Shown here piece by piece: positions 1 to 64,000 of a stretch of 64,000 nucleotides of DNA (its first letter is position 1; every line of letters starts with the position of its first letter). Source of the DNA: Watersipora subatra (lineage: Eukaryota; Bryozoa; Gymnolaemata; Cheilostomatida; Watersiporidae). Under the pieces are notes generated by a model. The model did not search any database. It was not told the DNA's origin and was given only the letters and a program-made list of their open reading frames with translations. Where the stretch lies: positions 53,493,196 through 53,557,195 of the forward strand of contig NC_088708.1 in the NCBI RefSeq assembly GCF_963576615.1, read 5' to 3'. The translations under genes and the position numbers were made by a program.

Positions 1-229
1 ATGGTCGGTCACTGGTAGTATCGGTCACTGGTAGCATCGGTCACTGGTAGTATCGGTCACTGGTAGTATCGGTCACTGGTAGTATCGGTCAATGGTAGTA
101 TAGGTCACTGGTAATATCGGTCACTGGTAATATCGGTCACTGGTAATATCAGTCACTGGTAGTATCGGTCACTGGTAGTATCGGTCACTGGTAGTATCGG
201 TCACTGGTAGTATCGGTCACTGGTAGTAT
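1..229. repeat. 16-bp minisatellite
   Basis: About 14 head-to-tail copies of a 16 bp unit (TCGGTCACTGGTAGTA with single-base variants such as GTAATA and GTAGCA). The array is cut by the window edge. It would lie in an intron of the srGAP gene if that gene continues leftward. Confidence 0.95.
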
Positions 230-799
230 TGTAGAATGATAAGCCATGTTTGTGACACACTAGCATTCAGAGAATGATCATTATTAGTAACCTCCTGTCA
301 CTCTTATAAGCTGGCTGCGTACATCAGGCAGCCCGTACATCAGGCAGCCCATACTAAGAATGTGTAATAGCATATGGTGACACTATACTAGTTACAGCTT
401 GATTCTAACTTGTAAGGCGATGTGGTAAAACATCAGAGTACATACAAAATGACTGACTCGAAGATTATACCGAATGAAATATGATGAAAAGTCGTAACGA
501 TTGTAACGATTGCAAGTGTGTGAATACAACAGCGAATGCATATTAAAGTAGGCATCAGCTGGTCACAACCGTAATATACAGGTAAGTGTACCCGTGCACA
601 TTGCAACTAGGATAGAAAGTGGAGTTCCAAATCAAAAAACTCATGATCTGTCCTGACGTGAATATACTTAATGGTCGAAAATTGTCTGTTCATTCAGTAA
701 CGAGAGAAAGCGACCGAAACGGTGATAGGAAGTGAATACATGAAGAAATGGGTAACGAGTGATTAAAAAAGTTTTTAAAAGGGCCATGATAATACCTAC

Positions 800-3700
800 T
801 TTAACAAAAATTCTCTTGTGATCTTCGATGATATCCTGAAGCCTGGATGACATTGAAGTAGAGTAGATGTCAGAGAGGAGGCTGTGATCTCTGCTCTGTT
901 GCTTGGTTATGTTTCCCAGGTTTTGTATGCAGTGGTAAGCGGAGTATTGCGGTGTATTCTCTTTTCTACAGCAAATCGTACTAACTGTACTCGCCATAGT
1001 AACTAATTGGTCAAGGAGTTATGGAGTCGGCATACATTCATTAGTGAAGCTGTGATATGCACAATTGTAGACTGCTAGAATGTTTGCAACAGAAGCATCG
1101 CCTCACTATATAAAGTAGACCGATGCAACTAGGCCACGGCAGACAACCTATATTAAATTTAAAGCCTACAGCGAGACGAGCACCCAGGGGACAACAGAGC
1201 TCCTAAACACCTGTCAATGATTAGTGTTGACTGGATGAGTCATCGCAGAGATAAAATTTCAATTTTCTAATAATGATTCTAAATTAAATTCAACATGATA
1301 CAATCCTGGATGAAGGGCAGAGTCACCGAGTCAAGGTCGCTAATAAGAAAATTTCAGAAAAGCTTTGTTTTGGCATGTAACAAAAACCATCATCATTTTG
1401 ATGATTACCAATAATTATAATATACCTATATGTATACCCAACTTGAAATATAAAACATTTAATAGCTGTGGGAATACAAAATATTCATGTATAGTCGATA
1501 AATTATCGTTTAATTTCAATGCATAGAACTGTTTTACCACGATTACCAGCTAGACTCAAGTGAAGCACCCCTGAGCAAACATAGGCCTATTTGCATTGTA
1601 TTTACATATTACGATTTAACTGTTTATACTGGTGGGGCTCTGATGAATAACCTGTCACTTTATGCCTTTATATGACCTGATAGATCTTTTTTGCAAACCT
1701 GTCAGACTTGTATGCCTATAGGCCACTCCACAATTACATTGCAGTATAATAAGATACAATGTTACTTTAAATTGCTAAATAAAGAATCATCAGGTACACT
1801 TGATAAGAATATCATCTCTTGGAAGACCTTCACAACAACAAACTTTGAATAAGAAACGCACTGCGTGTTTACAGCCTTGGCAAAGCTAGCTAGATATCTA
1901 CATAACGACAGCGTGTGCTCATTAGCCATGCGTTGTCTAGAATGACACTGCATCAGCTGCCTAATGAAGCAAGCATAAAGGCTCTCTCAATACCTACAGT
2001 AGAGCAATCCAAAAGCAAGACAAACAACAGAACAATCGGTCAAGCAGATGATTACCAATCAATATTTTATCCAGCCAACCATAAGCATCCTACTGCTGAC
2101 TATAAACAGACAGTTGTCATATAATAGTCATTCTCAGTCTGAAAGAAACAAATGACTTGTGCAGGTTACCAGTGTGAGCCAACCGTATCCATTCAACAGA
2201 GCAAGTCATAAATTCCTAAGCCTATTGAATTGATCGACGCGGATGTTATCATAATTACCTAGTCATAAGCCGTTGCTTTCACGCAGAAGCTGGGACTTTC
2301 GTTTCATATTTCACATTTATGCACTTTAACTATGAGGTAGGAAGTTTAGAAAAAGAATAGCAGCAAACTGAAAAATTTCTCACCAAAATCATCTTGCAAC
2401 AAAAAGGCATGGTTGGACACAGATAGCTAGATACTCGTGTTGATGACAACCTTGGATATGTGCCAAGAACTAGTAACTGTCAGGCAAATCCTATTAGCAC
2501 CTGAGTCTACCATAATAATAGTGTCTGTCCGTATGCCCGAAACCACTCTAAGAGCGTTAGGAAAAAAATTGCCTCACACAGGAATTGAACTTGGATAGTC
2601 CATTTTGCAGCCAAACACGCTACCTACTGCGTCACTCAACCACCTTGCTGAATTGAGGCATATTTGTGCACACGTTTATTACTCATGATGATCTCTCATA
2701 GCACACGGGACTTCCAGCATGCAAGTTTAGAATAAATTACCCTCTAATATACCAAATAGGAACAAGTCTTTGCTTGGGATGTTCCACGCTTGGCTAATCC
2801 AGACCCTGTATTAAGCTCTTTCATCAATTAGGGTTCTCAGCCTTTGCTGGAATCAGTGGCCATATAAATTATGTTTATGCTCATTACAATGTTTGAATAG
2901 TGAGTTCAAAAGACAAAACTGGTAATTGATAAAATAAATACTGATATATAACCTTGGAGGGAACAGCTGAGACTGCAATAGTAGAGAGCATTAACAGGAG
3001 TAACGATTTAATAAGTTACTAAAGCTAAAGCGCATCACAGGAATAAAACTCTACGTACTAAACACTTCGAAATAGGAAATCTTACTTCTTCTGATTATCA
3101 TTCTTTTGTTTAGGCTGATAGGCTTTGGCCAATCGTTCCAGCTTTTGTGAGTATTCCAACTCGAGATCAGCTCGTCTCTTGAAGAACTCCTGCACCTCGG
3201 AGACCATAGCACACTGCGCCTCCATCTTTTGTTCAAGACATCTTACCTGTTGCTCCAGTCGCCCCCGAATATCTACAAATGGTTGGTAACGCTCGCTCAC
3301 CATATCAATTTATTATCCCAACTCCTCCGCAATACTATCAGATTACCAACTTTTAAACACTTTTGTTCAACTCACTCAATAATTCGACATTTCTGTCTTC
3401 TCATTTTAGTTTTGGCATGTAACAAAAATCATCATATTGTTGATGATTAGTATCGATTACTAATGTCAAAAAGTTATACTTCAATCGAGGATAGGCATCT
3501 GTAGCACATTTTAATTGGAATGCGGCATAATGTATATATCTAGAGAAAACATCTAATTGTAAACATAGCAATTTTAACTATATGTATTCTAACAATCAAT
3601 GGAAGTCAGTGGATAACTGCAGATTAGATTGCAGATAACTGCGGCAAAGCTCAATAGTGGTGCGATAGTTTGCGCATAAGAGAAAATGCCACTTTCAAAG

Positions 3701-4940
3701 GGCACTGTAATTCGAAAGACCGGTTTCAATATGGCACTTTGTACATTCAATAAGCTCTCAGATGCTGATCAAAGATTCAACTCAACAAACATTGAAAAAT
3801 AAAGATAACGCACAATAAATGGCTACTTGAGCGCTGCCACGCATTGCATCGATTCAAGATTTGGAGTGTTTGTTTTTCATTTGTGATTGGAACTAGATAA
3901 CTTATTACCACTCAACACAGTCGTATGTTTCTACCGCCGAGAAGGTTTTGTTCCACAACATTAAAAAGCAGCTTATCGCTGCTAACCGATATACGTAAAC
4001 CTATCAACCAGAGAGGTATACTATCACATCAACCATTGAGGTATCCCATCACATCAACCATAGAGGTATCCTATCACATCAACCAAAGAGGTATCCTAAC
4101 ACATCAACCATAGAGGTATCCTATCACATCAACCATAGAGGTATCCTATCACATCAACCATAGAGGTATCCTATCACATCAACCTTAGAAGTATCTTATC
4201 ACATCAACCATAGAGGTATCCTATCATATCAACTAAAGAGGTACCCTATAATATCAAACAGAAATCTTTTATTATATCAATCGTAGAGATGTACTACCAT
4301 AAAAGAATGAGTGATGTACTAGCAAAAACTGAGATAAGTAATTACAAAAAAATGCTCCGATGTAAATTTGGTATTTATTGTGTGATGTGTACAATCAATA
4401 CTGTATCTGATGATTATTACATATTTGAGCCAGTCATAAACCTCTCCATTGATTGACAGTTAATGAAGAGCAATAAAGCAGTTAGAGATATCTTATCATT
4501 CTAGCACAGGGTGACACCCCTTCATTCAGCTCATACTTGCAATATAAATCTGCTAATCAGGAAGATTTGACTTCACCTCGAGTACTGCTTGGCGTGCTTT
4601 ATCAACACAGATAAACGCCATGTTCGGGTGAATCTCTCAAATTGTAAAAAAAGAGTCCTTGAGAATCTAATAGTTAGCGAGTGAACGCTTTCTGGCTTTA
4701 ACAAATTTTGAAAACGCAAAGAGAGTTGCAACTCTGACAACACAAACTGACCAATAAAGGATTCAAAGCAAAGTGATGCATATCCTATCAGTACTAGGAT
4801 GCTACTACTCACAGAATTACGCATTAAGTAAGCAACTGGGCTAAAATTAGACATTCACCACCTTTAATTTGTGTATCACATTCCAGTTGAATTTCACGCT
4901 CCCGTTTGTGCTTCTTATCTATGGATAACGGTAACGCCAT
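800..4940 (-). CDS. SRGAP: SLIT-ROBO Rho GTPase-activating protein (srGAP), first three coding exons
   Basis: Family role: srGAPs bend membrane through an F-BAR domain, inactivate Rho-family GTPases through a RhoGAP domain and act downstream of Robo receptors. Exons seen: 4862-4940 (ATG at 4940, 26 codons plus 1 nt), 3086-3272 and 800-965. All junctions have GT/AG ends and their phases (1, then 2) agree. Joining exons 1 and 2 gives QIK-DIRGRLEQQ, the start of the srGAP F-BAR helix, followed by RCLEQK, EFFKRRADLELEYSQKLE and, in exon 3, SRDHSLLSDIYS and RLQDIIEDHKR. These match the conserved srGAP pattern in which a dimerising coiled coil is followed by the RESRDHATLNDI-like segment. Only about 144 residues are present; the rest of F-BAR, the RhoGAP domain and the SH3 domain must lie off the left edge. 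The introns (966-3085 and 3273-4861) hold repeats only. Paralogue number cannot be assigned. Confidence 0.88.
2571..2656 (-). repeat. tRNA-like SINE head
   Basis: On the minus strand this reads like a pol III promoter. It has an A-box-like stretch (GGTTGAGTGACGCAGTAGG) and, about 40 bases on, a B-box-like AAGTTCAATTCC. The cloverleaf is too poor for a functional tRNA, so a tRNA-derived SINE in srGAP intron 2 is more likely. Similar modules occur near 18930, 24335 and 26600. Confidence 0.5.
3320..3480 (+). repeat. Dispersed non-LTR retrotransposon-like tail fragment
   Basis: This segment (CAACTTTTAAACAC, then TTTTGGCATGTAACAAAAA, then a GATGATTA stretch and AAAAGTTATAC) is shared, with divergence, with 33535-33700 and partly with 1362-1420. 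The 33.5 kb copy lies just upstream of a reverse-transcriptase relic, so these are probably pieces of one retrotransposon family. It abuts srGAP exon 2 but adds no coding sequence. Confidence 0.5.
4014..4258. repeat. 25-bp minisatellite
   Basis: About ten copies of a 25 bp unit (GAGGTATCCTATCACATCAA followed by CCATA), increasingly diverged toward the right end. It lies in srGAP intron 1. The short plus-strand reading frame over it is an artefact of the repeat. Confidence 0.93.
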
Positions 4941-7639
4941 CCTACCGATTCCACTCTGCTAAGCTGCAAGCGTGATCTACAAAAAGTCAATGTCACATAA
5001 TAAAACAAAGAAAAACTAATAGATATGGCTATTCATTAGAGAGGCATAGTTTATAGAAACCAAATGATGAACATCGTAGTAAACAAGGTGGCAAGTGACA
5101 AGGCCTTCCAGTGACTATGCTGAACAGCTTGCAGTGCAAAGGAACGGTCCGCAATAAGATTCAACACCCTGACCAATAACAAGAAAACTAGCGCAAAGCA
5201 TCATGTTTTGACATAGGCTACAATTGTTTAGCAACAGGAGATATTGAGAAAACAGATTTCCTTGACATTTGTTAGCCAAAAACAAAGCTGCATAACTGGT
5301 GAACCCTATAATGGCGATAAAAGCAGACACAATTTATCTGCTTAGCTGAATGTCTTGTAGGAGAAAAGATGGTTTAATACTGTATCAAAACTGAATCATA
5401 GAAAGAGATGAGTAAGTTACAATATTTTCTGACACAAAAACAGTCATTACATGAATAATTGGATAAAGACAAGAGCCAACTCCTAATGGAGCAGATAAAG
5501 AGATGGAATATATATAACTTGAAATGAATATGGGTGACCAACATGTCTTTACATGCGATCTTTTCGTACCAAACCAAGGTTAAATGTGTTCATCAATTGA
5601 AGTTATTCACATGGCGCACTCGGATTTCAAAATATGATACTATGCCATGAAGTTGAAGGCTTTAAGGCTTTACAATCAATAAGAATGCAGGACTCTACAA
5701 TGGAGTCATAAGTCTGAGATCAACTATCACATAATGTTGTACTTTATAAGAACGCATCAGTGGCATGCTGTAGCTAAAATGAATAGCCAAATGTACTTCG
5801 TGCAAGGACTTATGATATAATGTACAAACATTATATGAATTGAGCTTATTAGGAACACAAGGCTAACAGCTAGCAAATGGTAGGTTACAATGGTAGGCTA
5901 CAAATGGCTGCAACACCAATAAAAGCCTAAAATATAGAAACTTAATAGAGCTGAATGAATTTAGAAGATTGACAATAAGAACATAACTTTGCAATGGTTG
6001 CTGACTGCAGCCTTATACATTTGTAAGAAAGTTAGCTAAGCGAAGAATAAAATGTTGATATCAATAGAAAGAAGTAACTATTTATATCAAATTAAATACT
6101 TCATTCTAATCATTTAAAGCTAAAAACCAATATTAGGTTAGGTACAATAAGTGAATAAGATAACAAACCCTAATCTTCTTTAAATCTTTTGCACATTTGG
6201 AAGCCGCTACATAAAGGCGCATAAGTTTAAATTCTCGTGAAAACAAAATCCAATTAGATGCTAAATTTAAACATTTAAAGCTCAACTAAAGCCAAAAAAT
6301 GATTTTCATTTTGTTAGTCTTAAAAACAGACAACTTCCGAACAAAGCTCCGAACAATTATGAAGCTATCTATCCATTAGCCACAAAGACTGCAATATTGG
6401 ACTTATTGTTAAAAACCTTTTCTATTTTAATCAGAAAAAGCACAATTTTTGCCTGAATCATAAACCGAAGAAGATGTTAAATGATGTTCAATTTATAGTA
6501 GCGGGAAATTACCTCATAAGAAGCCTTTCAGCTTGACTTCTTGCTACCTGGCTTTATACCTGGAGAGCCAAAAGAATAACAGCAAAATAATGGTTTAACT
6601 AACTCTTGCATTCAAAGTAATTGATTCGATACTGTAAATTCAATTAATTTTGAACGAGTAAAAGATTCGAATGCATGAATTGTCGAACTTATTTGATTTA
6701 TTAATACTTGTGATTGAGATGTTTTATTGATGCCTATCACCCATGCAAAGCTTACTGATTTTTCTTTTGGCTTAATGTGCTCACATTGTGTTCTTTCTAG
6801 ATAATACACACTAGAACTACAAAACAAAAATATGGCCTAGCTCTTACTTTGCAAGTTGCAAATGAATGGAACTGACTGTTGTAGCACGATGAACATTGTC
6901 AGCATTTCCACTAATGCATTCTATTCATTACAAGAAACTGACATTGGACAATCTTACGCATAACTGAACACATAAAATTACACTAAGTTGGTCGAACTTT
7001 GCTTGAACATCAATATCCTGTAGGGTCGAATATGTTCTGATGTGTTTCTATGATTGATTATTAAACTAGCATTACTTATTTTGCATTTTCCAACGTGCAC
7101 TAGAATAACTCTAAAACTTACCCGTAAATAAAAATAAGTGCATTCGATATGCACGAAAAAAATTAGCTTAGCAACCTATTACATATTGTTATCAGCTGCT
7201 TCGATAGACAGAAGACTAGCAAAACGAAGGAGTGTATATCCTTTCCGGATATAATATTGAGCTCTTTGTCATTATACGGTTATAAAGCCATTTTCTATAA
7301 TGGGAAACATTTTTAGAGCCCATTGTAGCATAAGCGTAGCATCACTGAACTCGAATGCACGCGTGCTACTACCACCTCTTCGTTTCGTTTAAAAAATTAG
7401 ATTCATAAGCTAACACAGAGATCCTAGTTGTTGCACGCGGGTCTTATCCTCAAAAAATATAGAAAAAGCTGAATCCCTAAGCCTTCGTCTGCATTGTTCA
7501 TCAAAAAGTAAATTATTGGTCGTTTGTGTTTAGTTTTTATATTTTATTACTGAGACTGCTTGATCTAATAATCTACTCGTTTATTTTGGTACGTTTATTT
7601 TTATTCAACTAGGTTTTTTCAGCCGAGTGGGTTTTCCAG
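4941..7639. other. Divergent intergenic region between srGAP and eIF2D
   Basis: About 2.7 kb separates the srGAP start codon (minus) from the eIF2D start codon (plus). I see no conserved coding exon, tandem repeat or structured RNA here. It must hold at least the eIF2D promoter and probably 5' UTR and promoter sequence of srGAP, but I could not pin a core promoter motif. Small open frames here look random. Confidence 0.6.
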
Positions 7640-10600
7640 ATGTTTGCGAAACCGTTTCATGTGAAGTCCCAAACTGTTCTCAAGGGAAGTGACAGGTATA
7701 ACAGCATGTCAGTATAGTGCTGGTTTTTGGAAATTATTGTGAAAATCGAGTGCGTGACCAACTATTGCGATTGTTTTGTTGAAGTAGGCCTGTTGCAGCC
7801 AAACCTACATTTTATGAACTGTGATAAATGATTCTCATTAATATTGTGATGCAATAGATTTGAGGCAGTTTCATATATTTTGTAAGATTATGCAATTATT
7901 TGTTGTCGTGCCTCAGAGAAAGATCGGGTAGTAAGACTGCAAGTTTACAATATTATGGTTAAGCCTCTCGTTTAAAATAGTACATTCATGTTGGCTCTAA
8001 ATGATAATTTTTCATTATTGTTGTTTTCTATTACGCTAAGGAAGAGAATCCGGGCTACAATATTGTCACAATCACCTTCATTCACTAACGAAATACTGAA
8101 TGAAATAATACCACAGAAGGCAGATGTCCAGCAAGCTAAGGTTTTGCTTCATAATGGAGACTCCGCTGTTCTATTGCTCACAGCGAAACAGCCAGTCTTC
8201 TTTTTACTTGGCTCAACATACTACCCCACTGGTTAGTCGTAATAGATACCGTAGTTTTACACGCTCAATTTTGAAATACTAAATTCGAGGTCTGTTGCAT
8301 AAGACTAGTAGGTAAATAGCCTAGCAATAAATTAGCCTCAAAGTGAGTCTAAGAATTTTAAGCTGATTTGTTGGCAGCTCATTACAAATACAACATTGTA
8401 GTATACACTCTGTGGAACTATCCGGAAAGTTTGAATATATTCTTCACATGGCAACCAGTCATATCAAAGCTTTATGGAGGAGCGGGTTAGTTGTTCAAGT
8501 GGCAAATATTCTTATTTAATTTGGGCATTAAACTCCTGCTTGTCTCTAAATATTGACTTTTTGAGACATTGTAGCTATCTAAATAGCTACATAATGATTT
8601 AAGCAGCATTTGGAATATTTAATTTAGTTTATTCTTGATCGTTTTTTAAAACTAACAATTTTTATGACTTCTGCTATTAGTATATATACTAATAGCAGAA
8701 GTCATAAAAATTGTGAATGATTTGTGGAATGAATATATTCAGCCATCAATATTTTAGTAAATGAGTAAAGAAAGAAAAACTTAATGACTTTACGTTAGGG
8801 TCTATCAAACCAGTCAAAGGGTTTGATAGACCTTTAAGTTTGTTTGTGTCACTTTGTACCAATTCCTAAAAAATCCTTTAAAATATTTTCCTGGCGAAGT
8901 CAGTTTTGTATTTTTAATCGGCTTGTAACTCACAACATAATGTACCGTATCTTACAACTGCTTTTAGCAATTGAATGCCATAGCAATTATGGTTTGCATC
9001 TCAGTGCAAGTTATTTTATGCATGTATTTCTCTGCCAAGATTTCATTACAGTTAGATTTAGTAATGGAATAATCTGTCATACGCTTAGCATATTATGTGC
9101 CTAGACTTGATGTTGCCTGGAGTGGTGATAAAAGGCGAGCTGACACCTGACACATTAGCACATGTTAGAGCAGGCAGTGCAGTGGCGGTAGCTGCTGTAG
9201 GTAACAGGTGAGCAACTTGACTATAAATATTGTAGATAACATGTAAGTGGACTAATTGAACATTAGTAAAACTTAATTTTGGTGAGACATACATGTGGTG
9301 AAATATATCTGCAGTAAAACATGTGACAGGTGACAAATACATGAGGTGAAACAGATGAGGTGAAACATAAGTGAGGTAGAACATGTGTCGGGTGATAAGA
9401 AAACATACTTAAGGGACGTGTACAAAGTGAAACATGCTAGGAGAAACATATATGAAGTGAAAGATATGTGAAGAGAATACATGTCATGAAGTGTGCTCTA
9501 GGTGAAACATGCATCAAATGGCATAGAAACATTAGGGGACCAAATGTGAGGTAAAACAAAACATGATGTAAGACTTACATGAAATGAAACATGTATGAGA
9601 TAAGCATGTGTGGAAAAAATGTAATACAGCTAAGTATTATCCTGTATTCACAGTATACAGAACAGTGTTGATATCCGCTGCATAATAATTTTATGTTTCG
9701 GAATTGTAGTTAACCTTACTTATTGATAACCTAGTGAATGATATATTCTCAAGAAGTCTGATTTCCTATGATTGTTTTTGGTGAAAAGAGCAGCGCTGGC
9801 TGTCGGAGAGACATGCATGAGCGGTGACTCCATGTATAAAGCTGGCATGAAAGGCAAGGGTGTGTTAGTCAGGCACTTCTTTGGTGATCAACTTTGGTGA
9901 GTTATTTTTATTATAGTACATTAGTTGCTCGTGTCTATACTGTGTCTGTATTGACTATTTCTGTGCTGTTTTGTTTTTGTAAGTTTAGGAATGTCATTTC
10001 TGTTTTTCATCATCACTCACTCTAAAAAGTTTGATTCTTGTCATGACTGCCAAAGTTTAAAATTCATGGTCAAGGATGGGGACAGTATAACTCAGTTAAT
10101 GACAATCTCTCCATCATCGTAGCTTGTCGGAAGTTGGCTCTTTGGTATCCAAAATCATTCATTTACTTTCAGTAAATGCTTCATCAGACCTCTAAAACAG
10201 CCTATCTCTAGTTCTGACACACCCTACACACCCTTGATATAAGAACTATTACTGTAAACCAAATAGCTTATTTTTCATGGCATTTTGGTTAGTTACCATT
10301 TTTGCTGCTAAATAGTACTATAATAGTATTTTTTTGCCTTGCATGCGAATAACTAAATACTGATGTTCAACTGTTTCAGTTCAAAATGTTGGGGTTTGTA
10401 TTAACCAATATAACGCAAACAAAAAATTGACAATATCTTATCGCTGGTTACAACCTTCCATCCTTGCTGGCAGCTAAATAGTAGGCACGCATACTGCTAC
10501 TGTGGTCATTACCCGGTATTCATAAATATTTGCTCTCCAATAAAAGACTTCAGGTCTGCCGGCTTTGCAGGGAAACTAATAAGTTTGTATTCACTGATGT

Positions 10601-13600
10601 CAGCTGAGTACAAGTAGGCACTCCTATAACGTAAGCCTCCTATAATGCAAACCTCTTGGAATGCAAACCTCTTATAATGTAAACTTTTATAATGTAAATT
10701 TCACTAAATGTAAAAAATTTATGTGAAGTTTTTGCTTCGTATTACATAGAACATTCCATATAACGTAAAATGTCAAGTCGGTGCAAGCTCTCAAATTTTA
10801 TTTGAACAACAAGAGTTAAAGGTTGACTTGCAACAAAATTCACATTACAGTTATTTGATATGAAAAGATTCACCATGTCTTACTCTGTTGTGTTGTAGGT
10901 GCCAAATATGTGGAAATGTGATTCCAAGCTCTTAAAAGCTAAAAAACGAACAGTTAATCGCAGCCACACAAGACCGCTGTAGTTTGGATTCTCTTTCCAA
11001 AACGGCTCAAATGTGACGTAGTTGTGGAAAATGGTTTCTGTTTACACTTTCATGTAACCTTATTCGTCGAAATATTTTCAGAAATATACTTTACGCATTC
11101 AATAAAACCATGTCTATTGTTCTTACACGTCTGTTTTATCGTTATTGTAATGCTGTCACTTTTAGCAGTGATATCTTATAACTTACCGTAAAAATTTGTT
11201 TAATTTTTTGACCTTACCTCGAAGGAGTACATATCATTGTCTGATAATCATGACGAGCCTGTTGGTCGCCTTTGATAATCGAAAAGTGCTGCAAAAATTA
11301 TTTGCGAAGTATTGGGTCGCATGATCAGATTACGACTTGCCGATTAGACCAAACCGAAACAAAACTGTAAAGTAGCGAGTATCTATATTTAATACGGGGT
11401 CTTCGGTAAAACCCGAATTGTTTGTCATAAACTAGTGTTACGATAAGTTTTATATTGAGCTTTTTATTGGCCTTTCTATTCATGTGAGAACACCACATGG
11501 CAAGACAATAAATAAATTTCATGACTACGTCAGAGAAATAAAGAGATTCCAATCTACAGCGGCTTTTCATTTTTGAGCTTTTTAGCGCTGTAATCACATT
11601 TCCACATATTTGGCACCTACAACACAACAGAGTAAGACATGGCGAATCTTTTGATACCAAATAACTGTAATGTGAATTTTGTTGCAAGTCAACCTTTAAT
11701 TAAAAACGAGAGCCTTAATCTTTGTTTTCTCTCTTGCCACAGTTGGATGAAAACGATGTATTATATAGGGTATCTCTATTATGTATACTTGTATCTTCGC
11801 AGTCTATCAAGCCGTTAGAGATCGTGAGGTGCGCTGATAAAGTTAAAAGTAGCTACATAATTATTCAGAGATACCTAAAGGTAATCGATTTGTGCAGGTG
11901 TTAGATTGTTGGTCTACTAATCTGAATGTCAAGAGTTGGAGCTTCATTGAAATCTGTCTTTTATCCCAACCTTGAACCCTGGTTTCGGAAAAATGGACAG
12001 ACATACATCGCTACTACAATAGTAAATATATATATTTGTTTTACTTTAACTTAGGCATATTCAATTGTTTTTGTGCCTTTGTTGCATTGACATTGCTGTC
12101 TAAACTAAAGTGACAAACTCAATTTAAATCGTACATTGAACATGCGTGCTTCTCCTAACTTCACGCAAAATCACTGTAACCATGCACCCTAAACCAAGTG
12201 AAAGTGATGATAAAAAAGAGAAACATTGTCGATACAAACCAATCATACCACAATTACTTTGTAGTCAATAAATTAAAAAGAAATGTTTAGTTTTTTCTAT
12301 ATGAAGTGCCAAAGGGGTAAATTTGGGAAGATCTTGGAATGGATTAGGCAATTTACACGTATTTTACTGTTCGTATAACGTAAAACCCCTATAATATAAA
12401 CATTCCAGGAATAGATTGTTTACGCTGTAAGAGCGCCTACTGTATTTGCTTTTTATTTCAGATCATTTGTATTTTAATTATACCTATCTATATGAAGAGA
12501 TGAAAGTTTGCCAAATCTTTTGGGATGCTTTCAAATTTATGATTTGTTCTAGTTGGTGTCATCATTTTAGGTTTTTAGTCACCACTTCTGGTTGATGATG
12601 CACATTATGCAATAGAGAACAACATCCATCACAACTGCTTGGTTTTTTTCATGCGTATCTTCAAGATTCTGAAAAAGTATTTTATGCATCCCAACTAGAT
12701 AGAGTTTAAATTGTATTGTGTTTTATTTTAGCTCGTTCACCGCTCTACTGCTGCTATTGTTATCCAGTAAGCAGTATTATTTTTTAATCATATTCACTTT
12801 TGGCACTTGGCTAGGACATGAAACCGTGTATAATTGATGAGATAAATACTCACTCAATGCCTAATAGCTGAATGTTTGATTGGCTGTAATTTATGGCTTA
12901 TGTCAGGTTTGATGATTAACTGGGGCTCATCACATCATGAGGGCTCGCTTATTTAAAAGGAAGTTATTACAGGGCTACTAGAGGCCACAGCCAATATCTA
13001 GGATATTTACTAGGGTTTACTGTTCGCCCTTCTGATAAAACTGAATGACTTCGTTTGAAATCTGTGTGTCTACTTGCAGGGCTTTGGGCAGCAAAGTATC
13101 TCCACCACAAATAAATGAACTGCTGCCTGCCACTTCCTCTCCAGATACCCTTGCTGATGCAGCTGAGAACATCCACATAGATAGCAGTATGTATTGTGAT
13201 AATGCCTTAGGATTGTTTCCTGCCCTATTAAAATAAGTTTAATTTGTTCTATACTCAAGCTTGTATGTCAATTGAGTTGATCCCATTTAAAATAACTGAA
13301 GTCGAATGAGTAAATTCTAGACCTGAAAAACATTTTGTTGCCGTTGTGTAAATTGTGAAAATAAACTCGTTTTTAAATAATTAGTACTTGTATATGCTTT
13401 ACCAATTCATGAAGAATTGTATATTGGTTAGCTTTCTTACCTCAGCTACAAATGACTGCATTGTCTTCACTTCAAAATATAACGGTCATTTTCTTTGACA
13501 ACAAAAACATCAATGATAGTGATGAGTTCTTAATTGCTTGAACGAATAAAGCAACCTACATGTATGTATTGGCAGAAAAAACAACAAAAATATTGTTTAC

Positions 13601-16600
13601 TTTCAATTAAATTTGTTTTTTTTTCCTTTTAATCTTCAGTTTTGTCTAGTTTACTCTATGTAGAATAGCCAGGTGGTCTCTTTCTCTATGTATCCATATA
13701 TCCATAGTGGCAACTTGTCTGAAATTACAGCTCTTATTCAAAATATTGGCTCATTTGGCAAACCAAGATTTGACTCAAGTCATTGTTCACTAGTCAAGGT
13801 TTGACTATATAACAACTTCTTCTGGTTTTATTATAATTAACATTTCCATATGGACTTTGCCTTTGTGTCTTGAGGCTCCATACGACGTTGAGGCATACCA
13901 TAAGACAAGTTTTTCCATTTTGTGTGCAGTCGGAGCAGCTGAAAACACAGCAGCTGTCATGGAAAGTGCTGATACTACTGCTTTGGAGAGTAAACCACTA
14001 GAGGAGATGCCTTCTGAAGAACCTGCTAGGGCGACTGATGTTGCAGGAGACTTTGAAAGGCTTGATGAAAATGCCAAGTTGTACAAGTGTTTCTTGTTTG
14101 CTCTTAAGAAGAAGGTAAAGGTGCCACAACTTCCGATGCTTACATCCGCCTTCTTTAGGGATTGCATCCAGGCCTGCTGGTGAGTGTATGCGTTAACAAC
14201 TTGAATGTTTTCTCACAGATCTGCTTCTATTAATCGTTGAATGTTAGTCTCAAAGCACAGCTGTTTTTGCAAAAGGTTATTTGGTGATATTTACTGAAAG
14301 GAATGAGTTTACAACGCTTGAGTTAAGTTTGCTACACTAAGTTAAGTTCACTACACCGAATTAAGTATGCTACACTAAGTTAAGTTCACTACACCGAATT
14401 AAGTATGCTACACTGAGTTAAGCTCACTACACTGAGTTAAGTTCACTACACTGAGGTAAGTTCACTACACTGAGTTAAGTTCACTACACTGAGTTAAGTT
14501 CACTACACTGAGTTAAGTTCACTACACTGAGTTAAGTTCACTATACTGAGCTAAGTTCACTACACTGAGTTAGATCACTACACTGAGTTAAGTTCACTAC
14601 ACTGAGTTAGGTTTACTACGCTGAGTTAAGTTAATTACATGGAGTCAAGTTCACTGCACTAAGTTGAGTTCACTACACCGAATTAAGTATGCTACATTAA
14701 GTTAAGTTCAAAACACTAAGTTAAGTTCACTACACAGAGTTAAGTTCACTACATTGAGTTAAGTTCACTACATTGAGTTAAGTTCAAGACACTAAGTTAC
14801 GTTCACTACACTGAGTTAAGTTTACTACACTGAGTTAAGTTCACTATACTGAGCTAAGTTCACTACACTGAGTTAGATCACTACACTGAGTTAAGTTCAT
14901 TACACCGAGGTAAATTCACTATAATGAGTTACTTCATTTACCTGATTTGAGTTTTCAATTATTGAGTATTGGTGTTCAATTAAATGACCCCAGCCTTTAG
15001 ATTACAATAGCGACATCAGACTGGTATGTGAATAGCCTAGAATATTTAAGGAGCCAAAAGTGGTGGTAATGGATGTCTAGTAGTTGGTACAGAAATTACT
15101 CATTTGTAGCAAAACATGTTGGCTTAGCTTCTTGCTTGTGCAAAACTAGTTGTGCTAAGGAACTGATAGATAAGGCCTACTGTGGCCTTTACAAACCTCT
15201 ATAAGCACGCACTGCAAGTACATTAGTAGTAAGTTAGCCCTTTTATAGACATTGCAATGATATTATCGTTTAGCAATAATGACGATAATGGGAAGAGCGA
15301 CTGTTATGTCCCCGCACAAACACTTTTTTAGAAAGTGATTTCTTGTTTGCTGAATACCGTATTTTTTTAATTTGCTACCCATAGTGAATTACAATAGAGT
15401 GGTCTCTGTTAGCAACCAAAAAATAAGCAATTTTGTGACTACAAACGATTGTTTCAAACAATACTACATGAACACAAAATCTAAAAAAAGCTTTCTAAAT
15501 AAAATTTGGTATTTTTGTTCGTTGCTTGTTTCTGCTTTTGTTTTTACTTTCTGAATGTCTTTCCATGTTGCAACAGATTATTCACTGTCATGACAACCTC
15601 TAAAGGAAATTACCAACGTTCATCAAATGTTGCAAGTAGTAGTACTGCTAGTACTAGCTTTAATAGGATAATATCAGCTGATAGTGACAAATTGTTAAAT
15701 TTAGTAGCCAGAACTAACAATGATTCAGGTTCAGATTGTGATTGGGATGACTTTGCATCAGAATCTGAGAGTGAAAGTGAGGAAGAAGATGGTGATATTA
15801 ATGATGATTATAGAGATCGGGTGATGCTAGTGCCTGGACTACTATCAGGAATTTGAAGTGAGATAAGCTCCCCCAAAGACAAAGCTTTGTTGCAATAACA
15901 GGCACAGTGTTCACCCCAGTAGACACCCAACCAGTAGATGATTTTGAGAAAATTTCGAGCCAGTCAATCCAGGTGGTACATCTTTGTTGGAAATCTTAGT
16001 CGCAGAGATTAACCAATACCACCCGTACTTTTTGAAGAAGCACCCTCTGCTAAAACTTCACTCCAAAATAACTCAGAAAAATACCACCAATGGGACCCCA
16101 AAGAGTACAATCTATGGGATTCATTTTCTGGTTATTGCTTGCAGGCCATGTACCATCTGAAAGGTATGTCAAAGGGTGCACTTGGTCAACCAAATGAATT
16201 GTGTGCCAAGCTGATGTCACAGCTCAGGGATAAATGCCATCACTTGGTTGTCGGCTATTCTTATAGCAGGGTACATACGTTACAGGCACTATCAGGCCAA
16301 ACAGGGTACAAATCCCTCCCGATATGAAAAAGAAGCTGAAGAACAAAGGTGATATAGTCGGTAACAGAAAACAGAATCTTGCTGTGAACGGCATGTCATA
16401 AAACGGGTCAGACATCTCTCAAACTGTTCGACTTTGAAACCAATAGTGAAGGCATTGCACGATGAGTCAACAAAATGGGTTCCAACAATAATAAATGATT
16501 ACAACCATGGAATGGGATTGTCGAGATTAGTGACCAGATGACGGACCAGTGTTCTGGAGAGTTTAGGACAGTGAAGATGTGGAAGAAAGTTGTATTTCAC

Positions 16601-19600
16601 TTGATCGATAGATCCCTCATCAGCGCATTCAACTGCTATAGAAGCAATCCAGGTAAAAAGCTTACCTACTACAACTTCAACATTCAACTACTGGAAGTAC
16701 TGATTGGTAACTACTGCGAAGAGCGAAAACAAGTAGGCTGTTCGAGTCTTACCTTTCCCCCAGCCAAGATAAATGAAATAAACTTTCTAGATATCATTCC
16801 AAATGAAAAAAAGATGAAAGTGTGCTGCGTGTGCTAAGCCAAGACAACAGGCGCAAGGCTACAAAGGAACAAGAATAAGCACATGATGTAAAGACTGCAG
16901 TGTAGGCCTCTGCAAGGACGAATGCTTCCGAAAGTACCATAGCTAGTGAGACAGTTATATATAAAGCAACGATTGAAACATGTTTACTTGTGTTTACCTG
17001 TATTATAGAAACATAATACAAGTATACAATATTATAAATAAGAATGTATCAACCATTTTTTTTTTTTAATTGAAATTTTGGTAAATTAATTTGCCCAGGG
17101 GACTGTAATAGTCCAAAACATTTGCCTGCGAAAGGGTTAAGATACAGTGTAACTAGTTGTATATTAACTACATATAATCATCACTTTTAGGTATGAGTCA
17201 GTTGCTAAACCAGTCGTTCTGTGGCACACCTGCGCATCAAGTAAGCCATTTTTGGTATTCGCGCTAATATTTATTTTTTATCCAAAAAGTTTGCCAGCGT
17301 GATTTGTCAAGAAGTAAATTTGTTTCATGTTGGATATTCTAGGCATATCTATTTGTCCAAAGCTTTAATTTTGTTTTTGAAAACAATGATCATAACTCTC
17401 CATGCGGACAGGCGTCTCTCACCATGTTGGTGGTTTGACCAGAACTATGAACTGGTCGCTATAGTCTGCATGCTCAGTAGTTTTAGGGTCGTATCTTTGT
17501 GGCACTAATTTCCTGGTTGTTTACATGTCTGAGTTTCTAGCAGCTGATTGGTCATTATACATTAGAATTCTTCAATCAAAACCTGTTGTAGCCCACCTGG
17601 AACATCTATAGACATAAAGAAAACTTCTTATAAAAAGGTAAGAATGTTTGTGACTTTGTATCATTTTCTTTTGTAGATCTTTTTTTATTGTGCTTTTGGA
17701 GACGTTTGTAGTTTTATTGTGCATGGAGACGTTTGTAGTTTTATTGTGCATGGAGACGTTTGTAGTTTTATTGTGCTTTTGGAGACGTTTGTAATTTTAT
17801 TGTGCATGGAGACGTTTGTAGTTTTATTGTGCATGGAGATGTTTGTAGTTTTATTGTGCATGGAGACGTTTGTAGTTTTATTGTGCATGGAGACGTTTGT
17901 AGTTTTATTGTGCTTGGAGACGTTTGTAGTTTTATTGTGCATGGAGACGTTTGTAGTTTTATTGTGCTTTTGGAGACGTTTGTAGTTTTATTGTGCATGG
18001 AGATGTTTGTAGTTTTATTGTGCACGGAGACGTTTGTAGTTTTATTGTGCATGGAGACGTTTGTAGTTTTATTGTGCATGGAGACGTTTGTAGTTTTATT
18101 GTGCATGGAGACGTTTGTAGTTTTAGTGTGCATGGAGACGTTTGTAGTTTTATTGTGCATGGAGACGTTTGTAGTTTTATTGTGCATGGAGACGTTTGTA
18201 GTTTTATTGTGCATGGAGACGTTTGTAGTTTTATTGTGCATGGAGACGTTTGTAGTTTTATTGTGCATGGAGACGTTTGTAGTTTTATTGTGCATGGAGA
18301 CGTTTGTAGTTTTATTGTGCATGGAGACGTTTGTAGTTTTATTGTGCATGGAGACGTTTGTAGTTTTATTGTGCATGGAGACGTTTGTAGTTTTATTGTG
18401 CATGGAGACGTTTGTAGTTTTATTGTGCATGGAGATGTTTGTAGTTTTATTAGTTTGTAGAGACGTTTGTAGTTTTAAAATTTCATTTTTTCGTTTGTAG
18501 TTTTATTAGTTTGTAGAGACGTTTGTAGTTTTAAAATTTCATTTTTTCGTTTGTAGTTTATTAGTTTGTAGAGACGTTTGTAGTTTTATTTCATTTTAAA
18601 AGATGTGTTTAGACCAGTTTATGTTCCTATGCATTTGTATGCATATCTTTTGTATACATATATACCCTAAAACCTCTATTTGAGTGCTACCTGTATTTGA
18701 ATGCCACCTCTAATAGATCGCTAATACAATTTTGGTCAAAAATTGTTTAATTTCAATATACTGTATGTACATTTTTATATTATTTTGGAAAAATCTGAGC
18801 AGGTATTTTTCTTTTAGTAGCTCAAACATGCACACCGAAGCGAGAAGCATACATATTTTAACCAATTGCTACTAAAGATTGCCAGGTGTACCAAGTATGT
18901 ACACAATTATTCTATAGTATGGCAAGGTTGCTGCGTGGTTTATTGGTAGGGCCCTTTTCTGCAAAACTTGAGTTTGCACATTCAAATCCAGTGCAAAGTG
19001 GTTTTTCCATTCCTATAACTTTATCGCTATAACTGTACATATGGATGACAGACCAACAAACAAACACGGATATTTATATATGTAGATTAATGTTCCATAA
19101 TCTTTCTCCGCTTGGCTTTGTTTATTGTAATTTATCTGCCATGGTCTCTTCGCTTACCTTTAGTTATTGTATATCTTCATATATGCCCGTGTTTGATTCC
19201 CAATTTTTATCATTCTACCTACACACAATGCTTGTATATCCATTTCTCTAGCTCCTGCCTTTCCTATTAGAGATGAAGAAGGAGGGTCTGCTTGATGTAA
19301 AAGAGACAGCAAAGGGAGTTCATAGCGTGACAGAGATAAACGTCAGCCATAACGAGTATGTTTCGCTGTGGTCTGGTGTGCTCCTAGCTTGTCCATGCCT
19401 AAATTCTTGGATCCTCTCCATATGCTACTCTGAGTTCAAAACCTCAACTCGTTTTACCATAGATAAACTTTGAAAACTGGCAGATATTTTAGGAACTAAT
19501 AAGCTTTTCCAAGTCATCTCTAAGCGTACATTGATGAAATGGTTAAGTTTCTTATTGATTTAGTCATTATTCATAGTTTAAAACATGTACATTTCCTTTG

Positions 19601-22600
19601 ATAGGGTGCAGGAATTTAGACCCTGGAAGCTGCCTCTGGTAGAGGAAGCCAAGCCAGACTCTAGTCAGGAGTACGTATATTCTCCACCTGAGATTATCGA
19701 GCTACTAGCAGTCAATGCACAGACACTGCCTCTTTTCTCTCGCCTCGGTATGAGGTACTGACTTTCTTACGTTCTTCTTTAGAATTACACAAGTCTCAAA
19801 ACTAACAATTAAAGGTTGACTTGCAACAAAATTCACATTACAGTTATTTGGTATCAAAAGATTTGCCATGTCTTACTCTGTTGTGTTGTAGGTGCCAAAT
19901 ATGTGGAAATGTGATTACTAGCTCTTAAAAGCTCAAAAACGAAAAGCCGCCGTAGATTGAAATCTCTTGATTTCGATGACGTATCCACGGATTTTAGTTA
20001 TTGTCTTGTCACGTGATGTTCTCGCGTGAATTGAAAGGCCAATAAAAAGCTTAATATAAAACCTATCGTAGCAAAAGATGAGAAACACTTCGGGTTTTAC
20101 CTAAGACCCCGTATCAAATATAGATGCTCGCTACTTTACAGTTTCAGCTTGGCCATTCCGTTTGACAATTCAACATACGTGTACATGTCTGAGTTGCGAT
20201 CAAAAAAAATGTCAAATTCTGAAGAGTTAAGACCCTGGCGTTTCGAGCCTGACGCTCTATCTGAAGAAGATCCTCAACAGCATCAAACCTCCCAGCAAGT
20301 AAGCACCGCCACTAGCCAGCTCTTATGTGCCAAGCTAGCTAGTAGTAATAGTTTTAGCTAGAGAGTGATAGAACGAATATTATTATATATATATATGATT
20401 TTAAGGATGATAATTATCACTTCATATTGCGGAAAAATAATTACAGAATTTTCTCGAATGACAACATTAACAATTTTAATATTTAAATCTAGTGCTGCAC
20501 TGATATACTGTTGGATAACATCGACCTGATGTATTAGCTATGGTTGCATAGACATATCTGTTCATTTCTTTAGGAGCTAATACCACCGGCTACAGAGTGG
20601 TGTGTCTGCAAGCGCTGTCAAGACATACCATCTCTTCCTGAATGTTTGTGTTGCCATGATGCTGAGTTTGCACATCGTCTCCATGACCGCGGGGAGCATG
20701 AATGCCTGTGTATGCATCTTGGTGTGGACGAACTTGTGACGCCTGCACCCCTTGAGTTGGGGTGGAATAATTACCTGCGATATCATAGTGAGTTGGATTT
20801 TCATTCAATGCCAACAACACCAAAGCTATGCTAATGTGTCAAGCATTATCTACAATTCTTTTGTTACACATTTAAAGCATAGGTTGAACACACATATTTT
20901 GAACTCGTGGAACACAAGGAGAACTGTTATATTTGGCTTGTACACTTACTACAGTAGAGAGTGTATTAGTTTTATGATTTTATTATATAAAGATCGAGAT
21001 TATTTTGATGATCAGCAATTATTGTTTTTCAATAATTGTTTTGGTAGATAATCTATTCCCATTTGGAGAGCCATCGCCAAATGCTCGGAAAAGGTTGTGT
21101 GCATACCGCAATCTTGTGTTTTGGTTTATGCCGCAAATCTTGTTTGCAAGTCTGCAAACTCTTCTTCATCATCCGTTGGTGGGAAAAGTGCACGAATCTT
21201 AGACACCAAGCAAGCAGGTAGAGGCCGTCGCTCACCGAGACGAATTTGCGGCATAAGCCAAAACACAAGGTTGCGGTATGCACACAACCTTTGTAACAAC
21301 ATCCGTTGTAATGGACCTCACTCTCAGGCCATGGAAAATTAGATCGGACTGGCATCGCTTGAAGCCTTCCAGCTCCATGGCGTTAGAGCTGGTGGTCTCC
21401 ATTGACTGCAAAGTAAAGAAAGTTCCGACCAACAATCAGTTTCACATTATTTGAATGAATTATTTAGCTAGATCAGTAACTTCATGTTCATGTATTGATA
21501 ACTACTGAAAAATTTGGGTTTTTGTCAGGCTTTGAAGCAAAAACTGTCAAAGTTTTACCTTGACAAGATGGCTGCTGACTATTAAACCGCAGCTCTGATC
21601 CATCATAGTGTAGGCCTCGTATAGTGCGCAATGCCCCGAACTATCGCATCTACCGTCACCTGCCAAATCAAGCTCCCAATCGATTGCTGCCATCAATCCC
21701 TTGTTATGCAGGGTGTACTGCTCAGCAATACACTGTAAAATATTGTAAAACTTCATTATACAAGATTAATTTGTATCATTATCATTAGTCTAAGAATGTA
21801 GAATCCTCTTCCCCCTTTTTGTGCTATATTATGATGAAGAATCAGAATTTTAAATTATAATATATTTCGCTTGAAGGATGACATATTTTCATTTCAAGAA
21901 AAAATTGTTTCTAAATGTCGTTATTCAATTAGTGTGCCAAGCTTTTACTCACATTTTCCAAGTTTATGGGTAAATATTAACACTTACACCATGTAAGTAT
22001 TCTCGTTGTTGGTAGAGGCAAACGCTGTGGCTTGGTATTGCGATGTTCAGGAGCGACAGAAAACGGAGGTTCTGCGTAAGGCATCCGCCAGAAAAGAGTG
22101 ATGCAGCTGCCAGCAGGGGGTTGATGACGTGAGCTCTGTTCACCCTGGCAGTTGTTTCCCAAGTGTACGATCGGTGACAGGAGGCACATGTAACCTTGAA
22201 CTCTACCCATCCGCCTTCTCGCACCATCGTGAATGAGCAGGGGGCGCAGGCGTGACAGTGAAATAGTCGCTGGAGTGCTGTCACACTTACTATTATTTTC
22301 TCCTCTTTGAAGGAGGATTCGCCTCTGAAATCACAACACAATAGCTGACTTGCTATAAGATTTGTACAACATCATTTCCTGTTATTATATCATATTTGCT
22401 TGATCAGAAAAAGAATAAATATATAGCCATACAATCATGACACAGATTTTACAAAACCTTATCAGAATCCATGATATTGTAAACATAAAAATGTGAGTAA
22501 TAACTCTATGGATATTCTTTATATTTTGTCAAGTTTGGTTAAGTTCAGCTCTATCTTACATGTAATTGGAGAGCGTTTGACGCTGGCCATCATAGCGCTC

Positions 22601-25600
22601 AAACTCTTCCCAGTCTTCGGTGGTTGGCACAAACTCTTCATCATCTAATACTAAAAATAATCATCTAATAATATTAATATGCTATTAACGATGATACCAG
22701 AAAATGACAATGACTATTTTATATAACATCTATAAGTGAATAGGGTTAAGAAATTTGGCGAAATTAATCGTGAAACATAACATTATTTTATTAATTATAG
22801 ATTAATATATTACGTTTTACAGATAAATATGCAGTATGAATTAGTTTTGTTATTATAATAAGAATAATACACGTAATTAAAAAGATAAAATACTAGTAAT
22901 ATCATATTAAAATTAAATGACATTAATATTGTAATATTAAATATAGATTAATACAGTAGTATTAGGAGAATACTAGAAAATAATCCTAGTTACTACTACT
23001 AATACAAGTAGTTCATAAAATAAATTACGTGCTTTGGTGACATGTGGAGTATGCAAACCGGTTAGAAAACATGTCGTTTTTGAAATGGCGAAAACAAAGG
23101 TAAAAGTAAGCAGGCAAATATATAAAGTTTGTCACATCCAGCTTTACCCAGTTGTTCCACACCCGGTGAAGGTCTGATCTTCTCTCTGCTCTTGGCCAAG
23201 AAAAAAGGTGCTTCTCACCTTGGCAGCTGCACAAACACGGTGTGACGCGTTAGACATGACGAATTGAAATTAACAAGTTTAATACGAGAAAGCGTGTCTG
23301 CTATTTGCGATAGATCAAACTTGAACTGAAACTAACATTATCTGATCATGTGACTTACAATTCCCGCCATATGGCGCGAACAATTTCTACACATTTTTCG
23401 ACCATCACAGCGGACCAAAAGGCTCATCATGTTTATCAGAGGATGATATGCAATCGTTCAAGCTAAGATTAAAAAATTAAACATATTTTTATGGTAAGTT
23501 TTTGAGATATCAGTGCTCAAAGTTGCAGCATTACGATGCCGATAAAATAGACGCGTAAGAACAATAGACATGGTTTTTATTGCAAGCGTGAAGTATATTT
23601 GTAAAAATATTTCGACGAATAAGGTTGCATAAAAGTGTAAACAGAAACCATCTCGCACAACTACGTCACATTTTAGCCGTTTTGGAAAATGAATCCAAAC
23701 TACGGCAGTCTTGTGTGGCTGCGATTTTCTGTTCGTTTTTTAGCTTTTAAGTGCTTGTAATCACATTTCCACATATTTGGCACCTACACCACAACAGAGT
23801 AAGGCATGCTGAATCTTTTGATACCAAATAACTGTAATGTGAATTTTGTTGCAAGTCAACCTTTAAGATTTGAACTTAATGTTTCATAGATTAACTTGAT
23901 TAGCTAGTTTATATACTTAACACAGTGTAATTTCAGAATATAAATTTATGGTCTTTGACATCTATCTTAAAAATTTGGAATGGTTCATAGACAGAGAGAT
24001 GGAAGCTGCAATTTTATTATAACTAGCTGTAATACCCGGTTTGCCCGGGTAATAGAAAAGTCTTTGGACAGAATATTGGTTTGTATTTAACATATAACAA
24101 CATTTGCCATTCTAACTTTCAAACTACATATCATGAGAAAAGTGTTTTGTCTTATAAACAATGAGAACTAGTGAGAGTTGCTCGCTATTAGCCTGCGCGC
24201 TATCAGCCAGTACTTTTAATAATGTGAGCAATGTGAGCAAACAGCTTGTCGTGATGTTATGCTATGATGCAAAGCCGTTAGGTATTTTCTCTCATATAAT
24301 AACTTATATTGACAAGCTAGCAATTCAATCTCTGTAGTCTAGTGGGTAGGGGGTCGGACTGGTGAATGGTGGGGTCCGAGATCAAATCTTTTTCGGTACG
24401 GAATCTTTATTCCAAGATTTTAAGATCTATAGCTGGACAATCAAACCTACGCATACACATACGACCAACTTTGAGAAATATAGATACTGGAGCATTTTGT
24501 TTTTCCTGTAAGACTGGTTCATACTATATCATCATAGTATGTCGGCATTGTCCTCTCGGCAATAATTTGTTAACTAAATGCGCCCTAAAACGATGGCATT
24601 GTCGAACCAATGCAGATACGCCGGGAAAGACTGCAGCTGTCAAATTTACCTGATAGTTCGCTAAGCATCCATGATAGCTTGTGCACTGCGCATCGCTGCG
24701 ACGATGGTGATTAGCTGTCGCGGGTTGCTTGATCTACATGTATATTTTCCTTCATGACAGTTTCTTCGTAATAGGAGATAATTAGACTTGTTTTGCTTAT
24801 CCTGCAGTGTTAATATAGGTTATGAAAACACTTCTTTTTATAATTTCCTTTTATTATTTCTGTAACTTTTGTTCGTGCACAAAATATTTTTAGCTTCATT
24901 TCCTTTTTATGCTTTGTTACTGTTGTACTGTCACACACGCTGTTAATGTTTACTTTTTCGCTATATCAATGTACATGTTTATTCAGTAAGGGAGACACGC
25001 TCAGTCAGTCAGAGATGAGAGCTTTAATAACAGGCTATGTGAAGGAGAAGGCTTTGCTGCACCCAGAGAATAAACAGTGAGTTTTCCATGCCCCTAACTG
25101 ATTAATGTTCGGCCACCATTTCAACTGTTTTCTGTCTTTACAATTTTAAGTTTCTTTGGTTATGACACATTTTGGTCTGTGAAGCTCTACCGTCTGCTGC
25201 CTAGGTTGGTGACGCTGGACGAGGTGCTGACAACGGCAGTTGTTACTAAAAAGGATGGATTTGTTGAGTACCTAAAATGGAATATTCTATTTGAACGGTA
25301 GGTTGTTATAGTATTCATTAATTAACAATTCCCCATTACATATTTTACTTTTAAACTGACATATCAGGTAGAATATTGCAAACTTAATATGGCGGTTGTT
25401 AATACATTGTAACTATTCCTGCTGCCACGTGTCATAAGTGGCCATTGCAGGCAGCTCGGCTATGGGAAAATTGATCAGTCTATGTTCTCCGTAGCAATTG
25501 GGCTTTTCATAGGTTTTGCTAAAAGCGCACAGCTACACGCTTGTGCAGAGCATAGACAGCAAACATACACTAAATAACGCAAAGTAAAAGGTGTCTTTTT

Positions 25601-28600
25601 GCTCGACCATTCGTAACTAAATCTTGCATTTGATTGGATAACTTATTGCAATATTCACTAAGCTTTTAACAAAGCATTGAGTTAATTATGATCTTGCTTG
25701 CAACAAATTAATTTGTGCGACTGTGGTACAGGAAATAGTTGAAGCAACTTTGACCTCCTGAGGTCAATTTAATCTATTTGGTTATTTCTTACAAATGCTG
25801 GTTGTTTTAGTTGAAAATTTCCCACCATGGCATCTTCGGTTCAGCATAGTGTCATTAGTCCAGTTCCCGTCTGACCACCCCTTGAAAGACAAACTTTAAG
25901 ATATGTGCTGTTTTAGACTGACCAACGCCCTTGGTACAGTCTATCGGGTCTCTTATCCCAACGGCTACGGCGAGGTCAATCGAGGTTATGGCATCGTCGG
26001 TTCAGCATAGTGTCATTAGTCCAGTTTCCAACTGACCACCCCTTGAAAGACAAACTTTAAGATATGTGCTGTTTTAGACTGACCAACGCCCTTGGTACAG
26101 TCTATCGGGTCTCTTATCCCAAAGGCTACAGCGAGGTCAATCGAGGTTATGGCATCGTCGGTCCAGCATAGTGTCATTAGTCCAGTTTCCGTCTGACCAC
26201 CCCTTGAAAGACAAACTTTAAGATATGTGCTGTTTTAGACTGACCAACGCCCTTGGTACAGTCTATCGGGTCTCTTATCCCAACGGCTACAGCGAGGTCA
26301 AGAAAGGAAAACCTCCTCCAATCAATGTTGTAGTTGAGACGAGAACAGGCAATAAAAAGGTACCTAAATCTATATTGTTTTCACAAATAGTTTCAAGCAT
26401 GGCTAGATCCATAACTTCCGTTTCAAAAATTATTAATTTTGTCATTTACAATTATTTTATGTTAGATTTACAAAGGGCTCTCAGACTCCAATTGATAATG
26501 GCATTTCTAAGAGAATTCATGATCTTTACAATAATATGAGCTGTGTCCGTCTGTCAAAGCCACGGTTGCAGGCTGGGAAAAATATTGCATCATACAAGGT
26601 TTGAACTTCCAACACTCAGCTTAGCAGCCAGGCACACTACCACCAGACTAATTGTTCACATTCCATTATTTCAGAATAGTTGTGCAGCTGTTTAATCCAT
26701 GCACTTTAATTCATCGGCACACATGATGATCTCCACGAGACACTAGACTGCCAGGGTACTAGGCAGCATAATATTAGTAAAGTAAAGACTTCGTCGGACG
26801 ATGTTAAACTCATCCTATATTTGTTCATATGTTAAAGCTGTTCATGTTGGAGCAAACATTTTTATATGAATACATTGTATCTTCTTTAATTTGTTGAAAA
26901 ACTGAAAACCTACTATTACTAACTAATAAATACTGTAAAAAATTGCCATAGCGATAAAACAAGTGTCATATAATAGCATATTGAGAAATATAAGTGTAAA
27001 AAACTATTTTTATGTAAAAACACAAGCCAAGTAATATCCAATTAAAAAGGTATTTGTTTTCAATTTACATGAAAGATGTAAGTGTAGCTCAGCAGTGTGT
27101 AGGTGCCAAGGTAGATATGTAGTTTGACTTACTCAAGCTTCAACTCTGTAAAGTTTACTAATGTGGGTTATATATTTTGATATGTTTTTGTATTTTTCCA
27201 TTATCATTTTAATTTGTACCAGCCTCTTCATTTGCTATAAGAATTTTTAAATGCTATAATCAGTATAATGTTAAAGGTTTATTTGCAAAAGAAGCTGCAT
27301 ATCAGCCTATTTTAAGATGCTGATCACAAATGAGCTGATGTATGAGTATTCGTAAATTAGAATCGTTCCATGGCAACACTAGCTGGTGGGAAATGAGTAG
27401 TACATAAAAAGTATGATAGTGGTTGACAAGAGCGACATAGCAGAGGTAAAGTGCCTGTTTTTTATTTTATTGGTTGTATTTTAGAATTTTTAATTTAAAA
27501 TTAGAGAATGTATGTTCAAAGGACAGCTTAGTGTGAGACAATTGAAAAAATAACTGATTATTTGGTTAGCAGTCACCTCTTCTCACAAAAGGGTTTGCCA
27601 AGTTTTTTTTGCATGGTTTTATTGTACTCTCTGTTTATCTAAAAATATTAAAAATTTCCTTATTTTTCGTAAAAATCGCATTCCTCTCAAGGTTTTGTAA
27701 TAAAAGTCTCCTGCTCTGCTACAGAATAGGTTTATCAAAGAATCTATGATTATTTTCAAATCCGCGCTGCAGGTCACTCTAATAAATAACTTGGACAAGT
27801 TTGGAATAGAAGCTAAGGAGGTGGCAAAGGAGCTGCGGTCAGGTAAAGCTTGTAACACGTCCATACAGGAGAGTCAGGCTGGTGTACAGCTGCTCGCTCA
27901 GGGAAATCACTCCAGTTTCATATACAAACTTCTCAAAGGTTTGTCTCTCCTCTATTTACCATAAAATCTCGATTTGAACGCTATGGCGCTCTATTATTCA
28001 ACCCTTCCCCTATAGTGATGTTTTATTAGAGGTGGCATTCAAATAGACGTGGTATTCAATTAAAGGGAGATGCTCTATTTTTTAACCTTTCTATAATGGC
28101 ATTCAAATAGAGGTGGCGTGCAAATAAAGGTTTTACGGTATATATTGTTGTGCTGTTTGCTAAATTTTGAGTCGTTGTGGACTAACTGTTAAAGCCAAGC
28201 CTGGTTTATGCCGAATGCCGTTCAAATACAGTATTGATGGGACAAGAGTGTTAATATTGTATAGCAGGTGTATGATTAAACATTAACTCCTCCTTTATCA
28301 ATGTGTGTTTTGGCAGCCTCAGACAACCTCTACATGGGCGAAGTTACATTATAGTTGACAACTAAAACTGAATTTAACCATTTCATATATTTTTAAATGT
28401 ATTTATCAAGCGTGACCAGTATTTTAGCAATTTAGTTATTAGATAATAGTTTTTAATAGTCTACCCAAACTTAGCTAGTTATGCAAACAGTTTAAAAGTA
28501 GAGAAATCTCCGTGAAGGAATTGGCAGTCACTCTTCAACTTCACCTCATGCAGCTTTTTTATCAGAAGATATAAAAAGCAATAAATAGAAGATAGTTCAC

Positions 28601-30220
28601 AAATTTGAAGACATGCTTATGTTTAAAGCCGTTAAATTGCAGTAGATGCTCCTATTATAGTGTATACCTCCTATAACATAAATTCCACATAATGTAAATA
28701 ATTTATGTGAAGCTTTTGCTTCCGACTACGTAAAAAATTCCACATAACGCAAAGTGGTCGATGAAAGTTCTCAAATTCCATTTGAATAACATTAACCACG
28801 CAGTTAGCCTTGAAAATATCGCTTTCTCTTTTGTTGCACTTGATAGAGAAAGCGATGCATAGGGGTTATCTCTACTATATACATGTATACTAGTACCGTG
28901 ACAGTCTAGTTTGCAGTGAGAGATCGTCAGGTGTGTTGATTAAGGGCATACAGTAAGTAGCTGCACAATTATTCAGAAATACTGAAAAAAGTTCGATCGG
29001 TGCAGGTGTTAGAACATCTGTCTAACAAGCTGAATGTCATGAGTTGTATTTATCATAACCTCGAACCCTGGTGCTGGATAAAGGGTCGGACAGATGCGAC
29101 ACTTATGATGGCAAAAATATTTTTTTGTTTTGCTTTATTTTAGTAATTTAAAATGTTTTTATTATTCTTGGAAAAACTGGCATTGCTGTCTATAACAAAA
29201 GCGGAGAAAAAATCTATGAAAAATGACACGAAAAATGCGCGCTTTCCTTAACTTTTTTGTTATTTTAACCTAGTCATGGAGAAAAACCGAGTGAAAGTGT
29301 TAAAAAAATGGGTAAAGTTGCTGATACAAATCGATAATGCTACAATTAATGTACGGTCATTAAATTAAAACATAAAGTTTAGTTTTTCCTTTTTGAAGGG
29401 CTAAGTTTTTTTGGAATGAGTTTGGGAAGATCTCAGAATAGATTAAACAATTTATATGTATTTTACTGTTCGCATAGTGTAAATTCCCTATAATCTAAAC
29501 ATTTCTTATCCATATTCTTTACGTTGTAGGAGCGTCTACTGTATTCCTTGTTGTATACCTTCATATAGCAATAGCTAGCTTTTGACACACTAGATATTAT
29601 AACTATACCTGGCAAAGTCTGTCATAATTTCTCATTGGTAGATACATTGAATACCGTTGTCTGTTCGGTTATTAATGTCGCCGTCACTCTGTAAATGCAA
29701 GCTCTGATTGCGAATAAAAGTTAATCAGTCAATTTAACATCATACTCTTTTTGAAATTTAGTACTGAACATATTGTTACAGTCGCTGTATAAATCAGTAC
29801 TCAGACTCAGTAGTAAAAGGAAGTCTTTGTGGTTATATCTAGACATAATTTCCTGGTGGCACAGGTAGTAAGGTAGCATGAACAAGGTTTAATTGGCACT
29901 CATCTTTAACCGTGTTCTTCTCATTATGCTCACTTGCATCCTCTTGTCAAGATGATTATTGGTTTGTCAAAGACCATAACAACCAACCATAAGGAATATA
30001 AGTGTTTAGTGTGGTAAGAAAAGTTAAGTGTAAGTTTGTGATGTTGTGTCAGGCTGCTCCTTGTCTCACAGTTTAGATGACATGTTCTTATCCTCCCTTT
30101 TTATAGATCATAGTTTGGATGCCTGGAAACAAGATCAATTTTCACCGCTGTACTGTACTGTGTCTTTCCATTGTAGAGAAATACAAGATACCTATAAAGT
30201 TCATGAAGATTCCCACATAG
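7640..30220 (+). CDS. EIF2D: Translation initiation factor eIF2D (ligatin), complete, 15 coding exons
   Basis: Family role: a cytoplasmic factor that delivers tRNA to the 40S P site without GTP and helps recycle post-termination ribosomes. Exons: 7640-7695, 8041-8231, 8402-8485, 9105-9207, 9789-9896, 13080-13186, 13930-14179, 17592-17637, 19252-19355, 19605-19754, 24987-25076, 25205-25297, 26239-26359, 27773-27938, 30177-30220. All have GT/AG borders and consistent phases, totalling 1713 nt (570 residues; human is 584). The start MFAKPF..K(G)SDR is followed by RKRIRA and YPT-VYTLW (N-terminal DUF1947/PUA region, residues 1-180). Then come an acidic linker, a winged-helix region with CCPPG..IDIKKTSYKK (about 265-345), a SWIB/MDM2-like region (about 355-460) and a C-terminal SUI1 domain (about 460-565) ending KFMKIPT. 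The 5' part of exon 13 is triplicated (see 25827-26301). Introns 4, 5, 7, 8 and 10-14 carry repeats and transposons. Candidate AATAAA signals lie at 30699 and 30786. Confidence 0.95.
8655..8714. repeat. Perfect 60-bp palindrome
   Basis: The left half 8655-8684 is the exact reverse complement of 8685-8714, with no spacer. The ends read ACAATTTTTATG and CATAAAAATTGT and the centre is TATATATA. It lies in eIF2D intron 3. It could be the remains of a foldback element or a snap-back duplication. Confidence 0.97.
8799..8832. repeat. 13-bp stem inverted repeat
   Basis: GGTCTATCAAACC (8799-8811) and its exact complement GGTTTGATAGACC (8820-8832) surround an 8 nt loop. It is only about 85 bp from the 60 bp palindrome in the same intron. 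Confidence 0.85.
9240..9620. repeat. Degenerate GTGAAACATG-rich tandem repeat
   Basis: Many irregular copies of a short motif around AGGTGAAACATG with variable spacing, in eIF2D intron 4. The unit length is not constant, so it looks like an old minisatellite. The minus-strand open frames over it are repetitive and low-complexity. Confidence 0.75.
10611..12442. mobile_element. TA-flanked MITE-like element, copy 1, split by a nested insertion
   Basis: The left end CAAGTAGGCACTCC(TATAACG) and right end AGAGCGCCTACTG are inverted repeats flanked by TA on both sides, suggesting a Tc1/mariner-type insertion. Removing the nested element (10820-11695 plus one TTAA) leaves about 950 bp that aligns by eye with the copy at 28640-29541. 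Both share CCTATAACGTAA-like ends and an internal segment near 11820-12000. No transposase frame is seen. It lies in eIF2D intron 5. Confidence 0.8.
10820..11695 (-). mobile_element. 876-bp non-autonomous TTAA element, deletion derivative of 19813-23862
   Basis: Flanked by TTAA at 10816-10819 and 11696-11699. Both ends carry the long inverted repeat starting AGGTTGACTTGCAACAAAAT. The left interior (10920-11160) matches the reverse complement of 23520-23760, and the right interior (11380-11580) matches the reverse complement of 19960-20140. It is therefore the same family in opposite orientation, with the genes deleted. It interrupts the element at 10611-12442. The 120-residue minus-strand open frame at its right end is terminal repeat sequence, not a gene. 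Confidence 0.88.
14325..14925. repeat. 19-bp minisatellite
   Basis: About 30 copies of a 19 bp unit (CTGAGTTAAGTTCACTACA) with variants such as CCGAATTAAGTATGCTACA, in eIF2D intron 7. Variant units recur in blocks (14340-14400 and 14680-14710), which indicates past segmental expansion. Confidence 0.95.
15590..17136 (+). pseudogene. Degenerate piggyBac (PGBD4-like) transposase relic
   Basis: A single reading line, broken by frameshifts and stops, has the layout of a piggyBac transposase. It begins with an acidic Ser/Asp/Glu-rich N-terminus (SGSDCDWDDF, ESESESEEEDGD; 15710-15810). A middle region follows (Y..KGMSKGALGQPNELC; NDYNHGMGLSRL near 16492-16530). Then comes the typical stretch MTDQCSGEFRTVKMWKKVVF (near 16538) and FNIQLLE. 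The end is cysteine-rich (KVCCVC, GLCKDECFRKYH) and stands for the C-terminal zinc-binding motif. The right end reads GCCTGCGAAAGGG followed by TTAA (17137-17140), the piggyBac target site. The left end was not located with confidence; a degraded start near 15236 is possible. It lies in eIF2D intron 7, same strand as the host gene, and is clearly inactive. Confidence 0.85.
17686..18590. repeat. 27-bp minisatellite plus three longer units
   Basis: About 28 nearly identical copies of a 27 bp unit containing GTGCATGGAGACGTTTGTAG, up to about 18447. Three longer units built from TTTGTAGAGACGTTTGTAG and an AATTTCATTTTTTCG linker follow. Because 27 is a multiple of 3, several frames stay open throughout, giving spurious frames of 155-232 residues with 9-residue periodicity on both strands. 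It lies in eIF2D intron 8. Confidence 0.97.
18661..18740. repeat. Fragment of the CCTCTATTTGAA palindromic repeat family
   Basis: The text CCTAAAACCTCTATTTGAGTG and GAATGCCACCTCTAATAG matches the short TA-flanked element at 27959-28138. Only one end is present, in eIF2D intron 8. Confidence 0.6.
18930..19000 (+). repeat. tRNA-like SINE head
   Basis: The A-box-like TGGTTTATTGGTAGGGC and B-box-like ACATTCAAATCC are spaced as in a tRNA, but the arms do not pair well. It is more likely a tRNA-derived SINE than a working tRNA. Confidence 0.5.
20185..21202 (+). CDS. Transposon-borne protein with P2X7-type cysteine-rich (ballast) domain
   Basis: Exons 20185-20298, 20574-20787 and 21048-21202 join in phase. 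Exon 1 gives an acidic leader (MSELRSKKMSNSEELRPW). Exon 2 gives the signature WCVCKRCQDIPSLPECLCC followed by HECLCMHLGVDEL and LRYH, the WCxCxxC...CxCC pattern of the P2X7 receptor cytoplasmic ballast domain. In P2X7 these cysteines bind zinc. Exon 3 adds NARKRLCAYRNLVFWFMPQI, the family's AYR-[NQ]-x-V-x-W segment. After that the frame runs into inverted sequence and stops at 21202. The expected ending (IRLGERRPLPACLVSKIRAL and on) is present on the opposite strand at 21141-21266. There are no membrane spans, so it is not a receptor. The function in the transposon is unknown. The copy looks recently broken rather than ancient. Confidence 0.72.
21092..21290. repeat. Inverted duplication inside the last exon of the ballast-domain gene
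   Basis: The text AGGTTGTGTGCATACCGCAA at 21093-21112 recurs as its reverse complement ending near 21289. The arms are about 48 bp (21092-21139 and 21243-21290). Between them, the minus strand reads on from the arm as LGERRPLPACLVSKIRALF then PPTDDEEEFADLQ, which is the missing C-terminus of the plus-strand gene. The simplest reading is an inversion of the exon's 3' half with duplication of the arm. Confidence 0.85.
21289..23255 (-). pseudogene. Broken THAP-domain DDE transposase (Kolobok-like)
   Basis: Minus-strand exons read: THAP exon about 23255-23035 (HLFSWPRAERR, LHRVWNNWVKL, YLCFRHFKNDMF, matching the C...H C-terminal half and the helix of a THAP finger); 22650-22560 (DDEEFVPTTEDWEEFERYDG); 22324-21990 (zinc-ribbon-like HCHACAPC...CASCHRSYTW, then LLAAASLFSGG and LLNIAIPSHSVCLYQQREYL); 21732-21559 (GDGRCDSSGHCALYEAYTMM, containing likely catalytic acidic residues); 21406-21289 (SSNAMELEGFKRC, ITTDVVTK). 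Internal exons join with GT/AG and matching phases. The first exon starts MSNASHRVCAA (ATG at 23254) in a different frame from the THAP core, implying a frameshift. Coding sequence stops at the inversion near 21290, so the transposase C-terminus is missing. Probably inactive. Confidence 0.72.
24028..24160 (+). repeat. Dispersed ACCCGG-TTGCCCGGGTAAT repeat, copy 1
   Basis: The text AATACCCGGTTTGCCCGGGT, then AATAGAAAAGTCTTTGGACA, then a TATTTAACAT stretch and TTCAAACTACATATCATGAG, recurs diverged at 63340-63480. It is an interspersed retroposon-type repeat in eIF2D intron 10. I do not recognise the superfamily. Confidence 0.7.
24330..24400 (+). repeat. tRNA-like SINE head
   Basis: The A-box-like TAGTCTAGTGGGTAGGGGGT and B-box-like GTCCGAGATCAAATC lie at tRNA-like spacing. 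The downstream 95-residue open frame (24366-24653) is repeat sequence without recognisable similarity to a protein. It may form one composite repeat with 24028-24160. Confidence 0.5.
25827..26301 (+). repeat. Triplicated 3' splice site and 5' half of eIF2D exon 13
   Basis: There are three head-to-tail copies with a 161 bp period, starting at 25827, 25988 and 26149. Each holds about 90 bp of intron, the same branch/acceptor text (GATATGTGCTGTTTTAG) and about 65 nt of exon encoding RLTNALGTVYRVSYPNGY. Acceptor AG positions put exon starts at 25917, 26078 and 26239. Only the third continues into the complete exon (26239-26359). In copies 1 and 2 the exon text ends at GAGGTCAA and runs via TCGAGGTT into the next unit, and a TAG follows in frame shortly after. 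The copies differ by only a few bases, so the event is recent. Confidence 0.95.
26575..26655 (-). repeat. tRNA-like SINE head
   Basis: On the minus strand TCTGGTGGTAGTGTGCCTGG (A-box-like) is followed by GGAAGTTCAAACCTTG (B-box-like) at tRNA spacing, in eIF2D intron 13. Arm pairing is poor. Confidence 0.5.
27959..28138. mobile_element. 180-bp palindromic TA-flanked MITE
   Basis: TA flanks an element with ends CCATAAAATCTCGATTTGAA and, as reverse complement of the right end, CCGTAAAACCTTTATTTGCA. Internal GTGGCATTCAAATAGA repeats add further inverted symmetry. A partial relative lies at 18661-18740. It lies in eIF2D intron 14. Confidence 0.75.
28640..29541. mobile_element. 902-bp MITE-like element, copy 2 (uninterrupted)
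   Basis: The ends CAGTAGATGCTCC and GGAGCGTCTACTG are inverted repeats; TA follows the right end. It aligns by eye with 10611-12442 outside that copy's nested insertion. Where copy 1 carries the 876 bp element, copy 2 reads AACATTAACC, an intact TTAA target. The internal segment 28900-29110 is also related to 55490-55720. Confidence 0.8.
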
Positions 30221-30802
30221 AGCTCCAGAGATCAGAGACATCGGGACTGAGAAGGTTCTAGTCAGATGAATGCTTCCAGATTACTTTCTAGTGACTCGTT
30301 GTTCAGTTAAAAATTCTGCTATACTTAAAATTGCATTACTGTAATTCATCATTGAGACTGCAAAATAGAGCATTGAGACTTCTATGAAGAAATCAGGAGT
30401 AACATGTTAGCATCATATTAGGTTGAAGTTGCGGGTTCATCTTAGGATTGGAAGCTGTTGCAGTTCTTATCGATTGTGTAACTCACCACTGATATAAGTA
30501 CTTTTATGAAAAGTTATTCTCAAGCGAAAGAACCTGTGATGTGTTTGCATTCTTTAAGTTGCTGTAGTGTTCTCTTTTTGTGGGCCCAGCAGTTTGTAAT
30601 AGAGATTTTCTGGAACAGCCTCTGCGTCAGCATTGTTTATTTATTCAGTAATTGTGAACTGTGTAAACAAATTATGGTATGAACGAGGTGAAATTAAAAA
30701 TAAACTCAATGTTTCGCTACATGTGGGCAGTTTGGGTGAACAAGTGGGGAAAAGTCATCATCGGTTAGTTACTTTATTTATTTTCAATAAATTATTTGAC
30801 CA

Positions 30803-30950
30803 TATACACAGCTTGGAGTGATAAACTATGTTATGGACATTGTGGAACCGTATACACAGTTTGGAGTAATAAACTGTATGGTATGGACATTGTGGAACCG
30901 TATACACAGTTTGGAGTGATAAACTGTATGTTATGGACATTGTGGAGCCA
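30803..30950. repeat. Three tandem copies of an about 50-bp unit
   Basis: Units beginning TATACACAG(C/T)TTGGAGT start at 30803, 30851 and 30901 and each ends in TTATGGACATTGTGG or a close variant. The spacing is 48 then 50 bp. It lies in the eIF2D 3' flank, just after a candidate AATAAA at 30786, and is possibly inside the 3' UTR. Confidence 0.9.
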
Positions 30951-31844
30951 ACTAAACCTACATGGGTAGAAATGACAAGCGCTTGCGACATGAGAAACTC
31001 ACTCTAGTCATGTTATAAGATTGTTTAGAAGTTATAATCAGTGAAACTCTTGCTGGTCCCATTTTACTGCCAATACAGCTGAATCATGCAAATCTCTACT
31101 TGATAGAAATTTGAAATTTTTTTTAATTTGGTTCTCTCGACCACATTGAGTTGATTTGATTTATTGTTTGCTACCTTGGTAGTTCAAATAGAATTTTTAA
31201 TTGTTTTTGTGCCTGTGTACAGCGTATCGTTGAAGAGTAACTCTGTTAAGAATAAATGGTTAGTTTTTTAAGTTTCTGGATTTAAAGTGTCTCTCCCTCT
31301 TGTAGTCAGTTGAGGTTACTCGACTAAGACTGTCTATGGTTGTGGATTATGTATGATAGCAGATCTCTAATCAGCTCGATTACAAGCAGTCATCTGCCAT
31401 TAGTTTGTATTGATCTACCTCCATTTTAAATTCAAAGTATATATATATATCACAAACTATTCAAATTGTAGAATGTTTTTCACTAAAAATGTTAGTGTGG
31501 ACAATGTTTTGCTAGCGTTCACCACAATGGAACTGAGAATTTATATGCAGTGATGAGTCATGAAATGTTTACAAATATAGTCTACAGCGAAGACTAATCC
31601 AGCAATCATGGATCTAAATAAATCGCTGTTTACATCACAGAATGAATCGCATAACATTGACAACATTTTATAAGATTTTTGGCATAAATTAGAGGAGTAT
31701 CAGCAAGGTTAGTCAGTCTTTATTGGTGTGGGTGCTGTGTAGATGAGCAGAAGAGATAACTTCGTAAATCTTCTAGATCACTGGTTTGTACTAAGGACTT
31801 GGGAATTTCTTCTAATTGTCAATAGGAAATTTTATTGTACGGTA

Positions 31845-31876
31845 AATTTATCATAGAATTTATTCTATGATAAATT
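31845..31876. repeat. 15-bp stem inverted repeat
   Basis: AATTTATCATAGAAT (31845-31859) and its complement ATTCTATGATAAATT (31862-31876) are separated by 2 nt. AT-rich; function unknown. Confidence 0.85.
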
Positions 31877-32039
31877 CCAATCAGTGAAATGTACAGTCTC
31901 GACTTTTATCTCAAAGATAGATATCCTTGCATTCCAAGGGTTTGAGAATATAATTACACAAAAAATCTAAAAAAAAATATTATGTACGGTAAAGCAAGCT
32001 GACACTGTTAGTGCTGAACTCAATTACCTGATTACCTTT

Positions 32040-32238
32040 TCACATGTATCACTCGTTACGTCAGGAATGAAGCACCCGCTAGAATTTGAGCTTTTTAAAA
32101 TATGGTCTCATTCAAACGCAAATATCTCTGGACAGGGTTAGTCTACAAAGACAAAGATGACACCAAATTGTAGCTGATTTTTTAGCCTTTTATTGGTCCT
32201 AATTTCATTAAATCGACCTTTTTGACGCAACCACATCT
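32040..32238 (-). mobile_element. Terminal fragment of a TTAA element related to 51995-54051
   Basis: Ends in GACGCAACCACATCT followed by TTAA (32239-32242). Interior text (ATATCTCTGGACAGGGTTAG, GTCTACAAAGACAAAGATGA, TAGCCTTTTATTGGTCCTAA) is the diverged reverse complement of 51995-52160. No matching second end was found nearby, so it is a truncated copy. Confidence 0.75.
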
Positions 32239-33839
32239 TTAAACTGGTCTGTGAGTAAATAAACACAACTGATATGTTCTCTATAAGTGATACAATGTTC
32301 CAATTTAGCATTTTTAGTTAGATATCTTTTTAAGTTGAACAGCTGTCACAGAGCTCCAAACTATGATACCAAATTATACTTCTCATTGGCTGTACTGAAA
32401 CTGAAATATCTTCCAGACCTACAGAAGTTCCTTGCATTAACCCTTTCCATTTTTGCCTATCATACTCATCCATGTATATGAGCTTGTAGAAGATGGTAGA
32501 TATTATGTGCTGATCGACGAATAGTACATGCAAGTGCAATGTAAAGTTATTTGTATTAGATATTACCAAAATAATGCAAATCATTTCTTGTACTTGGCGA
32601 GGGAAAACTTTGAGTTGATTTCACAAGCTGTACTGCGAGCAGGCAAATCTTAGTCATGTATTACATGTTGCTAAAAATGTCTCTATGAAGAACAAACTTA
32701 GTTTTACTTGCTTTAGTAAGAGTAGACAAATCCTGGTTTGATTTGTTAATTTTGATTAGTGAGTAGTTTTGCTAAAGCATACAGAGTTATTGTTCAACAA
32801 TTATTTTTTATTTTGTGTAATTTTAATATCAATATTTTACTACAAAATTGTGCATACATTTGCATACCAATTCACATATCATTAATAAAACTACTGGTTA
32901 TCAACAGTAATCTTGTAGTAAACATTTTAATATTACACTCAAAAATGACTTGTTTCCTAGCATTTTTCTTTTTATTATATTTGTTACAAAGTATTGAAAC
33001 TTTCCTATTGTATGTGACCCATTGCATCTCACATTTCATTGCATATAGAACAGACAGGCCTATACACTTTGATTGGTATTCAACTTATTGATTGGTATTC
33101 TGCACACATGATTTGCTGTAGGTCATACAGAGTAGATCCTTTAATTTTACAAACCTTAATTTTTTTAAATTCAGCATTTTTTACAAAGAACTAAAATTAA
33201 GCAAGCTAAAGCATTGCAATAGAGCATTGTTAAACGAACTGGGATTGGTGGTGGCAAACACAGAGTTTAACCTAGTTATTTCACACCCTTGTTACACCAA
33301 AAGATTTTTGAAGGTATTGCCTTATCCCAAACTTACTCGTTTCTGCATTTGTTTTACAGGTTTTAAAATCCTGCATGAACTATGACCAAAATTTTTGAAA
33401 AAGTATCTTTTCACAAACATGACCAACATCATTTTCTATTTCGTGACACCAACAAACCTGATCCACTAACATAATTTTTGTTTATATATGAACTCTCTGT
33501 TATTACAACCTTCAATTCATCATCCAACCTTTTCCGCAAAGCTGTAAACTTTTCAACTTTTAAAACACGCCTGTTCAACTTACTCAATAATTCTTGATTT
33601 CTGTCTTTTCATTTATTTTTCTTTCTTTTGGCATGTAATGAAAAACATTAATTTTATATGATTACAAATGCCAATAAAGAGTTATACATACATATTTATC
33701 AATGTTATGGTTGAAAAATGCTTATAACAAGAACGTGGACAGTTTAGAATGATACATATGCAAAATTTTGAAAAAATGCTGTAAATGCTGATAGCAAATA
33801 TGTACAAAATGAACGGTAAAAAGTTCTCTTTGTTCTTGA

Positions 33840-34830
33840 AATTATTCATTCATGGAGCGGACGACTTGCAGCGATATCTTCTCAGATGCTCTTCCTATAG
33901 CTACTGGCATTCTGCAAGGTTCAATGCTTGCAACCACACTATTTCAAAATTTTATAAAATTAATGATTTACTAAAATACCACTCTACAGCACACTTCATG
34001 CTTATGCTGACGATACCTCATTCTCGAACCTCATTCTACCATACATAGCTCATTCTATATCTGAAACTAGCCCTTCATTTCTCCAATTTAAAATAAATGC
34101 ACACCTTAACTTAATGTCTCTTAACATCTCAAAATCTCCCTATCTCGTAGTGAATCTACCGTTGAGTTTCCCACTGACAATTTTTATAGTCGACAGTACC
34201 CTAACAAGATAAGCCATTTCTAAACTACTTGACTTTATCATCAATGACTCTTTATCATGGCTAGATCGTATCTCATTCATTTCAAATAAAATATCACCTA
34301 ACCTACATTTATTTTATAACATTTGTCATCTTATGAACTTTGATACTGCCAGACTATATATCTTTATCCATGCCTATTTTATATACGGCCTTTATGTGTT
34401 CTACCCTACAAAATGTAAGATGTAAAAAATTTAATGGACCAACACACTATTTGTGTTACAAAAAAAAACTTTGCGACTTATATGGAAAGACCTAAACATA
34501 CCCAGTAAAAGCCACCTACCAACTTAATAATAAACATTACTGGTGTTCTTTCTTTACTTGAGCTGTCACAGTACTTTACCTGCCTTATTGTTTTTTCAAT
34601 ACTCTACAATAACTGCCTCAAGTAACTCCACTATAACTTTCAAATAATAAACCATGATCACAAGACCAGGACCAGATTTGAATTACCTAGTGCCATAAAC
34701 CATAACAAACTTAACAGTAATTGACTAAATTCATTGAATAGCCTCTGTGCTCATTTACGACCTCTTCCTTTGCAATATTTTAAAACAAAACTCAAATCTA
34801 CACCTACTGTCTTTTGACTAATAATAACAT
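33840..34830 (+). pseudogene. Decayed non-LTR retrotransposon reverse-transcriptase fragment
   Basis: With frameshifts, the text reads LQGSMLATTLFQNF, INDLLKYHS and Y-ADDT near 33910-34020, the LQGS / INDL / YADDT motifs of non-LTR (Jockey/CR1-type) reverse transcriptase. Further on, NTLFVLQKKTLRLIW (near 34440-34490) and FKTKLKSTPTVF (near 34780) fit the region downstream of the polymerase and the frame's end. The 3' tail continues to about 35130 (ACCAAAATAAAGATTG). Many stops; inactive. Confidence 0.7.
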
Positions 34831-37578
34831 TCATCATATAGCCTTATCTATTTTATTATTTTGCATTATATTTTGTTTTCATAAGTAGAAATTTGTTGTA
34901 ATAGATATGCATGGTTATTTTCACTTTTTGTTTAAACAATACTTGTGCTCATATTAATCCTCAATCTGGTTTTTTACATATTTTATGCTTTCAATTCTAT
35001 TTCAATTGTATTAGTTGGACCACTGAATGATTTATTTTTATTTTTATATTGTTATTTAGTGTACTTGTGGTAGTACTTTGTAAAAAACATGTTGTAAAAT
35101 ATGACTCTGGCTTACCAAAATAAAGATTGCTTATATATAATACATGTATATCGATATTTTCTTTCTTGCAACAAATTCAAGTTGTCTTATCTTGGGCAAC
35201 AAAATGCAATAAAGAGTTGTTGACTCGTAGATTCAGAGCCACAACGACTCATATTATTCATTTTGTATAGAAATTAATTTGATAATTCATTCTACAAAGG
35301 CGGTAAGTGTCTTTAAAACGAAAATATCTGCACCAGGAAAGCAGTGTTATTGTTTGTTTTATTTTAAAACAAAAGCAAGCATATTAAATTTTTGTTGAAC
35401 ATTTTATGTGTATGAAAATTTTTGTAATAAGATATTTTTGTTTATAATCTAAGAATAAGTACCTAATTCGTTGCATGTTTCAATATTAATGTTTCAAATG
35501 TTCGTCAATTTTTTATTGTGTTTTAGTCAATTTTGTATTAGCTTGCTGTAGTTGAGTTCTAAAATCAGCATTTTTTAATTTAAAACTAAAAATTAAAAAA
35601 TTCTGCTTTCATTGTCTGAGGACAACAGTAACTATCGTCTATAATTGTCCTCGATTATTCGAAGAATCGCCCAATAATTTTTTTTCACTAATGAATTTAT
35701 CAAATCAATAGGTGTTAAGGTCAATTAGCTCTGTTTGATGCACAAGAGCATCTGGTAGTAGTAGTAGGTATAAACCATGTTCGAAACGGCAAATTAATGC
35801 ATATGGGCCTAACCAGGACAATAAAATATACATAAGGCTATATTAATTAATTAAATATTTTTGTTATTATGCACAGCTCTTACGTAGGCTTACTTATTTG
35901 CGGCTAAATATATAACACTTAAATCAAGTTATATTAGCATAATTGCTGCAAATAGAAAGCCTCTACACTGTAAACTGCTGTAAGCCTAAATATATAATTC
36001 ATATAATATTAATACATTCACAAAAAGCACTAGGGTTATTCGAAATTAAATGCACTATTCATCTTAAAACTAGAAAATTTTCGAAAGTGAGATTTTACTA
36101 CTGTGCATTTCTAGGACTAACGGTTGACTGTAGTAGAACTTTATGCCTGCAGCCTATTGCTTGGCTCCAGTTTTATGAATACTTTGCAATTGATAAATTA
36201 AGGTCTGTGTCTATTTAAAACAAACTTGCAGTTGTACTGATAACGAAAACTTGTATCTTTGGGCAAGATAATTCCCAAATTCTTCATATATAGTTGAACT
36301 TGTATCAAGTCATTCAAGTTGTATTGCAACATAAATTGCTTAGGATTGATCAAATGTGGGTCTGATCTATTTTATTAAATAAAATAATTATTCAATTTTT
36401 GTAAATATGATTGGGTGATGAGGATATTGCTCATGTGTATTACAGTTAACCTGAATCATGCATTTCAAAGCACGAAAAAGAAACTACTGAACAAAACTTC
36501 CATGTATGGTGAATATCAACAAGCTCGCTAATTAATTGTAAAATTTTTCATGAAGGTTTTATAAATTTGCTTATCACAGCGTTTGATTCGGTAACAGAGT
36601 ACCTGCACAGTGATCGGTAATGGAAGCTTCTCTCATTACTACTATTTAGCAAACATATCACGGTTTTTTGCGGTAAAACTAAACCTCAGAATGGATCACA
36701 ACTGTTTGACTTCATGTTAATCGGCTAATTAATTAATTGGCGAATCTTTAACTTGCTGTTCAAAGTAAAAATGGAATGTCTGCTTATAGATAGTTTGTCT
36801 TGTCTTAAATAGCATTAAGTGATTACTGTTGGTGTGCTTGCAAAATAATGCACATAGGTGATATGCATCACAAGGTCAACACAAGGTCAACAAGTATTGT
36901 CTTAGTTGTTGCCAACTCATTGCGTTTGAGCTCCAATATGTTGACTGTAATGTGAAGTTTATCATATCACAGTCAACTTATTGGCATAATCATGAGAAGT
37001 CAACTATTGGATATTTATCAATCCAATCTAAATCAGATTATTATCAGATTGGAATCACATACATTTGGCTTGTTATAAATATACAAGTATGCGGCTCAAA
37101 CCTGTTGCAAGTAAAAGGTTATGTAATGTTATGGCCTGACATAACTGAATCTGAAACATGACTGAAACTGATTGATGGAGCAGTGTTTGCTACAGTGATT
37201 ATCTTTTTAAACAAAATCTTTAACTACTGGTTGAAGTTAAAGATATCATAATGTCATTTGATGACAGGTTGATAAAGCTATTCTGAGATGTGCTATATCC
37301 AAACTATGCAACAAAGCCTGATACAGTAATAACTGGTCATTGAATGTTTTAGCCTTTGCAAAAAATCTGAACAAATAAAAAGTGCTAAAACAATATTATA
37401 GAAAATTTATATATTTTGCTCACAGTATATATTCTGATAAACATATATATTTGCACACTTTTGAGCATTGCATATTCCTTCGTGTACTTGCTGTAGATGA
37501 TTATTGACTTATGAATAATTGCAGTTATTAGAGCTTATAGAAAAGCTACAAGTTGATTTTGTAGAATGCCAATATAAA

Positions 37579-40519
37579 ATGCCTGATGTGACAAAGAAAT
37601 GCTTTCGGTGCTCTAAGGTGCTACTCTACATCATAAACATATTATTCTGGGTAAGTTTATTAATGGTAATTCCTTTGCAGAATGCAGTCTTGTGCATTAA
37701 AGATAGGCTCTGCAAAGTAACTGCCAACTGTGATAAGGAAAGTTAGTGGGATAGCTGCAACATTAGTTGTGTTGCCATCGATTTGCAGAATGTATTTTCT
37801 CAATGTTTTTTCTTGTGTATTACTGATAACTAGTTTTTTTCTGGTCTTTCTTATGTATTGATGGTGTTGCAGATGCTGGGTGCAGCCTTACTTGGACTAG
37901 GCATATGGCTGCATTTCACTAATGATGCACTCCTCTCCGTGGCTCCTGGCTTCCGTCTATTCATGCCAGCAGCTCTATTCATTCTTCCGGGTTGCCTTTC
38001 AATCATAGTCGGTTTCTTTGGCTGCTGTGGAGCTGTAATGGAGAATAAGTGCATGGTCATATCGGTTAGTTGAAATGTTAGCATTTTACACTGTGCAAAC
38101 ACATTTTACCGTTTGCACAGTGTATCATTATATGCAGTCAATATGCTTCGTACACTGGTTTCATACCTGACCCTGGCGATGCAAATCTTTTGTTTTACCC
38201 TTGGGTCCTTCGGTAGGTTTGTGAAGAGTCCCTTATGATGATAATCACTGTTGTGCACAAATCACAATCAAGAGTTCAATCATACGCATTCACAACACGC
38301 TCTTTCGCCTTTTAACGCGTAAGAACAATTTTCTGAGTGAATTTGTAATATGATTTGCTGCTGTTAGTCTTTCAGCTATGCATGTACAGATGTACTTTAT
38401 ATTAATGATATGATTGACTAAATTGTCTGTTGCAGTATTGCGTACTGTCAATCCTTGTTCTCATCATGGAGTTCTCTGTAGCTATCGTTACCTTATCCGG
38501 GGATCTGCACGTAAGTTCTCACTGCTTTTACCAAATAGCCTAGAAATATTATTATGTCACGGTTATATTAATTTACCGTTTATTTGAAATTGGAATAAAA
38601 AAATTGCATTTTTTCCTCGACTAATTGAAGTAAGGCATAATTGTAGGACGTTAGCAGAGTTTGAATTCAGTTTCACTCTTTCTGGTAAAAAAACTTTTTT
38701 TAATAATTTTTAGTTTGTTCAGATTAGAAATTAAAATACAGAAGATATTGTGTATAGATTTCAATTTAGTGCATGGCAAGTCCACCTTTTCTTCCTTTAT
38801 AAAGGGTAACATTATTTTTAGTGGTTGGACGAATAGGGAAATTTTGGTTTTGCTGGCAATAAAAGCAATCCTGGCATAAAAGCCTGAATGAGATCAACTT
38901 TGAACTTCACATTTTAGACTCGGAGGCCATGTACACTTAATATAAGGAATGTGATATAAATTTTATTATAAACAGCATTTGCTGACTTTAACAGGTGACT
39001 GTCCACAGAGAGATTGAAGATCGTCTGAATTTATCTATAAGTGAGCGATATCCCACAGGAGCCACTGATAAATCATATGAAAGAGAAATGATGCGAGGAT
39101 GGGATATCCTGCAACAGGAAGTGAGTTGTTAATTGTTCCTAATTGTACAATGGTTTGTAAAGCTGTCGATTGTCAAGTTTGCATTTGTAGGTTTTTTGTA
39201 TGATTCTTATATTTGATTGAAGTAGCAAAAAATGTTGTTTGTGCTGACAAAATGTTCCCAAGCAAATGTTAATAAACTGGCAGCTGAACAAAATTATCTG
39301 AGCTTGAGCAAATGTGGTGATGCAATCTTTTCGTTAAATGTTGGCCCTTTCTAGCTAAGTTCAACTACTCTCTCCAGCATGTGAAAATGCTGGCTTGTAG
39401 GCAGAGCATCGGTTAAAACTTACTGCACTTTTGAGAGCGAATTAAAGCACATCTATAAAGTGTCACCTTTCAGAATTATCAATTATTCAAGAATTATCAG
39501 AAATTTTTTGTTCTCTATCGATCATGTCTAATCCAAACATTTACTATCACACTGTTGTCAGTCGATCGATGCCAGTAAAAAGAGTTGAAATTTGTTTCTC
39601 TTGCATAGTTCAAGTGCTGCGGTGTTGTCGGCTACACTGATTGGTACAAATCACATGGTTGGCCAATGCAAGATAAAGTGCCAGATTCATGCTGCCAGCA
39701 GCAGTATGTCGGATGTGGCGAGGAGACAGACATACACAACATCTACACACAGGTAATTAACTATATGATGATATATATTATGTATTGCGTTAGCCTTTCA
39801 TTTGATCCCAAATTGCTATTTTCATAAGCCATGGTTGTATGTTAATCGGAACTCATCGGGAATTCCGTAATGCAAGTTTGATAATCCTCATAATCCTCCG
39901 TAATCCTCATAATCTTGATGCTTATTATTTTCAGCACCAAAAGGGCTGGAGACTATTTGCTATTAGCTACTGGCATAAACTCCATTTTTAGCATATAGGC
40001 GATGACGTTGTTAACGTTTGCCTTGGTTGCATCTAAAATTGTGAAAAAGTGTTGCTGCAGGCCTGTCTGCTTATATTTAAAGGGCTGCAGCAGGTCAACT
40101 CAGGAATTTATACTGAAACATTTGACAACAGTAGCAGTTATCACACTCATCTTTGCTGGACTCCAGGTAGGCCTTCTTCACAGATCTTAAGAAAACCTAG
40201 TGGATTTGCTAGCGGAACAAAATCTTATTTCAATTCACTGTTCAGCTTGACTCAACTGACCAAGGATAAGTGCAGACTCATGGCAGTCCTCTAATAACCC
40301 GTGGCTTGTTTCCAACTGCTAGTGAAAACAATAGTTTACAATCAATAGTTCAATAGCAGTTCCTTTCTTGTTGTATACTGCGGCAATCTAACATGTGAAT
40401 CCCAGGCTACACCAGCTATTCTAGCTTTTGATTAGCCATTTAATTTGTTACAGATGGCGACGATAGTTGGAGCTGTGATCTTCACATACTATCACAGGAA
40501 ACACAAAGAGCTACAGTGA
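37579..40519 (+). CDS. Tetraspanin, 7 coding exons
   Basis: Exons: 37579-37650, 37873-38064, 38436-38510, 38995-39120, 39609-39752, about 40050-40166, 40454-40519. All junctions are phase 0, giving about 263 residues, normal for the family. TM1 is VLLYIINILFWMLGAALLG. TM2 is about residues 50-75 and ends FFGCCGAVMENK, the family's GCCGA...EN loop. TM3 is SILVLIMEFSVAIVTL. The large extracellular loop has CCG (FKCCGVVGYTDW), the PDSCC pair and further cysteines. TM4 is HLTTVAVITLIFAGLQ plus ATIVGAVIFTYY, and the tail is HRKHKELQ. Tetraspanins organise membrane microdomains with partner receptors. I cannot assign an orthologue. The 5' border of exon 6 is uncertain: the best acceptor (TTGCTGCAG, exon from 40061) is one nucleotide out of frame with TM4, while in-frame starts at 40050 or 39999 have weaker acceptors. 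The frame is open upstream of 37579 to an ATG at 37519; 37579 better fits the short cytoplasmic N-terminus. Confidence 0.88.
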
Positions 40520-40718
40520 ACCGTTCAAACGTTGTGAATCTATGCAATGCAAACCTACATAAAGCAATCTTCTCATGACAGTCTCACAACAAGCCTTCCC
40601 TTACCCCATGTAATATTTATTCTACATTTCATGTACAGGCTGTATAAAGTGACCTATAGAGCTAGTGGTGCCATATTCCATTTTATTATTTTGTATTCTA
40701 ACGAAATGCGGTTATACC

Positions 40719-40741
40719 TTTATTTACACTATAGTAATAAA
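40719..40741. other. Overlapping polyadenylation signals of convergent genes
   Basis: AATAAA on the plus strand at 40736-40741 lies 217 nt after the tetraspanin stop. AATAAA on the minus strand (TTTATT at 40719-40724) lies 51 nt after the CTR9 stop at 40775. If both are used, the transcripts overlap tail to tail by some tens of bases. Confidence 0.55.
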
Positions 40742-40774
40742 ATTGTAGATATTTACAATAGATATATCAGCATT

Positions 40775-43700
40775 TTAGTCGCTGTCGCTGGCAGCGCTTT
40801 GGTCTGAAGCACTTTGTGCCCCTGGACCCGAATCTGAGCCACTGCTAGCCTTCTTTGAACCCTCCGAGTCACTGCCAGCCTTCTTTGAACCCTCCGAGCC
40901 ACTGCCAGCCTTCTTTGAACCCTCAGAATCACTTCCCGAGTCGCTCTCATTTGCTGACCCTTTGGCAGATGCACTCGTTGATCCTTTGCCAGACTCACTG
41001 CCTGAGTCCTTCCCAGAGGCTTTGCTAGCACCATCAGATCTGCAAAGTGTTGTTCATTTGATTGTCAGAAAACGACTGCTGCTAGATTGAAAATTATATG
41101 TAAAGCTGAAAATAGATGCTGTTGTAATCTATAAAGCCCAAAGTGAATTATTTTAGCTCGATATATCTTCCAATTGTTTGATGTGACCTGTGAAATGTAA
41201 TTAAACAAAATTGAAAAGGCTGGAAGAGTATTGTAGATTCAACTCACTCTGAAGACTCCGAACCGGAGGAGACGACTCTCTTTCTTCTGCCAACCACTTC
41301 CTCACTACTGTCATTGCTAGAAAAAGGAATAAGGCTGTTGTCTGTAGAACTAAAACTTTTGGTGTTTAGGTAAAGCGAACGAACATCTGTATTGGCTGGC
41401 TAACAATCCAGTAAAGATTACTATACAAAACTAGATGAATGGTATTTTAGAGATGCTGCAGAGACATGATTAACTAAGAAGTAACTATGGTTGAGGTAAC
41501 CAGTCATATATTTGATAGATGTCCAAATATATGTCATACATATATCAGCTTATAATTACACATCTTGTAGATGCCAATATGTCTGCATCGAACTGTTGAT
41601 TAAATCATTGTGATGCAAGCAGGATAAATGACCTGAGAGCCAGCCATCATGACAACTTGACATTATTCACAGACAGCAAACAAAGCGCGTTCATTGCAAA
41701 ACCTTGTAACAAAGACATGTAACAATGACCAAGCACTGACCTGACTGTGTTCTGTCCTGTGCCTTTTTCTCCATCTATGGCAGAGCTGTCCGAATCACTG
41801 ATTGTAGCCTTAGAAACAACTTTGCGCCTCTGCTTGGCAGACAGACCCTCTCCGATATCCTTCGGTGCCTTTTTCTTGAGTTTGCGTCGTTTCTGATTGG
41901 ATGTAGATTCCTCATCATCTGTATCCTTATTGTCTGGGTCGGTTCTACAAGCAAAGGAGTAAGTCAGCATGATGGAAGCCGATAAACTCCATGAACCATG
42001 ATGGCTCTCAGCTAATCCTAGTACATACTTGGCCTTTCTCTTTGTTTTACGCTTTTTCCTTTGACTGCTGTCATCACCCTTTTTTCTCTTTGGTTCGTTT
42101 TCTGGACCACTAGAATCATTGACAAAGTCATCCTTTTTGCTTTTCTGTAAAAACATGACAGTGAATAGTTACTACAAAAAACCTTAACGCATCAGCAATT
42201 CCCAGTACATTCTCCATGTAATAGTGTCACTTATCGCAAAGGGGTGCTTCAATGTGTCACCAAGAAATGACTTCCTTGTACCAATCGTAACAATATTGTT
42301 TAGTTACGGATTGTGATTACATGCACATCTCACTGGCTTACTCTGTTTTTGTTACATATAGTGTCAGTTGCCCTAATGTTAGTGGCATTTGTCTAAGGTA
42401 GAAGAAAGATTTGCATTTGATGGTTACTAGTAAGCTGACAGGCTAGTCACCAAACAATAACGCTATAAACCTAGAAATGGAATTGCGCCTCTTTGTGAAT
42501 TTTTTCACGTTCATGAATAGATTAGTTTTATCATTCTTGAACCAATTTAAAACAGACTAACGGTTTGAGGATGCAGATTTAGACCACCATTCAATACCTC
42601 AGGATACTGTTCATATACGACATGATGCATTTGTTTAAATGGACGCAGTCAAAATTCTGCATACTAAAGTTAGAATTGACCTATGCTAAAATAAACATGT
42701 CCATAAGACAAGGCTATAATTCATTCAATGTATTCCACAGCCTTTCAACTTCTGATAACTCCTGAACAAATACTGCTGATATTTGCATAAAATATAAAAA
42801 CAAACATATTATTATGACTAATATGAATATGATTGTTATTGCCTAAGCTTTATGTGAAAATAAAATTAATAGAGTAGTAATCAGTACAAAAAGATTTTTT
42901 TGCTACTGAAAGTTAGAGACACGCAAATGGAAATATAGACGCAGCGATACCTAGGTTCAGAGGTAAAGACAGTGATGGACATACTTATTCTGACTTAGAA
43001 CAGGTAACGAACTCAACTTAAGAATTTTATTATCTATATTTTTTACCTATTAGTTTGTTTTAAACTCTCACTTGCAAAACCACAATGCTTTGAGAAGCTT
43101 CGAACGCCATGCGATGAAAACTATCACAAATATTCCCTGAAATTTAACTTGGCATGTTGTAAAATTCACACAACCCTTTCGCTGCCAAAGACGCATTTAT
43201 GCGTTTTTTGAGGTCGAGTGCCACAGACGCATAATTGCGACTTTCCCAGCAGTTGCGTAGTAACTTCATTTTATTATCAGTTGACAACATAACCCACGGT
43301 CTTTAGGACTTTCAAGATTGTCATTGACATTTTCAAGACAACATTGTCCGAAGATATCTTTATAAAACTAGCCTAAAATAACGAAGCAATTTTATACTTT
43401 TGCTTGAGAACTACAAACTTGAAAACGAACAATTTTTGGGTGAGTTCATCAACTACCGCGCGCACGTCAAAAAACAGGTACAGCCAAACATGGATAACTC
43501 GAACTTCAAGGGACCGAGCAAAAGTGTTCGAATTATCAGAGCATTCAAGTTATCAGAGCACTGTCACAAGTCCATATATTTACTTATTTATTAGTAGATA
43601 CATGTACATATACAAACTATAATATAAATCAAAAGCACAAATGGCTTGTTTCAAATTAAATGCTTCTAATGTAAAGTTTAAAACGTTTTCATGAAAAAGT

Positions 43701-46700
43701 ATAGAGATTTTTCTATCACTTGAGATTGGTTTGTTGTTTGAGGTGATGTTATTGCCAGGACGTTTTTCAGATTGACATTGGCAAAACTTGATCGTTGTTG
43801 AAATGCTCAAAAGAAAAGACATTTTTTTCTTTTGGGGTTTTACCCACGATCAATTTTGCCGTTTCTTCTTGAAGTTTATGCAGATTACCTTACTTTACCT
43901 GGGATTCGTTAAGAGCAACACTCCGAGGCAGTTCAATTAGAAGTTTTACGGTACATTCTATATCACTCACGCTTTTTTAATACATACTTATTGAATGTAC
44001 ACACGTATTCTGTGTTTAGGTCAAACGATGAATAGTTTTTTGTAGCTCAGACAACGTATACGTTTAATTACACCAATTTTAAGACGTTTTAAACATTCAA
44101 CATTCCGACGTTGATTCAACACGGAATCAACGTCGGAAAACTATTCATCACGGGCTAGCCGGGTCACGCACTCAAGGATTTTCGCCACGCACATACAAAA
44201 CAACATGCGATTTTTGTTTTGTATGTGCGTGGCGAAAATCCTTGCGTGCGTGACCCGGCTAGCCCGTGCTATTCATCGTATCGCAGTATAAATCAATTTT
44301 CACCAAACTTTTAGAAAAGTCGTTGACAAAAATATTTTGCCGATGGTGGTAATAACGACACTTATGAATTACGAAAAGATGAAGTTTACCTCTATGGCTT
44401 TGAATAAAGTGATTTTCTAAAGCGATAACAACCGTTTCGGTAGCCGTTGGGCAAAAAAACAGTTCGAATTAACAGTGTTGAGTTCGAGTTATCTATAGCA
44501 ATTTATCATTACGTGGGAACGGACCAAAGGAAATGTTCGAATTAACCATGTGTTCGAGCTATCCGTGGACGAGTTATCCATGTTTGACTGTAATTAGTTA
44601 TGTTGATGACGTTATAGCCAATTCAGATTTAAATTTTCGTGATTATACAAATAATTAAAGTAACAGCAGTGACTCTGATAGTGGTGAAAGCAATAGTTTT
44701 GTAAGAGTAAGGAACATTGTGGAGGATCGTCTTAGCTTCGTAGCGATCGCTTCACATAGCTTTATCATCGCACAAAGTATAGATACATTGAATTTTTTGC
44801 ATAGCGTTGTTAGTTAAAATGTTGGCAAAATAAAATATGTTACAAAAATGTTCAAGATAGAGTTTGAAATTGAAAAAATATTGTATACATATCACGAAGC
44901 AATATCGGCAATTTTCGGTAAAATGGCTGGCACTAGGCTGATAGCTAATTTCGTACATGGTTAGCAGCGAAAGGGTTAAGGCAAGTATGCAGAGTATGAA
45001 CTATACTTACTAAACAGTAAATTGGTATCGCTAATGCGAGTAAAAAGTGCTGAGTAAAAAACTGACAGTTTCAAAGGTTGAAAATCTTGCTGAATCTTGC
45101 CTAGATAATCCTGCAACTACACACACTGCTATGCGCAAGGACTAACCTTGCCCTTTCGGGAAGGACCCTCGTCTGGTTGGTTGCTGAAGACAAGTAAATT
45201 TTTAGTTTTTTCTATGAATCTGGCTCTCTCCTCCAACTGCTTTTCTTTTTGTGCCTCCAGGACTCTTAGCTTCTCCGTCTAAGAAGAGACAGACATAGTT
45301 TACAATACAAGACATCAACTCTAAACGAAGGCACAAAGTGTACTAAAAACAGAAAAAGGTAATATAATTTACCTCTTGCTCCTGCTGTTTGCGTTTAATA
45401 GCCTCTCTTTCCCCTTCCTGTTTCTTGCGAAGCGCTCTCTCCTCTTCATCGATCTTTCTTGCTCGAGCTACATGGTACTGCGCCTGACTGAGCAGGTCGA
45501 AACACTGCCTCGCCTCAGCCGCTGCCTGTGCAGGGTCAAACCGAGATCTGTCTGCATGCTGGCTCAGGTGAGTAAAATATCTACAAAAATGTGATAGCAT
45601 AAAAAGCATACTGTGTTCAGAACTTCATCAATGGCTAGCAAATCATTCGCTTCTTCCAAGACTGAGGACCACAATAGTAAAAGTATAGCAAGGTTCAATC
45701 AGTCTAGGTGAGTTACAAAACCTCCCGAGGAAATTTTAGCACTGTCATAGAGGTCTTTAACCTGCATGCAGCTTACAAACATGCAAGCTTCATAACATAT
45801 GGCAAGTTTCATAACAAACTTACATAAATATCCTATCCGTAAGAAACGGTGACATTTCACCAAGTATGGCTGGAATGATTTAGATGAAATCTAAGGGCTG
45901 ATAAAATACCCATCTTACATGTGAGTAAGCCAAATGTGAAAAGTGATCACATGATTAGTAGATTCAAACAAGTAGTTTGGTCAGCAATCAATCACTGGAC
46001 ATAAATATCCCCTGAGTTTGTGAACAGCATCATTTTTGCATAACTTGGTGTTGGCTAACAATTATTATTTGTTAAATGAAATATTCAGTGTTTATCAGTA
46101 TTAATAAAGTTATGTAAAATGATACACAAAAATTATAGCGCCACTTCATTATTACTGTTTGTAGTTTTTGACCTAAGCAGGTTGATAGCTTATCCAACGA
46201 GTAAGCTTTAGTTGTGATTCTATGTCGAGCAACTACTTTACTCACTGGAACTCTTTATCCAAAGGCATCATGATGTTTTTATGGGTATGCGCCTGACCTT
46301 TAAAGAGATTCTCAGTTAATGTAATGAACTGGGTTAGGAACTTGGTTAGGAATAGTTAATAATGATAGACTCCCTACCGATGTGAGAGTTTAAGGTCATC
46401 CACGGCACCAAGTACAGCGGTCAGGTTGCTTTTTTCATCCGTAAGTACACAGGTGGCCATCTGTTGGAGGACAACTGAGAGGTTGTACAGAAGTATTGTA
46501 TCTCCCGGCAGCACATGCCTAGCCTACATTCATATAAAAGCTTTAGAACATATACTTATCTGTCTTGTATAGAGGGTCACAGCAAAGTATACTGTAGGGC
46601 TTACTAAACCGGCAGTAGCTAACATTTTGACGTTTTAACTTACCTGAATAAACACACCTTAAATTAAAAACAATTCATTTTTAACACAAGATTAGAATCT

Positions 46701-49700
46701 AAGAAATAAAACTAGGATATGGAAGGATTTATGGCACTTTTTATGTATACATGTGCAACGAGAGAAAAACTCAATAAAAAATGATTTCAAATAATTTGTG
46801 CATCTGACAAACCTTCTGCAGGGTCTGTTTAGCCTCCTTTAGACGATCACTTTTGAAGTAGGCCCTGGCCAGATACAGCAGTACATCTGTGTTGTCGTAC
46901 TTGTAGAACTTCTTTAAGCAATTCTCGTACTGTAGCAATGAAGCATGAGCAAGGTAAGACAATCTACAATATGTCTTTCCTTAACGATATTGCAACTACA
47001 TGGAAGGAAACAACGCTGCCACTCACCATGGTCACGGCAGCGATGTACTGTTTCTGCTCCACGTAGATATGGGCAATGTTCAACCAGACGTCTGAGAAAT
47101 CAGCAGTCGCTTCTCGAACCTGAGCAAAGACATCTCTACCTTCATTAAGTAGACTTTTGTGGGCCAGTATGCAGCCTGAAACCAAAAGGATCGGCTGTTT
47201 ATACATCAATTGCTTATGTTATCGGTTAAGAAAACATCTAGAACAGAAATATAATGTTGAACAATCGACGCAATAAAAGGTGATTATGCCGTTATCTTGA
47301 TAAGTTTACCATTTGTAGGCACAATTTGTAATTATTATCAATCTAAGCACTGTCTAGAGTTGGGCTCGCAGAGGATACTCTCAGACGTACCGATGCCATT
47401 AGCAGCCCAAATATTACGGTTGTCATTTCTGAGCACCTGCTTGTACATAGAGAGTGCTCTGTCTTGGTGCCTCTTCTCTTTGTCTTTATCCTTAATACCT
47501 GCGTGCAGTGTCTGGAGCCAAACATTGCCAAGAGCTGCAGAAGACATAAAAGAGGTGTGACGGAGTCACTGCTTTCACTGCTGGCAGAAGAGAACTCCAT
47601 CATGAACGTGCGTTAAACCACAAAGACATGTCCCATAATAAAAATATAGGTACATTATTAACAGGCATAGGAATTTTCAGCATGTTTGCTATTTTGTGAC
47701 ATAGCCAGAAAAACCAAAGAGATGATGTGTCGCCAAAACATCCTGCTTTGACAAATTTGTACAAATCGAAGAAAGTGCTAGGATCACTAGCGCACTGGCG
47801 CAGAAACAGATCCTGATTCCTACCAATCAATGAGTATGGATCATCTTTGGTGGTCGGACGAGAGAGGATTCGCTCAAACTTCTTCTGACCAGGTCCCCAT
47901 TCCTGCTTGGCAAGATGGAGGTTGCCAATGAGTGACCATGCATCTGGGTGGTCTTGGTTGATCTGTAGGGCTTCTTTGAACCAATCAGAAGCCTCATAAA
48001 TCTGTCCACGGTCTCGTGCCATGCATCCAAGCCTGAGATAGCCTAATGAAGTACATATCAAACATGTCAAAACAAAATTGGCTATTTCATCTAAAACATG
48101 GAAGTATGGGCAGCAAAGATTTACATATGTAATTAAAGCACATAAATTACATAATTTTCTTTATTGTATATTTCAATAGATCAGAGTCTTGGCTTTCGAA
48201 TGAGCTATTGTTTGCCATGGTGAGACAGACATTGGTTGGTGTTTATAGGATTTCCCCAGAGCTCTACCGCGAAAAAGTTTACTGGCATAGTCTCGAAAAT
48301 TGTGACATCACAATTCTCATATTCGTTGTTGTGTGCTCTTACCGCTTATTTATCAACTACGAAAGTGACGATAATGACGCTAGTGGCAGGCGAAGGTGGC
48401 AGAACGAATGAAGATGACAAAGGAATCAGTGCCATCAGTTCTCCATGTACATATTATTTCTATGATAAGTACTTCAGACTCCAAGAACCATACTATATTT
48501 TCCCGATGATATTATGCACTAGCTCTTTATTTTTAATGCGATGTTAAGGGTGACGACTGAGACTAATTAATTTCAAGCATTGCATGATCTCGGCGAAAGT
48601 GCGATTGACATTTAGTCCTAGGGCCACGCCACCGCAGGTCATAATTTAATCGATGTGATTTCATTACCTTTATCAATGACAGTACATTTATTGAAGCATA
48701 ATTAATTAACCTAGAACATGTGTTTGTATTGGTCAGGCGTTAGCACGATCGCGGGCATTGTTGATTATCTAGAATCTTAGTTTATTATTAGCGCTCTCCG
48801 GGTTTAACAGCACCGATTGTCAAAGAAAAATGCAGCCTCAATGGCAACGAAAGGGATCGATGACCTAAGGCTAAATGAGAATTATGACGCCACATTTTGA
48901 GTACCTGAACTAAGTGTTTTTTTTTCAGGATGTACTTTTGACACCCCATTTTTCATAGTTCTATTATTCTTTGTGTATTGAATATAGGCTCATTCGAAAG
49001 CCAAGACTCTGATGTATTGAAATATATAATAAAAAAATGACGTAATTTATGTGCTTTAAGCCATAAATAATACGATTAGTCTTAGCGGTTAGCGAACGAT
49101 AGTTCTAATCGATTAGCGATTAAAAAAAGAAAAACACAAAAAGTAGTAAAAAGCAGTAAAAGAATTTAAAAAATCATAAAAAACACAAAACAAGCAAAGG
49201 AGCATACAGAAAGTAATGAGTAAACGAGAGACGGCACTGAGTATTAGAGCTTCATAATTTAATTGTTTGCTGGCGATGTTGAAGGTAGACGATTTGAATA
49301 TCACCACCATTTAGAGAGATATTGCCAATCGTATAAATGATATAATTAGGTAATGGCGATTTATCTCGCACCTGACTAGTTTTAGCTGGAACTAATATGC
49401 ATGAGTCTTCTGGTCTTAGAATACGCTCAATTAAGGGCCTCCATACACACATTCCGAGTACATTCATGAAATACATTTTTATAATAATCATGAACACAAA
49501 ACAGTTTCTTTTTAAGTTGAAATATACAAATTACTAGTAACATAAACTTACAAGTTTTTTCACGCAATAATATACCCTACATAAATGATTTGCGATATAT
49601 CAGGATTTAATATTGCAAATTTGCAATAACAAATCATCTGATTTTTGGAAATTGCGAAGATCTACTAAGTATAAGATATATTTAGAGTGACAAACAATGG

Positions 49701-52700
49701 ACATGAGCTGACCACTCACAGTCCACGTAATTCGGGTGCTCCTTGAGAATATTCTTGTACAGTTTTTCAGCACGGTTATCCTCATTCCTAGCCTCATAGA
49801 GCCGTGCGAGGTTGTAGGTGGTCGTTACAGAAATAGCACTATAGTAGTGTTCATCATGCTCGCTCTCCCTCTTGGACCTCTCTAATGAAGCCTCGTAGTA
49901 TTTCTGTTAAATGAGAACAACTCCTGTCATGATAGTAGAAGACTGAGGAGGTGAAACAAAGCTAACTTGGACTAACATGAGCAAGTATAACAGACGAATG
50001 AGAGTAAAAGTTCCTACCTGTGCATCACTGAGATTACCAAGACGGAAGTGGAGCGCGGCGACATTGTTGAGAATTTCGGGAGGGACATCAGCTTCAACTT
50101 TCTCTCTTAGAATACTTGTTGCCTTGCCGTATGCAGTCAGTGCTCCCTGGTAAGACAGCAAAACTAATAAACTTAGTGCTTCTACTGTTGTGAGTCATTC
50201 AGCGAGAAGATAACATATTGTAGTCATATGAAATGATCAGCCACCAGCTTCTGACCTGCACATCATTTGACTCCAGAATCTGAGCGAGTTCTATCCAAGC
50301 CTCCACATCATCAGGGTACTGGTCAGTCACCTTGCGGAGGTGTTGCTACGATGACAAATAAGAATCTCAGGTTCCAGAAACAGTTGCATCCTCAATATAT
50401 CTATTTACTTAGTTATACACCTACATAACTACAAACCTCTAACTGCACTTGAACACAAGAATTCTCACCTTGGCTAAGTCTCGTTTTTCCGGCTCGGGCA
50501 AAGTAGCATAGAGAGATCCTAATATCTTCATTGTCTCGTAATTGGTAGGCTGCGCTTTTAAAACTTTCTCAAAGCACTGCGATGCCTGCAAGCCAACAGA
50601 TTAATAGTGTTCAGAGCGTAAATACGCATGATGTTTCCATGACGCGGATGATGCGAACTTGGAGTTGAGTTACCATTGCAGTTAAGCTACCGCGTGATAT
50701 GTATTTTAATGGACATTCACATTATATATAGCTGTACATTTTTCTATCTTACCAAATGGCAGGTAAAATATAAAAACAATGAGAAAACAAGCAAATTTTC
50801 ATACATGAAGAGAGCTCTATGTCATCACTCTACATCACAACAAATAAACCTATATTATCAAATTGACATAAAAGTAACATACATTGCTGGTGTCATTCCT
50901 ATGAATATACATCTGCCCGAGACCATAGTAGGGCAAAACAAAATTGGCTGAAGCGAACTGAGTCGACTGATAGTAATATTGGAAGGCCTGGTCGTAGTCA
51001 TTTTGTACGTGAAATGCCCGGGCCAGCTGATAGCAGCTCTCCGCTCTCATCGACTCATTCTCTGTGTTGTGAAATGCATGCAGTGCCAAGTGCTGTACCT
51101 TCTGGTAGTCCTGCCACAAATAACATAAACGTATGCATGAATCATCAGCGCTTCTTAACCTAGCCTGTCTTGACAATCTGTTGTTTTTGTGGAGTTGTTC
51201 CCCCGTCGAGTGGGCGACCAACACAACAGCTTGTCACAAGACGTACTGCACCTGATGCATCAGCTGCACTGACAGGGAGTTGTTCTCTTCCGTCTATGCG
51301 GCTTGGCTGCGATGTTATGGCGGTCGCTCCCTTGGTAATCATAACGGATTTCGCGCAAAAATTTATGAAAAAAAAAGATTGCAAGGTTTAACCAGAGATC
51401 AGTTTCTGCTTTAAACGTTAGTAAAATTTAAGAATAAAATAAATTGAAAATAAAACTCATAAGAACAAATAAACTGACTGATACAAAAATAGAAATAAAA
51501 CTGACTGAGCGCACAAATAACGACATGTTTAGTTGCTGGTGTTGCCTAAGTTCTCAAGTTCTACTAAAGTTTACCGCAGAGACTGGTCGCTGGTTAAATG
51601 TTGTAATCTTATTTTTTCTACATAAGTTTTTGCGCAAAATTCGTTATGATTACCAATGGAGCGACCGACATAACATCGCAACCAAGCCGCATAGACGGAA
51701 GACAACAACTCCCTATAAGTGCAGCTGATGCATCAGGTGCAGCACGTCTTGTGACAAGCTGTTGTGTTGCTCGCCCGATCAACGGGGGAACAACTCCACA
51801 AAACAACAGTTTGTCAAGACAGGCTATTCTTAACCCTCCAGCTAATCTCACTAATAGTGTGCAAAGGGAAGGCAATTCCTAGAAGTGAGTCAGAGATTTA
51901 CTCTGGTTTAGATTTATTATTTAGAATCGGAGGTTTACAATGTCTAGCATAGTGTGATTACATCACCGATCTTTGTATCCAAGTATACCATTAAAGATGT
52001 GGTTGCATCAAAAAATTCAATTTAATGAAATTAAGACCCATAAAAGGCTAAAACATCAGCTACAATTTGATGCCATTTTTGTCTTTGTAGACCAACCCTG
52101 TCCAGAGATATATGCGTTTGAATGAAGCCCTCTTTTAAAAAGCTCACGTTCCAGTGGGTGCTTCTTTCGTGACGTCACAAGCAAGATATCTGAAACGAAA
52201 CCACGAGCGATAAATATGAGGTCGCTTCGTTAGCCAATCATGAGCGCGAAATTTTTATATTGGCCGTAATAAATGTTATCACTCGTAAAACGCGTTGTCT
52301 GTGATCTCGAAGATTCTCATCGTTAGAGAATTCATTCTCATTCGTTAGAGAATTCTCATCGTTACTGATTCAACACGTTTCAACAATTACTAAGTTATAC
52401 ATAGTTTTAAAATGGCTTCAAGTTCGAGCGACTGCGACTCAGAGTTATCTGAGCAACTTTTAGTAAAAGATTGGAGTAGACAGCCTATAGTCAAAGCTGA
52501 CAGGCGTCAGCAGCGTTTTGCTGCAGAGGAAGACAGAATGGAGGTAAATTAACTTAGAGTCTTCTATACTTAAGTAAATGTAATATTTTTATAGTCATAA
52601 ATACATATACTAATTAATAAAATGATAATTCTTTGCTATCTCCAATCATCGTTTCATAGCTTATCTGCCGTTTTACCTAGCTTTAATATTTTTTTCCAAT

Positions 52701-55700
52701 TTTCTTTGGTAAATTAGTCATGATTACAAATTATTTTCACTCGTAGGAAGTGGGTAAAATCGAGTGATCATTGCAAATTTTTAATTTCCAGAATCAAAGC
52801 TTCAAATCATTGGCTTGGCGTACTTGTGCCTTTATTAAATGTTTATTCGTTTTTAAAATTACACTCGCAATCTATTTAACTCCCAATTTGGAAGCTGTCA
52901 ATAGATACGCTTTAGAATGACATATCTATGAATGACATATATTTATTGCATTTGTTTTACTGATTGCAGAATGTTTATGTCGTCCCACCAGCCGAAGAAG
53001 CTTTGTCAGTGTGGAAACTGCCATAAAGGGGAAAGAGAGATTTGAATGTGTGCTGCATAAGCCATGATGTTTTATTTGAGTTTGTTGCAGTAGATGAATT
53101 TGTCTTATTGTATCAGCTAATACTATGTGAGTGGCCACGACTTGATGAATATTTTTAATAAAAGCTTAATGCCGAGATGAAAATATTTTTGCTTGTAAAA
53201 ATTATATAATAAAATAATATTGTTGAAGATAATGCAAAACATGATTTGCAGAATATTGTAGTGAATTGGATATGGTATATGGATGTCCGCAGAACTGGAG
53301 AATGTGAGTTCAAATCCAGTTTGCAGCAGACTTCTCATCCTTAAAACTATATCCCTATCTATATTCTTTTCAAAGACGTGGCTTGCTTATTTCACTTCGG
53401 TAGTATTTGGTAAGAATACTACTAGTAAGAAACTAGTACGTAGACGGTGTAGGCAATGATATACAGCCCCGCCCCAAGGATAGGCGACAGACATAATGTG
53501 GGCGGGGCTTATGGGAGGCTGTATATCGTTAGTATGGGTAGCTGCAGAACTGTGCTGATACAAAGACCTCGTTCTACATAGTTGGCTTGACAGAATTACC
53601 GTAGACCGGTAGAATTGGTAGTCGGTACCCAAATGTTTACACAACATTTGGAGAAAGTGAGTAGAACAAATTTTCAATTTTTGTTATTTGAGGCCTTTGA
53701 AACATTCATAATAATGCATCTGTAGCAGGATTTAAAATTTTATTCTAGCCAACATGAGCAAATACAAAATAAAATATATGCCAATAGAGCCGCGTAAGAC
53801 TAGACTTTTATCACAAATAGCCGATGTGAATACGAGAGATAGAGACAGGTTGCCTAACGCGTGACATCATTTTGGGCAAGTCTGGGCACGTTTTTGTGGC
53901 CTGAGCGTTTTTACGGCGATCAGATTTTTTTCGGTTTTAATCTTCAAATATCTTGGCAATGTGATCGCGTAACACAACAAACAACATATCAACTGATAGA
54001 GAAAAAAATGCTTTCTTTTAAGATCAACTCAAATTTGACGCAACCACATCTTTAATGTAGAAAACTTCTACTCGCACACAAAGAGTATGATGAAACGATG
54101 TATAAAACTTCTCACCACTGTCACTATCCAGTTCTTACAACAAGCGTACTTGGCAGCCACAAAAACAGTCAATTGTCCTTACTTTGTATTAGTACATGTA
54201 TGACGCCACTTACATTAACCATATAATGACATTTGAATGTTCCTTGATAATATTACTACAGTACCCCCTCGGGTTACGATGTCCATGTTATATGAGTTTT
54301 CGCCGTAAGATGTGGAACTTGATGTATTTTCGTCCCCGCCGTACGACATTTTTTCCGCCATACAATATCACCAAGATTTTTTTCGAAATTAAAATATAGG
54401 CAGTCGGTGAGCTGAAAAAGTTAAAATAATGAAGACGCCTAATATATGCTATTCACCAAAATTCCTCTCACAACATTTTAAAGATACACGATACAAGATA
54501 TCTCTCTTTCCCTCTCTCTGACAAAATTGAAGTTTAATGAAATACATACTAAAATTTAGCTTTATGTATGTGTTTAGTAAGCTAAATTCATGAAAATGAA
54601 ATTCAACATTTATGTTATGCGTCTTTTTGAAGGTAAGAACTCCCTACATACTATACGTACTGCACATAGTACATTGTAATGTTACATGATGCCGGTAATG
54701 TTGCATATTATTGTAGATCATAACCGCTAAATACACTAAAATTACCATAGGTAACTATAGTTACTAAGGTTAACTAATGATCACTTTTGTTACTACTTTT
54801 CAATATGTTCAGTATGTATATAAAATTTTGATGATTTTTACCAGGGGTTGTTTGCATTAGACAACTGCTATGGGTTTCCATACTTCTCTATAGGGCAATT
54901 TCGGGTTACGATGCCAACACTGGAACAAATTAAAATCGTATAGGGGGGGGGGGGTGGGGGGGGGGTTGCACTGTAGTCTTAACAATTAAGCATTGCTATC
55001 AATGATCCAATGTTTCCTTAAATATCATAGTTACCCTAGGACACTTATATTTCGCTAGTATTTAGTTTCGTGAATAGCATACAGAGTAAAATTTCGCTGC
55101 AACTTAATTTCGCAGCTCTGATGAGTGCGAAAATATAGTGATGTGAAAACAAATGCAATGGAACAAACATAATTAAATTCCTCAAGTTCGGTTCACTAGT
55201 AAGAAAAAAATGTTCAATTTGGGACTAGTTTGTAATTGTGAACCGCAGGTAGAATTGTGTGGCCGAGATCGATAATGAAATTTGATCGCTTGCTGCCATT
55301 TGTTTCTTGGACTATCAATGAGCAAAGCTATTTAATTCCGCGTTTTCACTCGTTCTTATGATAGTTTAGTTTCGCTCATGAAATTTTCACGAGAGGATGA
55401 CTCCACGAAAACGCTAAAGTTAGACGAGGCAAATGCATAAGTGTCCTAGGGTATATCAGGTTGTCATATTTTCTAATGAGTACCACACTTATAATTACTA
55501 ATACCCTGGCAAGCTGGTGTGCTGTTAGAGAGATCGTTAGGTGTGCCCATAAAGCACAGCAAATCCCTATTTGCCCAATTAGTTGGAACCAGTAATCGAT
55601 TGGAACAGGTGTTAGAATGTTAACCGCCAAGGCAAAAGTAACTTTGAATCCGATATGATTCAATTGTTTCCCAACCACTGACAGTGGCTTCAGAGAGATG

Positions 55701-58336
55701 GACGAACATGACTTTTATCATAATAAAAAAGATTGATATTTGTATTGGTCTATATCTACTGTATTATTAGAATCATTTTTTCAACATTGGACATTCAAAG
55801 TATTTTGAAGCATTGCAGTATCAGAAGTTTAAAGCTTATAAAAATTGAAGATGAAGCATCAAAGATTTCAAAACAGCAAAAATATACAAGCTAAGTAATA
55901 AATTTCACTAAGTCTATGTTCAAGTAAGGCATGCCACGAATAGCAATCATCTCTACCTCGGAAACTACTCATCGCCCTAACGAACAATAAAAACTTTGTT
56001 TATAAATGATGCAGATTTTAACTTTATTTACCTACAATTGAGTTTTGTACATTTATCTCTTCACATAGTTTTATATAATTACATAACGTATTGTTGTAAT
56101 GTGTAATTACCTTAAGAAATTTCAAAAAATTATTTTTAGTTTTTCGGGGTGTAGAAAAAATTAGAGTATTCTTATGGGAATAGTTGAACCATTCGACAAT
56201 TTTAACAAAAGAAGCAGATTTCAGAACAAACGATTTTCATATGTACTGGTTTGAATGTTTCCATACATCTACATGTACACTCAATCAGATCTTTTTATGG
56301 TTGCATATATAATCCGACAGACGGCAGCTCCTAGATCGACTCAAGCAGAGAAGATAGTTCTAGACTTTAAATATTTAAGGAAAAAAATGGAGAAAGGTGA
56401 ATTTGGAGCCATTACATGAAGGTTCAACAAACCTTTTTATAGAAGAAGTGGTTAGCAAGATGGTTGAGAACCATAGGATTGGCAGAGTCTATTGTGTAGG
56501 CTTTGGAGAGCAGCTGCACACCATTCTTTATAGAGTCTTGAGTCTTATTATTCAGCTCCATTATCGAGCAGCCAACCAAAGCCCCGACACACTGTGGGTC
56601 CAAGTCTAAGGCTCGATCAAATGCATGCCTAAAATGTCGAAAATACTTTTCACCTATGCATGCTATATATAATAATTTATTAACTGAAGATAGAATTTTT
56701 GATAAATCAAAATCAGAGGTATCTCCAGCTATTGATGTGTATTTAGATGTATTTGGCAATCTTGTGATCACATGCTGTGTTGTCTATCTGATACACACAA
56801 AATCATAGCAAACCTGGCTTTTTCTGGTTTATTCAATTTAAGAAAGCAATGACCCATCCCAAGACGAACTGATGCAGGGCAGTTAGGGTTGGTTCTTAAT
56901 GCCTTCTTGTAGTAGGCCAACGCGCCTCTGTAGTCCTTCTTATTAAATGCTATGCATGCCTTCCCAAGCAGGGATGGAATGTTGCTAGGAGATTGGCCAA
57001 GCACGAAATTGAACTGGGCATCTGCTTGCTCCATTTTGTCTCCTTCCAGTAAACAGAAGTAGGCTCTACCCAGCAAATGATTCTGTAAAAAAACATATGC
57101 AAACAAATGTGCAGTGATTACTATTACAATCAGTGTATGGACAAAAAAGGATCTCACGATTCCTGCCAAAATATCATACCTATTTGGAAACTATTAGAGA
57201 ATACCATGGCTGATTTAACAAAATAATTTGTTAAAATAGCAACAAGGGTGCATTACTTACAATTTCAATCCATATGACATTTGAAAATGCTGAAAAATTT
57301 GTTTCAAGCCAGACTTATGCAAAAAACACCATTAGAAGATCTTTCGCTTCCATATCATTGATATGCCCAGCTATCGGTTGTTGTATAAAATACGGGACAT
57401 GCGGATGGTACACACACAATATATCCACAGCACCGCAATTCGGCGGCATTACAAATTCTCCTAGAGCATGACTAAGAGCATAGAGTACATATTAATTATT
57501 TCACTAATTTCAAAATGTAATGCAAATTTAGCTAGAGCTGTTTATTTGGTGCAACCTAAGACCATATAATCTTGCTCCCAATGGTCTGACTATAGGCGTG
57601 CTTCACGTTGCTATCGACAAGTATTTTAGTGTGCAACTGGCATTGGTGACGCAAATAGAAAATCATTAGCTAATAGTGATCTAACCTGATCATACATGAT
57701 GATCTTGTCGGCGGTTGTATAGAGAAGAGTGGCCCGAGTAAACAGCTCTCTCTTACGGTCTTTGTTTTTTTCAGCATGCGCTTTTTGTACATAATATGCA
57801 GCGAGCGTGTCCAAGGCCTTCATCTGATCTTTTTCATAGTCAGCATAGCTATAATTGGCATCTTGTCTGGAGGATTCTAAAATCTTTTCAAAATCATCTT
57901 CATTTCCTTGTTTGTAGTATTCGATCTGAAAAAAAATGCAAGATAAGAACATTCAAGTAAAAATTTCACTTGAACATTTTCCCATGTGTATGTCTGATTT
58001 TGCGTTAATAAACCGAGTTGCCTACCGCCAGTGTAACCCAAACATTCAAAGGGCAGCCCTCCTGCTTCAAAATCGTCAAAACTTCCTCTCCATCTGGAAG
58101 CGTTTCGAGATCTAATTCGATCACCTGCAATCAAAAAGTGCCACATACTACGTATTATATAAGAAAAAACAAAATACACAAGTTGTGCTCTAAAAATGCA
58201 CCACAAGTATTCCCGTGTGCACCACAAGCAGTGCTTGCTTCCTGACCAAACATGTTTACAGTAAACCAAGTTGGGATACAGCTCTTACCTCATCTGTGTC
58301 TCTTAATGGAATCTCAATCGTACCGCTCGATGTCAT
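40775..58336 (-). CDS. CTR9: RNA polymerase-associated protein CTR9 (Paf1 complex), complete, 21 coding exons
   Basis: Role (family): nuclear TPR scaffold of the Paf1 complex, which travels with RNA polymerase II and supports H2B ubiquitination and H3K4/K36 methylation. Exons from the start: 58336-58289, 58124-58026, 57925-57686, 57082-56814, 56628-56433, 51110-50883, 50585-50469, 50345-50256, 50146-50018, 49903-49720, 48042-47824, 47534-47391, 47175-47027, 46929-46813, 46523-46378, 45580-45373, 45278-45147, 42144-42029, 41944-41741, 41316-41248, 41039-40775. Phases agree throughout; total 3369 nt, 1122 residues (human 1173). Start [19 protein letters not shown] arrays span about residues 30-790 ([68 protein letters not shown]). 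A charged coiled coil follows at about 790-905 ([11 protein letters not shown]), then a Lys/Ser/Asp/Glu-rich tail. The last exon has three 10-residue repeats (SEGSKKAG(S)). Intron 5 (51111-56432) and intron 17 (42145-45146) are large and transposon-filled. Confidence 0.96.
44105..44136. repeat. 13-bp stem hairpin
   Basis: CCGACGTTGATTC (44105-44117) pairs exactly with GAATCAACGTCGG (44124-44136) around a 6 nt loop. It is adjacent to the larger hairpin at 44150-44267. Confidence 0.9.
44150..44267. repeat. Long hairpin, about 52-bp arms
   Basis: The arm 44150-44201 (ACGGGCTAGCCGGGTCACGC, then a diverging base or two, then GGATTTTCGCCACGC and ACATACAAAAC) is the near-exact reverse complement of 44216-44267, with a loop of about 14 nt. 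It is much more GC-rich than its surroundings. ACTATTCATC motifs flank it, with an inverted counterpart GATGAATAGT near 44028, so a still larger foldback exists. Confidence 0.93.
48137..49055. mobile_element. 919-bp TTAA-flanked MITE
   Basis: TTAA at 48133-48136 and 49056-49059. The inverted ends are about 75-80 bp: AGCACATAAATTAC, then TATTTCAATAGATCAGAGTC, then TTGGCTTTCGAATGAGC, all repeated as reverse complement at 48980-49055. The interior has no transposase; the open frames at 48208-48547 show no domain. It lies in CTR9 intron 10. Confidence 0.85.
51161..51825. repeat. Large inverted repeat (about 210-bp arms) with an open frame in each arm
   Basis: The left arm 51161-51372 starts TAGCCTGTCTTGACAATCTG; the right arm (about 51615-51825) is its reverse complement with scattered differences, and about 240 bp lie between. 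Each arm has an open frame running outward (51384 to 51160 on minus; 51646 onward on plus) with shared text [19 protein letters not shown] and [12 protein letters not shown] occurs just outside each arm (51155 and 51830). Probably a foldback transposon. It lies in CTR9 intron 5. Confidence 0.88.
52412..53158 (+). pseudogene. Frameshifted P2X7-ballast-domain gene of a TTAA element
   Basis: Exon 1 (52412-52543) encodes 44 residues starting [15 protein letters not shown], preceded by an A-rich context and ending at GAG before GTAAAT. Exon 2 starts at 52970 after TTGCAG. It reads first [11 protein letters not shown], then in a second frame [13 protein letters not shown], then in a third frame [20 protein letters not shown] and [17 protein letters not shown] to a stop at 53158. 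The combined CQCGNC...CC and following hydrophobic segment is the cysteine signature of the P2X7 cytoplasmic domain. Two frameshifts make it a pseudogene. The C-terminal AYR segment was not found. Confidence 0.62.
53458..53527. repeat. Inverted repeat with GC-rich core
   Basis: GATATACAGCC (53458-53468) pairs with GGCTGTATATC (53517-53527), and inside it CCCCGCCCC faces GGGCGGGGC. The GC-rich core stands out from the AT-rich surroundings. It lies inside the 51995-54051 element. Confidence 0.8.
54259..54973. mobile_element. 715-bp TA-flanked MITE with a poly-G end
   Basis: TA at 54257-54258 and 54974-54975. Left end CAGTACCCCCTCGGGTTACG; the right end in reverse starts CAGTGCAACCCCC and later contains GCATCGTAACCCGAA, matching the left end's GGGTTACGATG. 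The right end has runs of 12 and 10 G split by one T (54943-54965). It lies in CTR9 intron 5. The small plus-strand open frame at its left end is repeat-derived. Confidence 0.78.
55034..55451. mobile_element. 418-bp TA-flanked MITE
   Basis: TA at 55032-55033 and 55452-55453 flanks CCCTAGGACACTTAT and its exact reverse complement ATAAGTGTCCTAGGG. Further in, TTTCGTG-type motifs are also inverted. No coding capacity. It lies only about 60 bp from the MITE at 54259-54973. Confidence 0.88.
55490..55720 (+). repeat. Dispersed core shared with the 10.6-kb and 28.6-kb elements
   Basis: Contains GAGAGATCGTTAGGTGTGCC, CAGGTGTTAGAATGTTAACC and a CCAACCACTGACAGTGGCT stretch. Diverged versions lie at 28900-29110 (GAGAGATCGTCAGGTGTG, GCAGGTGTTAGAACATCTGT) and 11820-12000. 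It may be a SINE-like module carried by those elements or inserted independently. Confidence 0.6.
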
Positions 58337-60057
58337 GTTCAACGTAGCCGCCGGTCACTACGGTGAATATTTGATTAAATAGTACTACTTTGTATATCTA
58401 TTACATGAACAAGGCAATTTATTCGGCGCATTACAATCGCCATTATACATGCATCCGGTTAAATGCCCGAGTTCCAAAATATTGATCGCCCGCTCCAGCG
58501 TGTAAATGTAATTACCAAAAGGCTAAAACAAGTCGTGTGCGTAGTTTGAAATGGCCAAGCATAGCTGTTTTTGCCCTGTTTTTACCCTGTACTAAGCATT
58601 ATGACTTCGTACATATGCCTACGGAACATCAATTTCGCTTTCTCCTTTCACAAACTTAAATCGACACAAATTCAATTATTACGTATAAGCTAAATAAATT
58701 CAGCAATTAAAGGTTTCTATAACATTATTTAAAAATAAAGTGATCAAATACTAGTGTCATTGAAAACCATTTTTAACAACAGGATAACACCTTTATTCTA
58801 AAAAGCCATGTCATTTGTAGCAAGCGTATAAAAAGGAGGCTAGACTTACATTTAAGTGGAAATGGCCTGCTGTAATTAAAATAGACTAGCTACAATGTAC
58901 AGATAATACAGGAGCTGTTATTCAAGGAAACTCATGTGAAACTATAAGTACTTGGTTACGCACTTACCAATACTGATAATGCTGGTAGTAGAATTTGACC
59001 TTCCCGATTTGCTCATTCATGTTGTAGCTGACAACATGCAACAAGATATTGTACGAGCTTGCATACACCCACCCCCCATACACCCAAGCTTCAACAACAA
59101 ACTGTATCAGGTTAAACAACACAATAAGAGCCTGTCATTCTCAAAAATTGTTGTATAGAGATATCAGTGACTCTAGATATCACAAGAATATAACATGTAT
59201 AGCATGATTCTTCCAAAAACACACATAACATTTCTGGGGGAGATGCCGGGTAAGTACATTTTCCACTTAACGATGTGATGAGCATGATAGCACTACAACT
59301 TGGAAAACTAGGACGTACTGAATGACCACCAAAATAAAGATAGCGTTTGATCATATAGAGCTGTGGAATTGCACTACAGATTTACATGGAGCCAAATAAT
59401 GACAGTAGTATATGTATATAAGAACAGGTGATAAATGTTGACTGCATGTGCATAAAATATATTGGAAGAAGCGAACACTGATTTCTAAAGCAAAGCTTAC
59501 TAGTAGAGATTCCTCTGAAGCAGATCTAACTACATGGAAGGTATAAAAGATCATCAACTACACATAACAAGCCTCTTCACAATACACTTATAGATTTTTT
59601 AAAGAAGGTTAACAGGGAGAGAAATGCACATCAAAATGCAAAGAAAAACACTAACAAAAAATATGCTTACAGGAAAGTCAAACCTGTGCTGACAATTCAG
59701 AACTACTTATTACTTCTATGGAACAAATCTATAAATTAAAATAATAATTATAACGCAACAAATACCTAAAGAAATAGTGCTGCAAAATCTAGCCTAATAG
59801 AACAGAGCGTATGCTATTTCAGATAGGTAACGCAAAAATATTGTAAAACAAATCCAGCGGAAATTTCAATTGCAAAATAAAACGATCTTGTCAATTTGGC
59901 AAATGAAAGCCAGTACATTCCACAAAAATATTGACATTTTGAAATAGATACCATTCTGTGAAAAATCATTGCGAGATGAAAGCAGAAATAAATGTTTCAA
60001 TTTTGGATCTAATATTGGCAATGATGCTTCAAACAATGATCAAACACTTCACGGAGT
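58337..60057. other. Gap between CTR9 start and zinc-finger gene stop
   Basis: About 1.7 kb. Both neighbours are on the minus strand, so it should hold the zinc-finger gene's 3' UTR and then the CTR9 promoter and 5' UTR. A minus-strand AATAAA (TTTATT at 58792-58797) is one candidate end for the zinc-finger transcript, but several AT-rich alternatives exist. No coding exon or repeat recognised. Confidence 0.5.
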
Positions 60058-63000
60058 TCAATCAGATGATCCTACAATACTGCCGACGTCATATGTTTTT
60101 TTAATAATGTCCCAATGTCTTTTCATGTGCTTGTCAAGCTCAGCCTTCTGCAGGGTCTCATATCCACACTGGCAGCATCGAAGGGTTATCAAGGGTTTTC
60201 CCTTCTTATCAACAGCCTTAGATGTATCAGCTAGCAGATCATTGAAGGAGTAGGAGAAATCCGAGTCATTCGCATGGCGCCACATGTGTGACTTGAGTGA
60301 GGGCATGTGATGACAAACATAGCCACAGAGGTTGCATTTGTATTGCTCGAGGGGCTGCTGAATGTACCGCTTGTCATTTATGTGTCGCTTTAGATGAGAT
60401 TTGAGGCTACAAGTTAAACAAATAGTTACAAACCACCTCATTTCAGCTATCAGGAAAACCACATTTACTCTTTTTATACCTTGTTATATACTTCTGATAA
60501 TGCAACATGACTAAAATATCTACATACACAAGTTGAATTCAAAATCTGCCTCAAGGTAGTTTTACTAAAACAAAGCGTGACTAACAATAATACCCCCTTG
60601 TGATAAACAAAATAACTAACAAACAACAGATGGAAAAAATTCCGGCTCCTAAAGTACATGTTCTTATGAGTTGGGACCAGCAAAGGGACTAACCAGGTCT
60701 GCGACTTTATAGAGAAATAAAGCTTACGGTCAAATACATAGTCCCACATCTTTGTATGCAATTTCAATAAATGTTGTTAGCGGTTAGTAAGAGGTCGTAT
60801 TGATAGTGTAAAGCGAGTACAATAGAGGTAAAATGAGAGGTTTTGTGAAGTGCTATAACTAACACCAACCATGTAGCAACCAAGCTATAAAACTTCCTAG
60901 CAGCAGAAATGGATGTGCAATCTTTCATCAATAGCATTCTCACATAACATATTGGTTATAGAGTTTTCAATAAAACTGGAATACATTTTTCCTACGTTTT
61001 CACTGACTCTATTTATAACAAAGTTTTTACTTTCAGCTGCCTTTTTAAAACAATAACGCACGACAAGCCATTTTAAAAAAAAAGGAAACCCCAAACATTC
61101 ATATCAGATACCAAACTGTCAAAATTGATGTCTTGCAAACAATGAGCTATTAACTGTATATTACTATAACAAGGTGTGAATTTACCTTATGGTAGTTTTA
61201 ACAGTTTTGAATGATAATAAGTCGACTTATAGCAAAATAAAAAGATTAAGAGTGATTTGTAAAACTGAAAGTTCAAAGAAGATTATGAATTTCAAGAGAA
61301 GTGATTTCAAACAAGGCAAGAGAAGCATTTTGAGAAATAACCATTTTTACCAAAGTTGCTAAAGACTGTTACTTAATACCTGTTACTTACAAAAATATCA
61401 CAAGGAACCATGTTGCACGTTTCATTGTGGGTTTTCTATAGCCTAGTTAGTTACAAAGGGAAAAAGCGTATTATTGATAAAAAAATTAAAAAGAATGCAA
61501 ATATGAAAAATTATCATCAGCAACCAGATTTAAATAATCCACAAAAATAACGAAGATCTAGAATTAAACTAGAGCCGAACTCAGCCCAATATTTGGTCAT
61601 AGCTGTTGTAAAATATCTCAGTTTGTGACGTATTTTTTTTCACTCAGAAGTCATTCTCAAAAACATCCAGCCGCAACCAAAAACATTAAGCATTGCTAAA
61701 TACAAGTAAATTTTCCTGTTGCTAACTGCAGTGTCTGCAGCAGCATTTACTTATGTAAAGTCAAAAATAAATTTTTGGATGAGCTATGATGGATATTGTC
61801 TGCAGGCACCTTGTAAATGATATACCTATTTATGCTACATTTGAAATAAAACCTTTTCATTTTCGTCTAATATGCTTGAATAATATTTTCATTTATAATA
61901 AAAACTTGCTGAAAAACAATGCAATAGCAATGACAGCTAAAATATTAAAAAATGAACTAACTAACCTGCGAATGCTCAAAGCCACAAACTCGCATTGATC
62001 ACATTTCAGTGTCCTTGAGGTAGGATCAGAGGCTTTCATGCTAGATGGTTGCGATGCTGTCATAAGGTTAGTCTTGTATAGTTTCTTCACTTCCATACAA
62101 GATTCCTGTGAAACGTGTAATATCAACTGATCTAGTCATTTTCACATGTGTGCAGCATTCCATTGCAATAAAAGGAGACTAAAATAAAATACATGTTTCA
62201 AAAATGCATGTAAATGTCAGTGCAAAAATCTTGACATATACATTTTCCACAATCATTAATAAACTAACAACTAGGTAATAATATCATCTGTGAATTACGG
62301 AATCTTCCGTCATGAATTTTTGTGATGTAGGGGAATTGCTTCAGCCAGCAATGTTAGGCCACGACGAACAAAGACTAGTCATCACGGAAGCAAGCAATTA
62401 GCTAGTCAGGTCACCAGGAACAAAAAAAAGTCGGAATAGGGGAGGAGACAAGTCTAATTTCAAAATTACCAACTGATTTATATATGCTACTAGCAGTAAG
62501 CCTGATAAGACTCAGGACATCTTTCATTTTCAAAAGCGGACGACGCTAAGAAGACCGAACCGAGCCCCAACACAGCAGAAGGCTTGACCCTCAATAGAAC
62601 TACCGAGTCGGCCCTGCTATCGAGGGGCACGGCTTACTGCATCGAAGAGACCATATAAGGAGGCGCCCAAACCAACGCGAGGCAAAGATTCACTGGCGGT
62701 CTCTTGCATGCAATGTCTTGTAAGCACATGCATTGAGTTGTAAATGTTTTATATATAGATTTATCAAAGATATGTTTTAGTCGTTGGACTTGGGTAGTTT
62801 TAATTCTTGCGGAGCAGTGGAGGAACACATCAGTTTTCTTAACAATATATAACGCCAACATTCATCAGCTATCAACAAAGGTTTTTTCCAAGCACCAACT
62901 TGTAAAGCTAGCGCTTCATACGATATTTCACAAAGAGTCCAGCAGCAAAACATCCTATAATGCTAAAGCTGACACACGAATACACTCAAACTACCTACAT

Positions 63001-64000
63001 ACCTTCATATGTATTTGAAGGTTAACAAGCTCTGAGAAGGCCTCGCGACAAGCGATGCAGGAAAAGGAGGTGATGGTCTCCGAGTGCTGGTTTAAGTGCT
63101 CCTGGAAACAGTCGAGGTATGAAGTCACATACTCACAGTGTTCGCAGTAGAATGCTTGTCCATCCTCATGTACTCTATATAACGCAAATAGCCGTTGTAT
63201 GACAGGACAATTACCAATTCATAAAGATGAAGATGCAAAGAGTTTCAGTTAATGCTATAGTGAGTAGTTGCTAACAGCAGGCCTCAAGCAAGTTTAAAAC
63301 TGTAATGATTAGCTAGGAAATCTTTAATCTATATAAACTAGACAAATGCCCGGTGTTGCCTGAGTAATAAAAAAGTCTTTGGACAAAGAATTTCTTTTTA
63401 TTTAACATTCCCATAGAACATTTACTATTCACACTTTTAAACTTCATATCATAAGAAAATTGTTTTTTGTGCAGGTCAAATGAATTAAGAGAAAAAATAA
63501 AACAACTGTAAAGGTTTTCAAACAACTGTAACTTTTAAATTTCATATAATGAAAGAAGTGTTTTAGAGAAAAAAATTGAGAAAAGAAATAAAACTGTAGA
63601 GGTGTTTAAATGGAATTGTGAAATCATTAGCAAGTAATAGCTAAATATAGTATGTTTAGCCACGAATACAATGAAAAATTTTTTGGTATACAATTATATG
63701 ATTTTAGTTCATTTCAGTGTTGTCATCATAAGGCGAAAATATTGTATAGAGTTGTATAGAAACCCATAGCAATTATCTAATGCAAACACCTGGCAAAAAT
63801 CATCATCATCAAAAATAGTAACAAAACAATATGTTAACTTTGATAACTATAGCTACCTACAACTTTAGTGCATTTTGTGGTTATGATTTGCAAGAAAATG
63901 TAACATTATAATGTACTACGTGCAGAACATACCATAGAGAGTTTTCACCTTCGAGACAGACGTGTAACACAAACGCTGAATCTAACTTAGATGAATTTAG
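60058..64000 (-). CDS. C2H2 zinc-finger protein (ZNF507-like), last four exons
   Basis: Exons: 63949 to beyond 64000, 63003-63172, 61966-62105, 60058-60406 (stop at 60058-60060). Borders are GT/AG and phases match (1, 0, 2). Fingers seen: YCEHCEYVTSYLDCFQEHLNQH; SCIACREAFSELVNLQIHM (final His missing or altered at the exon junction); CDQCEFVALSIR joined across an intron to SLKSHLKRH; CNLCGYVCHHMPSLKSHMWR-H; CCQCGYETLQKAELDKHMKRH. The CGYVC...SLKSHMW-(R/K)HA-D stretch followed by a serine-rich spacer and a final C..CGYET..K.EL..HMKRH finger resembles vertebrate ZNF507. This is recollection of the family, not an alignment. It is likely a nuclear DNA-binding protein. The N-terminal part lies off the right edge. 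Confidence 0.8.
63340..63480 (+). repeat. Dispersed ACCCGG-TTGCCCGGGTAAT repeat, copy 2
   Basis: AATGCCCGGTGTTGCCTGAG, then AAAAAAGTCTTTGGACAAAG, TATTTAACATTC and AACTTCATATCATAAGAAAA match 24028-24160 with divergence. It lies in an intron of the zinc-finger gene. Confidence 0.7.

Follow-up and report, generated by a model that had tools for sequence, protein, structure and literature searches.

Kol0-type Kolobok DNA transposons encode KolX, a protein with the P2X7 ballast fold. KolX has been described for Kol0 elements across diverse animals, and an origin of P2X7 by fusion with KolX was inferred by the same authors (Kojima & Bao 2022, PMC9587614). Kolobok termini follow the pattern 5'-RR...YY-3', in contrast to piggyBac (PMC9587614). 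For Xenopus Kolobok families and T2 MITEs (PMC6004289), TTAA targets, AG-starting ends, a THAP plus DDE transposase and non-autonomous derivatives are described; these have counterparts in the element analysed here, THAP as a sub-threshold match and the DDE transposase in truncated form. The term KolX occurs 0 times in that paper.

In the window, i.e., the whole 64,000-nucleotide stretch of the Watersipora subatra genome that was analysed, we find a Kolobok element that has been rearranged and is very probably a non-autonomous derivative within the Kol0 group. With the Kol0/Kolobok-1_XT group (PMC9587614) it shares TTAA duplications, 5'-RR ends, and a transposase alongside a second, ballast-domain gene; it differs from Kol0 elements in a hairpin in KolX exon 3, a KolX without its last part, and a transposase stopping after D2. 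Unlike the Xenopus Kolobok families and T2 MITEs (PMC6004289), the window family retains fragments of the two genes, both of them broken.

Results

A TTAA-bounded element in many copies

The element, a Kolobok-type and probably non-autonomous derivative of 4050 bp (19813..23862, without assigned strand), has bounds common to 30 other copies and is flanked by TTAA target-site duplications at 19809..19812 and 23863..23866, recognized both in the sequence and through the copies. Its left terminal inverted repeat (19813..19946, plus strand) starts 5'-AGG and is 93% identical to the right one (23729..23862, minus strand); counted with the TTAA, the inverted ends (19809-19946 and 23729-23866) are 138 nt long at 93% identity. 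The copy sample comprised 37 copies, the window copy included, all from one 784-Mb genome, and those 30 others match the window element end to end at 92-95% identity. Among the 31 copies reaching both ends (window copy counted), 28 carry TTAA on both flanks, one carries TTAT/TTAT, and two are imperfect. One copy (L021) is inserted in a TTAA of another copy, within the left terminal inverted repeat stretch of the latter, and its flanks, once joined, align straight through as a clean empty site. Copies and target-site duplications together thus exclude chance as the source of the element, and the TTAA flanks and long inverted ends proposed from the sequence alone are confirmed, with identical bounds elsewhere in the genome. 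The termini read AGG...CCT in the window and most copies, in keeping with the Kolobok pattern, as is the 4-bp TTAA duplication. Since 25 of the 32 long copies fall in one cluster at 2%, the element must have spread recently in spite of its truncated transposase.

A KolX gene divided between strands

On the plus strand, KolX exon 1 (20209..20298), exon 2 (20574..20787) and exon 3 (21048..21202) join in phase via GT-AG introns to give WCVCKRC...CLCC...AYRNLVFW. Exon 2 carries WCVCKRC...CLCC and matches PF20478 (P2RX7_C), whereas exon 3 in its present form reads AYRNLVFWFMPQI before entering an unrelated tail and a stop. The C-terminal portion of the ballast domain, which reads AYRNLVFW...LPACLVSKIRALFP, has been displaced to 21126..21317 on the minus strand. 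Against Pfam P2RX7_C, the plus-strand product covers profile positions 65-157 (E 6.4e-4, 20.1 bits) and the minus-strand piece positions 146-186 (E 3e-4, 21.2 bits), both under the cut-off of 23.5. Counted by eye, with the P2X7 cysteines placed via alignment to a second family (below), six of the seven conserved P2RX7_C cysteines are on the plus-strand product, in exon 2, and the minus-strand piece holds the seventh (LPAC). The convergent P2X7-type gene of the sequence-only reading therefore stands as regards its in-phase exons and both motifs, but not as a whole ballast domain: the plus-strand gene is an incomplete one, its last part being on the minus strand. Compared with the P2X7 ballast domain (PF20478), the cysteine pattern and the AYR...W motif are shared; compared with P2X7 itself, the window product has no channel part, retains six of the seven aligned cysteines, and is without the C-terminal segment. 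A PDB search with the window KolX returned no P2X7 chain and six weak, unrelated matches (best E 0.47).

The displaced piece lies across an internal inverted repeat, with a 49-nt left arm at 21090..21138 (plus strand) and a right arm at 21244..21292 (minus strand) separated by a 105-nt loop. In all 37 copies, the 3' part of KolX is inverted and adjoins the D2 exon of the transposase; what is left is a small hairpin, with KolX shortened at its end. An invertible switch, in which the loop would flip between copies, was considered and ruled out, as the repeat has one orientation in 37/37.

KolX exons are present in every one of the 37 copies, so that the ballast gene belongs to the Kolobok-type transposon, and a search for copies lacking it leaves that claim unrefuted. 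A separate insertion was sought by scanning 30 TTAA sites in the element for pairs separated by over 300 bases in which at least 11 of 16 end bases match. Two pairs passed, one within the terminal repeats (14/16) and one at 22923/23477, which does not enclose KolX (11/16); neither represents separate ends around KolX, for which no TTAA-bounded ends of its own were found.

A transposase remnant on the minus strand

The minus strand carries, in order of transcription, a degenerate THAP-like stretch (23025..23249; PF05485, 14.8 bits vs a cut-off of 23.9; nearest ATG in another frame), a zinc-ribbon-like exon (21991..22323; PF20700 "Mutator", 22.8 bits vs 26.5), an exon with GDGRCD (21562..21735), and an exon with SITTDV (21298..21405), whose aspartate we take to be the second catalytic-type D. 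From there, the frame enters the hairpin and stops at 21232. In the window, neither the D1 exon nor the zinc-ribbon exon is interrupted by a stop; of 299 genome matches to a D1+D2 query, the D1 exon is open in most of the 150 listed. The THAP zinc motif is degenerate, reading CFRQ in young copies and CFRH in older ones. The minus-strand transposase proposed earlier is borne out in its GDGR-D exon, with sub-threshold matches for the zinc-ribbon and THAP parts; it is truncated after D2, with THAP out of frame with the nearest ATG. The C/DxxH motif and third acidic residue of a complete DDE core are missing, as the frame ends after D2; membership in Kolobok is thus by descent only. With KolX split and the transposase truncated, the window copy encodes no complete ballast protein.

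Mutator elements make long target duplications. Here, the duplications are 4 bp and the PF20700 score lies below its cut-off, so the element is not assigned to Mutator. None of the window's own pieces reaches its curated Pfam cut-off, and this includes both parts of the split KolX (profile 65-157 and 146-186) that represents the second gene of Kol0 elements; assignment to Kol0 was based on KolX, the TTAA sites and the ends, and not on a transposase tree.

A second family and hairpin-free relatives

A PF20478 search of the genome gave 70 matches, the window family not being among them, and the best 30 of these 70 belong to one repeated family. Like the window family, it is TTAA-bounded with a convergent KolX/THAP layout: left ends start at TTAA in 18/18 checked, and a convergent partner exon adjoins 28 of the 30 ballast loci. 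There, P2RX7_C is matched at 55.4 bits against the cut-off of 23.5 (locus L041) and THAP at 42.1 bits (locus L068). For a composite KolX of this family, alignment with P2X7 chains was obtained at E 7.1e-6. The KolX of this family is distantly similar to that of the window family (hhalign E 5e-4, probability 31%); its structure prediction was uninformative (mean pLDDT 37). A C-terminal piece had no match in Pfam, and is a putative transposase part, since it lies opposite KolX on the strand that carries THAP in L068 and has a motif that is presumably that of a transposase. This piece found no match in any of the 37 window-family copies.

Relatives of exon 3 were scored at 150 matches from 1244 candidates. 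In 75 of the 150, the last KolX exon runs through the query without a hairpin (internal stop in 11/75), and for 32 of these 75 the opposite strand carries a partial copy, inverted and at most 1500 bp away; such pairs lie C-end to C-end in 33 of 34 cases, two partial forms included. Among the matches listed, a transposase D1 match lies within 1.5 kb of 11 of 56 inverted partial copies; conversely, counting what is listed on both sides, 10 of the 150 D1 places have a scored inverted copy within that distance. Most of the 40 scored places of the L070 type adjoin hairpin-free KolX, and among the 299 D1+D2 matches, no D1 place of the 150 listed comes within 10 kb of any of the 40; these KolX copies may be without this transposase, or have a more diverged one. 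No recognized transposase was found in 630 bases downstream of one such place, and the L070 frame matched neither a Pfam family nor the second-family piece. A genome search with PF20700 found 116 matches, and in some of them the reading frame stays open over a long stretch, up to 686 aa; the first 30 of these 116 are all at a distance of over 10 kb from every listed D1 place and every KolX without the hairpin. No full-length transposase of the window family, or helper, was found in these searches. Together, the hairpin-free, inverted-duplicate and hairpin forms point to a possible path of decay, from a transposon with two genes to a derivative that multiplies well.

Discussion

The idea that the ballast domain is at home in a transposon, with a link to P2X7, is already published (PMC9587614), and our data provide independent support for the view that P2X7-type ballast domains belong in Kolobok transposons. 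As KolX is the published Kol0 accessory gene, the suggestion that the domain is transposon cargo of this lineage is a poor fit (PMC9587614). For scattered invertebrate "ballast" genes, transposon ends should be checked for before a host function is inferred.

In the TTAA-bounded, multicopy unit, KolX (plus strand) and the transposase fragment (minus strand) converge tail to tail. Its hairpin would be the remnant of an inverted duplication that is larger in relatives. The window element is one of many copies, probably dependent on transposase in trans; a related Kolobok transposase recognizing the 134-bp ends may have moved them. In intact relatives, KolX would serve as a putative zinc-binding accessory protein of transposition.

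That the ballast gene was instead host cargo, captured once by the window family and unrelated to ancestral KolX, could draw on the distant similarity between the KolX proteins of the two families; it is nonetheless improbable, given the same convergent layout at 28/30 second-family loci and the occurrence of KolX in Kol0 elements of diverse animals (PMC9587614). An autonomous element, in which the truncated minus-strand protein and short KolX would be functional and the hairpin normal, seems very improbable. In its favour are the many copies and, on our reading, the 21/37 in which KolX retains its start and splice sites and stays in frame as far as the present stop; yet the transposase ends after D2 with no second-family C-terminal piece in 37/37 copies, the THAP zinc motif is degenerate, and hairpin-free KolX exists elsewhere in the genome. 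Substitutions also look neutral: across 11 old copies, amino-acid/silent changes in KolX number 59/26 (ratio 0.85, p 0.47), near the neutral expectation.

Hairpin RNA from the Mu killer locus silences transposons in maize. By analogy, the KolX 3' inverted duplication could have been amplified because hairpin RNA made from it would silence intact relatives, so that the derivative would act as a self-made brake on its own lineage, a scenario to which we give very little weight. Truncated P-element proteins act as repressors, and the truncated transposase might likewise be kept as a DNA-binding repressor of an autonomous element. The open D1 and zinc-ribbon exons of the window, and the open D1 of most matches listed, would fit such a role; the degenerate THAP motif would not, and we regard this role as extremely unlikely. 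In the same 11 old copies, amino-acid changes are not depleted in the D1 exon, where they number 25 to 9 silent (ratio 1.0). Nor are they in the zinc-ribbon exon, at 43 to 17 (ratio 1.01), the ratio being lower in D2 (14 to 12, ratio 0.47, p 0.08). Copy L035 was placed in neither the old nor the young set, and the sole outlier of the 15 cells was that of the young copies for the D1 exon, with a count of 13 to 0 (uncorrected p 0.027).

The element and its copies

The interval 19813-23862 is a transposon, as the sequence-only reading had proposed on account of its TTAA flanks and long inverted ends. Its terminal inverted repeats measure 138 nt (TTAA included), with arms 93% identical. A search of the complete host genome (239 contigs, 784 Mb) with the element yielded matches longer than 2.7 kb at 37 places, the window included (7882 candidates at first look, 37 scored), and all 37 scored copies were examined. 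Both ends were reached in 31 copies, 28 of which carry TTAA on both sides; the remaining three comprise one with TTAT on both sides and two that are imperfect. At locus L021, a full copy has inserted at a TTAA within the left end of another family member, which carries an internal deletion and shares 85-87% identity with the window; once joined, the L021 flanks align without interruption across the element's own end, where one TTAA is left. Clustering of the 32 copies above 3.5 kb at 2% places 25 of them in a single group and leaves seven singletons, each 3.9-5.1% distant from its nearest relative. The family has copies beyond these 37; with the displaced piece of KolX (see below) as genome query, all 150 scored candidates (of 912) matched.

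A split KolX gene

The plus-strand gene, KolX, does consist of three exons that join in phase in the window, and by our own reading 21/37 copies retain its start, intact splice sites and a frame that stays open as far as the stop. The claim that it encodes a P2X7-type ballast domain held for part of the domain: the joined exons give a Pfam P2RX7_C match (profile 65-157, E 6.4e-4, below the curated cut-off), but so does, separately, a minus-strand piece at 21126-21317 (profile 146-186, E 3e-4, likewise below cut-off). The two pieces overlap within a 49-nt inverted repeat (21090-21138/21244-21292) that encodes AYRNLVFW on both strands; the end of the ballast domain, seventh cysteine (LPAC) included, thus lies on the minus strand. 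Since all 37 copies share this split arrangement in the same orientation, their founder probably had it.

According to Kojima & Bao (2022, PMC9587614), the one paper in the collection searched that mentions KolX, Kol0 Kolobok elements encode a transposase plus KolX, KolX adopts the fold of the P2X7 cytoplasmic ballast domain, P2X7 originated by fusion of a P2X4-like gene to KolX, and nanor is probably another domesticated KolX. The idea that the P2X7 tail came from a mobile element is therefore already in print. Scattered ballast proteins were described by Rump et al. (2020, PMC7016195), who do not use the word "transposon". New here are a family, its hairpin (i.e., the inverted repeat) and possible steps leading to it.

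Possible origin of the hairpin

Exon 3 with an apparently true C-terminal end, taken from the relative L069, served as genome query. Hairpin-free read-through was seen in 75 of 150 scored matches (from 1244 candidates), with an internal stop in 11 of the 75. An inverted partial copy lies on the opposite strand within 1500 bp in 32/75; including two partial forms, 34 such pairs were found. In 33 of these the two C-ends face each other; the gap measures 420-439 bases in 15 pairs and 260-279 bases in 12. For the other 43, the scored matches included no inverted copy. Sequence of another locus, L070, follows KolX in 28/43 matches without an inverted copy versus 0/32 with one, a separation less clean than the counts suggest, as only 40 of 110 candidates were scored for L070 and as L069, despite having an inverted copy, continues into L070 sequence over its first 364 bases. 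A match to D1 (the transposase exon with the first catalytic-type D) is listed within 1.5 kb of 11/56 inverted copies; conversely, an inverted copy lies that close to 10 of the 150 D1 places listed.

From these forms we infer an order in which KolX without an inverted copy would have been the starting form, the KolX end would then have undergone inverted duplication beside the transposase, and deletion would have reduced the product to the small hairpin of the window. Against this order, none of the 150 listed D1 places falls 10 kb or less from any of the 40 scored L070-type places, so the presumed starting form may not carry this transposase. Of these 40 scored places, 24 cluster on G000:C2 at about 46-54 Mb, as if by regional duplication rather than scattered transposition.

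Transposase and mobilization

The minus-strand transposase had been credited with THAP, zinc-ribbon and GDGR-D segments. A zinc-ribbon-like region and GDGRCD are present, followed by SITTDV in exon D2, but the THAP match is weak in the window (its CxxH reads CFRQ in young copies) and the frame stops at 21232. A C-terminal piece that adjoins KolX in a second family was not detected in any of the 37 copies, though a diverged version could escape detection. Across 11 old copies, amino-acid versus silent changes numbered 59 to 26 in KolX (expected ratio 2.67, p 0.47), 25 to 9 in D1, 43 to 17 in the zinc-ribbon exon and 14 to 12 in D2 (p 0.08). As amino-acid changes are not clearly depleted in these counts, evolution of the copies since their insertion looks close to neutral. 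Recent spread together with a truncated transposase points to mobilization in trans by a helper; no such helper was found.

L069 (G000:C11:22732700-22734000) lacks the ~150-nt D1-D2 intron while keeping the adjoining one, and is the sole gap-free match spanning D1 and D2 among 150 listed of 299. Partial loss through RNA, or gain in the others, may account for this.

A second KolX family and other features

A genome-wide P2RX7_C (PF20478) search gave 70 matches in the host genome, the window copy not among them. The best 30 of the 70, once fetched, revealed another repeat with a single-exon KolX (55.4 bits to P2RX7_C at its member L041), a composite query of which aligns to P2X7 chains (E 7.1e-6). 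Its left end begins at TTAA in 18/18 copies checked, and member L068 spans about 3.4 kb from TTAA to TTAA, has 20-nt ends (19/20 matching) and bears KolX and THAP (42.1 bits) on opposite strands. A convergent partner exon occurs at 28 of the 30 loci, which include some near-identical duplicates (absent at L040 and L049; of the 28 matches, six extend over just 49-50 of the 88 residues and three are broken into two pieces).

Elsewhere in the window, 17766-18502 is a minisatellite-like repeat with several open frames (plus-strand FIVHGDVCS...), and the minus strand of 47603-60483 holds, by eye only, exons resembling a CTR9-type TPR protein and a zinc-finger gene.
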